In this document: positions 1 through 64,000 of the stretch, piece after piece
Layout: every line of letters starts with the position of its first letter
Position numbering within the stretch: the stretch's first letter is position 1
NCBI GenBank assembly: GCA_017448825.1
Contig: JAFSKR010000072.1
Location: forward strand, 1-64,000
Direction: 5' to 3'
From: Bacteroidaceae bacterium
GTDB lineage: Bacteria; Bacteroidota; Bacteroidia; Bacteroidales; Bacteroidaceae
Length of the DNA stretch: 64,000 bases
Made by a program: the position numbers and the translations under genes
The notes under the pieces: model-generated
The model's input: the letters and a program-made list of their open reading frames with translations, nothing else
Told to the model about the DNA's origin: nothing
The model's database searches: none

Positions 1-40
1 CGCAGCAGCAAACAAATCATTGTCGTGCAAGTGCGGTAGC

Positions 41-102
41 AAATTTTTCACTTTTCACTTTTCCTTTTTCCCTTAAAATTTTCCCTTAAAATTTTTTCAC
101 TT
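41..102. repeat. short A/T-rich tandem repeats at the 3' side of the Sel1 gene
   Basis: Read on the minus strand this stretch holds two copies of AAAATTTTAAGGG followed by several AAAAGTG units. It begins at the stop codon of the Sel1-repeat gene and runs to its 3' side. I see no gene in bases 1-96. It resembles the low-complexity spacers found after other genes in this window. Confidence 0.5.
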
Positions 103-558
103 CCCAATCAGCTTCTTCATGGCGATGGCATCGCTATCACCATCGGCGGCATCTTCGTTGAGTTTCTCCACCACTTTGTCGCCGCCCTTGGGGTTCTTCA
201 CTGCCTTCAGCAGCCATGTCTTTGCCTTCTCGGTGTTCTTCTCGGTGCCTTTGCCCTTCAGGTAGCACTTGCCGAGCTGATACTGCGACTTGGCGTGTCC
301 CTGCTGGGCTGCCTTGTCGTACCAAAAGAAGGCTTTCTTGTTGTCTTCGGGCACGCCATGTCCTTTGTCACAGCAACGCCCCATGCGATATTGCGCCTTC
401 TTGTGTCCCTTCTGGGCAGCAGGCAACAATTTCTTCACCGCGAGTTCATACTTCTTTTGGTCATACAGTTTCTTACCCTCGTCGTATAGGGCATCTGTAC
501 TCTGTGCTCGCGTTGCGAGGCTGAGCAGCAACAGAAAGATGGAAAGTAGTGCTCTCAT
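97..558 (-). CDS. secreted Sel1-repeat (tetratricopeptide-like) protein
   Basis: The protein has 153 residues. It starts with a clear signal peptide (MRALLSIFLLLLSLATRAQS, cleavage after about residue 19) and has two Sel1-like repeats at about residues 52-87 and 88-123, seen as GHKKAQYRMG...W-Y-KAAQQ and GHAKSQYQLG...W-LKA. Sel1 repeats are alpha-helical scaffolds for protein-protein contacts; no enzyme function is visible. The frame is open to 609, but a TACCTTTG promoter element on this strand lies at 607-614, so a start at 609 would fall inside the promoter. The ATG at 558 directly precedes the signal peptide and was chosen. The gene is transcribed divergently from carB. A periplasmic location is inferred from the signal peptide; the partner is unknown. 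Confidence 0.8.
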   Translation of the reverse strand: MRALLSIFLLLLSLATRAQSTDALYDEGKKLYDQKKYELAVKKLLPAAQKGHKKAQYRMGRCCDKGHGVPEDNKKAFFWYDKAAQQGHAKSQYQLGKCYLKGKGTEKNTEKAKTWLLKAVKNPKGGDKVVEKLNEDAADGDSDAIAMKKLIGK

Positions 559-606
559 AAGTCTTGTTTTTTTTAGGTGAGATGAAAGTTTTGTTTGATT
601 TTTGGG

Positions 607-652
607 CAAAGGTACGAAATAATTCCTAATTCCTAATTATTTCGTACCTTTG
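607..652. promoter_or_regulatory. palindromic divergent promoter between the Sel1 gene and carB
   Basis: CAAAGGTACGAAATAATT at 607-624 and its exact reverse complement at 635-652 form a perfect 18-bp inverted repeat around a 10-bp spacer. Each arm ends in a TACCTTTG (-7) element: 645-652 reads rightwards to carB and 607-614 reads leftwards to the Sel1 gene. The two -7 boxes are therefore mirror images in one palindrome. Confidence 0.7.
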
Positions 653-684
653 TACAAAAATTTACGAAAATACATTATTTGCAG

Positions 685-3600
685 ATGAAGAAGCAACTGA
701 AGAAGGTGCTTGTCTTAGGCTCAGGAGCCTTGAAGATTGGACAAGCAGGTGAGTTCGACTATTCGGGTAGTCAGGCACTCAAGGCTCTTCGCGAGGAAGG
801 CATACGGTCGGTACTTGTGAATCCTAACGTGGCAACCATTCAAACGAGTGAAGGTATTGCGGACAAGGTTTATTTCTTGCCGGTCAATACCTTTTTTGTT
901 ACCGAAATCATCAAGAAGGAGCGTCCCGACGGCATCCTGCTGGCGTTTGGTGGCCAGACGGCGTTGAACTGCGGCACGGAGCTGTTCCAGAAGGGCATCC
1001 TGAAGGAGTATGGTGTGGAAGTGCTGGGTACGAGCGTGGAAGCCATCATGAACACGGAAGACCGCGACCTCTTTGTGAAGGAACTGAACAAGGTGAACCT
1101 GAAAGTGCCCGTGTCACAGGCTTGCGAGACGATGGAAGAGGCCATCAGCACAGCTCGTCGCATCGGCTACCCCATCATGATTCGTTCGGCATACGCGCTG
1201 GGTGGTCTTGGTTCGGGCGTATGTCCTGACGAGGAGACCTTCATTAAGATTGCCGAGTCGGCCTTCACGTTTGCGCCGCAGGTGTTGGTGGAAGAGAGTT
1301 TGAAGGGTTGGAAGGAGATCGAGTTTGAGTGCATCCGCGATGCCAACGACCACTGCTTCACGGTGGCTTCGATGGAGAATTTCGACCCACTGGGCATCCA
1401 TACGGGCGAGAGTATCGTGGTGGCTCCCACTTGCTCCCTCACCGACGAGCAGGTGAAGATGTTGCAAGACATCACCATCCGTTGTGTGCGCCATCTGAAC
1501 ATCGTGGGCGAGTGCAACATCCAGTTTGCTTTCAACGCTGAGACCAACGACTACCGCATCATCGAAATCAATGCCCGATTGAGCCGTTCTTCGGCTTTGG
1601 CATCGAAGGCAACGGGTTATCCCCTTGCGTTCGTGGCTGCCAAGATTGCCCTTGGCTACACGCTTGACCAGATTGGCGAGATGGGCACCACCAATTCTGC
1701 CTACGTGGCTCCGAGCCTCGACTACCTTATCTGCAAGATACCACGCTGGGACTTGACCAAGTTCGTGGGTGTGAGCCGCAAGATTGGCTCCAGCATGAAG
1801 TCGGTGGGCGAAATCATGTCCATCGGTCGCACGTTTGAGGAGTTGATACAGAAGGGTCTCCGCATGATTGGTCAGGGTATGCACGGCTTCGTGGGCAACG
1901 ACCACACGAAGTTTGATAACCTCGACGAAGAATTGGCAAACCCCACCGACCTGCGCATCTTCGCCATTGCACAGGCACTGGAAGAGGGTTACACCATCGA
2001 CCGCATCTACGAGCTGACCAAGATTGACCCGTGGTTTATCGAGCGGCTGAAGAACATCGTTGACTATAAGCATAAGTTGGAGACTTACAACGCCATCGAG
2101 GACATCCCTGCCGACGTGATGCGTCAGGCAAAAATCTGGGGCTTCTCCGACTTCCAAATCGCCCGTTTCGTGCTGAAGCAGACAGCTGGCAACATGGAGA
2201 AGGAGAACCTTGCCGTGCGTGCTCAGCGCAAGAAGCTCGGCATCCTGCCTGCCGTGAAGCGCATCCCTACGGTGGCAAGCGAGCACCCCGATTTGACGAA
2301 CTACCTCTACATGACATACGCCGTGGAGGGGTACGACGTCAACTACTACGCGCATGAGAAGTCGGTGGTGGTACTCGGTTCGGGTGCTTACCGTATCGGC
2401 TCTTCCGTGGAGTTCGACTGGTGTTCGGTGAATGCCATCACCACGGCTCGCAAACTCGGCTATAAGAGCATCATGATTAACTACAACCCCGAAACCGTAT
2501 CGACGGACTACGATATGTGCGACCGCCTCTACTTCGATGAGTTGTCCTTCGAGCGTGTGCTTGACGTGATTGACTTGGAGAATCCGCGTGGCATCATCGT
2601 TTCGGTGGGTGGCCAGATACCGAACAACCTCGCCATGAAGCTTTATCGGCAGAGTGTGCCCATCCTCGGCACCAGCCCTGTCAGCATCGACCGCGCCGAG
2701 AACCGCAACAAGTTCTCTGCCATGCTCGACCAGCTGGGCATCGACCAGCCCGAGTGGAGCGCGCTCACCTCGATGGACGACGTGAAAGCCTTTGTGGAGC
2801 GTGTGGGCTTCCCTGTGCTCGTGCGTCCTTCTTACGTGCTGTCGGGTGCTGCCATGAATGTGTGCTACGACTACGAAGAACTGGAACGTTTCCTCCAGAT
2901 GGCGAGCGAGGTGAGCAAGGAGTACCCTGTGGTCATCTCCCAGTTCATGCAGGAGACCAACGAGGTCGAGTTCGATGCTGTGGCACAGAACGGTGAGGTG
3001 GTGGAGTATGGTATCAGCGAGCACGTGGAGTTTGCGGGCGTTCACTCGGGCGATGCCACGATGGTGTTCCCTGCCCAGCAAATCAGTTTCGCGACGGTTC
3101 GGCAAATCAAGAAGATAAGCCGCGCCATTGCGAGGGAACTGAACATCTCGGGTCCGTTCAACATCCAGTTCCTCGCTAAGGGTCGCGATGTGAAGGTCAT
3201 CGAGTGCAACTTGCGTGCTTCACGTTCGTTCCCCTTCGTCAGCAAGGTGCTGAAGTGTAATTTCATTGACACCGCCACACGTATCATGCTCGATGCTCCC
3301 TATTCTAAGCCCGACAAGAGCGAGTTTGACATCGACCGCATGGGTGTGAAGGCAAGTCAGTTCTCCTTCGCCCGCTTGCAGAACGCCGACCCCGTGCTGG
3401 GCGTGGATATGAGCAGTACAGGTGAGGTGGGTTGCATGGGTGACACCTATGAAGAAGCCCTACTCAACTCCATGATAGCCACAGGCTACAAGATTCCTTC
3501 GAAGGACAAGGCCATCATGATTTCGTCGGGTGGCACGAAGGAGAAGGTGGCGATGCTCGATGCAGCCCGTGCACTGGTTGATAGTGGCTACACCATCTGC

Positions 3601-3915
3601 GCCAGCGAGGGCACAGCCAAGTTCCTCAACGACAACAACGTGAAGGCAACTGCTGTAGCATGGCCTGATGAGGAACAGAGCAACAAGCCGAACGTGATGA
3701 AGATGATTGCCGACCACAAGTTCGACCTTATCGTCAACATCCCCAAGAACCACTCGAAGCGCGAGTTGACCAATGGTTACCGCATCCGCCGTGGTGCCAT
3801 CGACCACAACATCCCGCTCATCACCAACGCTCGTCTTGCTTCCGCCTTTATCGAGGCCTTCTGCGCTGTCGGCATGGAAGACCTGCAGATTAAGAGCTGG
3901 CAGGAGTATGAGTAA
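685..3915 (+). CDS. carB: carbamoyl-phosphate synthase large subunit
   Basis: This is the cytoplasmic enzyme that makes carbamoyl phosphate from bicarbonate, ATP and ammonia supplied by the small subunit, for pyrimidine and arginine synthesis. The length of 1076 residues is normal. The two homologous synthase halves are visible: VLGSGALKIGQAGEFDYSG near residue 11 and VLGSGAYRIGSSVEFDWC near residue 560. Each is followed by an ATP-grasp fold with the ARxSRSSA and LRASRSFPF signatures. The last 140 or so residues form the MGS-like regulatory domain (ISSGGTKEK ... NIPKNHSKRELTNGYRIRR). A TTG six bases upstream (679) is in frame, but the ATG at 685 gives the usual MKKQLKKVLVLGSG start. The promoter is TACCTTTG at 645-652. 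carA is not beside it in this window. Confidence 0.97.
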   Translation: MKKQLKKVLVLGSGALKIGQAGEFDYSGSQALKALREEGIRSVLVNPNVATIQTSEGIADKVYFLPVNTFFVTEIIKKERPDGILLAFGGQTALNCGTELFQKGILKEYGVEVLGTSVEAIMNTEDRDLFVKELNKVNLKVPVSQACETMEEAISTARRIGYPIMIRSAYALGGLGSGVCPDEETFIKIAESAFTFAPQVLVEESLKGWKEIEFECIRDANDHCFTVASMENFDPLGIHTGESIVVAPTCSLTDEQVKMLQDITIRCVRHLNIVGECNIQFAFNAETNDYRIIEINARLSRSSALASKATGYPLAFVAAKIALGYTLDQIGEMGTTNSAYVAPSLDYLICKIPRWDLTKFVGVSRKIGSSMKSVGEIMSIGRTFEELIQKGLRMIGQGMHGFVGNDHTKFDNLDEELANPTDLRIFAIAQALEEGYTIDRIYELTKIDPWFIERLKNIVDYKHKLETYNAIEDIPADVMRQAKIWGFSDFQIARFVLKQTAGNMEKENLAVRAQRKKLGILPAVKRIPTVASEHPDLTNYLYMTYAVEGYDVNYYAHEKSVVVLGSGAYRIGSSVEFDWCSVNAITTARKLGYKSIMINYNPETVSTDYDMCDRLYFDELSFERVLDVIDLENPRGIIVSVGGQIPNNLAMKLYRQSVPILGTSPVSIDRAENRNKFSAMLDQLGIDQPEWSALTSMDDVKAFVERVGFPVLVRPSYVLSGAAMNVCYDYEELERFLQMASEVSKEYPVVISQFMQETNEVEFDAVAQNGEVVEYGISEHVEFAGVHSGDATMVFPAQQISFATVRQIKKISRAIARELNISGPFNIQFLAKGRDVKVIECNLRASRSFPFVSKVLKCNFIDTATRIMLDAPYSKPDKSEFDIDRMGVKASQFSFARLQNADPVLGVDMSSTGEVGCMGDTYEEALLNSMIATGYKIPSKDKAIMISSGGTKEKVAMLDAARALVDSGYTICASEGTAKFLNDNNVKATAVAWPDEEQSNKPNVMKMIADHKFDLIVNIPKNHSKRELTNGYRIRRGAIDHNIPLITNARLASAFIEAFCAVGMEDLQIKSWQEYE

Positions 3916-3948
3916 GGCGATGTGTTCTGTCTATATAAAATAATGAAT

Positions 3949-5100
3949 ATGATGAAGAAGTGTCAATTGCTGGTGCTCTGCCTGATGGCGGCGCTGGCAT
4001 CTTGCAAGGACGGCAAACAAGCCGCCGTGTCTGCTGTGTCGGATGACTTGACGGATGGCACTCTTGCTTCTTCTGAAGAGGAGCAAGGGGGGCTGTTCAT
4101 GGCCAAGGACATTGAGCAGTGTTGGCGTGACCGCACCATCCATGTGAAGGGAGAGAAGTCTGATGTGGTCACTGTTTTTCAAGCTTTCAATGATGAGTTT
4201 CCCACCAAAGAAGGTAACAGCATCGTGAAAGCGACGAACCCATGTGCTGTGCATGGTGAAGCCTATCAAGGGCAAGTCATCATCGACCTGGTGAACAACT
4301 ATGTGGAGTCGCCTTATGTGGGTGAGGGTTCCGCAGTGTCTGCCGCTTTGTGGAACCGCAAGGACGGGCACAAACTGCTGGGTGTTCGTATGGGTATGCA
4401 TAACGATGATGTGAAAGAGTTCGTCTGTTTCTACGATTTCGATCCTGCTACGCGCGTTCTCACACCCGAAGAGGGCCCTTGGAAGAAGGAAAACATGCTG
4501 TTTCCCGACAAGCGTCCCGTCTCATACGTGTTGCCTCGTGAGGGCAAGAACTTCATCGTGAAAGAGGGTGGGGCGATGCTCATCTATGAGGGTATGTACA
4601 ACTATGACGGGCAGAACCTCCAGTTTGTGGGTTTCGACACAGGTTGGAACGCCAAGATGGAAGAAGAGTGCCACAAGGAGGAAGTGCATGAGACGATGAC
4701 CAAGTTTGCCCTTATCGACATCGACGAGGACGGCAAGGAAGAGTTGTGGGTGCGTTCCGAGGACGACGAGGGAGGCGGTATCTTCTATGTTGAAGAGGGT
4801 AATCCTTATCTGCTCGTGACAGAAACTCACCGTATGCGCCCATCCTTCGCCAAGGGCAAAGTGTCGGTGGGTGGTCCTGCTGGCGGTCCTTCTTACTACA
4901 CCTGTGTTGCGGTGGTGAAGAACAGCAAGCGGGAACACATCTTCACTGATTTTCAGGTGGAAGATAGCCACGAATACGTGCTTGACGGAAAGAATATGTC
5001 GGCAGCCGAAGGCAAGAAGTTCCGTGAGAGTTTGAAAGATGACTATCAACAACTGACCCCAAAATGGTATCCAATGGTGGACAAATATAAAGTTAAATAA
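3949..5100 (+). CDS. lipoprotein of unknown function (paralogue of the next gene)
   Basis: The protein has 383 residues and an N-terminal lipoprotein signal (MMKKCQLLVLCLMAALASC, lipobox LASC), so it is probably lipid-anchored. I do not recognise a named family. Residues near 270 read FALIDIDEDGKEELWVRSED, a calcium-loop-like DxDxDGxxE motif of the kind found in FG-GAP/VCBS-like repeats. The same landmarks recur in the gene at 5261: an I-x-x-x-W/C-x-x-x-T-I opening, YDFDPATRVLTPE against YDYDPAKGTLTPE, and the D-x-DxDGxEELW segment. The two are therefore tandem paralogues. Starts at 3922 and 3943 are also possible, but 3949/3952 gives the cleanest signal. It lies just downstream of carB but is unlikely to be related to it in function. 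Confidence 0.7.
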   Translation: MMKKCQLLVLCLMAALASCKDGKQAAVSAVSDDLTDGTLASSEEEQGGLFMAKDIEQCWRDRTIHVKGEKSDVVTVFQAFNDEFPTKEGNSIVKATNPCAVHGEAYQGQVIIDLVNNYVESPYVGEGSAVSAALWNRKDGHKLLGVRMGMHNDDVKEFVCFYDFDPATRVLTPEEGPWKKENMLFPDKRPVSYVLPREGKNFIVKEGGAMLIYEGMYNYDGQNLQFVGFDTGWNAKMEEECHKEEVHETMTKFALIDIDEDGKEELWVRSEDDEGGGIFYVEEGNPYLLVTETHRMRPSFAKGKVSVGGPAGGPSYYTCVAVVKNSKREHIFTDFQVEDSHEYVLDGKNMSAAEGKKFRESLKDDYQQLTPKWYPMVDKYKVK

Positions 5101-5110
5101 TCCAAGCTTC

Positions 5111-5245
5111 GCAAGTTGTATATCTTTGAAGTTAACGAAGTTAGCGAAGTTATCGGTTCTTTGCTCGCAAAGAACCGATAACTTCGGAAAAAAGCGATAA
5201 CTTCGTTAACTTCGATAACTTCGAGCGAAGCGCTCACTTCAGAAA
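5111..5245 (+). repeat. dispersed intergenic repeat, copy 1
   Basis: The first 45 bases (5111-5155) match the reverse complement of 10727-10771 exactly, and the last 17 (5229-5245) match the reverse complement of 10569-10585. The interiors differ but are made of the same CGAAGTTA(T/A)CG-type words. The element contains a TATCTTTG promoter-like box at 5121-5128 and a perfect 19-bp hairpin at 5145-5186 with a 4-base loop. It starts 11 bases after the preceding stop codon and fills the gap between the two paralogous genes. Confidence 0.75.
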
Positions 5246-5260
5246 AAAGACTAAAATAAC

Positions 5261-6367
5261 ATGAAAAAGTTTCTATCTCTTATCCTTTTCAGTTGCTCGT
5301 TCTTCTTTGCCCATGCTCAGAAGTTCTGCACCATCGACGACATCCGTGCAGGATGGACACAGAAGACCATCACGGGCGTGAAGGATGGCAACATCCTCAC
5401 GCTGGTCACAGCCTTCAACAAGACTTGGCATACCCAACCTGCCACTGACTTGTTGAAAAACCCCGTCACCAACGAAAGTGAAGGCGATGCCTACAACATC
5501 GTGGTGGATCGTCCCAACGGCTATGTGTCTGCCTACGAACTGGGCGACGATGGCGAGTCCTTCGAGGCTTGTGTGTGGAAGCGCAGCAACGGTCACAAAC
5601 TCTTTGCCTATGTGTTCCAGCGTATGTTCGGTTTGAGCGTGCATCAAATCATCCTCTTCTACGATTATGACCCTGCTAAAGGCACACTTACGCCCGAACA
5701 GAACGAGCTGACCCGCTTCTCCGCTTCCTATGACCATCCCGATGGTCCCAGCGGTCTGGTGGTCACTTACCATCTGCCTCGGCAAGGCAAGGATGTGGTG
5801 GTGCAGGAATATCTGATGGAGTGGTACCTCTCCATCCATCATGTCTATGCATGGGACGGTATGAACCACCACTTCTATGGTGTCAACATTGACCAATTCG
5901 ACCATCTGCAAAGCCTCTACATCCAGAAGTACGGTGAATTTGAGATGTCGAAGTTCACCCAGTACACCCTCTATGACTTCGACGAGGACAATAATCCTGA
6001 ACTTTGGCTTTCCTCCGAGAATGGCGACTATCAGGCCATCTACTCCATCGTGCGTGGAAACACGGAGATGGTGGAGGCAACCTACTATAAGACCCACTTC
6101 TTATTCTATCCCAACACCATAGGCTCAGCTGGTGGTTGCGGCACAGGTTGCTTTGACGCACACTATGTCGTGCTCAAGGACAGCAAGCCCCTCCACACCT
6201 TCGAGGACTTCCAAGAGTGGAACTTCGAGAAGGATGAGATGAACCACACCTATAGTTTTGATGGGAAGGAAGTCTCGGTGAAGGAAGGTGAACGAATCCT
6301 TGAATCCTTTGGTAAATCAGTTGAGATTACTCCTCAGTTCCGTCCGCTTCAACATGAAGAAAAGTAG
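5261..6367 (+). CDS. secreted protein of unknown function (paralogue of the preceding lipoprotein)
   Basis: The protein has 368 residues and a signal peptide (MKKFLSLILFSCSFFFAHA, then Gln) but no lipobox cysteine, so unlike its upstream paralogue it is probably soluble in the periplasm or exported. Shared landmarks are IDDIRAGWTQKTI near the mature N-terminus, FYDYDPAKGTLTPE near residue 135 and LYDFDEDNNPELWLSSENG near residue 240. The last of these is a DxDxN-type calcium-loop motif. I cannot assign a function. The ATG at 5261 directly precedes the signal peptide. The only nearby promoter-like box is inside the repeat element at 5121-5128. A strong bidirectional terminator follows. Confidence 0.7.
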   Translation: MKKFLSLILFSCSFFFAHAQKFCTIDDIRAGWTQKTITGVKDGNILTLVTAFNKTWHTQPATDLLKNPVTNESEGDAYNIVVDRPNGYVSAYELGDDGESFEACVWKRSNGHKLFAYVFQRMFGLSVHQIILFYDYDPAKGTLTPEQNELTRFSASYDHPDGPSGLVVTYHLPRQGKDVVVQEYLMEWYLSIHHVYAWDGMNHHFYGVNIDQFDHLQSLYIQKYGEFEMSKFTQYTLYDFDEDNNPELWLSSENGDYQAIYSIVRGNTEMVEATYYKTHFLFYPNTIGSAGGCGTGCFDAHYVVLKDSKPLHTFEDFQEWNFEKDEMNHTYSFDGKEVSVKEGERILESFGKSVEITPQFRPLQHEEK

Positions 6368-6431
6368 GGTGTGTTGCACCTAACAGCAGACGGGGCATTT
6401 CGAGACTTCCATCTTTATAGAGTACATAAAA

Positions 6432-6467
6432 AAAGGCAGGCTTGCATCTCTTCGCAAGCCTGCCTTT
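6432..6467. terminator. bidirectional rho-independent terminator
   Basis: A 14-bp perfect stem (AAAGGCAGGCTTGC, with its complement at 6454-6467) encloses an 8-base loop. It is flanked by an A-run on the left and a T-rich tract on the right. It sits between two convergent genes and can stop transcription from both sides. Confidence 0.9.
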
Positions 6468-6497
6468 CTTGTATATCCCTTGGGGTGTGAAGTCTGA

Positions 6498-7721
6498 TTA
6501 GTCGTTGTCGATACTTGCAGTGACGGTGCCGCCATTATTCGTGTAGATGCCACTCACCTTGATGCCTTTCGACTTCTTGCCTGTGTTATACACCGTGATG
6601 GTGCCAGCGTCGATGGTGAGGTTGCCATCGACTTTGATGCCCATGCACTTGTGGGGGTCATCACTGTCCTCTTCGAGCGTACACTTGCCACCTGCCGCCG
6701 TGATGGTCATGTTGGTGGTTGCGTCGGCTTGGCTGATGGTCATGTTGCCATCGGTCTGGATGCCGCGGCTTCCGTTGGCGTTCGCATCGATAGTGAAGGT
6801 GCCTCCACTGATGTCAATATTGCCTTCAGCCTTGATGCCCTTTGCATCTTCGCTGTTGTTCATCGTAATGTTGAGTGTGCCACCCTTGATGATGACACCA
6901 CCCGTGTTCTCTTCGTCAACGATGATGGCATCGTTGTCGTCTGTCTTATACTCCGCCTGCACTCCATCGTTCACCGTGCTGCTGTTGATGGTGAGTGTGC
7001 CGCCGTTCATCTGGAAGTATTGGCCTGCATGAATGGCATCATTGGCTGCCTTGACGATGTTGACGGCAGTGACGGTCTTCTTGATTTGGAAGTACTCTTT
7101 CGATGCGATGGCATGGTTGTAGTTGCCGCTCACGTTGAGCGTGCCAGCACCCGACAACTCGATGTGCCCCTTGGTGTAGATACATGCCTTGTGGGTGTCG
7201 TCGGAATATACGGCTGAGCCATTATCCGCCGTATCGGCAAAGGTGTTCGTCGTACCGTCAGCCATGACGAGGGCGATGCGCTTGCCACACTTGAAGCGCA
7301 TGGCTTCGCCCTTTGTCGATGTGAGCGAGACGCCATTCAGGTTCACGGTCATCTTGTAGTCGCTCGTGATGGTGAGCGAACCAGCCGTGCTGCTGCCGCT
7401 CACATTGTAGGTGATTTCGTCGGTGGTGTTCGTGTTGACGATAATCACCTGCGAACTGGTGCCGCTGGAGCAGGTTACTTCGTTGCTGAGGAACGCAGGG
7501 ATGGTCACAGTGGCGGTGGTGCCGCTATAGACTATTGTGACGACTGGGGTGATTTGTGGCTTGCTGAAGGTGATGGAGTCAGGCAGGTCGGAGAGGTTGA
7601 GCGTGTATCCCTCGCTGAGACTCTGGGTCGTGTAGTCGCCATCCTTGCAGATATACACAGTTTGGGCATGGGAGGCGACAAAGGAGAAGCCAAAGAGTAA
7701 GAGTAATAATATCTTTTTCAT
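6498..7721 (-). CDS. Cthe_2159-type carbohydrate-binding beta-helix protein
   Basis: The protein has 407 residues. A signal peptide (MKKILLLLLFGFSFVASHAQ) is followed by a short N-terminal module (DGDYTT ... DSITFSKP). Beta-helix-like coils then repeat the pattern G-G-T-(L/I/F)-T/N-I-x-x, for example GTLTINSS, GGTLNITMNNS, GGTFTIDANANG and GTITVYN. The family's marker segments are present: AIASKEYFQIKK, DAIHAGQYF and a run of (K/M)GIKxxGxxxI repeats. Cthe_2159-family proteins bind acidic polysaccharides such as polygalacturonate and are surface exposed. The frame is open to 7754, but the ATG at 7721 starts the signal peptide. It is the last gene of the VTC/DUF4956 operon, 7 bp after the tail-bearing secreted protein. 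There is a second copy of the family at 14152-16182. Confidence 0.82.
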   Translation of the reverse strand: MKKILLLLLFGFSFVASHAQTVYICKDGDYTTQSLSEGYTLNLSDLPDSITFSKPQITPVVTIVYSGTTATVTIPAFLSNEVTCSSGTSSQVIIVNTNTTDEITYNVSGSSTAGSLTITSDYKMTVNLNGVSLTSTKGEAMRFKCGKRIALVMADGTTNTFADTADNGSAVYSDDTHKACIYTKGHIELSGAGTLNVSGNYNHAIASKEYFQIKKTVTAVNIVKAANDAIHAGQYFQMNGGTLTINSSTVNDGVQAEYKTDDNDAIIVDEENTGGVIIKGGTLNITMNNSEDAKGIKAEGNIDISGGTFTIDANANGSRGIQTDGNMTISQADATTNMTITAAGGKCTLEEDSDDPHKCMGIKVDGNLTIDAGTITVYNTGKKSKGIKVSGIYTNNGGTVTASIDND

Positions 7722-7728
7722 ACGTGTA

Positions 7729-8121
7729 TCACTTGATGAGTTTTTTCTTTCCATCTATTATGTATATCCCTTTCGGCAGTTGGTCGAGTTCGGTAGCGAG
7801 ACGGCGTCCCATGAGGTCATAGCAAGCTTTCGACTTGTCAGTTGGTTCGGTGACGGTTTTGATGCCGTTTGCCACATACTCCTCGTTGTAGAGTTCGATG
7901 CTTTGTATGTCAGAGAGGGACACCGTGTTGGTGGTGACGTTCTCCGTAGTGATGACATTCATCTGTCCGTCAGTGAAGGTGATTTTCTGAAGGGTGGAGG
8001 CATCCCACGAGAGAGTGTGCTGCACACCGTCACTGTCAACGTAGCTCAGGGTGAAGTCCTCGCCCCAAGCCATTCCGCCACAAAACAGCATGGCGGTTGC
8101 GTAAGTGATGATTTTTTTCAT
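7729..8121 (-). CDS. small secreted protein with C-terminal sorting-like tail
   Basis: The protein has 130 residues. After a signal peptide (MKKIITYATAMLFCGGMAWG) there is a short beta-rich module (STLQKITFTDGQMNV ... LSDIQSIELYN), then a C-terminal tail reading YDLMGRRL ... LPKGIYIIDGKKKLIK. The tail resembles the type A sorting signals of Bacteroidetes type IX secretion. The same tail occurs on four other proteins in this window (16187, 28501, 31147, 41084). The start codon follows the DUF2490 gene with 6 bp between them, and the gene lies 7 bp upstream of the Cthe_2159 gene, so all are probably on one transcript. The role is unknown. Export by type IX secretion is an inference, because no secretion genes are in view. 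Confidence 0.75.
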   Translation of the reverse strand: MKKIITYATAMLFCGGMAWGEDFTLSYVDSDGVQHTLSWDASTLQKITFTDGQMNVITTENVTTNTVSLSDIQSIELYNEEYVANGIKTVTEPTDKSKACYDLMGRRLATELDQLPKGIYIIDGKKKLIK

Positions 8122-8127
8122 GTTGTG

Positions 8128-8979
8128 TCAGAATTTGAATTTATAGCCAAGTCCAATCAAGTGCCCATTCGGGTCTTCATCGTCGCTTTCAGTGATGAAG
8201 CGATAGAAGACATCCAGTTTGTGCTGCTTGTTCTTTGCGAGATTGATGTCGGTGCCCACGGTGAACTTCCACTTGTTGGTCGTGTAGTTCAGGCCGCAGC
8301 CGTAGTCAACCGAAGCGTAGGGGTTGACGGGGCAGTGGCGGATGTTGTACTGTGCTGTCAACTTTGAGCGGAGCACCGTGCGGTCTTTGGAAGGGTAATC
8401 CTTGGTGGAGGTCGATTTCAAGTAGAGCGACGTGGGGTCGTCTTCATCCTCCAGACGATACTTGTCCACCGTGGTGGAATCCTTGCAGAAATGTGTATAT
8501 TGGAACGTTTCCTTCAGCTGGAAACTCCATCGCTTGTTAGGCTTATAAGTGGCAGCCAGGCTTACGCTGGTACGGTGACGGCCTCGCCAATAGGACTTCT
8601 TCTCGTTGTAGCCCTTGTAGTAAGTCTCTGTCACGGTGCCGTCAGTGGTGGTGTAGGTGTCCTCGCCATACTTGTTGGTAATTTCCTTGAGGTTATACCG
8701 CCACATATATTTCCAGCCCACCGAAGCCTTCAGGTTGAAAGTCTTCTTGCCGTTCTGGAAAAGGCGCATGTCAAACGAACCTCCCACCGTCCAGCGTTCC
8801 ATCTTGCGAGTGTTGTCCTGTGTACGCGCTTCCCCTTCCACAGAGAAACTCATGCCTGGACGTATCCTCTTCTCAGCACCCAGCATGAAGTCCATGCCGA
8901 AGTCGTCGCTTTGGGCAAAAGAAGCCAAAAGTGACAAGCTAAAAACTAAAAGAGAGAGTAACCTTTTCATCTTGTTCAT
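8128..8979 (-). CDS. DUF2490-type outer-membrane beta-barrel protein
   Basis: The protein has 283 residues with a signal peptide (MNKMKRLLSLLVFSLSLLASFAQ), alternating aromatic/hydrophobic strands across the whole length, and a C-terminus ending GLGYKFKF, the terminal aromatic typical of outer-membrane barrels. Segments such as MDFMLGAEKRIRPGMSFSVEGEARTQ and GRHRTSVSLAATYKPNKRWSFQ fit the DUF2490 family of Bacteroidetes outer-membrane proteins. It lies between the DUF4956 membrane protein and the tail-bearing protein with short gaps, so it probably supplies the outer-membrane part of whatever this operon does. No specific substrate can be named. Confidence 0.72.
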   Translation of the reverse strand: MNKMKRLLSLLVFSLSLLASFAQSDDFGMDFMLGAEKRIRPGMSFSVEGEARTQDNTRKMERWTVGGSFDMRLFQNGKKTFNLKASVGWKYMWRYNLKEITNKYGEDTYTTTDGTVTETYYKGYNEKKSYWRGRHRTSVSLAATYKPNKRWSFQLKETFQYTHFCKDSTTVDKYRLEDEDDPTSLYLKSTSTKDYPSKDRTVLRSKLTAQYNIRHCPVNPYASVDYGCGLNYTTNKWKFTVGTDINLAKNKQHKLDVFYRFITESDDEDPNGHLIGLGYKFKF

Positions 8980-8995
8980 GTTCTGTGGTTATACC

Positions 8996-9694
8996 TTATG
9001 CATATTCCTTCGGCATCTTCTGTACAGACTCATCCTCCTCATCCGTGTTGTAGTAAATCTTGATGAGAGCCATGTCCTTCAGGAAGTCGATAGAGCCAAT
9101 AGACACACTGGTGATGTCAAGACCCGTGCGAGACTTCAAGTCGTCAAGCAATTCCTGGCGGCATTCAGGTTTGATGAGGTCAATCTTGTCATACTTCACA
9201 TACTTGGACGAAAGTCCCTTGATGGAGAGATTAGCCTCAGCAATCCACACACCGCCCACAAACACAAGGTCAGTCAGCAGCAACTCGCCCATGCTGGTGA
9301 GCAGCGGCCCTGCAAACTCGGGATGTTTCGGACTGATGTCAGCAGCCCAAGCCAAGCCGTTGATGGCAGCCAGCGAGATAATGAGGAACAAGTACGTCAT
9401 CTCACGGATAGGCACAGACTCAGTTCTGTAGCGCATGATGCAGAAGATGGCGAACAGACCCATCGCAATGCCCGTCTTAATCTTCGCGTCGCCCATCAGG
9501 TGAATCAGCATAAAGATGCAGAACCCCACCAGCAGGTAAGTGAAGAAAAAGTCCTTGCGGCGAGCCTTCGGGAAATAGAAGGCACGGGCGATGAGGATGG
9601 TGAACACGGTGTTGATGATGAGTCGCAGCAGCAGGTCGAGGATTCGACACGTGTCACTTGACAGCACTGCAAAGAAGTCGTTAATAGCGTCCAT
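8996..9694 (-). CDS. DUF4956 inner-membrane protein
   Basis: The protein has 232 residues with several hydrophobic spans: about residues 18-38 (LLLRLIINTVFTILIARAFY), 50-66 (FFTYLLVGFCIFMLIHL), 75-86, and 100-115 (YLFLIISLAAINGLAWA). A soluble C-terminal half follows with KIDLIKPECRQELLDDLKSRTGLDI, a pattern seen in DUF4956. In many bacteria DUF4956 genes sit next to VTC-domain genes, as here (21 bp apart). The function is unknown; a role with polyphosphate or surface polymer modification is suggested only by the neighbourhood. No signal peptide beyond the first membrane span. Confidence 0.82.
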   Translation of the reverse strand: MDAINDFFAVLSSDTCRILDLLLRLIINTVFTILIARAFYFPKARRKDFFFTYLLVGFCIFMLIHLMGDAKIKTGIAMGLFAIFCIMRYRTESVPIREMTYLFLIISLAAINGLAWAADISPKHPEFAGPLLTSMGELLLTDLVFVGGVWIAEANLSIKGLSSKYVKYDKIDLIKPECRQELLDDLKSRTGLDITSVSIGSIDFLKDMALIKIYYNTDEEDESVQKMPKEYA

Positions 9695-9715
9695 TTATTT
9701 ACAATTTTTAATCAT

Positions 9716-10507
9716 TTACAATTCATGGTCAATAAATTTTCTTCCGTTGATTTTCTCCAGATTGCGGAGTTTGGGCTTAAAATTGTTCTGTTTCAGCCCA
9801 GGGTCGGTGATGGCCATGCCGATGCAGCACTTCGAGAAACCCGTAGGATGCACATGGATGTCTCTCAGCAAATTGCAAACAGGCGAGAACACATTGCCGT
9901 CCCTCTTCAGTTCGATGATGACCAACTGGTCAGTGCCGTGGTCATGATTCGTCTCGAAGTTGTGGAAACCAATGTTGAAGTCAATCGTCAACCGCTCCGT
10001 CTTCCCCTTGTTCACCAGCGTCACACGGTCAAATCGGTTCCTCACCACCGCATTCAGCCTGTCCAGATTCAGCCCCGTCTTCCGTTGCACCAGTTCGTGA
10101 GCACCCTCCGTCCCACGGAAGTCCTCTTGCGACGGAACCTCGATGCGCTTCTTCTTCGTCCTTGCGTGGTTATTCTTGTTCTTCACCTCCAGAAACGTCA
10201 AATCACTCGCCACATACGTCCTCACCCTCACCTTCATCCTCCGTGCCCGCTTGTTGTGGTGCATCATGTACATCAGGTGGTCGTTCGTGTCGTAGTAAGT
10301 AGTCAGATAGGGGATGATGCGTCGCTCCAGCGTCTCCTGCACATAGTACTTATCCTGTACCATTCCCAGCAACTGCACCAACTGCGCCTTCGATGCCACA
10401 TATTTAGTGTCAAGGCGGTTCATCAGTCGGATGCCCGACATCTCCTCCAGAGTGATAGGAGTCATCTCGTTCAACAAAGCTTGGATGTCATCATCAGAAT
10501 TTCGCAT
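9716..10507 (-). CDS. VTC-domain (polyphosphate polymerase-type) protein
   Basis: The protein has 263 residues with no signal peptide or membrane span, so it is probably cytoplasmic. The whole protein is a VTC-type triphosphate-tunnel domain: NRLDTKYVAS near residue 30, YYDT near 71, a basic RRMKVRVRTYV near 87-99, FLEVKNKNNHARTKKKRI near 104-121, LTIDFNIGF near 173 and LVIIELKRDG near 194. The alternating Lys/Arg and Glu residues are what such tunnels use to bind polyphosphate or nucleoside triphosphate. In yeast Vtc4 this domain makes polyphosphate. It is the first gene of a minus-strand operon (VTC, DUF4956, DUF2490, tail protein, Cthe_2159). A TATCTTTG box on this strand lies in the repeat at 10754-10761, about 250 bp upstream. 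Confidence 0.85.
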   Translation of the reverse strand: MRNSDDDIQALLNEMTPITLEEMSGIRLMNRLDTKYVASKAQLVQLLGMVQDKYYVQETLERRIIPYLTTYYDTNDHLMYMMHHNKRARRMKVRVRTYVASDLTFLEVKNKNNHARTKKKRIEVPSQEDFRGTEGAHELVQRKTGLNLDRLNAVVRNRFDRVTLVNKGKTERLTIDFNIGFHNFETNHDHGTDQLVIIELKRDGNVFSPVCNLLRDIHVHPTGFSKCCIGMAITDPGLKQNNFKPKLRNLEKINGRKFIDHEL

Positions 10508-10568
10508 GGCGATTCGCTATAGGTTTTAGAGTTTATAGGTTTGTTAGTTTTTGAGTTAGTAATTCAAG

Positions 10569-10771
10569 TTTCTGAAGTGAGCGCTTTGTTCGAAGTGAGC
10601 GGTTCTTTGCGAGCAAAGCGCTTCGCGATGACGCTCGAAGTTATCGAAGTTATCGACGATACTTTTTGCGGTTGTTTTCGATGCTGTTTCACTGTCCGTA
10701 ACTATTGTCGTTAACTTCGAGCGAAGCGATAACTTCGCTAACTTCGTTAACTTCAAAGATATACAACTTGC
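10569..10771 (-). repeat. dispersed intergenic repeat, copy 2
   Basis: This is the minus-strand counterpart of 5111-5245: identical in the first 45 bp (10771 down to 10727) and in the last 17 bp (10585 down to 10569), with a longer and different centre. It carries the same TATCTTTG box (10754-10761). Like copy 1 it lies between two co-directional genes and points the same way they do. The rest of the 10508-10923 gap holds no gene I can support; a 90-codon open frame at 10556-10828 is made of repeat words. Confidence 0.75.
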
Positions 10772-10891
10772 GCAACTTGAGTTAGTAAAAACAGTTGCAA
10801 ATATAGCGATAAAATTCGGAACAGCCACGCTTTTTGTCTGAATTAAAGTTTTTTAGCATGAAAAAGATAGAATTTAACTTTCAACCATCAA

Positions 10892-10920
10892 AATTATCAT
10901 TTATCATTTAGGCAAAGCAG
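10892..10920 (-). repeat. TAAATGATAAATGATAA-type repeat after the GH2 stop codon
   Basis: On the minus strand this reads CTTTGCCTAAATGATAAATG and onward, a few bases after the GH2 stop codon. A 17-bp unit (ACGGCNGCTTTGCC core) is duplicated across that stop codon. It belongs with the similar words at 19881, 46506, 49418 and 51256. Confidence 0.55.
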
Positions 10921-10923
10921 CCG

Positions 10924-13900
10924 TTAAGGCAAAGCCGCCGTCAAATCAATCTCAACGATGCGGAGTTCATTCCTCGTCTCTCCTCCGTTTTTAGCCTTGA
11001 AGAGGTCAAGCTCACCTGCGGCAGGTTCTGCCACCTCGACGATACCGCCAAAAGCATCCCTGTCCTTGCTGGCACCCTTCAGTCGGATGGTGATTTCGTC
11101 CGTCTTCACCCGCTTGGTCGGTTTCAGGTGGATGTAGCCAAGGCTGCGCTCCGTCTCTCCGCTCCAGATGAGTGTCTTGCCCGCATAGACCTCAAGGGGA
11201 TAACTGCGTAGGCGCCACCCCGTGAGTTTGAGGCAGATGTCATCGATGACCTCCCTCCTTTCAAGTTGGTAGGTAATCCAAGCAGTGGAAAGTCGTCCAT
11301 CGTTCTTCCATTCCGACAGCTCATTATCATCAAAGCTGCGGGAAGCATTCTCCGAGTCGAAGCCAGCCTTGGCAGCAACGATGTTCACGCCACGAGCCAG
11401 CTCCGTGTATGCAGGAGCAAGCGGAGTCTCCCCCCGATTCAGTCGTCCCTTGAGCGTCAGTTGTGGTACGTACCCTTCACCATCCACCCCTTCGCTCCTC
11501 ACCTCGATGCTGGCAGGCCTCACGCCATCGGCAGAAGCCGAGAGGGAGATGACGCCAGCATGGGTGGTGGTGCGGACAAGGACGCGGTTGACCCCACACT
11601 CCACGGGCAGGTCAGTCGCACCCACATAATTATCAGAGACATTCCTTGTGGCAGCAGCATCGAGGAGCCCCTCAGGGCGGTTATCGTCTGGTTGCTGCAA
11701 AGCCCGATTATTGCGAGAGGCGATGCCGCCAATCCACGAAGCCTCACCCTGCAAGTCGAAATGAATCATGCGGTCGTCGAGCGGACAGCGATGCCCCTCT
11801 TGGTCAAGCACCTCCACCTCAAACAGCACCATGTCGGCACCGTCCGCCTTCGTTCCCTCAGGATTCTCGATGGCAGAAAGCCTTAGTTCGTAAGGTTCAC
11901 CCGCAGTCTCCACCCTGTAGCGGCTGCCATCAGAAGAGACAGCCTCCAGCGTTCCTGGCTCAAAGGGGACATTGTCGAACGTGAAGAGGTAGCGAAAGCT
12001 CTGACGACCTTTCCCCAGGCTTCTTCCATTCAAGAAAAGTTCCACCTCGTCACCCGTGGAAACCACATAAACAGGCTTACCCCCCAGTCCCCTCTCTCCA
12101 TAGTTCCAATGCCCGACGATATAAGTCCTTGCCACCTTAGGCTCCACCCAACCGTTCCACATCACCTGATGCACGAAGAAAGCATCCTTAGGGATGCGCA
12201 TGGCATCAGTGACCCCGCTGGTGCGGTAGTTTGACTCGCCTCGGTGGTGAGTGTTCGTGTCGGAGAAGACAATCTTCACGCCCCCCGACGACACACGCGT
12301 GCCAGTGCCAGGACGCTCGCGCCAGTAGTCATACCAGCGGCGCACCATCTCCACGGCAAACTCATCCATGTTGTGGTTATAGTCCGTTGCAGGATTGCCA
12401 CGATAAAGGGGACCCTCCCCCTCCTTGTGAAAAGGATAGCTGTACTCGTCCCAATACTTGCGCAGCCCCTCGTCTCGACAATACTCCATCGCCCACATCG
12501 GATGCTTCCTGCTCTTGTTGATGTACAGCATCTCGCCACCATACTCCGCCTCGTCAATGTCCAGCATCTCACGGCTGCCCATGGCACGTCCGCCGTACGG
12601 GTCGTATGCGTCGCGGATGGCCTTCATCTCCAGCATGTGTTCACGACTGATGCTCTCATTGCCACTCTCGTAGAACAGGATGCTGGGGTTGTTGCGGTTG
12701 TAGATGATGGCATCGCGCATCAGCTCCGTGCGCTGACTCCAGCGAGCACCCTCCACATCCTTCTCCGCGTCGCCAGCAGGCATCGCCTGGATAAGTCCCA
12801 CACGGTCGCACGACTCAATGTCCTGCTTCCACGGCGTGACGTGCATCCAGCGGACCACATTACCGCCCGACTCCACCATCAAGCCGTTAGAGAAGTCGCT
12901 GAGCCATGCAGGCACACTCAGCCCCACGCCAGGCCACTCGTTCGAAGTGCGCTGCGCGTAGCCATGCACCATCAGCACACGGTCGTTCAGCCATATCTTG
13001 CCCTCGCCGAAGCGCGTCTTGCGGAAGCCCGTTCGGGTGACGACCCTGTCGTTCCCCGCGGCATCCGTTTCCAGATGCTCCCTCAAGCAAGATTCCACCG
13101 TATAGAGATACCCGTAGCCCCACGACCAGAAGTGCAGCCCCTGCACCTCCTTCACAGCCTTCGCGACCACAGTCTCCCTGGGTTGAACAGTGATAAGCTC
13201 CCCCCCGTCGAACTCCGCCACCCGCTTGCCATCCATGTCCTTCAACACGACCGTCAAGACAAACCTACGCTCGCGAGCGTCCTCATTCCTCACCTCACTC
13301 TCCACATGAACCACCGCCCTGTGCTTGGCGATGTCGAAGTCCGTAGCATAAACATACGTGCCCGTCGTCCCCAGATTCGAATAGAGAGGCAGCGTCTGGT
13401 AAAGCCTGTCCGTCACGTGCAGCCACACGTTCTTCGGGATGCCGCCATAGTTCGCGTTAAAGTTGCGGTCGTTCCACTGGTAACGGCTGTCGTGCTGGCG
13501 CGAACGGTACGTCCAACTGTTGTCACAGCGCACCGCCAGCACATTCACCCCCTCCCTCATGAACGGCGTCAAGTCGAAGCCGCACGCCATCACCCCATTC
13601 TCGCTGAAGCCCAAGAGGTGACCGTTCAGGTAGAAGTCTGCCCCCTGCCTGACCCCCTCAAACTCGATGAAGAACTTCCCATCCTTCACCCTTTCGCCCT
13701 CCACACAGAAAGACTTTCGGTACCAGCACACCGTGTCCGTCAAATCAACAATATCCCTTCTGAACGCCTCGTCGCCGTTGAAGGCGTAAGGCAGCGTCAC
13801 CCGTTGCCACCCCGAGTCGTCATACTCAGGGTTCAAGGCCTCCGCCACGTCGCCCACCTTCAGGCACCAGTCCCCGTTGAAATTAAGTTTCTCCCGTTCC

Positions 13901-14010
13901 GCCGCCTGTGCACCAACGGCAAGAAACATGGTCATGCCGAAAAAAAGAGTCCGTCCCAAGCCCAGCCAGAGCAGGGGAGCACACATCGTTAGCCTTAGTC
14001 GTTTCATCAT
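10924..14010 (-). CDS. glycoside hydrolase family 2 (beta-galactosidase-like), secreted
   Basis: The protein has 1028 residues. A signal peptide (GMTMFLAVGAQA) is followed by the GH2 sugar-binding domain (FNGDWCLKVGD ... WYRKSF), the immunoglobulin-like domain and the TIM barrel. The predicted acid/base is Glu452 in YESGNES and the nucleophile Glu509 in WAMEYC. After the barrel come a DUF4982-like beta domain (VELFLNGRSLG) and a C-terminal discoidin-like domain (RSFDDNELSEWKNDG ... STAWITYQL). This architecture is common among Bacteroidetes exo-beta-galactosidases and related enzymes; the exact sugar cannot be read from sequence. The frame is open to 14070, but a TACCTTTG box at 14040-14047 would lie inside such a gene, so the ATG at 14010 (or 14007) is preferred. 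It may act on pectic side chains with the esterase at 18240. Confidence 0.88.
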   Translation of the reverse strand: MMKRLRLTMCAPLLWLGLGRTLFFGMTMFLAVGAQAAEREKLNFNGDWCLKVGDVAEALNPEYDDSGWQRVTLPYAFNGDEAFRRDIVDLTDTVCWYRKSFCVEGERVKDGKFFIEFEGVRQGADFYLNGHLLGFSENGVMACGFDLTPFMREGVNVLAVRCDNSWTYRSRQHDSRYQWNDRNFNANYGGIPKNVWLHVTDRLYQTLPLYSNLGTTGTYVYATDFDIAKHRAVVHVESEVRNEDARERRFVLTVVLKDMDGKRVAEFDGGELITVQPRETVVAKAVKEVQGLHFWSWGYGYLYTVESCLREHLETDAAGNDRVVTRTGFRKTRFGEGKIWLNDRVLMVHGYAQRTSNEWPGVGLSVPAWLSDFSNGLMVESGGNVVRWMHVTPWKQDIESCDRVGLIQAMPAGDAEKDVEGARWSQRTELMRDAIIYNRNNPSILFYESGNESISREHMLEMKAIRDAYDPYGGRAMGSREMLDIDEAEYGGEMLYINKSRKHPMWAMEYCRDEGLRKYWDEYSYPFHKEGEGPLYRGNPATDYNHNMDEFAVEMVRRWYDYWRERPGTGTRVSSGGVKIVFSDTNTHHRGESNYRTSGVTDAMRIPKDAFFVHQVMWNGWVEPKVARTYIVGHWNYGERGLGGKPVYVVSTGDEVELFLNGRSLGKGRQSFRYLFTFDNVPFEPGTLEAVSSDGSRYRVETAGEPYELRLSAIENPEGTKADGADMVLFEVEVLDQEGHRCPLDDRMIHFDLQGEASWIGGIASRNNRALQQPDDNRPEGLLDAAATRNVSDNYVGATDLPVECGVNRVLVRTTTHAGVISLSASADGVRPASIEVRSEGVDGEGYVPQLTLKGRLNRGETPLAPAYTELARGVNIVAAKAGFDSENASRSFDDNELSEWKNDGRLSTAWITYQLERREVIDDICLKLTGWRLRSYPLEVYAGKTLIWSGETERSLGYIHLKPTKRVKTDEITIRLKGASKDRDAFGGIVEVAEPAAGELDLFKAKNGGETRNELRIVEIDLTAALP

Positions 14011-14039
14011 CCGATAGGTTTTGAGGTAATTTCTGCGTG

Positions 14040-14047
14040 CAAAGGTA
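14040..14047 (-). promoter_or_regulatory. -7 promoter element for the GH2 gene
   Basis: Read on the minus strand, TACCTTTG lies 29 bp upstream of the chosen start at 14010. It is an exact match to the Bacteroidetes TAnnTTTG element and argues against the longer reading frame from 14070. Confidence 0.6.
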
Positions 14048-14151
14048 CGATTAAGTGAGAGAAAACACAAATTTTGGAACAGTGAATGCAGAGAAAGTTC
14101 ACTTTCAACCTGCGGATTCTGACAAGAGACTACGCCATTGTGCTCTTGGGG

Positions 14152-16182
14152 TTATTGACCAGGTCCCCCGCCTCCGGGTTGGTTGCCACCTCCTTGGTTA
14201 CCACCAGGTTGGTTGCCTCCACCTTGGTCACCACCAGGTTGGTTGCCTCCACCTTGGTTATTGCCGCTGTATTCAGAGAGAGTAACAGAAGAGCCTCCAC
14301 TGATGGTGCCGCCGATGTTGCCCACGCCACCGAAGTAGGTGGTGCCGCCGCTGACGGTGACGCCTGACTTGAGTGTGGTGGTGCCTGACGTGGAAACTAC
14401 AAGGGTGGTGCCTCCGCTGCTTGGTGTCTGGAAGGCCAGTGCCAAATTGCTTCCGTTGTAGAGGGCATACCAAGTGCTCTTGCTCCAAGAGGACGATGAG
14501 TAGCAGGTCTGAGAGATGCTGGCTCCCGACTCCAATCCACCGATGGCAACAAGTGTGCCCCCCTGGAAGTAGAGTTGCTTCTGGTCTTCGCTGTTGGTGT
14601 CGATGGCCACTTCGGGGCTGGTGGTGCCAATGGCATAAACGACTCCACCTTGGATGTAGCAGTTGCCGTTGGCGTCGATGCCGTCGTTGTTGGTGGCACG
14701 GGCATAGACATAGCCGTCAGTGATGGTTAAGTCTTGTGCGGAGTTGATGGCATCGTCGTAGGCGTTGACTGTGATGTGTCCGCCTGTGATGTTGAGGGTG
14801 TTCTTGCTTTCGATTCCTTCAGCGTTGTGTCCAGAGGTGGTCACGCTGATAGTGCCACCACTGATGACGATGGCTCCGCTGTAGGTGGTCGTGTTGCCCG
14901 ACTCGTCCTTCACACCTGCCTTGATGCCCTTGGGCGATGAGTAGTAGTTACTGTCTACGTTATCGGTGTCACCAGTGTAGTTGGTGTTCTCTGTCGTACC
15001 ATTATTATAATATAGGCCTCCGCTGGTGACTACGGTGATGGTGGGGTCGTCGCTGATGGTGAGTGTGCCGTCACACTTCATGCCCTTGCCGCCCGAGCCA
15101 GTGGCGGTCAGGTTGAGTGTGCCACCGCTGATGGTCATGTCGCTGTCGCAACTCAAGCCGCAGGCCGCCTTCGTCTCCGAGTCGTCGCTGTCCCACTCGC
15201 CGTTGCCAGTGGTCGTCACCGTGATGGCGCCGTCGCTGACGATGATGTCGCCTTCGCTCTTGACGCCTTTGGCGGCAGTGGCTGTGCAGGTAACGTTGAG
15301 TGTGCCGCCTTCGATGTAGATGTTGCCAGAGTCTTCATCTTCGTGGTCGGTGGTTTCACCTGTGGAGGTTGTTCCGCCGAGGTCGCACTGGATGCCGTCG
15401 TCGCCCGTGCCGCTGATGGTCACTGTGCCGCTCTTCATCTGTATATACTCTTCACAGTTGATGCCGTCACCGACCGCTGAGGTGATGTTCAGCGTCAGGT
15501 TCTTGATGGTGATGTATGATGCGCTCTTGATGGCGTGCTTGTAGTTGCCCACCACGTTTAGTGTGCCATTGCCTTGCAGTTGCAGTTGGCCTTTGCTGTA
15601 GATGCAGGCCTTTTGGGAACCGCTGCCGTCGGTGATGGTATTGGTGGTGTTCTTCTTGGCACTGAGCTGGATGCGCTTCGAGTTGGTGATGTTGATGGCT
15701 GCACCGCTTGGGTTAGTCAATGTCACGCCAGCCAGTGAGACGGTACACTTGTACGAGCCGCTCATGGTCAGTGAGCCGTCGGTCGTCGTTCCGCTGAGCT
15801 GATAAGTGATTTCGTCGTCATCGACGGCTGCCGTGTTCGACTGCGCGATGGTGACGTGTGCTCCGCTGATGGTTGGGGTGACATACTGTGCCACGTTGCC
15901 AGCCACGGTGACTGTTGCTGACGTTCCGCTGTATGCCACGCTCACCAGGTTGTCGGTCACTTCGGTGGCATCAATGTAAGCCTCTGTAATGTCGCTGATG
16001 GTGAACGCCTTGCCCATGATGGTCAGCGTGGTGCCGTCCGTATAGGTCATGTCACCCGTTTGGCTGGCAGGAAACTGATAGGTCACGCTACCGACTGTTA
16101 CGTTCAGCGTCTGGGCACTGACTGATATGGCGGTCAGGCCGATTGCCATGATGGCTGTTGCTATCTTTTTCATAGATGTCAT
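14152..16182 (-). CDS. large Cthe_2159-type carbohydrate-binding beta-helix protein with Gly-Asn-Gln-Pro repeat tail
   Basis: The protein has 676 residues with a signal peptide (MKKIATAIMAIGLTAISVSAQ). A short N-terminal module (MTYTDGTTLTIMG ... ISDITEAYID) is followed by many beta-helix coils such as GTLNVTCTATAAKG, GAITVTTTGNG, GTLNLTATGSGGKGMKCDG and GHITVNAYDDAINSAQDL. The family landmarks AIKSASYITIKN, DGINCEEYIQMKSG, DDGIQCD and DGIDANGNCYIQGG are clear. The last 35 or so residues are repeats of GGGNQPGGDQ (30-bp DNA units), probably an extended linker or surface tail. It starts 4 bp after the tail-bearing gene upstream. A start at 16212 would overlap that gene, so 16182 (or 16173) was chosen. 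By analogy it binds acidic polysaccharide at the cell surface. Confidence 0.85.
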   Translation of the reverse strand: MTSMKKIATAIMAIGLTAISVSAQTLNVTVGSVTYQFPASQTGDMTYTDGTTLTIMGKAFTISDITEAYIDATEVTDNLVSVAYSGTSATVTVAGNVAQYVTPTISGAHVTIAQSNTAAVDDDEITYQLSGTTTDGSLTMSGSYKCTVSLAGVTLTNPSGAAINITNSKRIQLSAKKNTTNTITDGSGSQKACIYSKGQLQLQGNGTLNVVGNYKHAIKSASYITIKNLTLNITSAVGDGINCEEYIQMKSGTVTISGTGDDGIQCDLGGTTSTGETTDHEDEDSGNIYIEGGTLNVTCTATAAKGVKSEGDIIVSDGAITVTTTGNGEWDSDDSETKAACGLSCDSDMTISGGTLNLTATGSGGKGMKCDGTLTISDDPTITVVTSGGLYYNNGTTENTNYTGDTDNVDSNYYSSPKGIKAGVKDESGNTTTYSGAIVISGGTISVTTSGHNAEGIESKNTLNITGGHITVNAYDDAINSAQDLTITDGYVYARATNNDGIDANGNCYIQGGVVYAIGTTSPEVAIDTNSEDQKQLYFQGGTLVAIGGLESGASISQTCYSSSSWSKSTWYALYNGSNLALAFQTPSSGGTTLVVSTSGTTTLKSGVTVSGGTTYFGGVGNIGGTISGGSSVTLSEYSGNNQGGGNQPGGDQGGGNQPGGNQGGGNQPGGGGPGQ

Positions 16183-16186
16183 GTTG

Positions 16187-16975
16187 CTATTTGATGTAAA
16201 GTTTCTTGCCATTGCAGATGTAAATTCCCTTTTGTGGGTGGGTCACACGGCGACCCTGCAAGTCGTACAGTGGTTCGTTGGCTGTATTCTCCACCTGCTC
16301 TATCGTCATCAGCCCCGTGCTTATGTCCTCCTCATCCACGACATAACGTGTTGGGGCATTGGATGCAGAGGTCTGATAATAAGCCTTGTTGGCAGGTATT
16401 TCCACGCCTGTGCTCACTTTTGCAAAGCCCACCTTGTTGTCAATTTGTGTCAGGGCATAATAGGTATAGGCTTCTGTTGTGGTCAGGGCGGTCAGGGTTC
16501 CAGACAAACTGTTGTTGGAAAGTGCCGAAGCGGCCACGTTTGTGGGAATAGCGTATGTTCCTGCGTCGCCTGACAGCACAAGACCCGACTCGGCTGGTAT
16601 TGCCAAGGAGATGGCACTGAGGCTCACTGTTCCTTCGCTGTCGTTGAAGGTTGCCTTGTAAGGTGTCAATCCCGTGCCAGAGAAATCGAGGATGTATTTT
16701 GAGCAGTAGGTGCCCCATCCTGTGCTGCCGATGGTGATGGACACCGTCGCAGGGCGGAAATACATGGTGCTGAGGTTGCTCAACGTGTAGCTTGTACTGC
16801 TACTCCCAATTGTCAGTGTCCCATTCGAGAAAGTCAGCGGTATTTTACTGCTGTAATCACTGATATCAACTGACACAGGATAACCACCATCCACCAACGT
16901 CAAATAGTAGGTTTCATCTGCGTGTGCTGTGGCCGTTCCTAATAGGATAATCATCCACAAAATAATTTTCTTCAT
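16187..16975 (-). CDS. secreted protein with C-terminal sorting-like tail, paired with the Cthe_2159 gene
   Basis: The protein has 262 residues. A signal peptide (MKKIILWMIILLGTATAHA) is followed by an N-terminal module (IPLTFSNGTLTIGSS ... LSNLSTMYF), a beta-rich middle with VSITIGSTGWGTYCS, and the tail YDLQGRRVTHPQKGIYICNGKKLYIK (only its motif positions matter: YDLxGRR and KGIYI). It is the larger counterpart of the 130-residue protein at 7729: both bear the tail and both sit immediately upstream of a Cthe_2159 gene. No enzyme motif is seen. It is probably co-transcribed with 14152-16182 and perhaps with the small gene at 17056. Confidence 0.72.
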   Translation of the reverse strand: MKKIILWMIILLGTATAHADETYYLTLVDGGYPVSVDISDYSSKIPLTFSNGTLTIGSSSTSYTLSNLSTMYFRPATVSITIGSTGWGTYCSKYILDFSGTGLTPYKATFNDSEGTVSLSAISLAIPAESGLVLSGDAGTYAIPTNVAASALSNNSLSGTLTALTTTEAYTYYALTQIDNKVGFAKVSTGVEIPANKAYYQTSASNAPTRYVVDEEDISTGLMTIEQVENTANEPLYDLQGRRVTHPQKGIYICNGKKLYIK

Positions 16976-17055
16976 GTTGATAGGTTTTATAAGATGTTAT
17001 TTTTTGTTTCGGGCTTCTGTTTTTTTCGTAAGAGTGTGGCATCGAAAGACGCGCC

Positions 17056-17196
17056 CTAAAGAATTTCCTCTGGGTCAGTGATGAAATGCTCTTCCTCGTT
17101 ATCGATTTCAGAAGAGAACGAACTGACCAACAACTCGTTTCCCTCTATTGCGATGAAAGCCATCGTGGGGCTTAGATAATACCATCTTTTTTCCAT
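17056..17196 (-). CDS. 46-residue small protein, unknown
   Basis: A 47-codon frame on the minus strand encodes a peptide starting MEKRWYYLSPTMAFIAIEG, with a hydrophobic centre (MAFIAIEGNELLVSSF) and a very acidic end (EIDNEEEHF ... DPEEIL). Small peptides of this design (Lys/Tyr-rich start, central hydrophobic stretch, Ser/acidic end) are common and mostly unannotated in Bacteroidales, often in front of secreted-protein genes. A TAACTTTG -7 box on this strand at 17252-17259 fits a transcript starting about 50 bp before the ATG. It is divergent from the AraC gene and upstream of the tail-protein/Cthe_2159 pair. Function unknown. Confidence 0.55.
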   Translation of the reverse strand: MEKRWYYLSPTMAFIAIEGNELLVSSFSSEIDNEEEHFITDPEEIL

Positions 17197-17251
17197 GGCT
17201 TGATTCTTTTTGTTTTTTATAAATGTTAGTAGTCAAGTAAAGTGTTGGCTA

Positions 17252-17259
17252 CAAAGTTA
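17252..17259 (-). promoter_or_regulatory. -7 promoter element for the small gene and possibly the following pair
   Basis: TAACTTTG read on the minus strand, centred in a short GGCTA/TAGCC inverted repeat (17248-17263). No convincing -33 TTTG at the usual spacing was found. Confidence 0.4.
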
Positions 17260-17349
17260 GCCCCTTTCCTGTCAATGATGCTTGACCAAAAAGGGGAAAT
17301 GTTTGACAATTTATCGGATAGGGGGGGGAGAAATTGCAGAAAAAATGTT

Positions 17350-17357
17350 TATCTTTG
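17350..17357 (+). promoter_or_regulatory. -7 promoter element for the AraC regulator
   Basis: TATCTTTG lies 26 bp before the AraC start codon. A run of eight G residues (17321-17328) lies about 20 bp upstream of it, a position where length changes could affect promoter spacing. Confidence 0.55.
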
Positions 17358-17383
17358 CCACGTCAAATTAAACAAAAAGGGAA

Positions 17384-18247
17384 ATGGACGTAAAGATAGA
17401 CCTTCAGCATCCGTATATCCAACAGCTAAAAAAAATTGACGAGCAGGGTGTGGTGGTGATTGACAACATATCGGCTCCGCCAGCGATTGGCGATGCCTAT
17501 ATTGCCAGTAACCTGCTGATTATCGTGTGTTATCGGGGGGCCATCATCAACGATGACGTGTCAGAGTATCGGCTTCGGGCGCATGACGTAAGCGTGCTGA
17601 TGCCCGACCAGTTGGTGCTGCCCACACGGGTGACTGATGACCTGTGTTGCACCAATGTAGCCATCTCGCGGCAGTTTTATGATCGGCTGCTGCAGCAATA
17701 CCCCTATACCCGTCATGGCGACCTCTTCCGCCGTCGCCCGCCCTGTCTGCTGACCGAAGAACAGTTCCGAAGCGTTCTCGATGCCGTCAACTTGACACGC
17801 ACCATCTCGCAGTCGGAGAGCCCACACCGCCTAGCCCAACTTGCCCAATTGCTGAGTATTCTGCTCAGTATGCTCGGTGAGTATCATGTAGCCAACTATT
17901 CCGACGAGATGCCTAACAGCACGAACGTCTTCAGTCATTTCTATGATGCCCTTGCTCGGCACTACTGCAAGTCGCACGAGATGGCTTTCTATGCCAACAT
18001 CTGTTGTCTGTCACCGAAACACTTTTCTGAGGTCATCAAGCGCGAGACGGGCATCAGTGCCAATAAGTGGATTGCGACCTACGTGACCATACGCGCCAAG
18101 ACGCTGCTCGATTCGCGTAAGGACTATACCGTCCAGCAAATCAGCGACAGTCTTGGCTTCAGCGAGCAGTCTTCTTTCGCTCGCTTTTTCAAGAAACAAA
18201 CTGGCATGAATCCTTCCGAGTACAGGAACAGGTTTCTCCTCACTTGA
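17384..18247 (+). CDS. AraC-family transcriptional regulator
   Basis: The protein has 287 residues. About residues 1-170 form a cupin-like sensing domain (YRLRAHDVSVLMPDQLVLP). The C-terminal third holds two helix-turn-helix motifs: FYANICCLSPKHFSEVIKRE near residue 205 and YTVQQISDSLGFSEQSSFAR near 250, followed by FFKKQTGMNPSEYR, the family signature. It binds DNA in the cytoplasm; the ligand is unknown. It is divergent from the small gene at 17056 and its 3' end overlaps the convergent SGNH gene by 8 bp. It may regulate either flanking carbohydrate gene set, but no operator could be identified. Confidence 0.92.
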   Translation: MDVKIDLQHPYIQQLKKIDEQGVVVIDNISAPPAIGDAYIASNLLIIVCYRGAIINDDVSEYRLRAHDVSVLMPDQLVLPTRVTDDLCCTNVAISRQFYDRLLQQYPYTRHGDLFRRRPPCLLTEEQFRSVLDAVNLTRTISQSESPHRLAQLAQLLSILLSMLGEYHVANYSDEMPNSTNVFSHFYDALARHYCKSHEMAFYANICCLSPKHFSEVIKRETGISANKWIATYVTIRAKTLLDSRKDYTVQQISDSLGFSEQSSFARFFKKQTGMNPSEYRNRFLLT

Positions 18248-19844
18248 GCAGCGCAGCAGCTGCACTTCCTGTATCGACGAGTCCTTTTGCCAGGGCTTGG
18301 GCATTGAGTTGTGCTCCTTTGAGTGAGGTGTGGGTGTGGTCGTGGTTGAAGTAGGCGGCTGCTTTCTTGGGTCCTATCTTGTCGAGGGCATCGGCGGTGA
18401 TGTTGTGGACATCGACGAGGGTGATGCCTGTCTCTTTGGCGACGGTGCGGCACCATTTGCCGTAGGTCTCGTTGCGTCGCTCGATGTAGGGCTTGCCTGC
18501 TCGTTCGTTGACTGGATAGATGAATCCTCTGGTGTGGCCGTCTCCTTGGTGCCATTCGTTGCGTGGGGTGAGGGTGAGGAGGATGGGGGTGGCTCCTTTT
18601 TCTTGGGCATCGCGTATCATTTTCTTGAGGTACCATCCGTAGGAGTAGATGACTTTGTAGATGCCGCTGCTTTCCATGCAATAGACGGCACTGGAGTCTT
18701 TGGCGGTGGCGATGACTCCTCGTTCTTTGTCGTTCTTGATGGGGCCGATGTCGTTGTGGCCGAACTGGAGCAGCACGTAGTCGCCTGGCTCCAGGGAGTT
18801 GTAGACTTCTTCCCAGCGGTCTTCGTCGATGTAGGTGCGGGTGGAGCGTCCTGCCTTGGCTTGGTTCTGGAAGACGCACTTGGTGGAGTCGAAGACGGTG
18901 TATGCCTGACTGCCCCAGCCCCACATGCCGTCGGGGTTTTTGTCTTCGTTCTTGCCGGTGGAGTCGCCGCACAGGAAGATCATGGGCTTTCCTGGCTTGC
19001 GCTGCTGGTCGCAACGGCGGGGGTGCACTTTGTCGTTGAGGCAGGCTTTGAGGGGTGCCACTTGTGGGTCGCTGGAGGCGAGGATGCCTTGGGCGGCGCT
19101 CTGTGCGTTCATGCGTGCTCCGTAGGCGGAGGTGTGTATCTTGTCGAGGTAGAAGTGGTAGTTGGTCTTCCAGGGGCCGTATTTTTCGAGTTTGGTGGCG
19201 GAGATGTCGCCCAGGTCGATGACGGGCACGTTCATTTCTTTGCCGATGGCGAGGATGGCGGGGGTGAAGTCGGTGAGTTTGCGCTGTATCTTGGTGGGGT
19301 CGTTGGGTTCGTAGTCGTTGCGTGGGGTGAGGGTGAGGAGGATGGGGGTGGCTTCTTTGGCTCGTATCTGGTTGATGAATCGGCGGGTGTAGCCTCCGAA
19401 GGTATAGACGGTTTCTTGCTTCTTGGTCACTTTGTTGAAGATGGTGATGGAGTCTTCTTTCACTTCGAGTGTGCCGTTGGGACGATAGGAGGAACGGGCT
19501 CGGATGGAGTCGATGGGTCCGTTGTCGTTGTGGCCGAGTTCGAGGAGTACGAAGTCTCCTTTTTGGATGGCGGCGAGCACGGGGTGCCATAGTTGGTTGT
19601 AGAAGGTGCGTGGGGAGGTGCCTCCGAGGGCATGGTTTTCGACGGTGATTTTGTTTTCGTCGTAGTATTCGTGGGCGTAGTAGCCCCATCCCCACTGGCC
19701 GTTGTTGCCGTTGCCGAGGGTGCCTGTGCGCATGGTGCTGTTGCCTATGAGGAAGAGGACGGGGTTGCCTGCTTGGCGACTGCTGCCGGGGATGGGGCGT
19801 GCTTGGTTGGCTATGTCGATGGAGTCGGCTGTGAGGTCGCGCAC
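18240..19844 (-). CDS. two-domain SGNH (rhamnogalacturonan acetylesterase-like) esterase, signal peptide out of frame
   Basis: The frame gives 534 residues holding two SGNH hydrolase domains. Domain 1 has FLIGNSTM near residue 31, LLELGHNDNGP near 100 and DKIHTSAYGA near 235. Domain 2 has FLCGDSTGKN near 290, LLQFGHNDIGP near 360 and DHTHTSLKGAQ near 500. These are the Ser, Gly-Asn and Asp-x-x-His blocks of rhamnogalacturonan acetylesterases, which deacetylate pectin. Domain 1 has GNST where GDST is usual, but keeps the Ser. The only in-frame start is GTG at 19844. A better start, ATG at 19923 (MKKLLTLSFII), meets a stop at 19888-19890; removing one T would fuse it to the main frame as a normal signal peptide. 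The gene may thus be frameshifted, or hold a sequencing error. Confidence 0.8.
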   Translation of the reverse strand: MRDLTADSIDIANQARPIPGSSRQAGNPVLFLIGNSTMRTGTLGNGNNGQWGWGYYAHEYYDENKITVENHALGGTSPRTFYNQLWHPVLAAIQKGDFVLLELGHNDNGPIDSIRARSSYRPNGTLEVKEDSITIFNKVTKKQETVYTFGGYTRRFINQIRAKEATPILLTLTPRNDYEPNDPTKIQRKLTDFTPAILAIGKEMNVPVIDLGDISATKLEKYGPWKTNYHFYLDKIHTSAYGARMNAQSAAQGILASSDPQVAPLKACLNDKVHPRRCDQQRKPGKPMIFLCGDSTGKNEDKNPDGMWGWGSQAYTVFDSTKCVFQNQAKAGRSTRTYIDEDRWEEVYNSLEPGDYVLLQFGHNDIGPIKNDKERGVIATAKDSSAVYCMESSGIYKVIYSYGWYLKKMIRDAQEKGATPILLTLTPRNEWHQGDGHTRGFIYPVNERAGKPYIERRNETYGKWCRTVAKETGITLVDVHNITADALDKIGPKKAAAYFNHDHTHTSLKGAQLNAQALAKGLVDTGSAAAALLK

Positions 19845-19880
19845 GCCGTTGATGTCTATCCAGATGTCGTGCTGGGTGAA

Positions 19881-19909
19881 CGCTACGCTAAATGATAAAT
19901 GATAATGTG
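19881..19909 (+). repeat. TAAATGATAAATGATAA-type repeat inside the 5' end of the SGNH gene
   Basis: Plus-strand GCTACGCTAAATGATAAATG resembles the repeats found after stop codons at 46506 and 51256. Here it overlaps the predicted signal-peptide codons of the SGNH gene on the opposite strand, at the place where the reading frame breaks. Confidence 0.55.
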
Positions 19910-19943
19910 AGTAACTTTTTCATAAGTGATAAATAGGTGATAG

Positions 19944-21716
19944 TTAGAGGTTATTGATTAGTTTTACGCGCTTGAGTTCGCTTTCGAGGTTGGGGGTGAA
20001 GATGCCTTTCCCGAGGTTTTCCTTGATTTCGTGGGGTGTCCAGAAGCGACCGCCGTCAAGTTCGTCGGAGGGTGTGATGGTGCCGTCGTAGAGGGTCTTG
20101 TGGACAAAGACGAGTTCTTTCTCGCGGTCGCTTTCGAAGACGTAGTGTGTGATGCGTTGGGGGGTGAAGTGGGTGATGCCGAGTTCTTCTTGTGCTTCGC
20201 GTCGGAGGGCTTCTTCGACGCTTTCGCCTAAATCGACATGACCTCCTACGGCGGTGTCCCACTTGCGGGGCTGGATGTCTTTCCATTCGGGGCGACGTTG
20301 GAGGTAGAGTTCGCCACGGCTGTTGAATACGTGCAGATGCACTACGGGGTGTAGGAGTTTGCTGCCGCTGTGACACTCGCCTCGTGTGGCTGCCCCGATG
20401 ATGTTGCCGTCGGCATCGACGATGGGGAGCTTTTCTTGGTTGTTGTCTTGCTTTCCTTGGGGGGCTGAGGGGCATAGGAGGGAGGTGTCTCCGTAGCTGA
20501 GGAATCGGAATTCGTGTGCCAGGGCGTAGTCATAGACTTTTCGCCAGTCGCCTTTCAGGAAGGCGGAGACGAGCAGCAGGAGTGTGGATTGTGGTTGGTG
20601 GAAGTTGGTGACCATGCGGCGTACGATGTGGTATTCGTAGCCGGGGGCGATGATGATTTGTGTGGAGGCATGGAGCACGTCGAGGTGATGCTGCTTCATG
20701 TGGGTGAGGAGGGACTGGAGGGCTTGTAGCGTGGTTGGCTTGGCTGTGGCTGTGTGGCTGCTTTCTGATGGGGTTTCGTATGGCATCCATTGGGGCACGT
20801 GGAGGTCTTCCTTGCCTTGTGAGGCGAGGATGCCCATGTAGTAGAGGCTTTCGAGGGTGCGCACGCTGGTGGTTCCTACGGCTATGGCTTCGCCTCTGTG
20901 TGCAATGAGTTTCTCGATGGTCTGACGGCGCACGGCGATGTGCTCGGTGTGCATGTCGTGACTGCCTATTGCTTTGCTCTTGACTGGCTTGAAGGTGCCT
21001 GCGCCTACGTGGAGGGTCAGTTCTTCGCGGTCGATGCCTGCTTCATCGAGGGCACGGAGTACGCGCTCGGTGAAGTGCAGTCCTGCGGTGGGGGCGGCTA
21101 CGGAGCCTTTGATTTTGGAATAGACGGTTTGATAGGTGTGCTTGTCTGACTCTTGGGTCTTGCGGTTGAGGTAGGGGGGGATGGGCAGTTCTCCTACGGC
21201 ATCGAGCAGTTCTGCCCAGGTGTAGTTGCCGTTCCAGGTGAACTCGATGATGTGGGATGTGCCGTGTAGTGCTTTCTTTTCGCAGGATAGGGTGACTTGT
21301 TCTCCATCTGGCATCTGGATGTCGCGATGCAGTTGCCCCGTTTTCCACTTCTTCAGGTTGCCCACAAGGCAGTACCACTGCACGGCACCTTTTTGTGAGA
21401 AGTTCAGTTGATAGTCGTTGGGAACGGCTGGTTCGAGGCAAAACACTTCGATGTGGGCTCCAAGCTCGCTTGTTCCCAAGGGGGAGCTTTTCCTGAAATG
21501 CAGGCGTGCCTGAATGACTTTCGTGTTGTTGAACACCATCAGGGCTCCGCTGGGGAGATACTTTGGCAAGGAGGTGAAGACATCTTCGCTGACCTTCCCT
21601 TGGTTGTATATCAGCAACTTGCTGGCATCTCGCTCTGCCAAGGGGAACTTGGCGATGCGCTCGTCGGGCAGGTTGTAGTTGTAGTCGGCTATCTGTATGT
21701 TCTTGGGGTTTTGCAT
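19944..21716 (-). CDS. queA: QueA (tRNA ribosyltransferase-isomerase) fused to a NUDIX hydrolase
   Basis: The protein has 590 residues. Residues 1 to about 415 are QueA, which transfers the ribosyl part of S-adenosylmethionine to preQ1 in tRNA during queuosine synthesis: YNLPDERIAKFPL at the start, VFNNTKVIQARL near 60, SVAAPTAGLHFT near 210, LTLHVGAGTFKPV near 236, VRRMVTNFHQP near 370 and FLSYGDTSLL near 407. After a linker (PQGKQDNNQE), residues about 430-590 form a NUDIX domain starting IVDADGNIIGAATRGECH. Its full Nudix box is GGHVDLGESVEEALRREAQEELGI (motif Gx5Ex7REx2EExGI). E. coli QueA is about 356 residues, so the extra length is the NUDIX part. The gene lies 3 bp after birA and is probably co-transcribed with it. 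The substrate of the NUDIX part is unknown. Confidence 0.92.
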   Translation of the reverse strand: MQNPKNIQIADYNYNLPDERIAKFPLAERDASKLLIYNQGKVSEDVFTSLPKYLPSGALMVFNNTKVIQARLHFRKSSPLGTSELGAHIEVFCLEPAVPNDYQLNFSQKGAVQWYCLVGNLKKWKTGQLHRDIQMPDGEQVTLSCEKKALHGTSHIIEFTWNGNYTWAELLDAVGELPIPPYLNRKTQESDKHTYQTVYSKIKGSVAAPTAGLHFTERVLRALDEAGIDREELTLHVGAGTFKPVKSKAIGSHDMHTEHIAVRRQTIEKLIAHRGEAIAVGTTSVRTLESLYYMGILASQGKEDLHVPQWMPYETPSESSHTATAKPTTLQALQSLLTHMKQHHLDVLHASTQIIIAPGYEYHIVRRMVTNFHQPQSTLLLLVSAFLKGDWRKVYDYALAHEFRFLSYGDTSLLCPSAPQGKQDNNQEKLPIVDADGNIIGAATRGECHSGSKLLHPVVHLHVFNSRGELYLQRRPEWKDIQPRKWDTAVGGHVDLGESVEEALRREAQEELGITHFTPQRITHYVFESDREKELVFVHKTLYDGTITPSDELDGGRFWTPHEIKENLGKGIFTPNLESELKRVKLINNL

Positions 21717-21719
21717 ATT

Positions 21720-22487
21720 TCAATCTTTCAAAAATTGTACTTCCTTGAATGCGTAACGCACCACGGTTCCGCTTTCGAACCGCAGCAGCAGGTGTCCTGT
21801 GGGTTCTACATCTGCTATCTCTGCCCAGAACTCGCCACGCACGTCGCTGTAACGATGGACTCCTTCACGGCGGTAGAGGTGGGTCTTGTATAGGAGTCTC
21901 ACTTCGTCGGTGCCTCCTTGGCGCAACAGTTCATAGAGGTGTTGGAAGTGGCGAAGCACTTCGGAGAGGACGGCTTCACGGTCGATGGTCAGACCTGTTA
22001 GCAGTTGGAGAGAGGTGGGGTTGGGGGCATCGCTGCGGAAATGCGTCTGGTTGATGTTGATGCCCACGCCGATGATGCAGTTGGCGATGCGTTTGCCCTG
22101 CAAGTCGCACTCGATGAGTGTTCCGCTGATTTTCTCTTCCCCCACATAGATGTCGTTGGGCCATTTCACCGTCACTTCCTTCACATACTGAGACAGCGTT
22201 TGGGCAATCGCCAATGCCATGCACTGCGAAAGGAGGAACTGGCGGGGTGGGGGGATAAAGTCGGGATGGCATAAGAGGGAGAAAATGAGGTTTTTGCCCC
22301 GTTCCGTCTCCCAAGAGTTCCCTTGTTGTCCCCTGCCTTGCGTCTGCTCGTCAGCCACCACGAGGGTGAAGCCAGGCAGCGACCGAGCAGATTGAACCAC
22401 TCCTGTTCCTTCTTCTGCCAACATCTCGCGAAGGAACGTGTTGGTGGAATCGACAGTGGGAAGATTGATGCGGGAAATGCTTTCCAT
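21720..22487 (-). CDS. birA: biotin--[acetyl-CoA-carboxylase] ligase
   Basis: The protein has 255 residues, the catalytic-only form without the DNA-binding domain of E. coli BirA. It attaches biotin to carboxylase carrier proteins in the cytoplasm. Visible motifs are the substrate loop STNTFLREML near residue 14, the biotin-AMP loop GRGQQGNSWETERGKNL near 51, VTVKWPNDIYVGEEKISG near 104 and the GVGININQ strand near 141. A small SH3-like C-terminal domain follows (WAEIADVEPTGHLLLRFESG). The start at 22487 agrees with a TAATTTTG box on this strand at 22505-22512. The stop codon is 3 bp from the start of the QueA-NUDIX gene. Confidence 0.95.
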   Translation of the reverse strand: MESISRINLPTVDSTNTFLREMLAEEGTGVVQSARSLPGFTLVVADEQTQGRGQQGNSWETERGKNLIFSLLCHPDFIPPPRQFLLSQCMALAIAQTLSQYVKEVTVKWPNDIYVGEEKISGTLIECDLQGKRIANCIIGVGININQTHFRSDAPNPTSLQLLTGLTIDREAVLSEVLRHFQHLYELLRQGGTDEVRLLYKTHLYRREGVHRYSDVRGEFWAEIADVEPTGHLLLRFESGTVVRYAFKEVQFLKD

Positions 22488-22504
22488 ACTTTTATATTTT
22501 CATG

Positions 22505-22512
22505 CAAAATTA
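22505..22512 (-). promoter_or_regulatory. -7 promoter element for birA-queA
   Basis: Minus-strand TAATTTTG, 17 bp upstream of the birA start. It shares a 180-bp divergent region with the kinase promoter at 22608. No -33 match at ideal spacing. Confidence 0.45.
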
Positions 22513-22607
22513 GGGAAAAAAGAACAAAAAGCGGTACAAAACTGGCATTTTTAGCGTTTATTCAAGAAAAAAACGCGTTTTCGTGATGTTTTTCACCAAC
22601 AAATCCC

Positions 22608-22615
22608 TACATTTG
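22608..22615 (+). promoter_or_regulatory. -7 promoter element for the histidine kinase operon
   Basis: TACATTTG on the plus strand, 54 bp upstream of the kinase start codon. Confidence 0.5.
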
Positions 22616-22669
22616 CGGGCTAAACGCATCGAGGCGTGAGGACAGCACCCCGCCTTCTCTAACCTAACT

Positions 22670-24502
22670 ATGCACAAACTTTACCTCATCATCCTACTGC
22701 TGGTTGCGATTCCATCCACCCTCTCTGCCCAACGAGAGCAGCATGACAAACGGGAGATTGAAGCGTTGCTGTTGGAACTTGACAGTGCCATCGCCAACAA
22801 GATGACCTATCAAGCCATGCGACAGTCGCGTGCCGACAGTTTGGAGAAAGAAGTTGCCGCAAGCAAAGACCCTAAAGACTATGTGAAAGCTTGCAAGGCC
22901 CTATATGGAGCATTGTGTGACTTCGACGGCAAACGGTCGCTCGATGCCCTCTACCTGTTAGAGAAAACAGAAGCCTACAACACCGATTCGAGACTGCGCA
23001 CATGGGTGATGCTGAATCAGGCACGAGTGTATGCCACGATGGGACTCTACCACCGCGCCAACGACATCATCAACAACATAGACCCTCGCAAGCTCGTGAA
23101 AGACGACCGACTGGAGTATTACCACACCTGTCGGAGCGTGTTCGAGAAAATCTCCGACTACATCTCAGACAGCCGTGTGGCACAAGTTGAAGCCACAAGG
23201 ATGACCTCCTACTTCGACAGCATCCTCGCCCTCCAACCAGCAGGCATCGGACGAGACATCACGGTGGCCAACAAGAACCTCTACCTCCATCGTCCCCACG
23301 AAGCATGGGAAGCACTCCAGTACGATTTGCCAAAAGCCAAAGGCAAAGAATACCTCTATCTGTGCGTGGCAATGGCCGACATCTACCGACAACAAAACGA
23401 CCGGCAGAACCAGATGTACTATCTCGCCATAACATCCATAGACGACATCAAGAACGGCACCACGGAGTATGCAGCCCTGCCATACCTCATCAGCAACCTC
23501 TACGAAGAAGACGACATCGAACGAGCCTACCGATACCTGATGTGCGCCATGGAAGATGCCAACTTCTACCCCGCCCGCAACCTTGCCGTCGAAGTGTCCA
23601 AAAACTTCCCCCTCATCAACAAAACCTACAGCAGTCAGCAAGCCTTCCTCGTCAATGCCGAAAAAATGAAACGCAGCTCCTTAGCCATCACCTACGGACT
23701 GTTGGCACTGACCATCTGCGTCACATTCTATCTGGGTTGGAGGCATTACAACACACAAGAACAACGGAAGCGCACCGTCGAACTGCAAAAAGCCCTCGAC
23801 CAAGCCACCATAGCAGACCGCGTAAAGACCGTCTTCATCCAGAATATGCGCCATGAGATACGTACCCCCCTCAACGCCATCATGGGGTTCGCGCAACTCA
23901 TGACCAACGACCTCAGCGACGAAGAACGCACACTCTACATCAGCTATATCATGGAAAGCAACAACCATCTGCTCTCCACCCTCGACAACATCATCGACGT
24001 CAGCAACATGGAAGTAGGCATCTTCAACTTCAAGTTCGACCAGATAGACCTCGATGAACTATGCCAAAGCAAGATAGCCGAAAACAAAGGAAGACAGCCC
24101 GCAGGAGTCAACCTCCTCTATCAGCCCAGCCAAAAAGGACTCCAGCTATACACCGACAAGAAGCGCGTCGGGCAAGTGCTCAACAACCTCCTTTCCAACG
24201 CCTGCAAAAACACCGTGGCAGGCACCATCATCCTGAGCGTCTCCTACGACACCGTCAACGATACCGCACAATTCATCGTGACCGACACCGGCAAAGGCAT
24301 CCCACTAGACAAGACCGACCTCATCTTCCAGCACTTCGAAAAAATAGACCACTACAGCCCAGGATTAGGACTCGGCCTCTACGTCGGTCGCCTCATCGCC
24401 CACGCATTAGGAGGAGAAATCTACCTCGACACCAGCTACACAGACGGAGCCAAATTCGTATTCACCGTGCCCAACGCCAGAAAACCGAAAATTGAAAAAT
24501 GA
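22670..24502 (+). CDS. membrane sensor histidine kinase with periplasmic TPR-like domain
   Basis: The protein has 610 residues. A signal peptide (MHKLYLIILLLVAIPSTLSA) leads into a helical, tetratricopeptide-like sensor region (about residues 40-320). One membrane span follows at about 334-356 (LAITYGLLALTICVTFYLGW). The HisKA domain has the phosphorylated His395 in NMRHEIRTPLNAIMGF. The ATPase domain shows the N box NNLLSNACKN, the G1 box DTGKGIP and the G2 box GLGLGLYVGRLIAHALGG. There is no receiver domain, and no response regulator lies next to it, so its partner is elsewhere. The stop codon overlaps the ATG of the next gene (ATGA), pointing to translational coupling with 24499 and 24936. 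The signal is unknown. Confidence 0.93.
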   Translation: MHKLYLIILLLVAIPSTLSAQREQHDKREIEALLLELDSAIANKMTYQAMRQSRADSLEKEVAASKDPKDYVKACKALYGALCDFDGKRSLDALYLLEKTEAYNTDSRLRTWVMLNQARVYATMGLYHRANDIINNIDPRKLVKDDRLEYYHTCRSVFEKISDYISDSRVAQVEATRMTSYFDSILALQPAGIGRDITVANKNLYLHRPHEAWEALQYDLPKAKGKEYLYLCVAMADIYRQQNDRQNQMYYLAITSIDDIKNGTTEYAALPYLISNLYEEDDIERAYRYLMCAMEDANFYPARNLAVEVSKNFPLINKTYSSQQAFLVNAEKMKRSSLAITYGLLALTICVTFYLGWRHYNTQEQRKRTVELQKALDQATIADRVKTVFIQNMRHEIRTPLNAIMGFAQLMTNDLSDEERTLYISYIMESNNHLLSTLDNIIDVSNMEVGIFNFKFDQIDLDELCQSKIAENKGRQPAGVNLLYQPSQKGLQLYTDKKRVGQVLNNLLSNACKNTVAGTIILSVSYDTVNDTAQFIVTDTGKGIPLDKTDLIFQHFEKIDHYSPGLGLGLYVGRLIAHALGGEIYLDTSYTDGAKFVFTVPNARKPKIEK

Positions 24503-24939
24503 ACATACGGCGCACCACACACCTGCTACTAACCGCCATCCCCCGCGCCATCCATCGGCACGGATACGGCATACAGTCCCCCTGGGCATACCAACTCGTG
24601 CGCGACGTGCTCTTCGAACCCCTCCCCTACTATGCCTACCAAGAACAGCACCTCACCACCCCCATGCAGCAGCAACTCTTCAGGCTGCGCAACCACTACC
24701 GCCACCAACCCCTCGTCATCATCCACGAAAAAGGCCAAGCCGCCATGCAACACTACCAGCAACTGCTCCCCACCATCACCCAAGACACCATATTAATAAT
24801 AGAACACATCAACGACCAAAACTACCCCCTGTGGGAAACCATCCTCAGCCATCCCCACACCACCGTCACCTTCGACATGGGACATCGCGGCATGGCAACC
24901 TTCCACCCCAAACGCATCAAACAAAACTACCTACTATGA
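24499..24939 (+). CDS. shortened methyltransferase-like protein lacking the SAM-binding core
   Basis: The protein has 146 residues and overlaps both neighbours by ATGA. The N-terminal part (HGYGIQSPWAYQLVRDVLFE ... YYAY) and the C-terminal part (LIIEHINDQNYPLWETIL ... VTFDMGHRGMATFHP ... KQNYLL) resemble the two ends of a Bacteroidetes class I methyltransferase-like family of about 240 residues that typically begins with His-Ser-Pro-Phe and ends with Lys-Gln-Asp-Tyr. The glycine-rich SAM-binding segment expected between them is not there: the two parts are joined by about 25 residues. It is probably a degenerate or repurposed homologue. The family assignment is from memory of the pattern and is moderate. 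The reading frame is intact. Confidence 0.6.
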   Translation: MNIRRTTHLLLTAIPRAIHRHGYGIQSPWAYQLVRDVLFEPLPYYAYQEQHLTTPMQQQLFRLRNHYRHQPLVIIHEKGQAAMQHYQQLLPTITQDTILIIEHINDQNYPLWETILSHPHTTVTFDMGHRGMATFHPKRIKQNYLL

Positions 24940-25487
24940 AAATATATACCCGAACAGGAGACCACGGACAGACCTCCCTCGTAGGAGGACAGCGCGTCAG
25001 CAAGACCAGTGCGCGAATCGAATCATACGGAACCGTAGACGAACTCAATGCACACATAGGACAGCTCATCGCAGACAACATCAACCAGCACGACCGTGAC
25101 ATCCTGACAGACATACAAAACCAGCTCTTCGTCCTCGGAGGCTATCTTGCCACCGACAACACAGCGCGCGACGTGCGGCCATGCAACATCCTCAAGCCCC
25201 AAGCCGTGACAGCACTCGAACAAGAGATAGACGCCATCAACGCCACGCTGCCACCCTTCCGTCATTTCATCCTTCCAGGAGGAACACGAGCCGCCGCCCT
25301 CAGCCATGTGTGCCGAACCGTGTGCCGACGGGCAGAACGGCGCATCCTCGCCCTGCGCGACCAAGGAGCAGACGTGGACGATACCGTCATCGCATACGTC
25401 AACCGTCTCAGCGACTACCTCTTCGTCCTCTCCCGAAAACTCAATATCGACGAAAATAAAGAAGAAAAAATTTGGCAGAGAAACTGA
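24936..25487 (+). CDS. ATP:cob(I)alamin adenosyltransferase, PduO type
   Basis: The protein has 183 residues. It makes adenosylcobalamin from cob(I)alamin and ATP in the cytoplasm. The nucleotide-binding N-terminus YTRTGDHGQTSLVGGQRVSK, SYGTVDELNAHIG near residue 33, VCRTVCRRAERRI near 129 and the closing NRLSDYLFVLSRKLN near 155 are all family signatures. A longer frame begins at 24492, but its first part is out-of-frame reading of the previous gene; the ATG at 24936 overlaps that gene's stop (ATGA) and gives the standard N-terminus. It is the third gene of a tightly coupled set with the kinase. A promoter for the next gene lies at its 3' end. Confidence 0.93.
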   Translation: MKIYTRTGDHGQTSLVGGQRVSKTSARIESYGTVDELNAHIGQLIADNINQHDRDILTDIQNQLFVLGGYLATDNTARDVRPCNILKPQAVTALEQEIDAINATLPPFRHFILPGGTRAAALSHVCRTVCRRAERRILALRDQGADVDDTVIAYVNRLSDYLFVLSRKLNIDENKEEKIWQRN

Positions 25488-25502
25488 AAAACCATACCTT
25501 TG
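25471..25502 (+). promoter_or_regulatory. promoter of the small acidic protein gene
   Basis: TTTG at 25471-25474, a 20-base spacer and TACCTTTG at 25495-25502: a near-ideal Bacteroidetes -33/-7 pair. It lies across the end of the adenosyltransferase gene, 32 bp before the ATG at 25535. Confidence 0.75.
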
Positions 25503-25534
25503 CACGCCAAAAGAACTAAAACAGAACAAACACC

Positions 25535-25756
25535 ATGTATTGGACACTCGAATTAGCATCAAAACTTGAAGATGCCCCCTGGCCAGCCACCAAGGAAGAA
25601 CTCATCGACTACGCCACCCGTTCAGGAGCACCACTGGAAGTCATCGAGAACCTCGAAGAAATCGAAGACGAAGGAGACATCTATGAATCCATCGAAGAAA
25701 TATGGCCAGACTATCCCACAAAAGAAGACTTCTTGTGGGACGAGGAGGAGTATTAG
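25535..25756 (+). CDS. small acidic DUF2795-like protein
   Basis: The protein has 73 residues, strongly acidic, and starts MYWTLELASKLEDAPWPATK. The segment WPATKEELIDYATRSGAPLEVIENL fits the DUF2795 family, small helical proteins of unknown function; the C-terminal half is rich in Glu and Asp (EIEDEGDIYESIEEIWPDYP). It has its own strong promoter (25471-25502), which suggests high independent expression. No catalytic residues are evident. Confidence 0.75.
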   Translation: MYWTLELASKLEDAPWPATKEELIDYATRSGAPLEVIENLEEIEDEGDIYESIEEIWPDYPTKEDFLWDEEEY

Positions 25757-26067
25757 AGAGGGGATTTGCTCTTCCTCAATGGAGAATGAGAGTCTTCCGT
25801 CAAGTTCACTTGAGTGAGGCCAAGCGAGGGACGTAAGGCATAGAGCTATCACTGCAACCAACGATATACCTGTCGTTGGTTGCAGTGTGCTTAGATGGTG
25901 ACGAACGGGGAGCATCTTTGAGCCTTCTATTTGGTTATTTGGTTAAAATGAGTTAAATAATAGTACTATGTATTGCAAGGTATATAAATTATACATAGAT
26001 TTGCACCGTTTTTTAGAACTCACCATTTTCAAATCAATTACTCAACCATTTAGAAAGGAGACAGAAC
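25757..26067. other. 311-bp intergenic region with a 15-bp perfect hairpin
   Basis: CACTGCAACCAACGA at 25850-25864 and its exact complement at 25873-25887 form a 15-bp stem with an 8-base loop. It is not followed by a T-run, so it is not a standard terminator. The only other signal is the promoter at 25973-26003 for the PadR gene. I see no open reading frame with support. Confidence 0.6.
25973..26003 (+). promoter_or_regulatory. promoter of the padR-pspC operon
   Basis: TTG at 25973-25975, a 20-base spacer and TAGATTTG at 25996-26003, in AT-rich DNA. The PadR start codon lies 64 bp downstream. Confidence 0.65.
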
Positions 26068-26430
26068 ATGAACGTTGACAATGCGAAATCGCAGATGCGG
26101 AAGGGGATGCTGGAGTACTGCATCATGCTGCTGTTGGCAGAGAAGGCATACTACACATCTGACATCATCAAGCGTCTGAAGGAGGCAAACCTGCTGGTGG
26201 TGGAGGGCACGCTGTACCCGTTGCTCACCCGGCTGAAGAACGATGGTTTGCTGGGTTACGAATGGCAGGAGAGCACACAAGGTCCTCCACGAAAGTATTA
26301 TGTGCTGACCGACGAAGGTCGCGAAACGTTGGAGCAGCTGGACACAGCGTGGAGCGAACTGGAAAGCACCGTCCGCAACCTGAAGAACAGGCGGTTGCTC
26401 ATCGAGAAAATTGAAGACATGAAAAATTGA
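26068..26430 (+). CDS. PadR-family transcriptional regulator
   Basis: The protein has 120 residues. It is a small winged helix-turn-helix repressor: QMRKGMLEYCIMLLLAEKAYYTSDIIKRL, then VVEGTLYPLLTRLKNDGLLGYEWQES and the wing RKYYVLTDEGRETLEQL. The C-terminal helix (about residues 90-120) is for dimerisation. It sits 47 bp upstream of a PspC-domain membrane protein, a pairing common in Bacteroidetes, where the regulator is thought to control the operon. Its final codons and stop lie in a 16-bp tandem repeat (26410-26457). Confidence 0.92.
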   Translation: MNVDNAKSQMRKGMLEYCIMLLLAEKAYYTSDIIKRLKEANLLVVEGTLYPLLTRLKNDGLLGYEWQESTQGPPRKYYVLTDEGRETLEQLDTAWSELESTVRNLKNRRLLIEKIEDMKN

Positions 26431-26457
26431 AGACATGAAGAATTGAAGAAAAGAAAA
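26410..26457 (+). repeat. three 16-bp tandem repeats over the PadR stop codon
   Basis: ATTGAAGACATGAAAA, ATTGAAGACATGAAGA and ATTGAAGAAAAGAAAA follow one another exactly. The PadR stop codon is in the second unit, so copy-number change would alter only the last residues or the spacer to the next gene. Confidence 0.7.
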
Positions 26458-26477
26458 CGTCGAAAAAATAAAAGAAT

Positions 26478-28304
26478 ATGAAGAAGAATATCACAATCAA
26501 CCTTTGTGGCCGCCTCTACCAGATAGACGAGGATGCGTATGAGTTGCTGAGCCACTACACGGAGACCCTCCGCAACTACTTCCTGAAGCAGGAGGGTGGC
26601 AAAGAAATAGCTGACGACATCGAGGAACGTGTGGCAGAACTCCTTGACGACCTGAAGGCACAGGGTACCGAAGCCATCACCATCGAGCATGTGCAGGATA
26701 TCATCCATCGGATAGGGCAGGTGGAAGAGATTGCAGGCGAGGAGGCCACAACCTCCACCGACTCCTCTCAAGCGAAGGATAGTACGGATGGTCATGCTTC
26801 CTCATCCAAAGGAGGTCAGGAAGGAGCTACGGTGGGCAAGAAGTTCTACCGTGACTCGCAAAACAAGATGGTGGCGGGTGTGCTGGCAGGCTGTGCACAG
26901 TACTTCGGTGGCGATGTGAGCGTGTGGCGTTGGGGTTATGCGGCTGTGTGCCTGTTGTGGTGGGTGTTCAATGGGGTTGCCCCCTTCTCTGTCGGCCACA
27001 TTTTCGCTTTGCCTATCATGCTGTTTGTGGCTCCTATTGCCCTCTTCCCCCTTGTGCCCTATCTGCTGGCGGCCATCTTCGCTCCCGAGACGAAGACACC
27101 CGAGGATGTGCTGAAGATGAAGGGTAAGGAGGTGAATGCACAGAATTTAGTCGTCGAGGTGCAGGAACATACGGCCAAGAAGAAAGAGGGTGGTGATGGC
27201 AGTCAGTTTTGGAACATCTTCGTGGGGGTCATCTCCATTGGCGTGAGCACGTTCTTGACCATCGGTTTCATCGTGGCGTTGTGCTTCTTTGTAGCGTTTG
27301 TGGCGGCTTCGGAGATGATGGCAGACAACTGGTGGAACATCGACGAAGTCAGTGTGCTGAATGCCATCGGGGTGCCTGTTGTCATCTGTGGCATTCTGCT
27401 GCTCACCTCTATTGGCATCTTGCTCTACTGCTCCATCCATGCGGCGGTCAGTTCGTTTGGCAAGACCCCTTCGATGAGCACCCGGCAACGCATCCTCTGG
27501 TTCCTCCTGTGGGTGGCATCGCTGGCTGGTTTTGTGGGTAGTGTGGTGTACGCGATGGGCAAATATAATAAGGCTAATCACTTGGTCAGTGAAAAACGCT
27601 GGAAGGAAGAACAGGCTTGGAAACAAAGTCACACGCATGGTCGCTTTGTCTTCAACGACGATGATTGGAATTTCTTCCAAGAGAATGGGTGGCGGCTGAC
27701 AGATGCAACCCATATCGACCGCTACACCTACAGTGGGGAGTACATGACGGGTGATGAAGATGTGCGCTATCTGGATGCCTGCAACTGGAATGAACCTTTC
27801 CTCTACTCGGCACGAAAGTCTGAAGAGGTGAAGCCAGGCATCTATCGCCTTTCTGCTGCTGTGCGAGCCAGCCATGCGGGTATGTTCGTTTTCTTGTGGG
27901 GGCACATCATTGACCCAGAAGGGAACTACGTCCCCAATTATGTGGAAGAAGAAAGAGAGATTCCCAGCAATGGCAACGAAGTGGGAAACATCTGGGAAGT
28001 CTTGGCATTGCAGCGAGGCGATGTGTTCCTCCCTGCCGACCCCAAGACAGCGAACGACCCTGTGCTGAAAGAGTTGGTGCTTCATCGCATCCCTGCTGAA
28101 GACCACAACGCCATTCTTGATGCCAACGACGGTGATGGCTACGGCTGGAATTATGTTTATATCGACAGCGTCCGTGTGGACCAACCTTCGGAAATCACCT
28201 ACGGTGTGAGCAACAATCTGGAGAACCGTGTTGACGTGACGGGTTGGTTCTCCGCCACCGACTTCAAGCTGGAACGCATAGGAGAGATCTCCTCAAAGCA
28301 GTGA
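26478..28304 (+). CDS. PspC-domain membrane protein
   Basis: The protein has 608 residues. The N-terminal cytoplasmic part (KKNITINLCGRLYQIDEDAYELL ... DIEERVAELL) is followed by a PspC domain at about residues 120-200 (KKFYRDSQNKMVAGVLAGCAQYFGGD, then hydrophobic spans). Further membrane spans occur near 245-275, 290-315 and 335-360, and a large soluble C-terminal region ends the protein. Proteins of this design are membrane-stress or envelope-homeostasis components; the role is not proven. It is encoded directly after a PadR regulator, which probably represses it. A rho-independent terminator follows. Confidence 0.85.
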   Translation: MKKNITINLCGRLYQIDEDAYELLSHYTETLRNYFLKQEGGKEIADDIEERVAELLDDLKAQGTEAITIEHVQDIIHRIGQVEEIAGEEATTSTDSSQAKDSTDGHASSSKGGQEGATVGKKFYRDSQNKMVAGVLAGCAQYFGGDVSVWRWGYAAVCLLWWVFNGVAPFSVGHIFALPIMLFVAPIALFPLVPYLLAAIFAPETKTPEDVLKMKGKEVNAQNLVVEVQEHTAKKKEGGDGSQFWNIFVGVISIGVSTFLTIGFIVALCFFVAFVAASEMMADNWWNIDEVSVLNAIGVPVVICGILLLTSIGILLYCSIHAAVSSFGKTPSMSTRQRILWFLLWVASLAGFVGSVVYAMGKYNKANHLVSEKRWKEEQAWKQSHTHGRFVFNDDDWNFFQENGWRLTDATHIDRYTYSGEYMTGDEDVRYLDACNWNEPFLYSARKSEEVKPGIYRLSAAVRASHAGMFVFLWGHIIDPEGNYVPNYVEEEREIPSNGNEVGNIWEVLALQRGDVFLPADPKTANDPVLKELVLHRIPAEDHNAILDANDGDGYGWNYVYIDSVRVDQPSEITYGVSNNLENRVDVTGWFSATDFKLERIGEISSKQ

Positions 28305-28343
28305 TGAAGGATTGATTAGTTAATAATGAATACCAACCGGTTG

Positions 28344-28382
28344 AAACCCACGTATGGCTGTGAAGCTATTGCGTGGGTTTTT
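28344..28382 (+). terminator. rho-independent terminator of the padR-pspC operon
   Basis: AAACCCACG at 28344-28352 pairs with CGTGGGTTT at 28372-28380, and the T-run continues to 28382. The loop is 19 bases. Confidence 0.75.
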
Positions 28383-28460
28383 CATGGGGGAGTTTCGATT
28401 GAGGTAACAGAAACAACAACTTTTGTTTCGTGGGAAAAAGTGTAGGTGAAAGAATGTACG

Positions 28461-28468
28461 TAATTTTG
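28461..28468 (+). promoter_or_regulatory. -7 promoter element in front of the CAZyme cluster
   Basis: TAATTTTG, 32 bp upstream of the first GH43 start codon. No clear -33 TTTG at the standard distance. Confidence 0.5.
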
Positions 28469-28500
28469 CAGCGTAAATATGTAAAACCTAAAAAAATTGT

Positions 28501-31020
28501 ATGATGAAGAAGCCGATTCTTATATGGGTGTTTGCTGTGTTCATGCCGTGGTTGGATGGAATGGCACAAACAACCGACTACAAGCAAGTGTGGACAGCCG
28601 ACCAAGGAGACGGCACATATGTGAATCCAATCATTAACGCCGACTTCCCCGATCCCGATGTGATTCGGGTGGACGACACATATTATTTGGCCTCTACGAC
28701 GATGTATCACTTTCCTGGAGCCACAATACTGAAATCGAAAGACTTGGTGAACTGGGAGTATTGTGCCAACCCCTTGAAAATGATTGTTGACAACGATGCC
28801 TACAACCTCATGAACGGCAAGCATCACTATTCACAAGGTATGTGGGCCTCGTCGCTCCAATACCATGAGGGCAAATTTTACTTCTACTTTCCTTGCTCCA
28901 CATGGTCAGAAGACTCGCGCAGTCTTCTCCTTACGGCAGAAGACCCCGAGGGGGAATGGGAGGTGACTCAACTCCCAGAGTGCTATCACGACCCAGGGTG
29001 GCTCTTTGACGACGGTGAAGATGGCGATGGCTTCCTCTATGTAGTGTGTGGCATTGGTGACCTTTGGGTGAATAAGTTCAACGCAAAGACCTTGAAAAAG
29101 CTCAGTAGTACGAAGGTGGCCAGTGTGGGCAACGGTTGTGAGGGCAGTCACATGTACCACATCGGCGACTACTATTACATCTATTCCACCTATGGTGGTA
29201 CAGAGGGCAGTCAGACGATTTTTCGCTCGAAGAACCCAATGGGACCCTACGAGGAGCACGACGGACGTGTATTTGCTAACCAAAACATTCACCAAGGTGC
29301 ACTGGTGCAGACTCAGACGGGTGAGTGGTGGACCATCCTCTTCAAAGATATCTATTGGTATGGTGGTGCCATTGGCCGTATGCCCTGTCTGGAACCGGTG
29401 ACATGGCAAGACGGTTGGCCCATCATCGGCAATAAGGGTACTGATGTGTCGAAGAACGGCAAGAGTTACAAGAAGCCGGATGTGGGGCAGACATACGAGA
29501 AAACCTATCTGCCCACCAACGATGCTTTTGTGGATGAAACACTGGGCATGCAATGGGAGTGGAACCACCAGCCAGATAACACGGCTTGGTCGCTCACGGA
29601 GCGTCCAGGCTATCTGCGCCTTTATACCGCCAACGTGACCAACGAGCTGAACACAGCGCACAACTCGCTGAGCCAGCGCATCCTCGGCTACTCGTCCAGT
29701 GGGACAGCTTCGGGCAGCTATAAGAATTCTTATGGCACGGTGAAGATGGATCTCACAGCCATGCAGGAGGGCGATGTGGCAGGTATCGCAGTGTTCCAAA
29801 ACCCCTATTCGTTTGTGGGTGTGAAAATGGTGAACGGCAAGAAGAAACTCTATTCGGAACGTTGTACCTTTGGTGGTCAAACATTGAAGAAAGTCGAGGC
29901 AAAGACGGGTGTAGAGGTGAAGGACGATATTATCTATCTGCGAGCTACCGTGAATTTCGGTACCAATTCGTGCAAGTACTCGTATAGTTACGATAACAAA
30001 AAATGGACGAATTGGGGTGTGACCATGACCATGGGTTACACGCTCGACTATTTTGTGGGACAGCGGTTCTATCTCTTCAACTACGCCACCAAGCATCTGG
30101 GCGGTTATGTGGATTTCGATTGGTTCACCACTGAGCAGGAGTACACTGAAGAGATGTTCGGTATTTCCAGTCCGCAAGAGGCTTTGACGGAAGCAGACCG
30201 AACGATGGTGTCACTTTCGTCGGAACAGTCACAGTTGTCGGTGCTGGCAGGTGGTGTGCAGCCGATGGAGGTGACGTGTGTATTTGAGTCTGGGTTGAAA
30301 CGCAATGTGGCGGCTTCTTGCACCTACACCGTCACCCATCCCGACATCGTTACGGTGGTAGGAGGACACTTGATGGGTCGTCAGGAGGGTGAAACAGATG
30401 TCACAGCCACCTATACCGATGCCAAAGGCCTGTCGGAAAGTGTGGTTTTCCATGTGACGGTGGCATATTTCCCGCTCACTGCTGAATGCTTCAATCCTTC
30501 ACTTTCGGGTGTGGGCACCTTTCATGCAAAAATTGCATCCGTGAAAACGGCTGAAGACGGTCTCGCCGGGTGGCGATACCCTGCTGGTGTCGATTGGTCT
30601 AACCATCACTATCTCGTCATCCGATTGATGCGCAGTTCCACTTGCTCCCCTTCATTCCGCATTTACGACGAAGACAACACATCTGGCACACCTTATATCT
30701 GCGAGATAGGTTCCAGTAAGGAGGTTGTCATCCCCTTGTATGAGATGAAGAGCGAGGAAGGAAAGACCATTGATCCTTCCCACATCCATTTGGCAGCCTT
30801 CTCTTCAACTGGTGCCAACTCCATATATATTAAGGAGGTTTTTCTCTCCGACGATGGAACAACCCCCACAGACATCCTCGTACCTGAAGTGATGGATGAA
30901 TCGTCGGGGGTGTTGAGGCATCAGTCCACGGGTCTGTTGTATGATTTGACAGGGCGTCCAGTCGCTCATCCGACCAAGGGCGTCTATCTGATGAACGGGA
31001 GGAAAATGCTGGTGCCATAG
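28501..31020 (+). CDS. GH43 (xylosidase/arabinofuranosidase-type) with Ig-like domain, C-terminal module and sorting-like tail
   Basis: The protein has 839 residues. A signal peptide ends MPWLDGMAQ. The five-bladed GH43 domain covers about residues 38-330, with a predicted base Asp51 in FPDPDVI and acid Glu214 in NGCEGSHMY. A beta-sandwich domain covers about 335-550, typical of GH43 xylosidases. It is followed by a bacterial Ig-like domain (about 560-655, LSVLAGGVQPMEVTC) and a module of about 130 residues (AGWRYPAGVDWSNHHYLVIR ... YIKEVFLSDDG). The tail is [20 protein letters not shown]. The module and tail recur in the genes at 31147 and 41084. It probably removes xylose or arabinose from hemicellulose outside the cell. 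It is the first gene of the cluster, with a promoter at 28461. Confidence 0.88.
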   Translation: MMKKPILIWVFAVFMPWLDGMAQTTDYKQVWTADQGDGTYVNPIINADFPDPDVIRVDDTYYLASTTMYHFPGATILKSKDLVNWEYCANPLKMIVDNDAYNLMNGKHHYSQGMWASSLQYHEGKFYFYFPCSTWSEDSRSLLLTAEDPEGEWEVTQLPECYHDPGWLFDDGEDGDGFLYVVCGIGDLWVNKFNAKTLKKLSSTKVASVGNGCEGSHMYHIGDYYYIYSTYGGTEGSQTIFRSKNPMGPYEEHDGRVFANQNIHQGALVQTQTGEWWTILFKDIYWYGGAIGRMPCLEPVTWQDGWPIIGNKGTDVSKNGKSYKKPDVGQTYEKTYLPTNDAFVDETLGMQWEWNHQPDNTAWSLTERPGYLRLYTANVTNELNTAHNSLSQRILGYSSSGTASGSYKNSYGTVKMDLTAMQEGDVAGIAVFQNPYSFVGVKMVNGKKKLYSERCTFGGQTLKKVEAKTGVEVKDDIIYLRATVNFGTNSCKYSYSYDNKKWTNWGVTMTMGYTLDYFVGQRFYLFNYATKHLGGYVDFDWFTTEQEYTEEMFGISSPQEALTEADRTMVSLSSEQSQLSVLAGGVQPMEVTCVFESGLKRNVAASCTYTVTHPDIVTVVGGHLMGRQEGETDVTATYTDAKGLSESVVFHVTVAYFPLTAECFNPSLSGVGTFHAKIASVKTAEDGLAGWRYPAGVDWSNHHYLVIRLMRSSTCSPSFRIYDEDNTSGTPYICEIGSSKEVVIPLYEMKSEEGKTIDPSHIHLAAFSSTGANSIYIKEVFLSDDGTTPTDILVPEVMDESSGVLRHQSTGLLYDLTGRPVAHPTKGVYLMNGRKMLVP

Positions 31021-31103
31021 GGCTTAACCATAAAGTCTCCTGAAATGAAACAGAATCTAAAATAGTTGTTTCACACGTGGAAGCCAGCCATGCGGGATGT
31101 TCT

Positions 31104-31111
31104 TAACTTTG
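31104..31111 (+). promoter_or_regulatory. -7 promoter element for the GH5 gene
   Basis: TAACTTTG, 35 bp upstream of the GH5 start. It suggests the remaining CAZyme genes (31147-43489) may form a transcript separate from the first GH43 gene. Confidence 0.5.
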
Positions 31112-31146
31112 CATCGTCAAAATACTAAAAACCAAAACTTACGACG

Positions 31147-33021
31147 ATGAAAATTAAGAACATCCTGTTTTTTTGTGCGTTGGGTGTGATGTCGGCTACG
31201 GCTCAGGCTCAAGTGGTGGCATACGGCAATCTGCAACCGCTCCATGTGGATGGCAACCAACTGAAGGATCCGTATGGCAACACGGTGGTGCTGCATGGCG
31301 TGATGGATACGCCTAACACTTATTTCAATGGCGGACGCTGGCAAGGTTCTAAGGCTCAGGGCTGGTGGGACGACTATAACGATACGGGTGCCAAGAACTG
31401 TCTCAAGTACTTCGAAAAACTCTTCACCGCCATCACTGACTCTACCAACGGGGCGTATTGTAACCTGTTCCGTCTGCATCTCGACCCTGCATGGACTAAT
31501 GGGAGTGCGGGGGCATGGAAGGTGGATAGCCGCGAAACGGGTGATGGTGAGGCGGACTTCAGCAAATATACGGGCACAAGACTGACGAAGTTTATGCGGA
31601 CGCTTTATTTCCGTCTTGCCGAACAAGCCATGAAGCATGGTCTTTACGTCATCATGCGCCCACCAGGTGTATGTCCTGGCGATATCTATGTGGATGGCAG
31701 CTACCAGAAGTTTTTGTTGGACGTGTGGGACAGGGTGACGAAGAATGACTCCATCTTGAAGTATTCGGGTCAGATTGGCATCGAATTGGCGAACGAGCCT
31801 GTGCGCATTCACGATGCGGACGGGGGCGATTCGGACAAGAGGATGCACGACTTTTTCCAGCCTATCGTTGACAAGATTCGCGAGAATGGCTTCAAGGGCA
31901 TCATCTGGGTGCCAGGAGGAATTTGGCAACAGGAGTATCGCCCTTATGCCAAGTACCCCATCACGGGCGACCAGATTGGCTATGCGGTGCATGACTATGT
32001 AGGGTGGTATGGCACCAGCGACACCAGTTACGACCATCAGCATGCGATTGATGAGTTTGGAAAGTCGGTGCCTGTGGTGAGGACGAACCCTGTGGTCATC
32101 ACGGAGGTGGACTGGAGTCCGAAGAATGCGACGTCAGGTCACTACAACGAGAGTGGCACTTGGGTGGAGGGCAACTACGGCACGTGGGCTACCGGCTCTA
32201 CGTCGAAGTGGGGGCTTGCGTATAAGGCGATGAAGGATTTCTATGGTAATATCTCGATGACGCTGTCGGGCACGGCGTGCTATATTGACATTGATGACTA
32301 TGTTAACAAGAAGAAGGTGACTCCTGCTTTCAAGACGGCAATGGAGAAGAATGGGGTTGACCCCTACGAGGCAAGTGGTGTGGCGTGCTTTGAGTGGTAT
32401 GCTGACTATGCGAAGGTGAACTACCCTTCAACGGGGCGTTATCAGCCTGCTCAGGTGGTGCCTGATAACCCGTTTGAGCGAAGCAAGGAGTGGTTTAATC
32501 CCACGATTCTCTACGAGAACACGGCGACTCATACGAGTGCGATGAGTACGTTGAAACTGAAACAGGGCGGTTGTGCTGGTTGGCGATTCACGGAAGAGGA
32601 GGGCATTGACCTCTCCGACTATCAGTATCTGGTTGTCCGATTGGTGCGCAAGGCTTCGAAGGGTACGTTCTTCCGCATCTACGACACGGCTAACTTCTGG
32701 GCTGAGCCGTTTCTGTATGATATGGGTCTTGAGAAGGAGTTCAAGATTGACCTCCACAACATGGTGACGGCTTCGGGCGAAAGGGTTGACCCTGCCCACA
32801 TCCGTATCGTGGGCTTCTCTTCGGCAGATGCTGACCAGTCTCTTTATGTGAAGGAGGTGTTCCTGTCGATGGATGGCGAGACTGATGCAACAGCTATCGA
32901 AACACCTGCTGTCAGCATTGTCAAGGCCAAAGATGTTTACTTCGACCTTTCGGGCAGACGGGTTGCTCATCCGACAAAGGGTTTTTATATCGTGAATGGC
33001 AAAAAAGTTTTCATTCAATAA
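31147..33021 (+). CDS. GH5 endo-glycanase (mannanase/cellulase-like) with C-terminal module and sorting-like tail
   Basis: The protein has 624 residues with a signal peptide (MKIKNILFFCALGVMSATAQAQ). The GH5 TIM barrel runs from about residue 30 to 440, with GNTVVLHGVMDTPN at the start, acid/base Glu217 in ELANEP and nucleophile Glu320 in VITEVDW. About residues 470-590 form the same module seen in 28501 and 41084 (CAGWRFTEEEGIDLSDYQYLVVRL ... YVKEVFLSMDGE). The tail is FDLSGRRVAHPTKGFYIVNG. Such enzymes cut the backbone of mannan, cellulose or related polymers; the neighbouring alpha-galactosidase-type GH97 favours galactomannan, but this is inference. It has its own promoter element at 31104. 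Confidence 0.87.
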   Translation: MKIKNILFFCALGVMSATAQAQVVAYGNLQPLHVDGNQLKDPYGNTVVLHGVMDTPNTYFNGGRWQGSKAQGWWDDYNDTGAKNCLKYFEKLFTAITDSTNGAYCNLFRLHLDPAWTNGSAGAWKVDSRETGDGEADFSKYTGTRLTKFMRTLYFRLAEQAMKHGLYVIMRPPGVCPGDIYVDGSYQKFLLDVWDRVTKNDSILKYSGQIGIELANEPVRIHDADGGDSDKRMHDFFQPIVDKIRENGFKGIIWVPGGIWQQEYRPYAKYPITGDQIGYAVHDYVGWYGTSDTSYDHQHAIDEFGKSVPVVRTNPVVITEVDWSPKNATSGHYNESGTWVEGNYGTWATGSTSKWGLAYKAMKDFYGNISMTLSGTACYIDIDDYVNKKKVTPAFKTAMEKNGVDPYEASGVACFEWYADYAKVNYPSTGRYQPAQVVPDNPFERSKEWFNPTILYENTATHTSAMSTLKLKQGGCAGWRFTEEEGIDLSDYQYLVVRLVRKASKGTFFRIYDTANFWAEPFLYDMGLEKEFKIDLHNMVTASGERVDPAHIRIVGFSSADADQSLYVKEVFLSMDGETDATAIETPAVSIVKAKDVYFDLSGRRVAHPTKGFYIVNGKKVFIQ

Positions 33022-33083
33022 GTGCAACGCACATTTTGAAAACTAAAAACTAAAAGTTAAGAACTGATTATCAATATCTAACC

Positions 33084-34979
33084 ATGAATCGCCTTTTGTC
33101 TTTATTTTTATATTTGATGGCTTCATGTTCCCTTCTTGCTTCTCCTCCAATAGGAGAGGCAGGAAGGAAAGTTGTTGCCCCCCTCGCTAAATCTCCTAAT
33201 GGCAATTTGACGTTACAGTATCAAGATGGGCAGTATCGGCTTGCCCTCCGTCGTCAGCCTGTGTTGACGCTGACCGATGTGGGTGTGACGACTACGCATA
33301 TCGGCAAAGACCTGACGTTTGTGGAGATGAAGGAGGAGGGTGCTGTTGAGGCTCGATACGAGATGTTGGCTGGTAAGAGGCATTACTGCAACAACAAGGC
33401 TAACCGCTATGTGAGCTTGTATCGGGATGGGCAGGGTCATGAAGTCCGTGTGGTGTTCTGCCTGTGGAACGATGGGCTGACTTTTCGTTACGAACTTTCC
33501 ATCCCTAATCAGGAGGGTGAACGTTTGGAAGGTGAGCAGACGACGTACCGCATCCCAGAGGGTATGCCTCGATGGATGCTACAGTGGTCGGACGGTTATG
33601 AGGGCTTTTATCCTTTGACTACTACGGGTGAGGGGAAAAACCGTCACTGGGGCTATCCTGCCTTGATTCAACCAGCCAAGGGAGTGTTTACCCTCATCAG
33701 CGAGGCGGACATCCGTCGTCGCCATAGTGCGTCTTCCCTCAAGAACGATGTGGTATCTACCGACTATCGGGTATGTCCTGATGTCAACGAGGTGCTGCTC
33801 AAGGACGATTGGCAGTCTCCGTGGCGAGTGGTCATCGTAGGTTCCTTGGCAGATGTGGTGGCATCGACGCTGGTCACGGATGTGTCCACCCCATGCGTGT
33901 TGCAGGATACGAATTGGATACATCCGGGCGTCGTTTCGTGGGTCTATTGGGCATACAACCACGGTTCCAACGATTACAACATCATCAAGAAATATGTGGA
34001 CATGGCGGCAACGCTTCATCTGCCTTACGTGCTGATTGATGCCGAGTGGGACGAAATGAAGGATGGAAAGACGGTGGAGGATGCTGTCAACTATGCCAAC
34101 CAACACGGTGTGAAGCCCATGATATGGTACAACTCGTCGGTGGGATGGGTGAACGGTGCTCCAGGTCCTAAGTTCCGTCTGAACAAACCCGAAGACCGCG
34201 AAAAGGAGTTCGCTTGGTGTGAACGTATTGGGGTGGCTGGTGTGAAGATTGACTTCTTCTCGGGCGACAACCAGATGAACATGGATTATTGCCTCGACCT
34301 CTTGGAGTGTGCTGCGCGCCACCACTTGCTGGTCAACTTCCACGGAGCCACTATCCCTCGCGGATGGCAGCGCACCTATCCTAATTTGTTGTCCACTGAA
34401 GGTGTGTATGGTGCTGAATGGTATAATAATGTGCCGACTTTCACCGACAAGGCGGCAGCTCACAACGCCACGTTGCCTTTCACCCGCAACGTCATAGGCC
34501 CGATGGACTACACCCCCTGTGCCTTCTCCGACTCACAGCATCCTCACATCACCAGCCATGCTCATGAGTTGGCACTGACGGTGCTTTTCGAGAGTGGACT
34601 TCAGCATTTGGCAGACCGTCCAGAGAGTTTCCTGTCACAGCCCCAGCAGGTGCAGGACTTTCTGGGGCAGTTGCCCGCTGCATGGGACGAGACCTGTTTG
34701 GTGGATGGCTACCCTGGGGAGTTTGTGGTCATCGCCCGTCGGAAAGGACGGACTTGGTATGTGGCAGGCATCAATGGAACGGATGAGGAGAAGACCATCC
34801 CCGTGAATCTCAAGAAAATCATTCCTTCTTCGGGCGTTGCCACTATCTTTGCCGACCGAGCCGACAAGACCGCACCGTGGAGCATCAAGGAGGTGTCCAT
34901 CAAAGAAATGCCCACCCAAATGGTTTGTCAGCCAAGAGGAGGTTTCGTGTTCGTCATCAACCCTGTGTTGAGCAGATAA
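33084..34979 (+). CDS. GH97, predicted retaining alpha-galactosidase
   Basis: The protein has 631 residues with a signal peptide (MNRLLSLFLYLMASCSLLAS). The N-terminal beta-sandwich covers about residues 35-280. The TIM barrel (about 285-550) has WVYWAYNHGSNDYNIIKKYVD, LIDAEWDE and GVKIDFFSGDNQ, then a small C-terminal beta domain. GH97 contains inverting alpha-glucosidases (SusB, catalytic Glu) and retaining alpha-galactosidases (catalytic Asp). Here Asp390 in VKIDFF fits the retaining type, so release of alpha-galactose, for example from galactomannan, is the likely role. It is a periplasmic enzyme. The GH31 gene follows after 11 bp. Confidence 0.9.
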   Translation: MNRLLSLFLYLMASCSLLASPPIGEAGRKVVAPLAKSPNGNLTLQYQDGQYRLALRRQPVLTLTDVGVTTTHIGKDLTFVEMKEEGAVEARYEMLAGKRHYCNNKANRYVSLYRDGQGHEVRVVFCLWNDGLTFRYELSIPNQEGERLEGEQTTYRIPEGMPRWMLQWSDGYEGFYPLTTTGEGKNRHWGYPALIQPAKGVFTLISEADIRRRHSASSLKNDVVSTDYRVCPDVNEVLLKDDWQSPWRVVIVGSLADVVASTLVTDVSTPCVLQDTNWIHPGVVSWVYWAYNHGSNDYNIIKKYVDMAATLHLPYVLIDAEWDEMKDGKTVEDAVNYANQHGVKPMIWYNSSVGWVNGAPGPKFRLNKPEDREKEFAWCERIGVAGVKIDFFSGDNQMNMDYCLDLLECAARHHLLVNFHGATIPRGWQRTYPNLLSTEGVYGAEWYNNVPTFTDKAAAHNATLPFTRNVIGPMDYTPCAFSDSQHPHITSHAHELALTVLFESGLQHLADRPESFLSQPQQVQDFLGQLPAAWDETCLVDGYPGEFVVIARRKGRTWYVAGINGTDEEKTIPVNLKKIIPSSGVATIFADRADKTAPWSIKEVSIKEMPTQMVCQPRGGFVFVINPVLSR

Positions 34980-34990
34980 GATTTGTAGTT

Positions 34991-37456
34991 ATGAAGAATC
35001 GCATCATCGTTCTTTTTACATCCTTGTGCCTGTTTGTCCTCTCGGCTTCAGCCAAGTCGTATCCTTTCGGCAAAGGAACGTTGACGGTGAAGGTTGTTGC
35101 TGAAAACGCTGTCAGAATACAATATACCGAAGGGAGTCCCTTGCTTGCTTTGCCTGACTATGTCTATGTGAAGGATGAAGAAATCGACACGAAGCAAGTG
35201 TCGGTGAAGGTGGATGCCAAGAAGGGTAGAGTGGAAGTGAAGGACAGGAAAGGGAAAACGGTCTTTACAGCGACAGAGCATCGCTTGAAGTCAAGCGTGG
35301 TGGCAGGACAGCCAACTCTCGAAGCACAACTTGCGTTCGTGTCTCCCGAAGGAGAATGTCTCTATGGTTTAGGCCAGTTCCAGGATGGTTACAGTAACAT
35401 TCGGGGGCTTTCCCGTCGGCTCACGCAGGTGAACACCCAAATCAGTGTCCCCATGATGCTTTCGAGTGGTGGCTACGGACTTCTGTGGAACAACTATGGC
35501 TTGACGGAGTTCAACCCCTGCGACCATCATGTGTCCCTTCATCGGCAAGCGGAAGGAGGGCAGCGTGAGGTGGTGAATGTGACATCGACCGAAGGTGGGA
35601 AGCAGGAAGTGAGGGAACGGAACGTGTATGTCGCCACCATCGACGTGACCGAGGATGGCGATTATGCCCTGCTGCTTGACGTGGGACAAAAGATGGCAAG
35701 AAGGCATAACCTGAGCATTGACGGGGAAACCGTCATCGAGATGCAGAATTTGTGGTTGCCGCCTACGGCTTCCACGACAGTTCATTTGACAGCAGGTCAA
35801 CATACCGTGGCTGCAGAGCTGACCAAGGAGGATGTGCCAGTGCTCTTCTATAGTAAGGTGCAGAACCAAACCGTGTTCCGTTCGCCTGTGGCGCAAAGCG
35901 TTGACTATACGGTGTTTGTCGGCTCACCTGATGAAATCATTGCCGCTTATCGTCACCTGACAGGTGAGGTGCCTCTGATGCCTCGATGGGCGATGGGCTA
36001 TATCCATTGCCGTGAACGTTTTCATAGCCAAGACGAACTGTTGTCGGTTGCCCGACGCTTCCGCGACGAGCAGTTGCCCGTCGATGTCATCGTGCAGGAC
36101 TGGCAGTATTGGGGGAAGAACGGATGGAACTCCATGACCTTCGATGCCGACAATTATCCTTCACCCCGACAGATGACCGACAGCCTCCATCGGATGAATA
36201 TGCGACTGATGCTTTCCGTGTGGTCGAAGATAGACAAGAACTCGGTGGTAGGGAAGCAGATGGAGGAGAGCGGCTACTATATTCCCGGTACTGACTGGAT
36301 TGACTTCTTCAATCCCGAAGCGGCACGGGCATATTGGCAACAGTTCAGTACCCGTCTCATCCCCTTGGGCATTGATGCTTGGTGGCAGGATGCGACAGAA
36401 CCAGAAAACGACGATTTGGCTGGGCGGCGTGTGATGAACGGTCAATATCCGGGCGAACTCTTCCGCAACGTCTATCCCCTGTTGGTCAACAAGACGGTGT
36501 ATGAAGGACTGAGAAAGGACAACGCTGACCGCCGTTCGATGATTCTGACTCGTTGTGCCTTCCCTGGCATTCAGCGTTATGGTGCCGCACTATGGTCGGG
36601 CGATGTGGGTAACGATTGGGAGACCCTTCGTCGTCAGATTGTGGCAGGTCTTGGGATGCAAGCTGCAGGGCTTCCTTGGTGGACTTATGATGCTGGCGGT
36701 TTCTTCCGTCCTGGCAACCAATACACCGACCAAGACTACATCGAGCGGATGCTCCGTTGGATAGAGACGAGCGTCTATCTGCCGTTGATGCGTGTACATG
36801 GTTACATCAGCAATACCGAACCGTGGAACTACGGTACCGAAGCTCAAGCCATCATCGCCAACTGCTTGAAGGAGCGTTACCGCTTGCTCCCCTACATCTA
36901 CTCCAACGCGGCAGCCATCACCTTCGAAGGCTCCACCATGATGCGCCCCTTGGTCTTCGACTTTGCCGACGACCCCGAGGCTTTGCAGCAGAAATATGAG
37001 TATATGTTCGGGACATCCATGCTCATCAGTCCTGTGACCGAGCCTCATGTCACTTCATGGCGCACTTATCTTCCGAAGCATCCAGCAGGATGGTACGACT
37101 ATCGCACAGGAAAACACTATGATGGTGGGCAATATGTCACAACACCTGTTGATGCGGCAACCATCCCTGTCTTTGTGCGGGGAGGCAGCATCATCCCCTT
37201 GGGACCCGCACGTCAGCACACCGCCGACCAGCCCGATGCGACCTTGGAAGTGAGGGTGTACCCCGGTGCCGATGCCAGCTTCACCCTCTATGAGGACGAT
37301 GGTGTGACCCTCGCCTACGAGAAAGGCGAGTACAGCCAGACAGCGTTGACATGGAACGAGCAGAAACGGCAGTTCCATCAGCAAATTCTGAAGGCTTATC
37401 ATGGCAGCGATCCATCAATACAGCGTCCTGTCAAGGTCGTCGTAGTTGGACAATAA
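34991..37456 (+). CDS. GH31 glycosidase with inserted PA14 domain (alpha-xylosidase-like)
   Basis: The protein has 821 residues with a signal peptide (MKNRIIVLFTSLCLFVLSASA). After the N-terminal beta-sandwich (LYGLGQFQDG near 125), a PA14-like domain is inserted at about residues 210-290. The barrel contains VDVIVQDWQYWGK, the nucleophile Asp467 in WWQDATEPE and the acid/base Asp538 in WSGDVGNDW, followed by C-terminal beta domains. GH31 enzymes with a PA14 insert include alpha-xylosidases acting on xyloglucan oligosaccharides, so that activity is plausible; alpha-glucosidase is the alternative. The frame is open from 34877, but that overlaps the GH97 gene; the ATG at 34991 starts the signal peptide. 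Confidence 0.9.
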   Translation: MKNRIIVLFTSLCLFVLSASAKSYPFGKGTLTVKVVAENAVRIQYTEGSPLLALPDYVYVKDEEIDTKQVSVKVDAKKGRVEVKDRKGKTVFTATEHRLKSSVVAGQPTLEAQLAFVSPEGECLYGLGQFQDGYSNIRGLSRRLTQVNTQISVPMMLSSGGYGLLWNNYGLTEFNPCDHHVSLHRQAEGGQREVVNVTSTEGGKQEVRERNVYVATIDVTEDGDYALLLDVGQKMARRHNLSIDGETVIEMQNLWLPPTASTTVHLTAGQHTVAAELTKEDVPVLFYSKVQNQTVFRSPVAQSVDYTVFVGSPDEIIAAYRHLTGEVPLMPRWAMGYIHCRERFHSQDELLSVARRFRDEQLPVDVIVQDWQYWGKNGWNSMTFDADNYPSPRQMTDSLHRMNMRLMLSVWSKIDKNSVVGKQMEESGYYIPGTDWIDFFNPEAARAYWQQFSTRLIPLGIDAWWQDATEPENDDLAGRRVMNGQYPGELFRNVYPLLVNKTVYEGLRKDNADRRSMILTRCAFPGIQRYGAALWSGDVGNDWETLRRQIVAGLGMQAAGLPWWTYDAGGFFRPGNQYTDQDYIERMLRWIETSVYLPLMRVHGYISNTEPWNYGTEAQAIIANCLKERYRLLPYIYSNAAAITFEGSTMMRPLVFDFADDPEALQQKYEYMFGTSMLISPVTEPHVTSWRTYLPKHPAGWYDYRTGKHYDGGQYVTTPVDAATIPVFVRGGSIIPLGPARQHTADQPDATLEVRVYPGADASFTLYEDDGVTLAYEKGEYSQTALTWNEQKRQFHQQILKAYHGSDPSIQRPVKVVVVGQ

Positions 37457-37500
37457 GCGAATATGATTGAATATATTTTTACCATTAAAACCTATTGTAT

Positions 37501-39558
37501 ATGCGAATTAAAGCAAGCATTTCTTTACTTCTTCTTGCATTATCGGCGAACGCACAGAATCCCGTTATCCGAGACCAGTTCTGTGCCGACCCCACCGCGC
37601 GTGTGTTTGGTAACAGGATTTATGTGTATCCGTCACACGACATCACTCCTCCTGAGGGTCAGCGGCAAGACTGGTTCTGCATGGAAGACTATCATGTGTT
37701 CTCGTCCGAGAATCTGACCGACTGGACAGATCATGGTATGATTATCAGTCAGACGGCTGTACCTTGGGGGAAGTCCGATGGCTATTCGATGTGGGCACCC
37801 GAGTGTGTTTGCAAGGACGGCAAGTACTATTTCTACTTCCCCAATGGCCCGAAAAATGGGCGTGGTTTCGCCATCGGTGTCGCCACTGCCGACCATCCTG
37901 AAGGCCCCTTCACTTGTGAACCGGAGCCTATCAAGGGCATCAGCGGCATTGACCCTTGTGTGCTGCTCGACGATGATGGCTCTGCCTACATCTATTGGAG
38001 TGGTATGGGTATTCGTGGTGCCAAGTTGAAGGCTAACATGAAGGAAGTGGATGGCGAGTTGAAGGAGATGCGGTTTCCCCAGCGGCCTGATGCCCAGCAA
38101 AACACTAACGCTCAGCAGATGCCGCCCATGCTGGTGGCAGGCGAGACAATGGAAGGACTGCCCGACGGGTTCAAGGAAGGCCCCCATGCTTTCAAGCGCA
38201 ACGGCTGGTACTATCTCACCTTCCCTTGGGTGCGTGTAGAGAACGGCACTGAGACATTGGCATACGCCATGTCGAAATCACCGCTTGGCCCGTGGGACTT
38301 CAAGGGCATCTTCATGGCAGAACATCCCAATGGCTGTTGGACCAACCACCATAGCTTTGTCGAGTATAAGGGTCAGTGGTATCTCTTCTATCACACGAAT
38401 TTCTTTTCACCCAAGGACGACAAGCGTCGGTCTGTCTGCATCGAAAAGGTAACGTTCAATGCTGACGGCACCATTCAGGAGGTGAAGGAGACCATGCGTG
38501 GTGTGGGCATCAACCAAGCCACGGAGAGAATCGAGATAGACCGTTTCAGCACGAGCAGCGTAGGTGTGAGCACGGAATATGTGGATACAGCCAACACCAC
38601 ACGGGGAGGCTGTGTCACATTGCCGCAGAAGGGCAGTTGGGTGAAGTATAATGACGTGGATTTCAGCAGCATTACCGACGGCTATATGGTGATATCCGCC
38701 AAGGCCAGCGACAACACCGAGTTCTTCATCCGTGACAAAGCTGCCAATGGCAAGGTGATAGCCCGAGTCAAGATGACCGTGAAGCCTGAAACGCCACAGG
38801 GAGCTGCCCCAGCGATGTTCCGTCGCGACTTGAGCAACCAGTGGTTGACGCAGACCGCTTCGTTGGAGTACACACCCAAAGGCGTGACCGACTTGGTTAT
38901 CACCTGTGAGGGGGCAGGTGTGTCCGTTGATTGGGTTCAGTTTAAGAATCGTCCCGAATACTTCGCCAAAGCCAATTCTCTGGCGAATATGAGTGCCCCT
39001 GATGCCGAGGGCTACATCCACCGCTGGATGCTCTTGGAGCCTATCAAGCAGGATATCCGCTCGAATGTCGTATTCACCAATACATGGCTTCGTGAGGCGT
39101 TCTCGAAAACCTATTTCAAGAATCAGTTGACCGTTCTTCCCAAAGACGGGCAGCAGGTGAAGGTGGGTGCCCAGACGTTGAAGTGGCATGCCCTCGACAG
39201 TAAGAACTTTAACGTGAAGTTGTTCCGTTTCGCTGAGAAATGGGGCGACCAGACTTACGGTTCGCTCTTCTGGGGTGTGACCACCATCGACTGTCCTCAA
39301 GACTACGAGGATGTGCGATTGGCAGCTGGTTCCAATGGTGCCTCCATTTGGTGGGTTGACGGCGAAGAAGTGCTGCTGTTGGAAGGCGACCGCCGTATGG
39401 TGGAAGATGACGGAATGTCCAAGCGTCTCCAGTTGAAGAAAGGTACGCATACGATACGTTTTGCCCTTATTAACGGCCCTGGTCTCAGTGATTTCTGTGT
39501 ACGTTTCCTTGACGAGAAAGGACAGCCGGTTACAAACTACACCATCAAACAACAATAA
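37501..39558 (+). CDS. GH43 arabinofuranosidase/xylosidase-type with CBM6-like domain
   Basis: The protein has 685 residues with a signal peptide (MRIKASISLLLLALSANAQ). The GH43 propeller covers about residues 20-340, with DQFCADPTARVF, ISGIDPCVLLDDDGSAYIYW and GFKEGPHAFKRNGWYYL holding the probable catalytic Asp/Glu residues. A CBM6-like beta-sandwich follows at about 350-490 (GSWVKYNDVDFSSITDGYMVI ... GVSVDWVQF). A further domain of about 190 residues ends the protein and has no sorting-like tail. An in-frame TTG at 37495 is possible, but the ATG at 37501 is preferred. It is inferred to trim arabinose or xylose from hemicellulose fragments, and is 44 bp from the GH31 gene. Confidence 0.87.
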   Translation: MRIKASISLLLLALSANAQNPVIRDQFCADPTARVFGNRIYVYPSHDITPPEGQRQDWFCMEDYHVFSSENLTDWTDHGMIISQTAVPWGKSDGYSMWAPECVCKDGKYYFYFPNGPKNGRGFAIGVATADHPEGPFTCEPEPIKGISGIDPCVLLDDDGSAYIYWSGMGIRGAKLKANMKEVDGELKEMRFPQRPDAQQNTNAQQMPPMLVAGETMEGLPDGFKEGPHAFKRNGWYYLTFPWVRVENGTETLAYAMSKSPLGPWDFKGIFMAEHPNGCWTNHHSFVEYKGQWYLFYHTNFFSPKDDKRRSVCIEKVTFNADGTIQEVKETMRGVGINQATERIEIDRFSTSSVGVSTEYVDTANTTRGGCVTLPQKGSWVKYNDVDFSSITDGYMVISAKASDNTEFFIRDKAANGKVIARVKMTVKPETPQGAAPAMFRRDLSNQWLTQTASLEYTPKGVTDLVITCEGAGVSVDWVQFKNRPEYFAKANSLANMSAPDAEGYIHRWMLLEPIKQDIRSNVVFTNTWLREAFSKTYFKNQLTVLPKDGQQVKVGAQTLKWHALDSKNFNVKLFRFAEKWGDQTYGSLFWGVTTIDCPQDYEDVRLAAGSNGASIWWVDGEEVLLLEGDRRMVEDDGMSKRLQLKKGTHTIRFALINGPGLSDFCVRFLDEKGQPVTNYTIKQQ

Positions 39559-39578
39559 TCCACATAAAAACTAAGAAT

Positions 39579-41033
39579 ATGAAAACTATCATACAGAACA
39601 TCTTTGCATTAGCCCTCTCCCTTTGGGGCTTGTCCGCCACGGCTCAGGTGGGGGCACCCTATATCCATGACCCTTCGACCATTGCCGAGTGTGACGGCAA
39701 GTACTACACTTTTGGCACGGGTGGCGGAGGTCTTATCTCTGAAGATGGCTGGTCGTGGCACAGTGGAGCTGAGCGTCCTGGTGGCGGTGCTGCCCCTGAT
39801 GTGCTGAAAATAGGCGACCGCTATTTGGTGATTTATGGTGCCACGGGTGGTGGATTGGGTGGAGGCCATAACGGCCGCATCCTGACGATGTGGAACAAGA
39901 CGCTCGACCCCAAGTCGCCCGACTTTAAGTTCACCGAGGCCATCGAAGTGTGCGCATCCGATGGCATGGAAGACCAGGACGCTATTGACCCCGGTATGCT
40001 GTTGGACCCCACAACGGGTCGTCTGTGGGTGAGCTATGGCACTTATTTTGGCACCATTCGTCTGATAGAACTGGACCCTAAGACTGGCAAGCGAGTCAAG
40101 GGTAACAAAGAGAAAGACATTGCCATTGACTGTGAGGCTACCGACTTGATTTATCGCGACGGGTGGTATTACTTACTGGGCACCCACGGAACTTGCTGCG
40201 ATGGTGTGAACTCTACTTACAATATCGTAGTGGGTCGCTCTAAGAGCGTCGAAGGCCCCTATGTTGACAACGTCGGTCGCGATATGTTTCATGGCGGTGG
40301 CAAGATGGTCATCAATGCTGGCGACCGCAAAACGGGTCCAGGTCATTTTGGACGTACTATCGTCGATGAAGGCGTAGAGGTGATGTCGTGCCACTTCGAG
40401 GCGGACTTTGACCGTAGTGGTCGTTCCGTATTGGGCATCCTTCCGCTCCTCTGGAAGAACGGTTGGCCATACGCAGGCGAACCCTTCAAAGGGGGAAACT
40501 TCGAGATAGAGTCTGAGCGTCGTGGTTACAGCCTCGAACTGGCGGTGGATTTTGTCCGCATGGAACAGGAACGTCAGCGTTTCTGGCAAATGGATCCCAA
40601 CGAGCCTCTCAAGGTTTTGCCTGAGCAGAAACTCGAAGACGTGATAGGCACTTGGCCAGAAGGTGAGATAGGCGTTCGTTGTAGCGATTATATGTTCCGC
40701 CCTCATCAGCACTGGACTATCACCCCTGTTCCTGAGGCAGGTGGTCGTCTGACAGGTCCCCTCTATGAAATTAAAATTGAAGGCACCAACCGCGCGCTGA
40801 CAGCCACTGCCGATTTCGAACTCACCACAAAGGACTTCCAAGGTGAGGACAGCCAACTGTGGTGGATTGAACAGCTGACAGATGGCACTTATCGTATCAT
40901 GCCGTTCGCCATCCCAGGGCAGAAAGGCTTCAACACACGTTATTGCCTCTACTCTGCTGGCGACAGCACACCTACGTTGGCTCCTTACGATTTCTCTTCT
41001 GACAATTCTAAGTGGAACTTCCGTTCTCACTAA
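39579..41033 (+). CDS. GH43 arabinanase-type enzyme with ricin-like C-terminal region
   Basis: The protein has 484 residues with a signal peptide (MKTIIQNIFALALSLWGLSATAQ). The propeller domain opens IHDPSTIAECDGKYYTFGTG (catalytic base Asp in HDPS), with DAIDPGMLLD and CEATDLIYRDGWYYLLGTHG as the other blades; the last Glu is a candidate acid. About residues 380-484 resemble a ricin-type lectin or extra beta domain (YEIKIEGTNRALTATADFELTTK ... DSQLWWIEQLTDGTYRIM). GH43 proteins of this layout are arabinan endo-1,5-alpha-L-arabinosidases or exo-arabinanases; the substrate remains uncertain. It starts 20 bp after the previous GH43 gene, consistent with one transcript. Confidence 0.86.
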   Translation: MKTIIQNIFALALSLWGLSATAQVGAPYIHDPSTIAECDGKYYTFGTGGGGLISEDGWSWHSGAERPGGGAAPDVLKIGDRYLVIYGATGGGLGGGHNGRILTMWNKTLDPKSPDFKFTEAIEVCASDGMEDQDAIDPGMLLDPTTGRLWVSYGTYFGTIRLIELDPKTGKRVKGNKEKDIAIDCEATDLIYRDGWYYLLGTHGTCCDGVNSTYNIVVGRSKSVEGPYVDNVGRDMFHGGGKMVINAGDRKTGPGHFGRTIVDEGVEVMSCHFEADFDRSGRSVLGILPLLWKNGWPYAGEPFKGGNFEIESERRGYSLELAVDFVRMEQERQRFWQMDPNEPLKVLPEQKLEDVIGTWPEGEIGVRCSDYMFRPHQHWTITPVPEAGGRLTGPLYEIKIEGTNRALTATADFELTTKDFQGEDSQLWWIEQLTDGTYRIMPFAIPGQKGFNTRYCLYSAGDSTPTLAPYDFSSDNSKWNFRSH

Positions 41034-41074
41034 TCCTTCCCAATACCTATTTTTACCCCATTAAACCCTATTAA

Positions 41075-43489
<2,415 letters not shown>

Positions 43490-43744
43490 TGCTGAATGTT
43501 AAGAATGAATTCTCTTAACTCCTAAGTGGTTAGGTGCGGATTCGAGGGTAATAGGGAAAGAAAACAGATTGCTCGTTAATAGCGAGGATATGATTTAATC
43601 ACTACCGAGTATTGAATAGAATAAGTACGAGGTAGTGATTCTTATAAGAACGAGGAAGTGTCTATGGGGTGTCCGAAAAGACCAATACGATAGAAAAGAG
43701 GTATAAACCAATTTGCTAATAAAATAGTCTGTTTTTCCCTTTTA

Positions 43745-43753
43745 GGGGGGGGG
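43745..43753 (+). repeat. G9 homopolymer upstream of the fimbrial promoter
   Basis: Nine consecutive G residues in otherwise AT-rich DNA, about 50 bp before the -33 region. Such tracts are prone to slippage. Confidence 0.6.
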
Positions 43754-43803
43754 TAAAATGTTAAAATTAACCATTTTTGACATTTTTTCTCCCTATTATT
43801 GTG

Positions 43804-43831
43804 TTTGTTATTGAAAAATTCAGTACCTTTG
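43804..43831 (+). promoter_or_regulatory. promoter of the fimbrial operon
   Basis: TTTG at 43804-43807, a 16-base spacer and TACCTTTG at 43824-43831. The -7 element is a perfect match; the spacing is a little shorter than usual. The first ATG lies 66 bp downstream. Confidence 0.65.
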
Positions 43832-43897
43832 TACTTCAGTTGGTAAATTTTATAATTGCTAAGCGTCGTTGAAGCTTATCTTTTTAGGAACGAAGAA

Positions 43898-44698
43898 ATG
43901 AATACGCGCGCATACACGGAAACCACTTTTGATGAAAAAGCCGAGGTACCGGTGTCATCAAAATGGATGCTTGGAGTGAGGAAAATGACTGCACCGAAGT
44001 GGACGATTGCAAAAGAAACCGCCACACTGAAATGGGTCGTATTGGGCGTAGTGTTTCTTTGGAGTGTCATGATTCAAGCACAGCAAGTGAGTGTGAGAAA
44101 CAATGTGGTGTATGATGCGGCTTTGACTCCCAATCTTGGATTTGATGTGGCGGTGGATGAGCATTGGTCGGTAGGTGCCAATGTGGGTTTCCGTCCATGG
44201 CCTACCGATGACAACAAAGAGAAAAAATGGCGACATCTGTTGGTCGCTCCCGAATTTCGCTACTGGAATGCACCTCAAAGTGCTTTGCGACTGCCGAAGA
44301 GTGATTCCCTTTATCGGGCACATATGGGGTATTGGGGATTGAACTTGATTTATAGCCACTACAATGTGGGTGGCGTGAAATTTCCATTTGGACTTTATAA
44401 GACGGTGCGTAACCATCGCTTGCAGGGTGACTTGTTTGCTGTGGGTGCTTTCTATGGTCATACATGGCGTCTCAGCCCTTGGCTTCGCTTGGAGGTGGAG
44501 GCTGGTATGGGCTTCGGTTATGCATGGGCAGATAAGTATGACTGCCCTCATTGTGGTGCTTATCTGGGCAAGCACAACAAACCGTTCCTGTTACCTAAGT
44601 TGGCACTGAATCTGGTGCTTGACCACCAACAGAAAGAAGTGGTAGCACCCTCTCCGCCTTTCGTTGCCCCGACAACGCATCAGAATGTGGAAAAGTAA
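43898..44698 (+). CDS. DUF3575-type outer-membrane protein, first gene of the fimbrial operon
   Basis: The protein has 266 residues. An N-terminal extension of about 45 residues precedes a hydrophobic segment ending in a signal-peptidase-like site (LKWVVLGVVFLWSVMIQAQ). The mature part starts VSVRNNVVYDAALTPNLGFDVAVDEHWSVGANVGFRPW, which is characteristic of DUF3575 proteins encoded with Bacteroidales fimbriae, and has further barrel-like strands. A pair of cysteines (DCPHCGAY) is near residue 230. A TTG at 43856 is in frame, but 43898 is the first ATG; the ATG at 43985 would give a shorter, more typical signal peptide and cannot be excluded. The gene is 29 bp from the first fimbrillin. Confidence 0.78.
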   Translation: MNTRAYTETTFDEKAEVPVSSKWMLGVRKMTAPKWTIAKETATLKWVVLGVVFLWSVMIQAQQVSVRNNVVYDAALTPNLGFDVAVDEHWSVGANVGFRPWPTDDNKEKKWRHLLVAPEFRYWNAPQSALRLPKSDSLYRAHMGYWGLNLIYSHYNVGGVKFPFGLYKTVRNHRLQGDLFAVGAFYGHTWRLSPWLRLEVEAGMGFGYAWADKYDCPHCGAYLGKHNKPFLLPKLALNLVLDHQQKEVVAPSPPFVAPTTHQNVEK

Positions 44699-44727
44699 TA
44701 GAAGAATCAATAAAAAAGCATAGAACA

Positions 44728-46500
44728 ATGAAAAGGATTTTAGAACAGAATGCAAAGACACTGCTTTCTTTAGCCATCATGTTGATGGCAATGCTCTTCA
44801 CTGCCTGCTCCAGCAGCGATGACGAGGTGAACGCTGAAGGTTCGCGAGGTGTCGTGAAGGCTGAGTTCACCATTTCTTTCCCCAACAAGGTGGGGTCAAC
44901 CAGAATGAGTGCGGCTACCGTCCAAGCAGCTGGACAGACGTTCAGGGGCATCAAGGATATTGAATTGTATCCGTTCACTACTCAAGCAAGCGGAATTTCC
45001 TCTTCGACAACCATTCCCAGCAAAATTACGCTGGCAGCAGGTGTGGGTACTATAGGAACCACGGGTGCAAGTAGCACGAATGCGAATGAGATTGTCAATG
45101 GATCACTTTTTGCGACCAATAATTCTCATCTCTATCAGAACGTTGACATTCCAGTGGGGACGAGCGCCTTCATGTTCTACGGCGAAGCCATTCCGTCAGC
45201 AGGAGACGATGCCGTCAACGGTGCCCTTACGAAGGTGCAGGCAGCAAGCAGCACGACACTTGATGGGATTACATTCAGCCTCAAGCAGATATGCCCGAAC
45301 AGTGCACTTGGCAATAATGCCGCAACAATAGAAACCTACCTGACAAATATCGCAACTGTAACGGGATGGGCTTCCAGCACTAACGTGTTGCTGCAAAGCT
45401 TGTATCAGTCGTTCATCTCCATGAAAGCCGGTTCATGGGCCAGCATCAAGGGGGCAGTGCAACAACTCTATACATCCTTGAGTGGTAAGACAGATGCTGT
45501 GTCGGTAGCCATCATAGCTGCGATAACTAACGATACATACGTTTCTGCTGTTACTGACGGTACCCTCACATTCGTGGAATTAGGCAACTATCCAGCAGAT
45601 ATCAACCTGCCTGATGGTGCGGCATACTTGACTTGGGATGATACGAACAAAAAGTTTATGGAAGTAGCAGACAATTCTAATACAGGTCTCGATACTACGC
45701 CCATGTCTTCTTACGCTTATCCGGCCCCGCTGTACTATTATGTGCTGAGTAACATCGTGACGGCAGAAACATCGATGGAATCTGTGTACAATGGCACTAA
45801 CACATGGGCAGACATCACAAATGCCTATGGTACGGCCAATACTTCAGTGACAGCCAATACTCGCTCCATCGCCATCAAAGACCAAGTTCAGTATGCGGTA
45901 GGAAGACTTGATGTCACCGTGCAGGCTGATGGAACGAATCTTACCGATAATAAGAAGGATATTGCCGTAGGCACCATCAATTTCCCATTGACGGGTATCC
46001 TTGTTGGTGGGCAGAAACCTGTGGACTACAAGTTCCAGCAAACTGAAGGAACTGCTTATACAATCTATGACAAAGGAGTCTCGGGCATATATCTCACTTC
46101 TGCTAAATCTGCCCCGACCTACACTTTGGTGTTAGAGACGAAGGAGGCAACAGCAGCAGATCAGGCAGACGCAATTGTCAAAATAGCCTTGGAGTTTGAA
46201 AATAAATCTGGTCAAACGATTGTAGGAAACAATAATCAACTGATTTATCCTAATACCAAGTTCTACCTTGTTGGTACGTTAGACCCCTATAAGAACACGA
46301 CCCAAAAGTATTCGGGAACAGAAACCGTGATAAAAAAGGCTTTTGTACAAGATTATACCACTACGGCCAACATGGTGATAAAGAATTTGAAAAAAGCGTA
46401 TAATACGATGCCCGATTTGCAGGCCCCCCAACTGGAAATGGGACTTTCGGTTGATTTAGGCTGGAAAACGGGTATCGAACAAACCATCGAGATTCAGTAA
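44728..46500 (+). CDS. fimbrillin (FimA/Mfa1-type major subunit), paralogue 1
   Basis: The protein has 590 residues with a lipoprotein signal (lipobox FTAC, Cys27). Two beta domains typical of type V pilins follow. Landmarks shared with the genes at 46546 and 49503 are a TRMS/T motif near residue 59, FRGIKDIELYPF near 70, YPADINLPDGAAYLTWD near 290, YAVGRLDVTV near 390 and a closing KKAYNTMPDLQAPQLEMGLSVDLGW. Type V subunits cross the outer membrane as lipoproteins; cleavage after an Arg then frees the groove for the next subunit's donor strand. The conserved Arg in TRMS is the natural candidate for that cut. A repeat of the TAAATGATAAATGA type follows its stop codon. Confidence 0.82.
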   Translation: MKRILEQNAKTLLSLAIMLMAMLFTACSSSDDEVNAEGSRGVVKAEFTISFPNKVGSTRMSAATVQAAGQTFRGIKDIELYPFTTQASGISSSTTIPSKITLAAGVGTIGTTGASSTNANEIVNGSLFATNNSHLYQNVDIPVGTSAFMFYGEAIPSAGDDAVNGALTKVQAASSTTLDGITFSLKQICPNSALGNNAATIETYLTNIATVTGWASSTNVLLQSLYQSFISMKAGSWASIKGAVQQLYTSLSGKTDAVSVAIIAAITNDTYVSAVTDGTLTFVELGNYPADINLPDGAAYLTWDDTNKKFMEVADNSNTGLDTTPMSSYAYPAPLYYYVLSNIVTAETSMESVYNGTNTWADITNAYGTANTSVTANTRSIAIKDQVQYAVGRLDVTVQADGTNLTDNKKDIAVGTINFPLTGILVGGQKPVDYKFQQTEGTAYTIYDKGVSGIYLTSAKSAPTYTLVLETKEATAADQADAIVKIALEFENKSGQTIVGNNNQLIYPNTKFYLVGTLDPYKNTTQKYSGTETVIKKAFVQDYTTTANMVIKNLKKAYNTMPDLQAPQLEMGLSVDLGWKTGIEQTIEIQ

Positions 46501-46505
46501 GCGAC

Positions 46506-46533
46506 GCTTCGCTAAATGATAAATGATAAATGA
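46506..46533 (+). repeat. GCTTCGC-TAAATGATAAATGA repeat after the fimbrillin 1 stop codon
   Basis: It begins 5 bases after the stop codon and runs to just before the next start. The same word, with the same placement, occurs at 51256; a variant is at 49418. Confidence 0.65.
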
Positions 46534-46545
46534 AAGATTTGCGAT

Positions 46546-48285
46546 ATGAAGAAATTTTATGAATATGCCTTGATGGGCGCGATAGTATTCACGGGTGTAA
46601 CAGCTTTTACGTCTTGTTCGTCGGATGAAGAGATAATTGACAATCCCGACTATGACCCCGTTGAGAACACGGTGAAGGCTCATTTGGCTTTCTCTTTGTC
46701 AGAAAACGCACACATCGCTGATACACGTATGACCACTGCGGTGGTGCAGGGACAGACCATCCCAGTGTTCCGTGGAATTCAGGACATCAAACTGATTCCA
46801 TACGAGGCCTTTGTGCCCAGCACGAATCCCGATGTTCTTCCTCTTCGGGACAAAGTTTATACCTTGGCAAATCTCACCGCTTTCGATAATGACGGTAAAC
46901 AGAATGCCAAGGTGTATAACGAACTTGCTATTCCTGTGGGCACAGGTGCATTCATGCTCTATGGACAGGCAATGAAGATGGACGACAAGTTTGAAAATGG
47001 CTCCATCATCGCTCCAGCTGATTTCGTTACGTCTGCTGCCAACTATGCCTTCTCGCTGGAACCCATTTATCCTTCGGGGGCTATCAATGAGCGAGCAAAC
47101 GCTTTGTTGGAATACGTGAAGGGTATCCGTTCCGTCGTGACTGAGGTCACCAATCACACCCTCCATTCTTACCTTGTGGCATTCCAACCTATAGCTGGCT
47201 CTTCTGCCAGCATCGAGGCAGCTGTTCAGGACTTGTGGAACAAGACTTGTGTCATCACAGACGATGCCGCAGGTGTAGCTGCTGTGAGAAACGCCATCAT
47301 TGCGCAAGGAGGTATCACCTATGCTACTATCAGTGAAGACGAGAAAGTGACCCTTATCGATGAGAAAGTGCTGGGTTATCCTGCAAATATCAACCTGCCT
47401 GATGGTGCTGCTTCTATCGACTGGTCGGGTGAAGAACCTGCCATCGTGACAGGAAGCCGTGAGGGATTGTATATGGCATCGCTCAACAGTTACACTTATC
47501 CTGCTGCACTCTACTACCGTGCCAATACCGCTATCGGTGTGTCTGACGATGATAGAGTGTCCGAACGATTCAACGGTAATTCTTGGCAGGAAATTCTGGA
47601 TGGCAACTATTATTCATGGAATAAGAAGGTGACGGGCAACACTCATTCTATCGCCCTGCAAAACCAAATACAATATGCAGTGGGTCGCTTAGACTTGCAA
47701 ATCAAGGCGGCTGCCTCAACGCTCTACGATGCAAAGGGTGAGGCTGTCACTGTCAGCACATCAGGCTTCCCTGTTTCCGCTATCTTAATCGGACATCAGA
47801 AGAGCGTGAACTTCCAGTTCCAACCCATTGAGACATCTTCAGAATACACCATCTATGACAAGGTGATGAACGGCACTCTCGCTGCTACTGCCGAGGTTCC
47901 CACAGGCATCAACCACACGCTGGTGTTGGAGACGGCTGAAGACATGAAACAGGTGAACATCGCTGTGGAAATGACCAACAACACGGGCAAGGACTTTGCC
48001 GGCAAGGATGGCATCGTGCCTGCTGGTGGCAAATTCTACCTCATTGGTGTGCTTGACTTGGAGAAGGAAGGGGAAATGAGCGGTAATGCCAGGAGCAAGA
48101 TATTCGAACAAGACTTCATCACCAAGGTGGTGTTCACCATCACTGAAGGTACACTGGGTACGAACAACACCGGACTGGGTGCTGCCTACAACGTAATCCC
48201 AGACTTGAAGACACCGCAATTGGAGGTGGCTTTCTCCGTCAACCTCGAATGGCAGGAAGGCATCACTTTCATCAAGGACATCTAA
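46546..48285 (+). CDS. fimbrillin (FimA/Mfa1-type), paralogue 2
   Basis: The protein has 579 residues with a lipoprotein signal (MKKFYEYALMGAIVFTGVTAFTSC, lipobox FTSC). It aligns by eye with paralogue 1: TRMTTAVVQGQTIPVFRGIQ near residue 62, YPANINLPDGAASIDW near 282, YAVGRLDLQI near 378 and the ending YNVIPDLKTPQLEVAFSVNL. It is 45 bp from paralogue 1 and 15 bp before the anchor gene. It could be an alternative major subunit or an accessory subunit; sequence alone does not decide. Confidence 0.82.
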   Translation: MKKFYEYALMGAIVFTGVTAFTSCSSDEEIIDNPDYDPVENTVKAHLAFSLSENAHIADTRMTTAVVQGQTIPVFRGIQDIKLIPYEAFVPSTNPDVLPLRDKVYTLANLTAFDNDGKQNAKVYNELAIPVGTGAFMLYGQAMKMDDKFENGSIIAPADFVTSAANYAFSLEPIYPSGAINERANALLEYVKGIRSVVTEVTNHTLHSYLVAFQPIAGSSASIEAAVQDLWNKTCVITDDAAGVAAVRNAIIAQGGITYATISEDEKVTLIDEKVLGYPANINLPDGAASIDWSGEEPAIVTGSREGLYMASLNSYTYPAALYYRANTAIGVSDDDRVSERFNGNSWQEILDGNYYSWNKKVTGNTHSIALQNQIQYAVGRLDLQIKAAASTLYDAKGEAVTVSTSGFPVSAILIGHQKSVNFQFQPIETSSEYTIYDKVMNGTLAATAEVPTGINHTLVLETAEDMKQVNIAVEMTNNTGKDFAGKDGIVPAGGKFYLIGVLDLEKEGEMSGNARSKIFEQDFITKVVFTITEGTLGTNNTGLGAAYNVIPDLKTPQLEVAFSVNLEWQEGITFIKDI

Positions 48286-48300
48286 TCAACAAGTCTTGAC

Positions 48301-49413
48301 ATGAGCACAAGAAAGTCATACGACCTACAACATGAGAAACGCATACCCTTGGTATGTGTTCTTGTGTTGTTGTTTGTACTCATGACAGGCTGCTCCGCCA
48401 TTGATGATGATTTAAGCGACTGCGGGAATGAGCACCAACTGGACTATGAACTCCAACTGGTGACCAATATGAATACCGAACTGCAAACGGAACTGACCAC
48501 ACAGACGGAAGTGGCCATTGCAAATTCCTTACGTTTGCACCTGAACGACATCTTCACTGATTTCGCCCACGATGTGGACTTATCGTTTTACGACACTGAA
48601 GGCGACTCTCTCCGCTTGCAGCATGATGAGCACATCATGGATGCCAATCAAGCCAGTTATACGCTTCACTTGCCCATGCGGAAGTATATGCATCTTGCCG
48701 TTGCCAATGTCGTGGACAATCCGATTGTCGCGCTTGTGAATGACGAACGTTGCCACACGTCTCTGCTTCGTCAGACAGGGAATGGTGGTACTACATCACA
48801 TCGCGACACCATCTCCTCACACACCACGGGCATCTTCACGGCACGCCAGCCAATGGATGTGCTGGAAGGTGTTAACCAGACGTTTAATGTGCACCTCTAT
48901 ATGGCGAACTGTGCCGCAGTGTTGGTGCTTGACCCACGAGGACAGAACATTGATGGTGTACGTGTTTTCAGTACAGGCTTTGCCACGGCTTTCAACATCG
49001 CTGACAGCACCTACATCTATTCAGAAAATCCCCCTATCGTGCGCACAGAGACCATCACACTCGATGAGAGTGCCTTGCAGGCTTTCTGTTCGGTGAACTT
49101 CCCCTCGCGCGTACATTATAATAATAATAACGAGGCAAAAGAGGATACCCGATCCATCATTCAGACTGAAGAACCCTCCATCGTTCCAATAGGTGAAGAA
49201 CCATTTTGGAGTTTTGAAGTTTATATACGTGCTGCCGATGGCACCATCACCCAAACGTGCCTGGGCATCAAGGAGCCACTGCAAGGTGGACAACTGAAAG
49301 TGTTCAAGTGTTGGGTCGATGAACAGGGAGCAGCGAGGACTGATGACCAAGAGGTGGCGGTCAGCGTAAAACTGAACTGGAAAGAAGGTTCTGAATTTAA
49401 TCCAGACCTATAA
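48301..49413 (+). CDS. FimB/Mfa2-type fimbrial anchor lipoprotein
   Basis: The protein has 370 residues with a lipoprotein signal (LVCVLVLLFVLMTGC, lipobox MTGC), then CSAIDDDLSDCGNEHQLDYEL, the acidic start usual in the FimB/Mfa2 family. It keeps NVHLYMANCAAVLVLDP and ends VAVSVKLNWKEGSEFNPDL. Members of this family cap and anchor type V pili in the outer membrane and set their length. Being placed between fimbrillin genes fits that role. A GCTTCGC-headed low-complexity spacer follows the stop codon. Confidence 0.85.
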   Translation: MSTRKSYDLQHEKRIPLVCVLVLLFVLMTGCSAIDDDLSDCGNEHQLDYELQLVTNMNTELQTELTTQTEVAIANSLRLHLNDIFTDFAHDVDLSFYDTEGDSLRLQHDEHIMDANQASYTLHLPMRKYMHLAVANVVDNPIVALVNDERCHTSLLRQTGNGGTTSHRDTISSHTTGIFTARQPMDVLEGVNQTFNVHLYMANCAAVLVLDPRGQNIDGVRVFSTGFATAFNIADSTYIYSENPPIVRTETITLDESALQAFCSVNFPSRVHYNNNNEAKEDTRSIIQTEEPSIVPIGEEPFWSFEVYIRAADGTITQTCLGIKEPLQGGQLKVFKCWVDEQGAARTDDQEVAVSVKLNWKEGSEFNPDL

Positions 49414-49417
49414 AGGA

Positions 49418-49459
49418 GCTTCGCAAAAGGATAAAAGATAAGGATGCTTCGCTAAAGGA
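49418..49459 (+). repeat. GCTTCGC-headed repeat after the anchor gene
   Basis: Two GCTTCGC words, each followed by a short A/G-rich string (AAAAGGATAAAAGATAAGG and TAAAGGAG), starting 5 bases after the stop codon. A degenerate member of the family at 46506 and 51256. Confidence 0.5.
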
Positions 49460-49502
49460 GTGCTGAAGAAAAAAGAAGGGATGAAAAATAACGTATTGTA
49501 CT

Positions 49503-51251
49503 TTGAAGAGTAGGATATACATAATCATATTGACTCTGTTGACAGTTTGTGGATGGCAAAGTTGTTCAACAAGCGATGACGGTGATGCCCCCATCACCCA
49601 CGAGGGTTTCGTGACTGTTGATTTGGCGTTGAATGTATCTACGAATCAGCAAACACAGGACGGCACCCGTATGTCGGCAGACATCGTGCAAGGAGGGACG
49701 ACACCTGCTTATCGTGGCATTCAGGACTTACGGCTCTTCCCTTTTGGTGCTGCTGAATCTGTCAGCAGTTCAGACCAACCGTTGCAAGGTGTTACAGATG
49801 TAACAGAAGGAGAAAAAGTTTCTTCTGACAATCAAAACTATCTGAAAGAGGGTATAGACCTTTATATAGGAACAAAGTCATTTCTTAGTTATGGCAGGGC
49901 TAAAACACAGATAGTCAAGACTGGAGGTGGTGATACGGATGAAATAGCAACCAAATTTAAGAATGGCTCTGTGATTGCCCACTATCCGACAAACATAGCC
50001 AAAGCTGGTGATGTCACTTTCGATTTGGAGCCTATCAAGGCCACAAATACAGCAGATGCCAAGGCTACAGCCATTGCTGAGTCTCTGACAGAGATTGCCA
50101 ATGTCGAGGCTACGGTCGGAGGAGTAACCAAGAGCTGGAAAGACATACCAACAGGAAACCTCAAACTTTATTTCGAGAACTTCACTGGTGGTGGAAATCT
50201 TATCGCTGGTTCCAGTGCAAATGCCCAAAAACTTGTAGCGCAGTTGAACGCGGATCTTGTGAACCTCGTTTTCTCAACAGATGATACAGAAAATCAAGCG
50301 GTAAGGGATGCTATTGTGACAAAAATTGGGACAACGACCATCGAAACTGGTTATCCCGCCAATATGTATCTCCCTGATGGTTCCGCTGTGCTCAAGTGGG
50401 ATGAGACTACTTCAAAGTTTCAGCCAGTTGTCACAAAGTCTTCCACTGATGCGTTGGATATGAACGACCCAAGTCGTTACGTATATCCTGCAGAGTTGTA
50501 CTACTACGGCAATAGTCCTATTAGAACCTCTACGAATAGTCAAAAGGACAAATATACCCAGACATGGGAAAACGTCTTGAATCATTATTCCTCCGCAACA
50601 GAAGTGGCAGTATCCACTCAATCGGTAGCTATTGAGAAGCCTCTCGATTACGGAGTGGCTTGTTTGGTGGCTACCATCGTGAGCAGTAGCGATGAATTAA
50701 AAGATGCTGATGGTAACAATGTGAGTGTTGCCAATTCTGTATTCCCTCTAAAGGCGATTCTGATTGCGGGTCAATTATCTCAAGCCTTTAATTTTGAGCC
50801 AGTTGAAGATGATGAGGACGAACACATCATCTATGACATAGACATCCCCAGTGTGGCACTCTCAACAACAGAATCCACTCCCATCTATACACTGACGTTT
50901 TCGAGCAGGCTCAACAAGCCTGTGAATGTCGTGCTGGAGTTCGAGAATAAAAGCGGAGCACTGTTTCATGGTTACAACGGTGGTATAGTCTATCCCGACA
51001 CCAAGTTCTATTTGGCGGGTAGAATCACACCATCAACGAATGTCAATGAGGACGAACACAAACAGCGGGTGTTCACTCATGACTATCAGACTACGGTTCA
51101 GTTGAAAATAGGCAGTTTGAAGAATGCCTACAATGTGATTCCAGACTTGAAGTCCGCGCAGTATGATGTGGAGGTCGTGAACTTTGGCGTCAAACGATGG
51201 ACTGATGTCAATGCAGACAATCCAGAAAGGCACTCCTTTTATAATTGGTAG
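49503..51251 (+). CDS. fimbrillin (FimA/Mfa1-type), paralogue 3, probable TTG start
   Basis: The protein has 582 residues with a lipoprotein signal (MKSRIYIIILTLLTVCGWQSC, lipobox WQSC). It shares TRMSADIVQGGTTPAYRGIQ near residue 57, YPANMYLPDGSAVLKWD near 282 and KNAYNVIPDLKSAQYDVEVV near the end with the two other paralogues. It departs from them after that point: instead of the SVDLxW ending it has VNFGVKRWTDVNADNPERH. No in-frame ATG lies between the upstream TGA at 49482 and the signal peptide, so translation very probably starts at the TTG at 49503. The different last strand suggests a special position in the pilus, for example near the tip; this is inference. Confidence 0.8.
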   Translation: MKSRIYIIILTLLTVCGWQSCSTSDDGDAPITHEGFVTVDLALNVSTNQQTQDGTRMSADIVQGGTTPAYRGIQDLRLFPFGAAESVSSSDQPLQGVTDVTEGEKVSSDNQNYLKEGIDLYIGTKSFLSYGRAKTQIVKTGGGDTDEIATKFKNGSVIAHYPTNIAKAGDVTFDLEPIKATNTADAKATAIAESLTEIANVEATVGGVTKSWKDIPTGNLKLYFENFTGGGNLIAGSSANAQKLVAQLNADLVNLVFSTDDTENQAVRDAIVTKIGTTTIETGYPANMYLPDGSAVLKWDETTSKFQPVVTKSSTDALDMNDPSRYVYPAELYYYGNSPIRTSTNSQKDKYTQTWENVLNHYSSATEVAVSTQSVAIEKPLDYGVACLVATIVSSSDELKDADGNNVSVANSVFPLKAILIAGQLSQAFNFEPVEDDEDEHIIYDIDIPSVALSTTESTPIYTLTFSSRLNKPVNVVLEFENKSGALFHGYNGGIVYPDTKFYLAGRITPSTNVNEDEHKQRVFTHDYQTTVQLKIGSLKNAYNVIPDLKSAQYDVEVVNFGVKRWTDVNADNPERHSFYNW

Positions 51252-51255
51252 GGGC

Positions 51256-51290
51256 GCTTCGCTAAATGATAAATGACAAATGACAAGGAT
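51256..51290 (+). repeat. GCTTCGC-TAAATGATAAATGA repeat after the fimbrillin 3 stop codon
   Basis: Starts 5 bases after the stop codon; first 21 bases match 46506-46526. Then TGACAAATGACAAGGATAACG continues the low-complexity pattern to the next gene. Confidence 0.65.
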
Positions 51291-51313
51291 AACGAATAAC
51301 GGATAAAGAGGCA

Positions 51314-52408
51314 ATGAAGATGATGCATACATATATTTCTCGGTTGGCAATCCTGCTCGGCATGACGCTCATGCTGTGCTGTGCCTGTTCCAATGACGAT
51401 AGCAGCGAACAGCACACACGGCAAGAACGTGAGTTCCACTTCATACCCTGCTGGCAGACACTTCCCGACATCAATGCCTCTCTCACACGTTCCATCCCCA
51501 CAGGTTATGACCTCTATAGCGGCCAAGACCCAGTCAGCATCCGTGGCTATATCACCACCAGCAACCGCATAGACTTCTATGGCGATTTCACTTATGATGG
51601 GGAGATTTGGTCTTCGAAGGTGCCTATTGACGATGACACTTACTACATCTATGGTCTCATGCCCAGCCTATATGCAGACAACATCTCTGTGAGAACACGC
51701 ACGGGTGATGACTTCGCTAATGGTGCTACGCTCACACTTTCTGGTCTTGATGCAGTGATGGCAGATGACATTTGCATCATCACAGGGGTGGCGAAGAGTG
51801 AGAATAGGGCGGAACCGACGATGGAACTGGGAAAATTTAGTTATACGACCACCACAACAGCGGGTGGGCACAACTATGTTTACCTGTTGCTGGACCACCT
51901 CTATGCCGCCCTTCACTTCAAGATAAGTATCGACAACGAATATAGCAAACTGCGCACCATCAAGGTGAAGTCGATGAAATTGACCCCTGAAGCAGAATCC
52001 TCGACCGCGACGGTGCGCACAGTGGATGCAACGGTGACGCTTACGCCTACCTCTGATGGCAGCACACCAATGGCACTCTCCTTCACCAACCAGACAGGTG
52101 AGGGAAAGGGAATCACTCTCTATCCTGAGAATCCAACGGAGGCAAAAGATTTCTATGCCTACATAGCACCGCTGACCACGACTGCCTCCAACAGACGTTT
52201 CCTTCTGGAATGCACATACGATGTGTATGACAGCAAGGGCACCCTTTTGGTTAGAGAAAATGAAACGTCAAAGAACTACTTGACTCTCAATAGCAACACA
52301 CTTTTGTCGGGTGAAAGATACATGGTTGAAATAACCGTGATTCCTACATACCTCTATGTACTTTCCGACCCCGATTTGGACAATCCAACGTTTATCCTAA
52401 GTAATTGA
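51314..52408 (+). CDS. fimbrillin-like lipoprotein, probable accessory or tip subunit
   Basis: The protein has 364 residues with a lipoprotein signal (LAILLGMTLMLCCAC, lipobox CCAC). The sequence pattern (FHFIPCWQT ... IRGYITTSNRIDFYGDFTYDG ... YYIYGLMPS ... HLYAALHFKISID) is that of Mfa-like / fimbrillin-A-associated proteins: a strand-rich N-terminal domain and a C-terminal domain ending in YMVEITVIPTYLYV. It lacks the TRMS motif of the three fimbrillins. In type V pilus operons such proteins follow the anchor gene and often form the tip complex. The giant gene starts 10 bp downstream, which suggests coupled expression. Confidence 0.75.
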   Translation: MKMMHTYISRLAILLGMTLMLCCACSNDDSSEQHTRQEREFHFIPCWQTLPDINASLTRSIPTGYDLYSGQDPVSIRGYITTSNRIDFYGDFTYDGEIWSSKVPIDDDTYYIYGLMPSLYADNISVRTRTGDDFANGATLTLSGLDAVMADDICIITGVAKSENRAEPTMELGKFSYTTTTTAGGHNYVYLLLDHLYAALHFKISIDNEYSKLRTIKVKSMKLTPEAESSTATVRTVDATVTLTPTSDGSTPMALSFTNQTGEGKGITLYPENPTEAKDFYAYIAPLTTTASNRRFLLECTYDVYDSKGTLLVRENETSKNYLTLNSNTLLSGERYMVEITVIPTYLYVLSDPDLDNPTFILSN

Positions 52409-52418
52409 AGAATAAGCT

Positions 52419-55400
52419 ATGCGTAAAATACTGACCATATTGTTTTTTTGTTTGTCTGCGTTGCTGATGCAGGCACAGATAACCATTGGCGGTAGCGTCT
52501 ATGGCGGCGGCAACGAGGGTAAAGTCGGTGGCAGCACTACCGTCACCGTCAGAGCTGGCGACCTGCATAAAGTATTCGGTGGTGCCCGTATGGCTGATGT
52601 CGGTGGCAGTGCTTTTGTCAATATCGATGGTGAACACGCCTCTGGCTATATTCTCATTGACTACGTCTATGGCGGCAACGACATATCGGGAACGATAGGA
52701 ACGTCGGAAACACTTCCTGCTGGACTGGAAACAGAAGAACTGACTGAATATAAGGTTGACAATACATGGAATGCCTTCGTGCATATCAGCCGCTCAACAA
52801 AGACTGTTACGACGGGTGAAGGCGAAGGTGCAACATCAGAGACTGTTGATGACCAGAAAATCTATATAGGTCAGCTATTTGCTGGTGGCAACGGGGACTA
52901 TACCTATGGTTCAACGTCAACTACTACGGGGGAAGGTGATGAGGCTGTCACGACCACAACCTACACCGTCACTGATAAGAAAACAGGGGAGGAAATAGAG
53001 ACGAGCAGCAGTGAATTCCTCAAACCCGACCTTGCCAAGACCTATCTGCAGCTGCATGGCGGTTCTATCGTCTATGCATACGGTGGTGGCAACAATGCCA
53101 CAGTGACGGAGAAGACGGTGATATGCCTTAACAACCCGAGTACTGTGGTGAACGAAATCAAAGTCGATGATAACGGAGAGTACGATGAGAACGGTACGGA
53201 TGCCATCACTAAGGACAACCGCACTCAGAATAAGATGGATCTTAATCCGACCTATTCTTATCCTTCCAGTGACAAGTACCAGATAGGCAGCTTCTTCGGC
53301 GGAAACAACACGGCTGAGATGAAGATTCGCCCAGAGTGGCATCTGAAAAAGGGTAAGATTCGCAACCTCTACTCAGGTGGTAATCGTGGTACCATGACCA
53401 GTCCTGATGGGTTGCTGTTAGTTATTGACCCTGCATCTGACGATGACTTGGAAATAGAGAATGTCTATGGAGGTTGCCGTATGGCTGACGTGCGCCCCCA
53501 AGTAAACGGAGTCGATACGCCTACCCAGAACTTGGCAGGTTACCATTTCCCCGACGAATTTTCTGCCCGTCTGCTGGTCAAAGGTGGTAAAATCACCAAT
53601 GTCTATGGTGGCAACGACATCACGGGAAAAGTGTATGGCGGTAATGCGGTGGGTGTCTATACCAGCATCGAAGGAGATATCTATGGCGGTGGCAACGGCT
53701 CGTATCCCTATACCGACAACGGCAACCTGACCCCCGCTGCCAAGCAGATATACGAGGACTTCATATACGACCCCAATGAGAAGGACGAGGACGGAAACAG
53801 CATCTTCGCCTCTTCTCTCGATGCCCTCAACGCCTATCGTCCCAATGCCGAACAGGTGTCCATCCGTGTGTGGGGACCCAGTGAAAATGACCCCACTATT
53901 ATCCGAGGCTCCATCTACTGCGGTGGTAATAGTGCCACGCTGAAACCCAAGGATGGTAAAACCAACCCCACAGTGGAACTGAAGATTGGCTCTCACGTCA
54001 TTGCTCAAAACGTCTTCCTTGGCAACAATGGCGAGAATATGGTGAAGACCAATGAAGAAGAGGGTGACAATTATATCCATGAAGGTGTCCTGCGAACCAT
54101 GCGGAGAACCGACTTGACGAATGATGGTTCAAAATTCTGTTCTTTAGACTTGACGGATGAAGCCACCTTCGCCTCCTATATGAACGGTGCAGCCATGGAC
54201 ATCATGCCCAGCGTGGTGTTCGACAAGAAGAATGATGACGGCACAGGAGACCCCGAGACCTATCAGGATTATACCTCCTATTTTGGCTCGTTCTATTGTG
54301 GTGGCAATGTGGGAAGCATCACAAAAGCAGGATGTGAAGCCATCAACTTCAATTATAAGGTAGTCATCTTCGAGAAATTGGTGGGTGGGTGCAACAACGC
54401 GATTGTGGATGCACAATACGATGAGAGTAACAACCAGTATAATGCTCGCTATGAAGGAGGTCTTATCGGTGACCCAGAAGCCTCGACAGGCAATAAGATG
54501 ATGCTTAATCTTTCAGGTTTGAAGATTGAACCAAGACGATGGAAGACAACCCCAGACAACAAAACTTTTCCAGATAATTATCTGGAGTGGAACACCTTCC
54601 TCAATGGCAACACGGTAGATCCTGTCACCGAAATAGTTTACGACAATGAGCAAGACGAGAATGGTCAAGTTGTAACAGATGATGAAGGTCACCCTGTGAA
54701 ATTGAACTATCAGCGGTCAACTGACGACGACCTTGCTCGCCGCTTCGAGGGTGGCAACATCTTCGGCGGTTGCTATACCAGCGGTATTGTGAGGGGCAAC
54801 GTGGTCATCAATGTGGATGCCACCCTCGTAGAACGTGAGAAACTCTTTGACGAGGTGGAGTCAGACGAATTGGGAGAGGAAGTCAGTCTCTATGGAACAG
54901 ACCAGACTACTGAAACCACTTACCACATCACTAAGCGCAACACTGGTGTCATCCTTGGTCAGCAAGGTATGGACGTGCTTGGTCGTGCTCTCAGTGTATT
55001 TGGCGGTGGCAAAGGTTCTGGCACTGAAGTCTGGGGCAACACGACCATCAACCTGAACAAGGGTTACACTTTTCAGGTATTCGGTGGCAGTGCAGAAGGC
55101 GTCATTGGCAAACCTGACGATGGTGACGGCAATCCTTACTCCTTTAATAGTAAGACCTTCAAATACAATCCAAATTACAGTTGCTATGTCAACTTGAGAG
55201 GCAACCATGCTGGTGTATCGAAAAAAGCCGACAGCAGCGAGGATATGGCAGAGGCGGAGTTTATCTATGGTGGTGGTTTCGAAGGCCCTATCTGCGGCAA
55301 TACTGTCATCAACTTAGGCAAAGGCCGTATCTTCAACTCCTTTGCCGGTAGTTGTAATGCTGACATCTTAGGACATACCGAGACCTATATCGGTAGGCAG

Positions 55401-58400
55401 GTGCAGGACGATTATAAAAACGACCTCGGTTCCCATGTTGATAGCGATAATACCTATGCAGAAGGCTTCCCTTGGATTCGCGACATCGTGTATGGCGGCA
55501 ACGACTTGGGTGGAGAAATTCTTCGCACAGAAGACTTCTCTGGGCGAGTGAGCGATTTTGCCAGTACCAAAGTGTACACCTCGACCAGTGCTGAGGCCGC
55601 TGCACTCACCACAGCCTCCTCCTACGTGGAGTACCTACAGGGGCGTGCTGATGCCATCTTTGGTGGTTGCTATGGTACCTACGATTATACCGACGAGAAG
55701 TATAGTGCCTACACTTATACAAAAGGGGAAGATGGAATCCCTTCTGGCAAAACAGCGGGCGACCCTCGCGAAGGCTCAGGCTTCAAGAAGCCCTATATGC
55801 CCAATGCTTTCGTCAACTTCTGCCCCACCTACACCAATGACAACAACGTGGTGAAGAAAGTTTACGGTGCGGGACAGGGCTATCCCGAAGACCGTACGGG
55901 CGACAAGTTGCAGGATCACAGTTATGTGCTGATTGATATCCCGGAGGGTATCGGGAATTTCGCCAATATGGAGGTCTTCGGTGCCGGTGCCTATAACGGT
56001 TTGGGTATGCGTTTCACTGCAGAGGGAACTTTTGCAGAAGAATTTGACCTCAACGAGGCCTCTGCTGTCATCGACTTGATGCGGGGTCAGGTGGGCGCGG
56101 CCTACGGTGGCAGTTACGCGGAGGGCATCACCCGTCGTACCTTGGTGAATGTGCCAGAAGGATCCACCATTAAAATTGGCAGCATTTTTGGTGGTGCCTA
56201 TGGTAGTGATGACTATTTGCTGCCTTGTGATGTCTATGAAGCCAATGTGAACTATCTGACCAAGAGTGAAGATGCCTACTTGATTTGGAATCCCGAAAGA
56301 ACTGATCAGGACGACAATACGATTGGCAACAAACTGATGAAAGGTGCCATCTATGGTGGTAACAACAATTCACGACGCACCCTCTATGGCAAAATCAATA
56401 TCTCTGCTCCCGTCAGACAGAAACATCCAACCTATGGCATGACCACTGCTACCATCTATGGTGCTGGTTGTGGTTCCTTGACCTGGAGTGAATATACAGA
56501 GGTCAACTTGAATGCAGATGCCAGTGTTTGGGAGGTTTATGGCGGTGCTGAGGCTGGAAGTGTGATGAGTGCCGAAAGTGTACAGAAATACATTAGTATA
56601 AATCCCAATAACGTTGATCCAACCAAGTGGCAGGCCGCATGGACCTTAGGAAGTGGCTATGATCCCACGTCGTTGGCTGAAGGCTATGCCAATAATCAGT
56701 ACACCAATCTGAGCAATCAATTGGTAAGAACTGCCGAAATGGATGACAGGGAGAACAAGATTTATCGGTATAACACCAATGTCATCATCAACAAAGATGC
56801 TTATGTTGGTAATTATGCATACGGTGGTGGACTTGGTAAGGAAGGAGATGCTTTTGTGGGTAGTGGAGATATCTACGGCACAACCTATATAGCCCTCCTT
56901 GGCGGCACGGTGAAAAAGGACCTCTATGCAGCGGGTACGCTGGGTGCCGTCTATAACCTGTTTGGTGCGGAAAACTACACGGTCAGTTCCAATGCCTACA
57001 TCGCTGGCGGCACGGTGCGTAACGTGTATGGCGGTGGCTGGAAGGGTGATGTCGGCTATACGACAATGACTGTCGATGACGAAGGGGAGACCGCCACTTT
57101 CGATGATGCCAACGAGAAGCCTGGAGAGGCACATGTGGTCATCGGTATCCGTGAAGACCAGACCGACAAGCCCACCGATTACGGCTTCTATAATGGTGTG
57201 CCCGCCATCCAGCGTAATGCCTACGGCGGTGGTGAGGGCGGTGCCATATTCGGTCAGGCTTACCTGACACTGAACAACGGCTATGTGGGCTATGAGTATA
57301 AGGACGGAACCTATCAGGAGAAAATCGACGACGATACCTACTATGTCAATAACGAATATGCTGGCGACAACCGTCTGAAAGACTGCGGAAATATGTTTGG
57401 TGGCGGTTATGATGTACGAAGCAGCGTGGATGTCACCAATGTCACGATGTGGGGCGGTATAGTTCGCAACAGCATACATGGTGGCGGTGAGATTGCCACT
57501 ATCGGTCGTGGTGCCATTGAGGCCAGTGGCCCCTTAAACTCCGTTCGTAAACTGAAAGGCATCTACAAGCCAGGAAAGACCAACGTCGAGATGTTCAACG
57601 GTCATGTGCTTCGTAATGTCTTCGGTGGCGGTAAGGGCTACAATACTTTCGGTTATGGTCAGCAGGGTACGCTCTATATGGATGGCTACGTGTTCGGACA
57701 GACAGAGGTGCATGTTCATGGAGGTGAAATCGGTACCGATGAGGGCTTGGCCGATGGCTATGGCAACGTGTTTGGCGGTGGCGATGTGGGCTACGTTTAC
57801 AGTTCCAGTGTGTATAGCGACAAGACCAAAGCGAAGACCAGTACAGGCTCTCCTGGACACATCTATTATTATAATAGTGCTGGCAATCTGACGGAAGACT
57901 GTAAGGTGGTTGTGGCACCGTATCTGCAGGTGAAGAATACCCCCGTCGTCTATGCTGGTCAGACTTATAACAAGTATGACTATGTGCCGACGGACTATCT
58001 GAACACCTTGCCGAAGAAAGACAGCGACGGTAACTATACTGGTGGATGGGAAAACCTCTTCACAGGCGATGCTGATGGTGAGGAGGAACGTGGCATCTAT
58101 ATCCACAACGCAGTGTTTGCTGGTGGTAACGTGTCATCGAACAGTGACCAGACTTACGCCAACGCAACGACCGTTTACGGCAATACCACCGCTACGCTCT
58201 ACGATGTCTATCATCGTGACTTCATCACCGTGGGTACGGAGCATACTGGTGGACTTTATGGTGGCGGCAACCTCTCCGTGGTTGATGGCTACCGTGAGTT
58301 GAACATCACCAACTATGGCACCGACTACTACGGACTGAAGCAGACCATCAGTATTGATGAGTACCGTGGTCTCTCTAATCGTGAGCGTGCCTACTTCCAA

Positions 58401-61400
58401 CTGGAGTATAAGTGTATTGCCGCCTCTGAGACCAATGCTGCTGGCAAGACGGGTATCACCATCGACGGTGTCTTCTATGAAACAGGAGAACGCTTGGAGG
58501 AAGAGAAGTATCTGAAACTGCTGAATAATGAGGATGAGGCCATTGCCCAGAGGGTGAAGGACAGTTTCGAGCCATACGGCTTTTGCTCTATCTATGCCGG
58601 TCGTCTGCTGAACACCATCCAGCGTGCCGACCTCTGCGGTGTGTTCGGATCGCGCATGGTGCTCCAGGGAGCCAAGGACCGTGTGGCAGAGGTGGGTGAG
58701 GACATCGACTACACCATCAACCGTGTGGGCGAACTGTCGCTCAACCAGCAACATTCCGTCAGACTGGCTGATGAGGGTACCGATGCCACGCATGGAAACT
58801 ATTTCGGCATCTACAGTCTCGTGAACTATCTGGGCAACCTGACCAGCGACGTGCGCTTCGGTAACTCCTATGTCAACGGTAATGGCGTCACGGATACGGA
58901 AAAGACCTATTACAGTTATAAGTCAGCGAACCCCACCAGCAGCGACCGTAACAAGGGACAGAGTTCCAATCAAGTGGCTTTGGCATCGGGTGTGTTCTTG
59001 GAACTGACGACAGAGAATAGTACGAAAGAAAAGAAAGACTATGGCTACGTGACGGGTGTCATCGAGTTGGACCTCATCAATGTGAAGAAAGATGATGTGG
59101 GCGGTGGCTTCGTCTATGCCAAGAACGAGCATCGCGTGCCGAAGTACTATCCCAACAAGAGCAATGTAATCCTTTCGGAATATAATAACCCCAAGACCGT
59201 GGGTGATATTGAGTTGCGTGACGAGGCACGTACATATAAGCGTTACTATTATACCAACGAGAACCTGCCTACTGGCGATGAGGCCGAAGGAGCCACTGTC
59301 ATCAGCGGTGATGATTCTCACGTCTTCCAGACGATGGCATGGCAGACCTCTGGCAACTTCATCCATCCATCGAAGCGCATTGTTGACGATTGTTACCCAA
59401 CCAACAACGCCTATATCATCGGTTCGGATAATTATTCCGAGGCTCACTATTGGTACGTGAAGGGTGAGGTCTATATCTACGACCAAAAGGTATCGGCCTA
59501 TACGGGTTCAGCCAATGCCTACTCGAAAGAGGTACACCTGCCGCTCACCATTACCGCCGCCTCCCACGGCAAGTTGCAGTTGCTTAACGTGAAGCCCAAC
59601 CTCTATGCCTACAAGACAGACAAGGATGGTCAGACGGTGAAGATAGGCACAGCAGGCTCCGATGGCAAACCCATTGACAAGGTGTGGGTGAACAACGAGA
59701 GCGACAGTTATGGGCTGAACGATGTCATCTCTTGGTGGGATTGGCATCAGTTGTCGGCCAAAGACCGCCAGTACTTCGTCACCCAGACCTACGTGAACTG
59801 CGTCACCTGCATCGTGGATGGTGTTGAGTATGAGCAGGGCACCTATGTCATGGATCAGAATGACTACGACCATTTCATGGGCGAACCCCATGTCATCAGC
59901 GATTCTCAGGGCGAAACGTTCCAGGATGATGGCGGTCACGACATCGGTAAGACCTTCGTGTTCCGTTCGTCTAATAACATCAGTCACGAGAATGGCTATG
60001 TGCTCACCTTCGACATGAATAGCCCGAAGGTGTGGGATGACTATTTCTCACCTGTCTCTGGCAGCAGTGCCACTGGAAAGATGATGAAGTCGGACTATCA
60101 GGCTCTGTTCACAGACGGTCTGTCCGATGCCCAAAAGCAGGCCATCATCGATGCTTGGCGCGAGGGTCCCACCTTCACACCCACGGAGACAGGTGTCTAT
60201 GGAAAACGGTCGTATAATGTAGGTGAGATTATCACCGAAGCCACTTATCTGGATGCGGGTGAGGGTCAGGACAAGATGGAGAGAGCCTACGTGGCAATCG
60301 AGTCAGTCACCTATTCTTACAATGGTACGATGAAGACGGTGAATTCTGGCACGGCCATTTCCTTAACAGAATTCAACAGCATCGGCACCTCTCAATCCTC
60401 GTTCAGAGAAGCCTTCTTCTGCACCAACTCCGTGAAACTGACCAACGAGAATTATATGCTCTATGGCGAGTTGAAGACGGCTGACGAGATTGCCGCCATG
60501 AAGGCCATCGAAGGCAAGTCTGCCACGGATGATGAAATAGATGCTGCCCTCACCCCAGCTTATATCTGTACCCAAGATGGAGAATATGGTGGGCAACGCT
60601 TCGAGACAGGCAAGAACTATGGTGCCATCCAGGCTTGGAGTTCACTGCCAGAGGCCGACCGTACGAAGTTCAACTATAATTTCGATGCGCTCGACCTGTT
60701 GACCAACACCGATTACTTGAAGGTTTATCCGGATGTCATCACGTCGCCGGCAACCGAGACTACGGTGGCTGCCTTCCATTCACCCTACACCGACCAGGTG
60801 AAAGTGGAGTATCAGGCTGTTTTCAAGAAAGATGGCGTTGACGTGAAGTTCAATGGTGCCAACCTTGACGATGGTGCCATCCTCACCAATGAACAGTTTG
60901 AGACCATCCGCAACGACAAACGACACTACACCCATGTGGAGACCAGAAATAATGGCGATAATGTCTATATTGCCAAGGAAAATTTCATCTATCTTGGAAC
61001 GCCTTATGGCATCGGACAAGTGGTAGATGCCGATGTTTACCGTGCCAACACCCAATATGTGGAAGTCGTCGTCTTCGAGACGGCAGGCGAGTGGTACTAC
61101 TGTTATGAAGACTACAAGGACGAGAACGGTCAGACGGTGGCCAAGGGCACCCAAATTACCAAGGCCGACTATGGCAATGTGCCCAACTACCAGCAGTACT
61201 TCATCATCCAAGGTCAAGAGCCTACGGAGACCACAACACTCTATGTCAGCCGCGAGTCGAATGCTTACGATGTGCTGAAGGAGAAGATTATCACTGTGGT
61301 CTATCAGTACACCTATTATGAGGATGAGGACGACGGCAGTGTGAAGATGACCAACGAGCTGCATGTCATCAATGTCCATCTCGACTTGGAGAGCGGTGTG

Positions 61401-64000
61401 CCTCAAATCGGTACGCTCAATCCGCCAGCCACCGTATTGCCGGGCAACGCCATCGGACTGAAAGCCCCTGATGTGAACCCCGGACTCTATGAGGTGCTCA
61501 CCAGCGGATGGGAGCTCTATGCCACACACGACGATGCCTACAACCATCGCAATGGCATGGACTTTGAGAACAACAAAACGCCCCTCTATTGGTACCAGAA
61601 CCAGAAGAATTATGTGGCGTTCTATTCGAAGACTTACCTCGGCAAGACCTACTCCAACCCTGTGCCGCTCTCGGTGGCCAACTATCACGACCTGGATGCC
61701 GTGATGCAGGACAAGGAGCACCATTTGTATGTGGACCGCTCTGACGTGGATCGTCCCAGCAAGATATACATTGACAACCGCCAATGTAAGAGCGACGAGA
61801 CAAAGAACGAACTCGACCTGCTGAAGGACTTCTACGACTTGAGTGTGCTCAACAGTTCATCTACGGGAGTTGCTGACGGAAAGGTGACGGCCGAAGGTGC
61901 GCTGAATGGTCATGCCCTGTTGGGTAACCATGTGTATGCAGGCAACAACTTGGAGTTCTTCCTCAACAGTGATGTCAGTCCGAAGGCTACCTACACGGTG
62001 GATGAAAATACTGCCACCTGGTCGTCCATCGGCAGCGGCTCCAACGATCCCTGCTTCTCGGGCACACTGCACGGTGATGGCCATACCATCAGCGGACTCG
62101 ACCACTCGCTGTTCGACAAGCTCTGCGGCGAGGTCTATAACCTTGGTGTCACAGGTTCGTTCACGGGTGCTGGCGTTGCCGAGACTGGCGAAGGTTATGT
62201 GGAGAACTGCTGGGTGACGACCACTGGAACACCAACGCAAGGTGAGGGTCACTATGCCGTCTTCGGCAACCCATCAAGAGAGAGCGGGGATGAGCGAGGA
62301 CCCATTCAGGTGGTGAACTGCTACTATCCCGAGAGCAACGCCTACACCGAGCCGACATCCACCATCCACGGTCAGGCTACGCAGATGCCCGACAAGGCGT
62401 TCTACAACGGTACCGTGGCATACAACCTAAACGGTTTCTACCTGAAGAAGCGCTATTACGATAATACGACGTGGACGGGCGATAAGACATCGTACAACTA
62501 CCTGCCGTTGGCAGCCGATGGCAGTCTGGCCGAGACGATGAGCACCGCCTGGTATCCCAACACCTACGCGCTCTATCAGCCCAAGGGAACAGAAGAAGCA
62601 CCTTACCTCGGCTATGTGGAGAGTCGCTTCTACGATGGCGATTTCGTCTATGCCAACGGCACTATTCCCGAAAGCACGAACGTCCGTCTGAGGACAGTCA
62701 CCGTGGGTGAGGGAGAAGACGCTACGACCAAGACGTACTACACCCCCATCTGGCCCGACGACTACCTCTTCTTCGGACAGACACTCACCTACGGACACGT
62801 GGATGGTCGCACCCATCAGGCGACCCCGTCAGCTATCAGCCGCAGCAACGAGCGTGTGGTGACTTCTGCCGATGGCAACCGCGTTTACCGTGCACCAGCC
62901 TATTACCAAAACGGAACGATGGGTGTGGCTCACTTCAATTCGAATGCCGTCTTCGCCCAAACCAAGAAGAACGATGCCAGCGTCACCGCTTACCAAAACA
63001 TGACGGCCATCGACTTCACTGGCTACCACGACGATGGCTACCAATATGGCAGCGTGACAGCATCGGGCAGTTTCTTCCCACCGCTGCTTGACGACGATGG
63101 TCTCACCCGTTTCCAAAACGTTGACCTGACACGTAACCTGCTGGTTTATACCGGCACCAGCACAGCGGCTGCCCAAAAGACGGGCAATACGGTGAGCGCC
63201 TACCTGCCCGATGGAACCTATCAGGAGACCAACAGTACCTACCACACGGTAGCAGTTTGGGACAGGTATGCTGATGCCATTCGTGGACACTGGGTACAAC
63301 TGCAGGAGGGACAGTATGTGGCACCTCGTGACCATCTGTTAGTGGACAAGGCAGACTTCAACTGTCCTATCAGCTACACCTTCGCCGATGGTAAACGTAT
63401 GTGGTACCAGCGTGAGCCCAGCAACTATGCAGGTCAGAAGACGGTGACGACCGAAGAAAGCGGCACAACAACAACGACCGTGGTCTTTGACAGTCGTGCT
63501 GGTTGGGAAGGTATCAGTCTGCCGTTCAGTGCCGAGCTGGTGACCACACAAGACAAGGGTGAAATCACGCACTTCTATAAAGGTAGCACCACGGGACATG
63601 AGTACTGGCTGCGCACCTACGAAGGGGGTACACTCTCGGAAACCGTCTTTGAGGCGGCCTTCAACCCTCTTGATGCAGGTGCCAACACCAAGGACTATAC
63701 CAACACCTTCCTGTGGGACTACTATTACAGCAAGGATGACTATCAGGACAAGAACAAGGATCAATATCAGCAAGACTATTACAGCAGCGACTATCTGCAA
63801 AGCAGGTATCCTGTCACCGACTATCCTTATGGCGATGCCGGTATGCCTTACCTGATTGGTTTCCCAGGTAACCGCTATTATGAGTTCGACCTTAGCGGTG
63901 AGTGGACTCCCGATTACCGTCTCCTCGATAAGACCATCGAGCATCCGGGCAAGCAAGTCATCACCTTCGCCTCGGCAGAGGGAATCACCATTGGCGTGAG
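52419..64000 (+). CDS. giant secreted repeat protein of the fimbrial operon (incomplete at the right edge)
   Basis: An open frame of 3860 complete codons reaches the window edge without a stop. In-frame reading was checked at about 20 points. The signal peptide is MRKILTILFFCLSALLMQA. About residues 20-1960 carry dozens of (V/I)(Y/F)GGG or YGGN motifs, as in GGSVYGGGNEGKVGGSTTV, NVYGGCRMADV and RNVFGGGKGYNTFG, spaced irregularly (often 30-80 residues), each with short Gly-Thr-Val strands: probably a beta-helix or stacked-sheet stalk. Residues about 1960-3200 hold other beta-rich domains. A GLUG-like segment lies near 3205-3285 (HTISGLDHSLFDKLCGEVYN). From about 3688 a domain reads AGWEGISLPFSAELV and GMPYLIGFPGNRYYEF, of a type usually close to the C-terminus. 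By position it may be a tip or surface adhesin. Confidence 0.88.
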   Translation, partial: MRKILTILFFCLSALLMQAQITIGGSVYGGGNEGKVGGSTTVTVRAGDLHKVFGGARMADVGGSAFVNIDGEHASGYILIDYVYGGNDISGTIGTSETLPAGLETEELTEYKVDNTWNAFVHISRSTKTVTTGEGEGATSETVDDQKIYIGQLFAGGNGDYTYGSTSTTTGEGDEAVTTTTYTVTDKKTGEEIETSSSEFLKPDLAKTYLQLHGGSIVYAYGGGNNATVTEKTVICLNNPSTVVNEIKVDDNGEYDENGTDAITKDNRTQNKMDLNPTYSYPSSDKYQIGSFFGGNNTAEMKIRPEWHLKKGKIRNLYSGGNRGTMTSPDGLLLVIDPASDDDLEIENVYGGCRMADVRPQVNGVDTPTQNLAGYHFPDEFSARLLVKGGKITNVYGGNDITGKVYGGNAVGVYTSIEGDIYGGGNGSYPYTDNGNLTPAAKQIYEDFIYDPNEKDEDGNSIFASSLDALNAYRPNAEQVSIRVWGPSENDPTIIRGSIYCGGNSATLKPKDGKTNPTVELKIGSHVIAQNVFLGNNGENMVKTNEEEGDNYIHEGVLRTMRRTDLTNDGSKFCSLDLTDEATFASYMNGAAMDIMPSVVFDKKNDDGTGDPETYQDYTSYFGSFYCGGNVGSITKAGCEAINFNYKVVIFEKLVGGCNNAIVDAQYDESNNQYNARYEGGLIGDPEASTGNKMMLNLSGLKIEPRRWKTTPDNKTFPDNYLEWNTFLNGNTVDPVTEIVYDNEQDENGQVVTDDEGHPVKLNYQRSTDDDLARRFEGGNIFGGCYTSGIVRGNVVINVDATLVEREKLFDEVESDELGEEVSLYGTDQTTETTYHITKRNTGVILGQQGMDVLGRALSVFGGGKGSGTEVWGNTTINLNKGYTFQVFGGSAEGVIGKPDDGDGNPYSFNSKTFKYNPNYSCYVNLRGNHAGVSKKADSSEDMAEAEFIYGGGFEGPICGNTVINLGKGRIFNSFAGSCNADILGHTETYIGRQVQDDYKNDLGSHVDSDNTYAEGFPWIRDIVYGGNDLGGEILRTEDFSGRVSDFASTKVYTSTSAEAAALTTASSYVEYLQGRADAIFGGCYGTYDYTDEKYSAYTYTKGEDGIPSGKTAGDPREGSGFKKPYMPNAFVNFCPTYTNDNNVVKKVYGAGQGYPEDRTGDKLQDHSYVLIDIPEGIGNFANMEVFGAGAYNGLGMRFTAEGTFAEEFDLNEASAVIDLMRGQVGAAYGGSYAEGITRRTLVNVPEGSTIKIGSIFGGAYGSDDYLLPCDVYEANVNYLTKSEDAYLIWNPERTDQDDNTIGNKLMKGAIYGGNNNSRRTLYGKINISAPVRQKHPTYGMTTATIYGAGCGSLTWSEYTEVNLNADASVWEVYGGAEAGSVMSAESVQKYISINPNNVDPTKWQAAWTLGSGYDPTSLAEGYANNQYTNLSNQLVRTAEMDDRENKIYRYNTNVIINKDAYVGNYAYGGGLGKEGDAFVGSGDIYGTTYIALLGGTVKKDLYAAGTLGAVYNLFGAENYTVSSNAYIAGGTVRNVYGGGWKGDVGYTTMTVDDEGETATFDDANEKPGEAHVVIGIREDQTDKPTDYGFYNGVPAIQRNAYGGGEGGAIFGQAYLTLNNGYVGYEYKDGTYQEKIDDDTYYVNNEYAGDNRLKDCGNMFGGGYDVRSSVDVTNVTMWGGIVRNSIHGGGEIATIGRGAIEASGPLNSVRKLKGIYKPGKTNVEMFNGHVLRNVFGGGKGYNTFGYGQQGTLYMDGYVFGQTEVHVHGGEIGTDEGLADGYGNVFGGGDVGYVYSSSVYSDKTKAKTSTGSPGHIYYYNSAGNLTEDCKVVVAPYLQVKNTPVVYAGQTYNKYDYVPTDYLNTLPKKDSDGNYTGGWENLFTGDADGEEERGIYIHNAVFAGGNVSSNSDQTYANATTVYGNTTATLYDVYHRDFITVGTEHTGGLYGGGNLSVVDGYRELNITNYGTDYYGLKQTISIDEYRGLSNRERAYFQLEYKCIAASETNAAGKTGITIDGVFYETGERLEEEKYLKLLNNEDEAIAQRVKDSFEPYGFCSIYAGRLLNTIQRADLCGVFGSRMVLQGAKDRVAEVGEDIDYTINRVGELSLNQQHSVRLADEGTDATHGNYFGIYSLVNYLGNLTSDVRFGNSYVNGNGVTDTEKTYYSYKSANPTSSDRNKGQSSNQVALASGVFLELTTENSTKEKKDYGYVTGVIELDLINVKKDDVGGGFVYAKNEHRVPKYYPNKSNVILSEYNNPKTVGDIELRDEARTYKRYYYTNENLPTGDEAEGATVISGDDSHVFQTMAWQTSGNFIHPSKRIVDDCYPTNNAYIIGSDNYSEAHYWYVKGEVYIYDQKVSAYTGSANAYSKEVHLPLTITAASHGKLQLLNVKPNLYAYKTDKDGQTVKIGTAGSDGKPIDKVWVNNESDSYGLNDVISWWDWHQLSAKDRQYFVTQTYVNCVTCIVDGVEYEQGTYVMDQNDYDHFMGEPHVISDSQGETFQDDGGHDIGKTFVFRSSNNISHENGYVLTFDMNSPKVWDDYFSPVSGSSATGKMMKSDYQALFTDGLSDAQKQAIIDAWREGPTFTPTETGVYGKRSYNVGEIITEATYLDAGEGQDKMERAYVAIESVTYSYNGTMKTVNSGTAISLTEFNSIGTSQSSFREAFFCTNSVKLTNENYMLYGELKTADEIAAMKAIEGKSATDDEIDAALTPAYICTQDGEYGGQRFETGKNYGAIQAWSSLPEADRTKFNYNFDALDLLTNTDYLKVYPDVITSPATETTVAAFHSPYTDQVKVEYQAVFKKDGVDVKFNGANLDDGAILTNEQFETIRNDKRHYTHVETRNNGDNVYIAKENFIYLGTPYGIGQVVDADVYRANTQYVEVVVFETAGEWYYCYEDYKDENGQTVAKGTQITKADYGNVPNYQQYFIIQGQEPTETTTLYVSRESNAYDVLKEKIITVVYQYTYYEDEDDGSVKMTNELHVINVHLDLESGVPQIGTLNPPATVLPGNAIGLKAPDVNPGLYEVLTSGWELYATHDDAYNHRNGMDFENNKTPLYWYQNQKNYVAFYSKTYLGKTYSNPVPLSVANYHDLDAVMQDKEHHLYVDRSDVDRPSKIYIDNRQCKSDETKNELDLLKDFYDLSVLNSSSTGVADGKVTAEGALNGHALLGNHVYAGNNLEFFLNSDVSPKATYTVDENTATWSSIGSGSNDPCFSGTLHGDGHTISGLDHSLFDKLCGEVYNLGVTGSFTGAGVAETGEGYVENCWVTTTGTPTQGEGHYAVFGNPSRESGDERGPIQVVNCYYPESNAYTEPTSTIHGQATQMPDKAFYNGTVAYNLNGFYLKKRYYDNTTWTGDKTSYNYLPLAADGSLAETMSTAWYPNTYALYQPKGTEEAPYLGYVESRFYDGDFVYANGTIPESTNVRLRTVTVGEGEDATTKTYYTPIWPDDYLFFGQTLTYGHVDGRTHQATPSAISRSNERVVTSADGNRVYRAPAYYQNGTMGVAHFNSNAVFAQTKKNDASVTAYQNMTAIDFTGYHDDGYQYGSVTASGSFFPPLLDDDGLTRFQNVDLTRNLLVYTGTSTAAAQKTGNTVSAYLPDGTYQETNSTYHTVAVWDRYADAIRGHWVQLQEGQYVAPRDHLLVDKADFNCPISYTFADGKRMWYQREPSNYAGQKTVTTEESGTTTTTVVFDSRAGWEGISLPFSAELVTTQDKGEITHFYKGSTTGHEYWLRTYEGGTLSETVFEAAFNPLDAGANTKDYTNTFLWDYYYSKDDYQDKNKDQYQQDYYSSDYLQSRYPVTDYPYGDAGMPYLIGFPGNRYYEFDLSGEWTPDYRLLDKTIEHPGKQVITFASAEGITIGV

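Follow-up and report, generated by a model that had tools for sequence, protein, structure and literature searches.

The closest described counterpart of the proteins analysed here is Mfa5 of P. gingivalis. In two reports (PMC7835359, PMC8313007), Mfa5 appears as a T9SS-dependent part of the fimbria, encoded by the last mfa gene (1228 aa in the strain studied) and by two tandem genes in some strains; the same reports assign a VWA domain to genotypes A–C, report a sorting domain for all genotypes and describe a C-terminal half conserved across all of them. T9SS substrates are thought to exit the translocon sorting-domain first, according to PMC10994853. The pair of giant proteins that we describe, GIA and GIB, is real and is conserved within a pilus operon. 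No description of either appeared among the papers listed in searches of the open-licence literature on YGGG repeats, giant Prevotella rumen adhesins and type V pili, nor likewise in that on GLUG, T9SS giant adhesins, Prevotella communis and ruminal Prevotella fimbriae.

Both genes map to a 96,563-bp contig, whose bases 1–64000 make up the window, that is, the whole 64,000-nt stretch of DNA analysed. The cluster comprises the following features:

43856..44698, + strand: DUF3575 gene, which opens the pilus cluster (Pfam PF12099, E 2.2e-44; start codon uncertain)
44728..46500, + strand: F1, putative shaft fimbrillin with a lipoprotein-like N-terminus (role assigned from position)
46546..48285, + strand: F2, putative shaft fimbrillin, F1 paralogue (35% identity to F1)
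48301..49413, + strand: F3, Mfa2/FimB-type pilus anchor as judged from family matches to PF08842 Mfa2
49503..51251, + strand: F4, fimbrillin-like, akin to F1 and F2 by sequence comparison
51314..52408, + strand: F5, fimbrillin-like, immediately 5' of GIA (PF13149 Mfa_like_1 in family members)
52419..64000 within the window, the complete gene running to contig base 64466, + strand: GIA, 4015 aa, with YGGG coils at residues ~28–1950, then a conserved stretch and a T9SS type A sorting-domain match at 3960–4008
contig 64567–73677, past the window, + strand: GIB, second YGGG giant, 3036 aa, 100 bp after GIA, with Fn3_assoc/CHB_HEX_C_1 and M26_N/GLUG modules and YGGG motifs that begin at residue 1691 and stop 22 residues short of the C-terminus
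contig 73684–74502, past the window, + strand: DUF5106/thioredoxin-like gene, 272 aa, 6 bp after GIB

An earlier note on this DNA had described GIA as an uninterrupted frame, beginning 10 bp downstream of a fimbrillin-like gene, with which the fimbrial operon ends. The frame indeed spans 3860 codons (52419–63998, + strand) with zero stops within the window, and its start lies 10 bp 3' of the stop of the 364-aa fimbrillin-like gene at 51314–52408 (F5). Extension along the contig revealed no break just beyond the window: the frame stays intact up to its stop codon at base 64466, 466 bases past the window end, with the sorting-domain match at residues 3960–4008. GIA does not, in turn, close the cluster, because the second YGGG giant (GIB, 3036 aa) and the thioredoxin-like gene come after it. 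From DUF3575 through F1, F2, F3, F4 and F5 to GIA, the intergenic gaps on the same strand are 29, 45, 15, 89, 62 and 10 bp, and from this spacing and orientation we infer co-transcription of the cluster. Promoter and terminator scanning of the operon yielded counts near shuffled expectation (12 vs 13.9 and 10 vs 7.1), which renders the scan uninformative on transcription.

The pilus genes were assigned largely through their relatives. Pfam searches with the window's own F1–F5 at 0.01 returned no matches, and solved-structure searches with the pilin profiles yielded nothing useful. In other genomes, the DUF3575 match sits near the cluster start in many relatives, PF08842 Mfa2 is matched by 7 of 15 aligned F3 family members (E up to 0.01, best 3.6e-8; one additional relative was excluded from the alignment), to which the window F3 is 40–70% identical, and PF13149 Mfa_like_1 is matched by 2 of 18 F5 members (best 1.8e-5). 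FimA was matched by 8 of 13 members of F5', a further pilin that is absent from the window. The DUF3575 domain and these Mfa2, FimA and Mfa_like_1 matches in the relatives' genes identify, at the level of sequence, the genes upstream of GIA as a type V (FimA/Mfa) pilus operon. A 30-sequence alignment of F1, F2 and F4 further uncovered invariant Cys27 and Arg59 columns, which would fit lipoprotein precursors that are trimmed by a protease and polymerised by strand exchange.

Repeat counts far above those of shuffled sequence bear out the YGGG repeats reported earlier for GIA. The strict motif [YF]GGG occurs 12 times against 0.67 expected (500 shuffles, maximum 4), the looser [YF][GAC]G[GACN] 29 times against 2.4 (500 shuffles, maximum 8), and 26 of the 27 [YF]GG motifs of GIA fall within residues 28–1947; in GIB, 17 strict YGGG/FGGG motifs were observed vs 0.50 expected in shuffles. 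Among 928 motif spacings collected from GIA and GIB of related, and hence not independent, genomes, the commonest short values were 25, 26 and 27 residues (64, 54 and 29 occurrences). The recurring coil pattern, V-[YF]-G-G-G-N-x-[GA]-x-[VI]-x-G-N-T-x-V-x-[LI], contains alternating hydrophobics and resembles one beta-solenoid turn. This coil periodicity is what leads us to predict that the YGGG half of GIA is probably a beta-solenoid; profile searches of solved structures with the YGGG part returned nothing significant.

The N-terminus of GIA is signal-peptide-like as judged by eye, in line with the signal peptide previously noted. No Pfam or NCBIfam family matched the whole 4015-aa protein, nor did any Pfam family match two of its relatives, and the ~2000 residues C-terminal to the YGGG part have the sorting domain as their sole assigned family. 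The GLUG-like segment formerly proposed for GIA is weakly supported: Pfam gave no match to PF07581 or PF05342 (GLUG/M26 N-terminal region), but a profile of the last 1031 aa weakly matched a single solved structure, that of a putative IgA1 protease (E = 0.012, profile positions 173–300). At the extreme C-terminus, TIGR04183 matches 15 of 16 GIA tails (E up to 1, best 3.9e-9), including that of the window at E 0.0024 and 17.8 bits, under the curated cut-off of 23; PF18962 matches 8 of 16 tails (E up to 1, best 2.5e-5), and the window's own tail has no Pfam match. A search of the T9SS machinery, which covered SprA and the PorU-type sortase, located both in this genome above cut-off (2678.7 and 957.4 bits, respectively), as opposed to 0 of 14 control genomes, two of which yielded a sub-threshold sortase match. 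The T9SS link that the earlier note had drawn for GIA thus finds support in a type A sorting domain and in T9SS parts of the same genome, and we hold with considerable confidence that GIA belongs with the pilus operon and is exported to the cell surface by the T9SS. The alignment of 17 GIA sequences also contains nine invariant cysteine columns; as a guess, these could account for the neighbouring thioredoxin-like gene.

We then assessed conservation of this arrangement in other genomes. Within the genus, matches to the second half of GIA occur in 23 of 45 genomes, its own included: 18 strongly (again with its own), two distantly (G002, G025) and three weakly in the first search (G011, G024, G037; E 1e-6 to 1e-7), among which G024 turned out to be a distant relative. 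F5 lies immediately 5' of GIA in all 18 strong loci, that of the window included, and GIB-like frames follow 3' in all 16 strong loci with a continuing contig; in G042 a 468-aa frame separates the two giants, and in G030, G035 and G007 GIB is in pieces. F5-like matches (56–89 bits) also precede three of four distant giants, and the 6341-aa giant of G025 has non-fimbrial genes upstream and an F5-like match downstream.

We widened the search with a conserved segment of GIA (511 aa), which produced 240 confirmed stretches, and analysed the best 80 of these; at least 10 of these 80 loci are contigs also present among the previously examined genus and family loci. Most titles read Prevotella, Prevotellaceae, Bacteroidaceae or Bacteroidales; Porphyromonadaceae, Muribaculaceae or plain bacterium occur in a few. 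Two named isolates are included, Xylanibacter brevis ATCC 19188 and Prevotella communis E15-14. Twenty-five titles of these 80 name a ruminant animal or forestomach, and 29 more carry RUG labels, which we take to mean rumen uncultured genome. Five of the 80 loci lack enough upstream sequence; in the 75 testable ones, a fimbrial profile was found upstream of GIA in 72, and F5 was the nearest upstream gene in 70. A location of homologues mainly away from fimbrial genes, which would have refuted the proposed association, was therefore not observed; rather, the fimbrial link is conserved in 72/75 testable loci and 18/18 close ones. In the remaining three (L168, L169, L174), the upstream sequence examined contains no fimbrial profile, and GIA sits downstream of a 489-aa gene that presumably resembles an amidotransferase. 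On the 3' side, the GIB profile was present in 49 of the 59 loci of this best-80 set whose sequence continues for 3 kb or more, and absent from the downstream stretch examined in 10.

Co-occurrence pointed in the same direction. In a family sample of 399 genomes, 61 match GIA (a few of them weakly), 49 match the F3 anchor profile and 27 have both, as compared with 7.5 expected (hypergeometric P 1.5e-12, a value that treats genomes as unrelated; the overlap was counted by hand, taking both family samples as the same genomes). The orthologous Mfa2-type anchor occurs without GIA in 22 of the 49 genomes, and in all three of these 22 that were inspected other large proteins occupy the slot (4047 aa in G405; 754–1002 aa in G056 and G266), so that the slot looks modular. 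Order-wide, GIA matches are confined to 6 of 393 genomes (its own, one weak and four other strong). P. communis E15-14 (G263), whose chromosome is complete, has the cluster intact, with DUF3575, pilins, anchor, F5', F5, GIA (4028 aa), GIB (2453 aa) and, as judged by eye, a thioredoxin-like gene; this intact cluster on a closed chromosome speaks against an assembly artefact.

GIA is also well conserved relative to the anchor, F4 and F5. Its identity among 18 genomes of the genus-level group is 48–90%, with a mean of 55 (two of these GIA are cut by contig ends), and mean identities for DUF3575, the anchor, F4 and F5 are 60, 51, 39 and 34, respectively. In pairwise terms, GIA is more conserved than the anchor in 93 of 120 genome pairs, than F4 in 115 of 120 and than F5 in 150 of 153, whereas DUF3575 is ahead of GIA in 41 of 66 pairs and GIA ahead in the other 25. 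This is not the pattern of an adhesin that faces the host and varies; it is consistent with a scaffold.

Pairwise comparison of the window GIB with eight relatives (E up to 1e-20, at most four pieces per pair) showed that its first 500–600 residues have no match in three of them, 27–33% identity in four and 49% in one (G014), while its C-terminal part is 42–54% identical in the eight. The N-terminal modules themselves recur: within the first 999 residues of 10 GIB relatives, tandem Fn3_assoc/CHB_HEX_C_1 was found in eight and an M26_N region in eight. In the window GIB, residues 963–1029 match PF05342 at 4.8e-9 and residues 966–1060 hit structures of IgA1 proteases (E 2e-4); Pfam detected no peptidase domain in GIB. 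The longest GIB proteins reach 4994 and 5352 aa. T9SS sorting models matched 0 of 10 GIB tails, and the 13 GIB C-termini inspected by eye end in a coil, to which a short tail, P/T-rich or acidic, is often appended. The thioredoxin-like protein starts directly after the GIB stop in 11 of 13. GIB is split elsewhere in G035 and G007, where its first part has, by eye, a sorting-like tail of its own. Truncated or frameshifted GIB was considered as the cause of the absent sorting domain and discarded, since inspection by eye of the three frames around the 13 stops uncovered no sorting tail.

Distant relatives carry the same material as split or fused chains. Two chains of 2171 and 3229 aa are encoded in G024, and of 702 or 820 (start uncertain) and 3793 aa in G025; in both operons the order is reversed, with the coil-ending chain first and the second chain 12 bp on or overlapping by 4. 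Each second chain opens with a signal-peptide-like start and a coil, and has a GIA-like C-terminus. Single chains also exist, of 6296 aa in G002 and of 6341 aa in the other G025 copy. The G024 upstream chain aligns to residues 7–2385 of the latter at 42%, and the G024 second chain aligns piecewise from about residue 3670–3690 to its end; the single chains of G002 and G025 thus carry ~1300 extra residues, made of coils, between the parts that match the G024 pair. The mature GIA start (profile position 20) aligns internally in the second chains, at residue 701 in G024 and 1396 in G025, and further YGGG motifs precede this equivalent region; the true N-termini of both chains also match the GIA start weakly (9.0 and 20.2 bits). 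Coils that would lie ahead of GIA thus belong to a single chain with the GIA equivalent in these relatives, and their natural supplier in the window's operon is GIB.

GIB itself may come in more than one piece, coil to coil and with a new signal-peptide-like start in the second, as in G519 (1121 + at least 1160 aa) and L120 (1112 + at least 597). The GIB split of G010 consists of chains of 2035 and 3256 aa, 1.3 kb apart and with coil ends alike, and GIB of G036 and of the window are single chains. We identified 41 adjacent pairs of motif-bearing frames, or 39 after subtraction of two same-locus repeats; these comprise 4 coil-to-coil junctions, 32 cases of GIA plus the next frame and 3 broken frames. 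The search demands a motif near both chain ends and retrieved junctions in one genome with the strict pattern and in four with the looser one, so only the fresh signal-peptide-like starts, evident by eye in the second chain at all four junctions (G024, G025, G519, L120), are independent of selection. Likewise, any repeat protein would be expected to have its chain ends at coil edges, and such ends do not by themselves prove stacking. When the last GIB coil and the first GIA coil are hypothetically joined, motif spacing across the junction is ~26, the usual value, which is compatible with stacking.

Collectively, we propose that GIA is the T9SS surface stalk of a type V pilus operon, extended by GIB with its binding modules outermost, a reading to which we assign a probability of about 0.5. 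GIA would cross the inner membrane by its signal peptide and the outer membrane via the T9SS, directed by the C-terminal sorting domain, and its YGGG half, if a solenoid, would form a long stack of ~26-residue coils that serves as a stiff stalk with a putative working link to the pilus. Should export proceed sorting-domain first, the N-terminal coil of GIA would be the last out and come to lie farthest from the cell, where it would offer the site for GIB stacking. The last coil of GIB would then stack on the first coil of GIA and prolong the stalk, and the variable N-terminal modules of GIB (Fn3_assoc, chitobiase-C-terminal-like, M26/GLUG-like) would point outward, at the greatest distance from the cell, and mediate binding. 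That GIB continues the GIA stalk is itself a tentative proposal, to which we give somewhat less than an even chance. More doubtful is a segmented stalk, in which at least two separately exported chains would be joined at coil edges and only the cell-proximal one would carry a sorting domain; its distal partner would be exported along with it, or else attached once outside, via or beside the T9SS. Export of a GIB chain devoid of a sorting domain is the weak point of the stalk model.

Other explanations distribute the two giants differently. GIB and GIA might never be in contact, with GIB periplasmic or equipped with its own exit signal and the matching ends merely reflecting the ordinary look of repeat proteins. 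The absence of T9SS sorting matches in all 10 GIB tails and the fact that coil-edge ends are possible for any repeat protein render this a serious contender, which we rate short of even; against it, relatives have one-chain versions, and the first GIA coil is internal in two of them. GIA, and GIB with it, could instead belong to a pilus tip complex docked through F5, like Mfa5 and with no separate stalk. The cluster place and T9SS route of GIA recall Mfa5, a part of purified fimbriae that can be encoded by tandem genes (PMC7835359, PMC8313007); F5 is the nearest upstream neighbour of GIA in 70/75 testable loci of the best 80 of 240, and the slots inspected in three of the 22 GIA-less anchor genomes are filled by other large proteins. 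Yet GIA has no VWA match and is about three times the size of Mfa5, it is conserved where F5 is not, unlike a tightly fitted pair, and three loci harbor GIA with no pilus genes upstream, so that we regard a tip role as rather unlikely.

Those same detached GIA (L168, L169, L174), together with the non-fimbrial genes upstream of the fused G025 giant, imply that the protein can exist apart from the pilus, as expected of a stand-alone giant T9SS surface protein that is merely co-transcribed with it; the Flavobacterium adhesin SprB sets a precedent for T9SS export (PMC10994853). Retention of the linkage in 72/75 loci of the best 80 of 240, and of the orthologous anchor alongside GIA in 27 genomes instead of 7.5, make this independence unlikely, and less probable than a place at the tip. 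Finally, the ~2000 residues that follow the YGGG part, which have no family besides the sorting domain, leave room for a giant secreted enzyme or contact toxin. We rejected this reading as highly improbable, because no family, and hence no catalytic one, was found in the whole of GIA (Pfam, NCBIfam) or in two relatives (Pfam), and because the C-terminus is a conserved sorting domain rather than a variable toxin-like end.

That a protein of ~4000 aa with no assigned family besides its sorting domain retains at least 48% identity in 18 genomes and stays linked to a pilus operon strongly suggests a fixed structural role. The ruminant and RUG titles further suggest that GIA may be involved in the attachment of rumen Prevotella to feed particles, to mucus or to one another. 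The occurrence of both split and fused forms raises the question of whether separately secreted chains can form one solenoid, and also whether a T9SS substrate can bring along a partner without a sorting signal. If the segmented stalk were true, it would represent a new way for a chain without a sorting domain to reach the surface.

Set against known systems, this locus shares with Bacteroidales type V pilus operons (FimA/Mfa) the DUF3575 gene, the Mfa2-type anchor and the FimA- and Mfa_like-type pilins, and differs from them in the two YGGG giants and the thioredoxin-like gene at its end. Likeness to the N-terminal/GLUG region of M26 IgA1 proteases resides in GIB residues 963–1029, which match PF05342, and weakly in the C-terminal profile of GIA (E 0.012); only this M26_N/GLUG stretch is in common, with no peptidase domain found. 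SprB of gliding Flavobacterium is likewise giant-sized. As one of the Flavobacterium T9SS adhesins, it is a surface adhesin exported by the T9SS, as GIA may be, and differs in having a type B sorting domain (PMC10994853), whereas GIA matches the type A model. Compared with Mfa5, GIA is also large, lies behind pilin genes, carries a T9SS sorting domain and occurs with a second giant in tandem; it departs from Mfa5 in its 4015 aa, its YGGG coils and the lack of a VWA match, and in that its companion GIB has no detectable sorting domain. Membership of GIA in the Mfa5 family was rejected for want of a Pfam VWA match in GIA and two relatives and of established kinship. The suggestion of the earlier note that GIA may be a far larger analogue of Mfa5 is accordingly apt as regards size, cluster place, T9SS and tandem giants; GIA does not, however, end the operon and lacks a VWA match. 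By analogy, GIA may work like Mfa5.

Homologues of GIA, the giant 4015-aa YGGG-repeat protein, were recovered at three loci (L168, L169 and L174) where no fimbrial genes were found in the upstream sequence covered, which indicates that the giant is able to exist separately from the pilus. A 489-aa gene, which we take to be amidotransferase-like, lies upstream of the GIA homologue in all three.

In some genomes, other large proteins occupy the slot that GIA holds elsewhere. At L209 (G405:C22), positions 5559-17702 encode a 4047-aa protein, preceded by DUF3575 and a set of shaft and Mfa2-type anchor genes, that matched neither the GIA nor the GIB profile, GIB being the second YGGG giant. In G056 and G266, proteins of 754-1002 aa occupy this same slot.

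Within the window, F1, F2 and F4 (44728-51251) are three fimbrillin-like paralogues sharing ~31-35% identity with one another, and the FimA-type pilin gene F5', present in most relatives, is missing from the cluster. Directly before the pilus operon runs a series of carbohydrate-active genes (28501-43489), including several glycoside hydrolases assigned by inspection and a SASA esterase identified by Pfam; further glycoside-hydrolase-like genes follow the operon on the contig.

GIB is divided in some relatives. In G030:C55 (L041 and L042) its sequence is distributed among three frames that overlap one another (856, 546 and 1556 aa), a sign of either misassembly or gene decay. In L036 (G035) and L064 (G007) it consists of two genes, the break not falling at the edge of a coil (the ~26-residue YGGG repeat unit), and the first part ends, as judged by eye, in its own short sorting-like tail.

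Behind GIB lies this gene:
Contig 73684-74502 (L003:9684-10502), DUF5106/thioredoxin-like gene

Among the relatives' GIA loci compared, this gene has a BLAST match in seven other relatives. The GIA alignment contains nine invariant cysteine columns.
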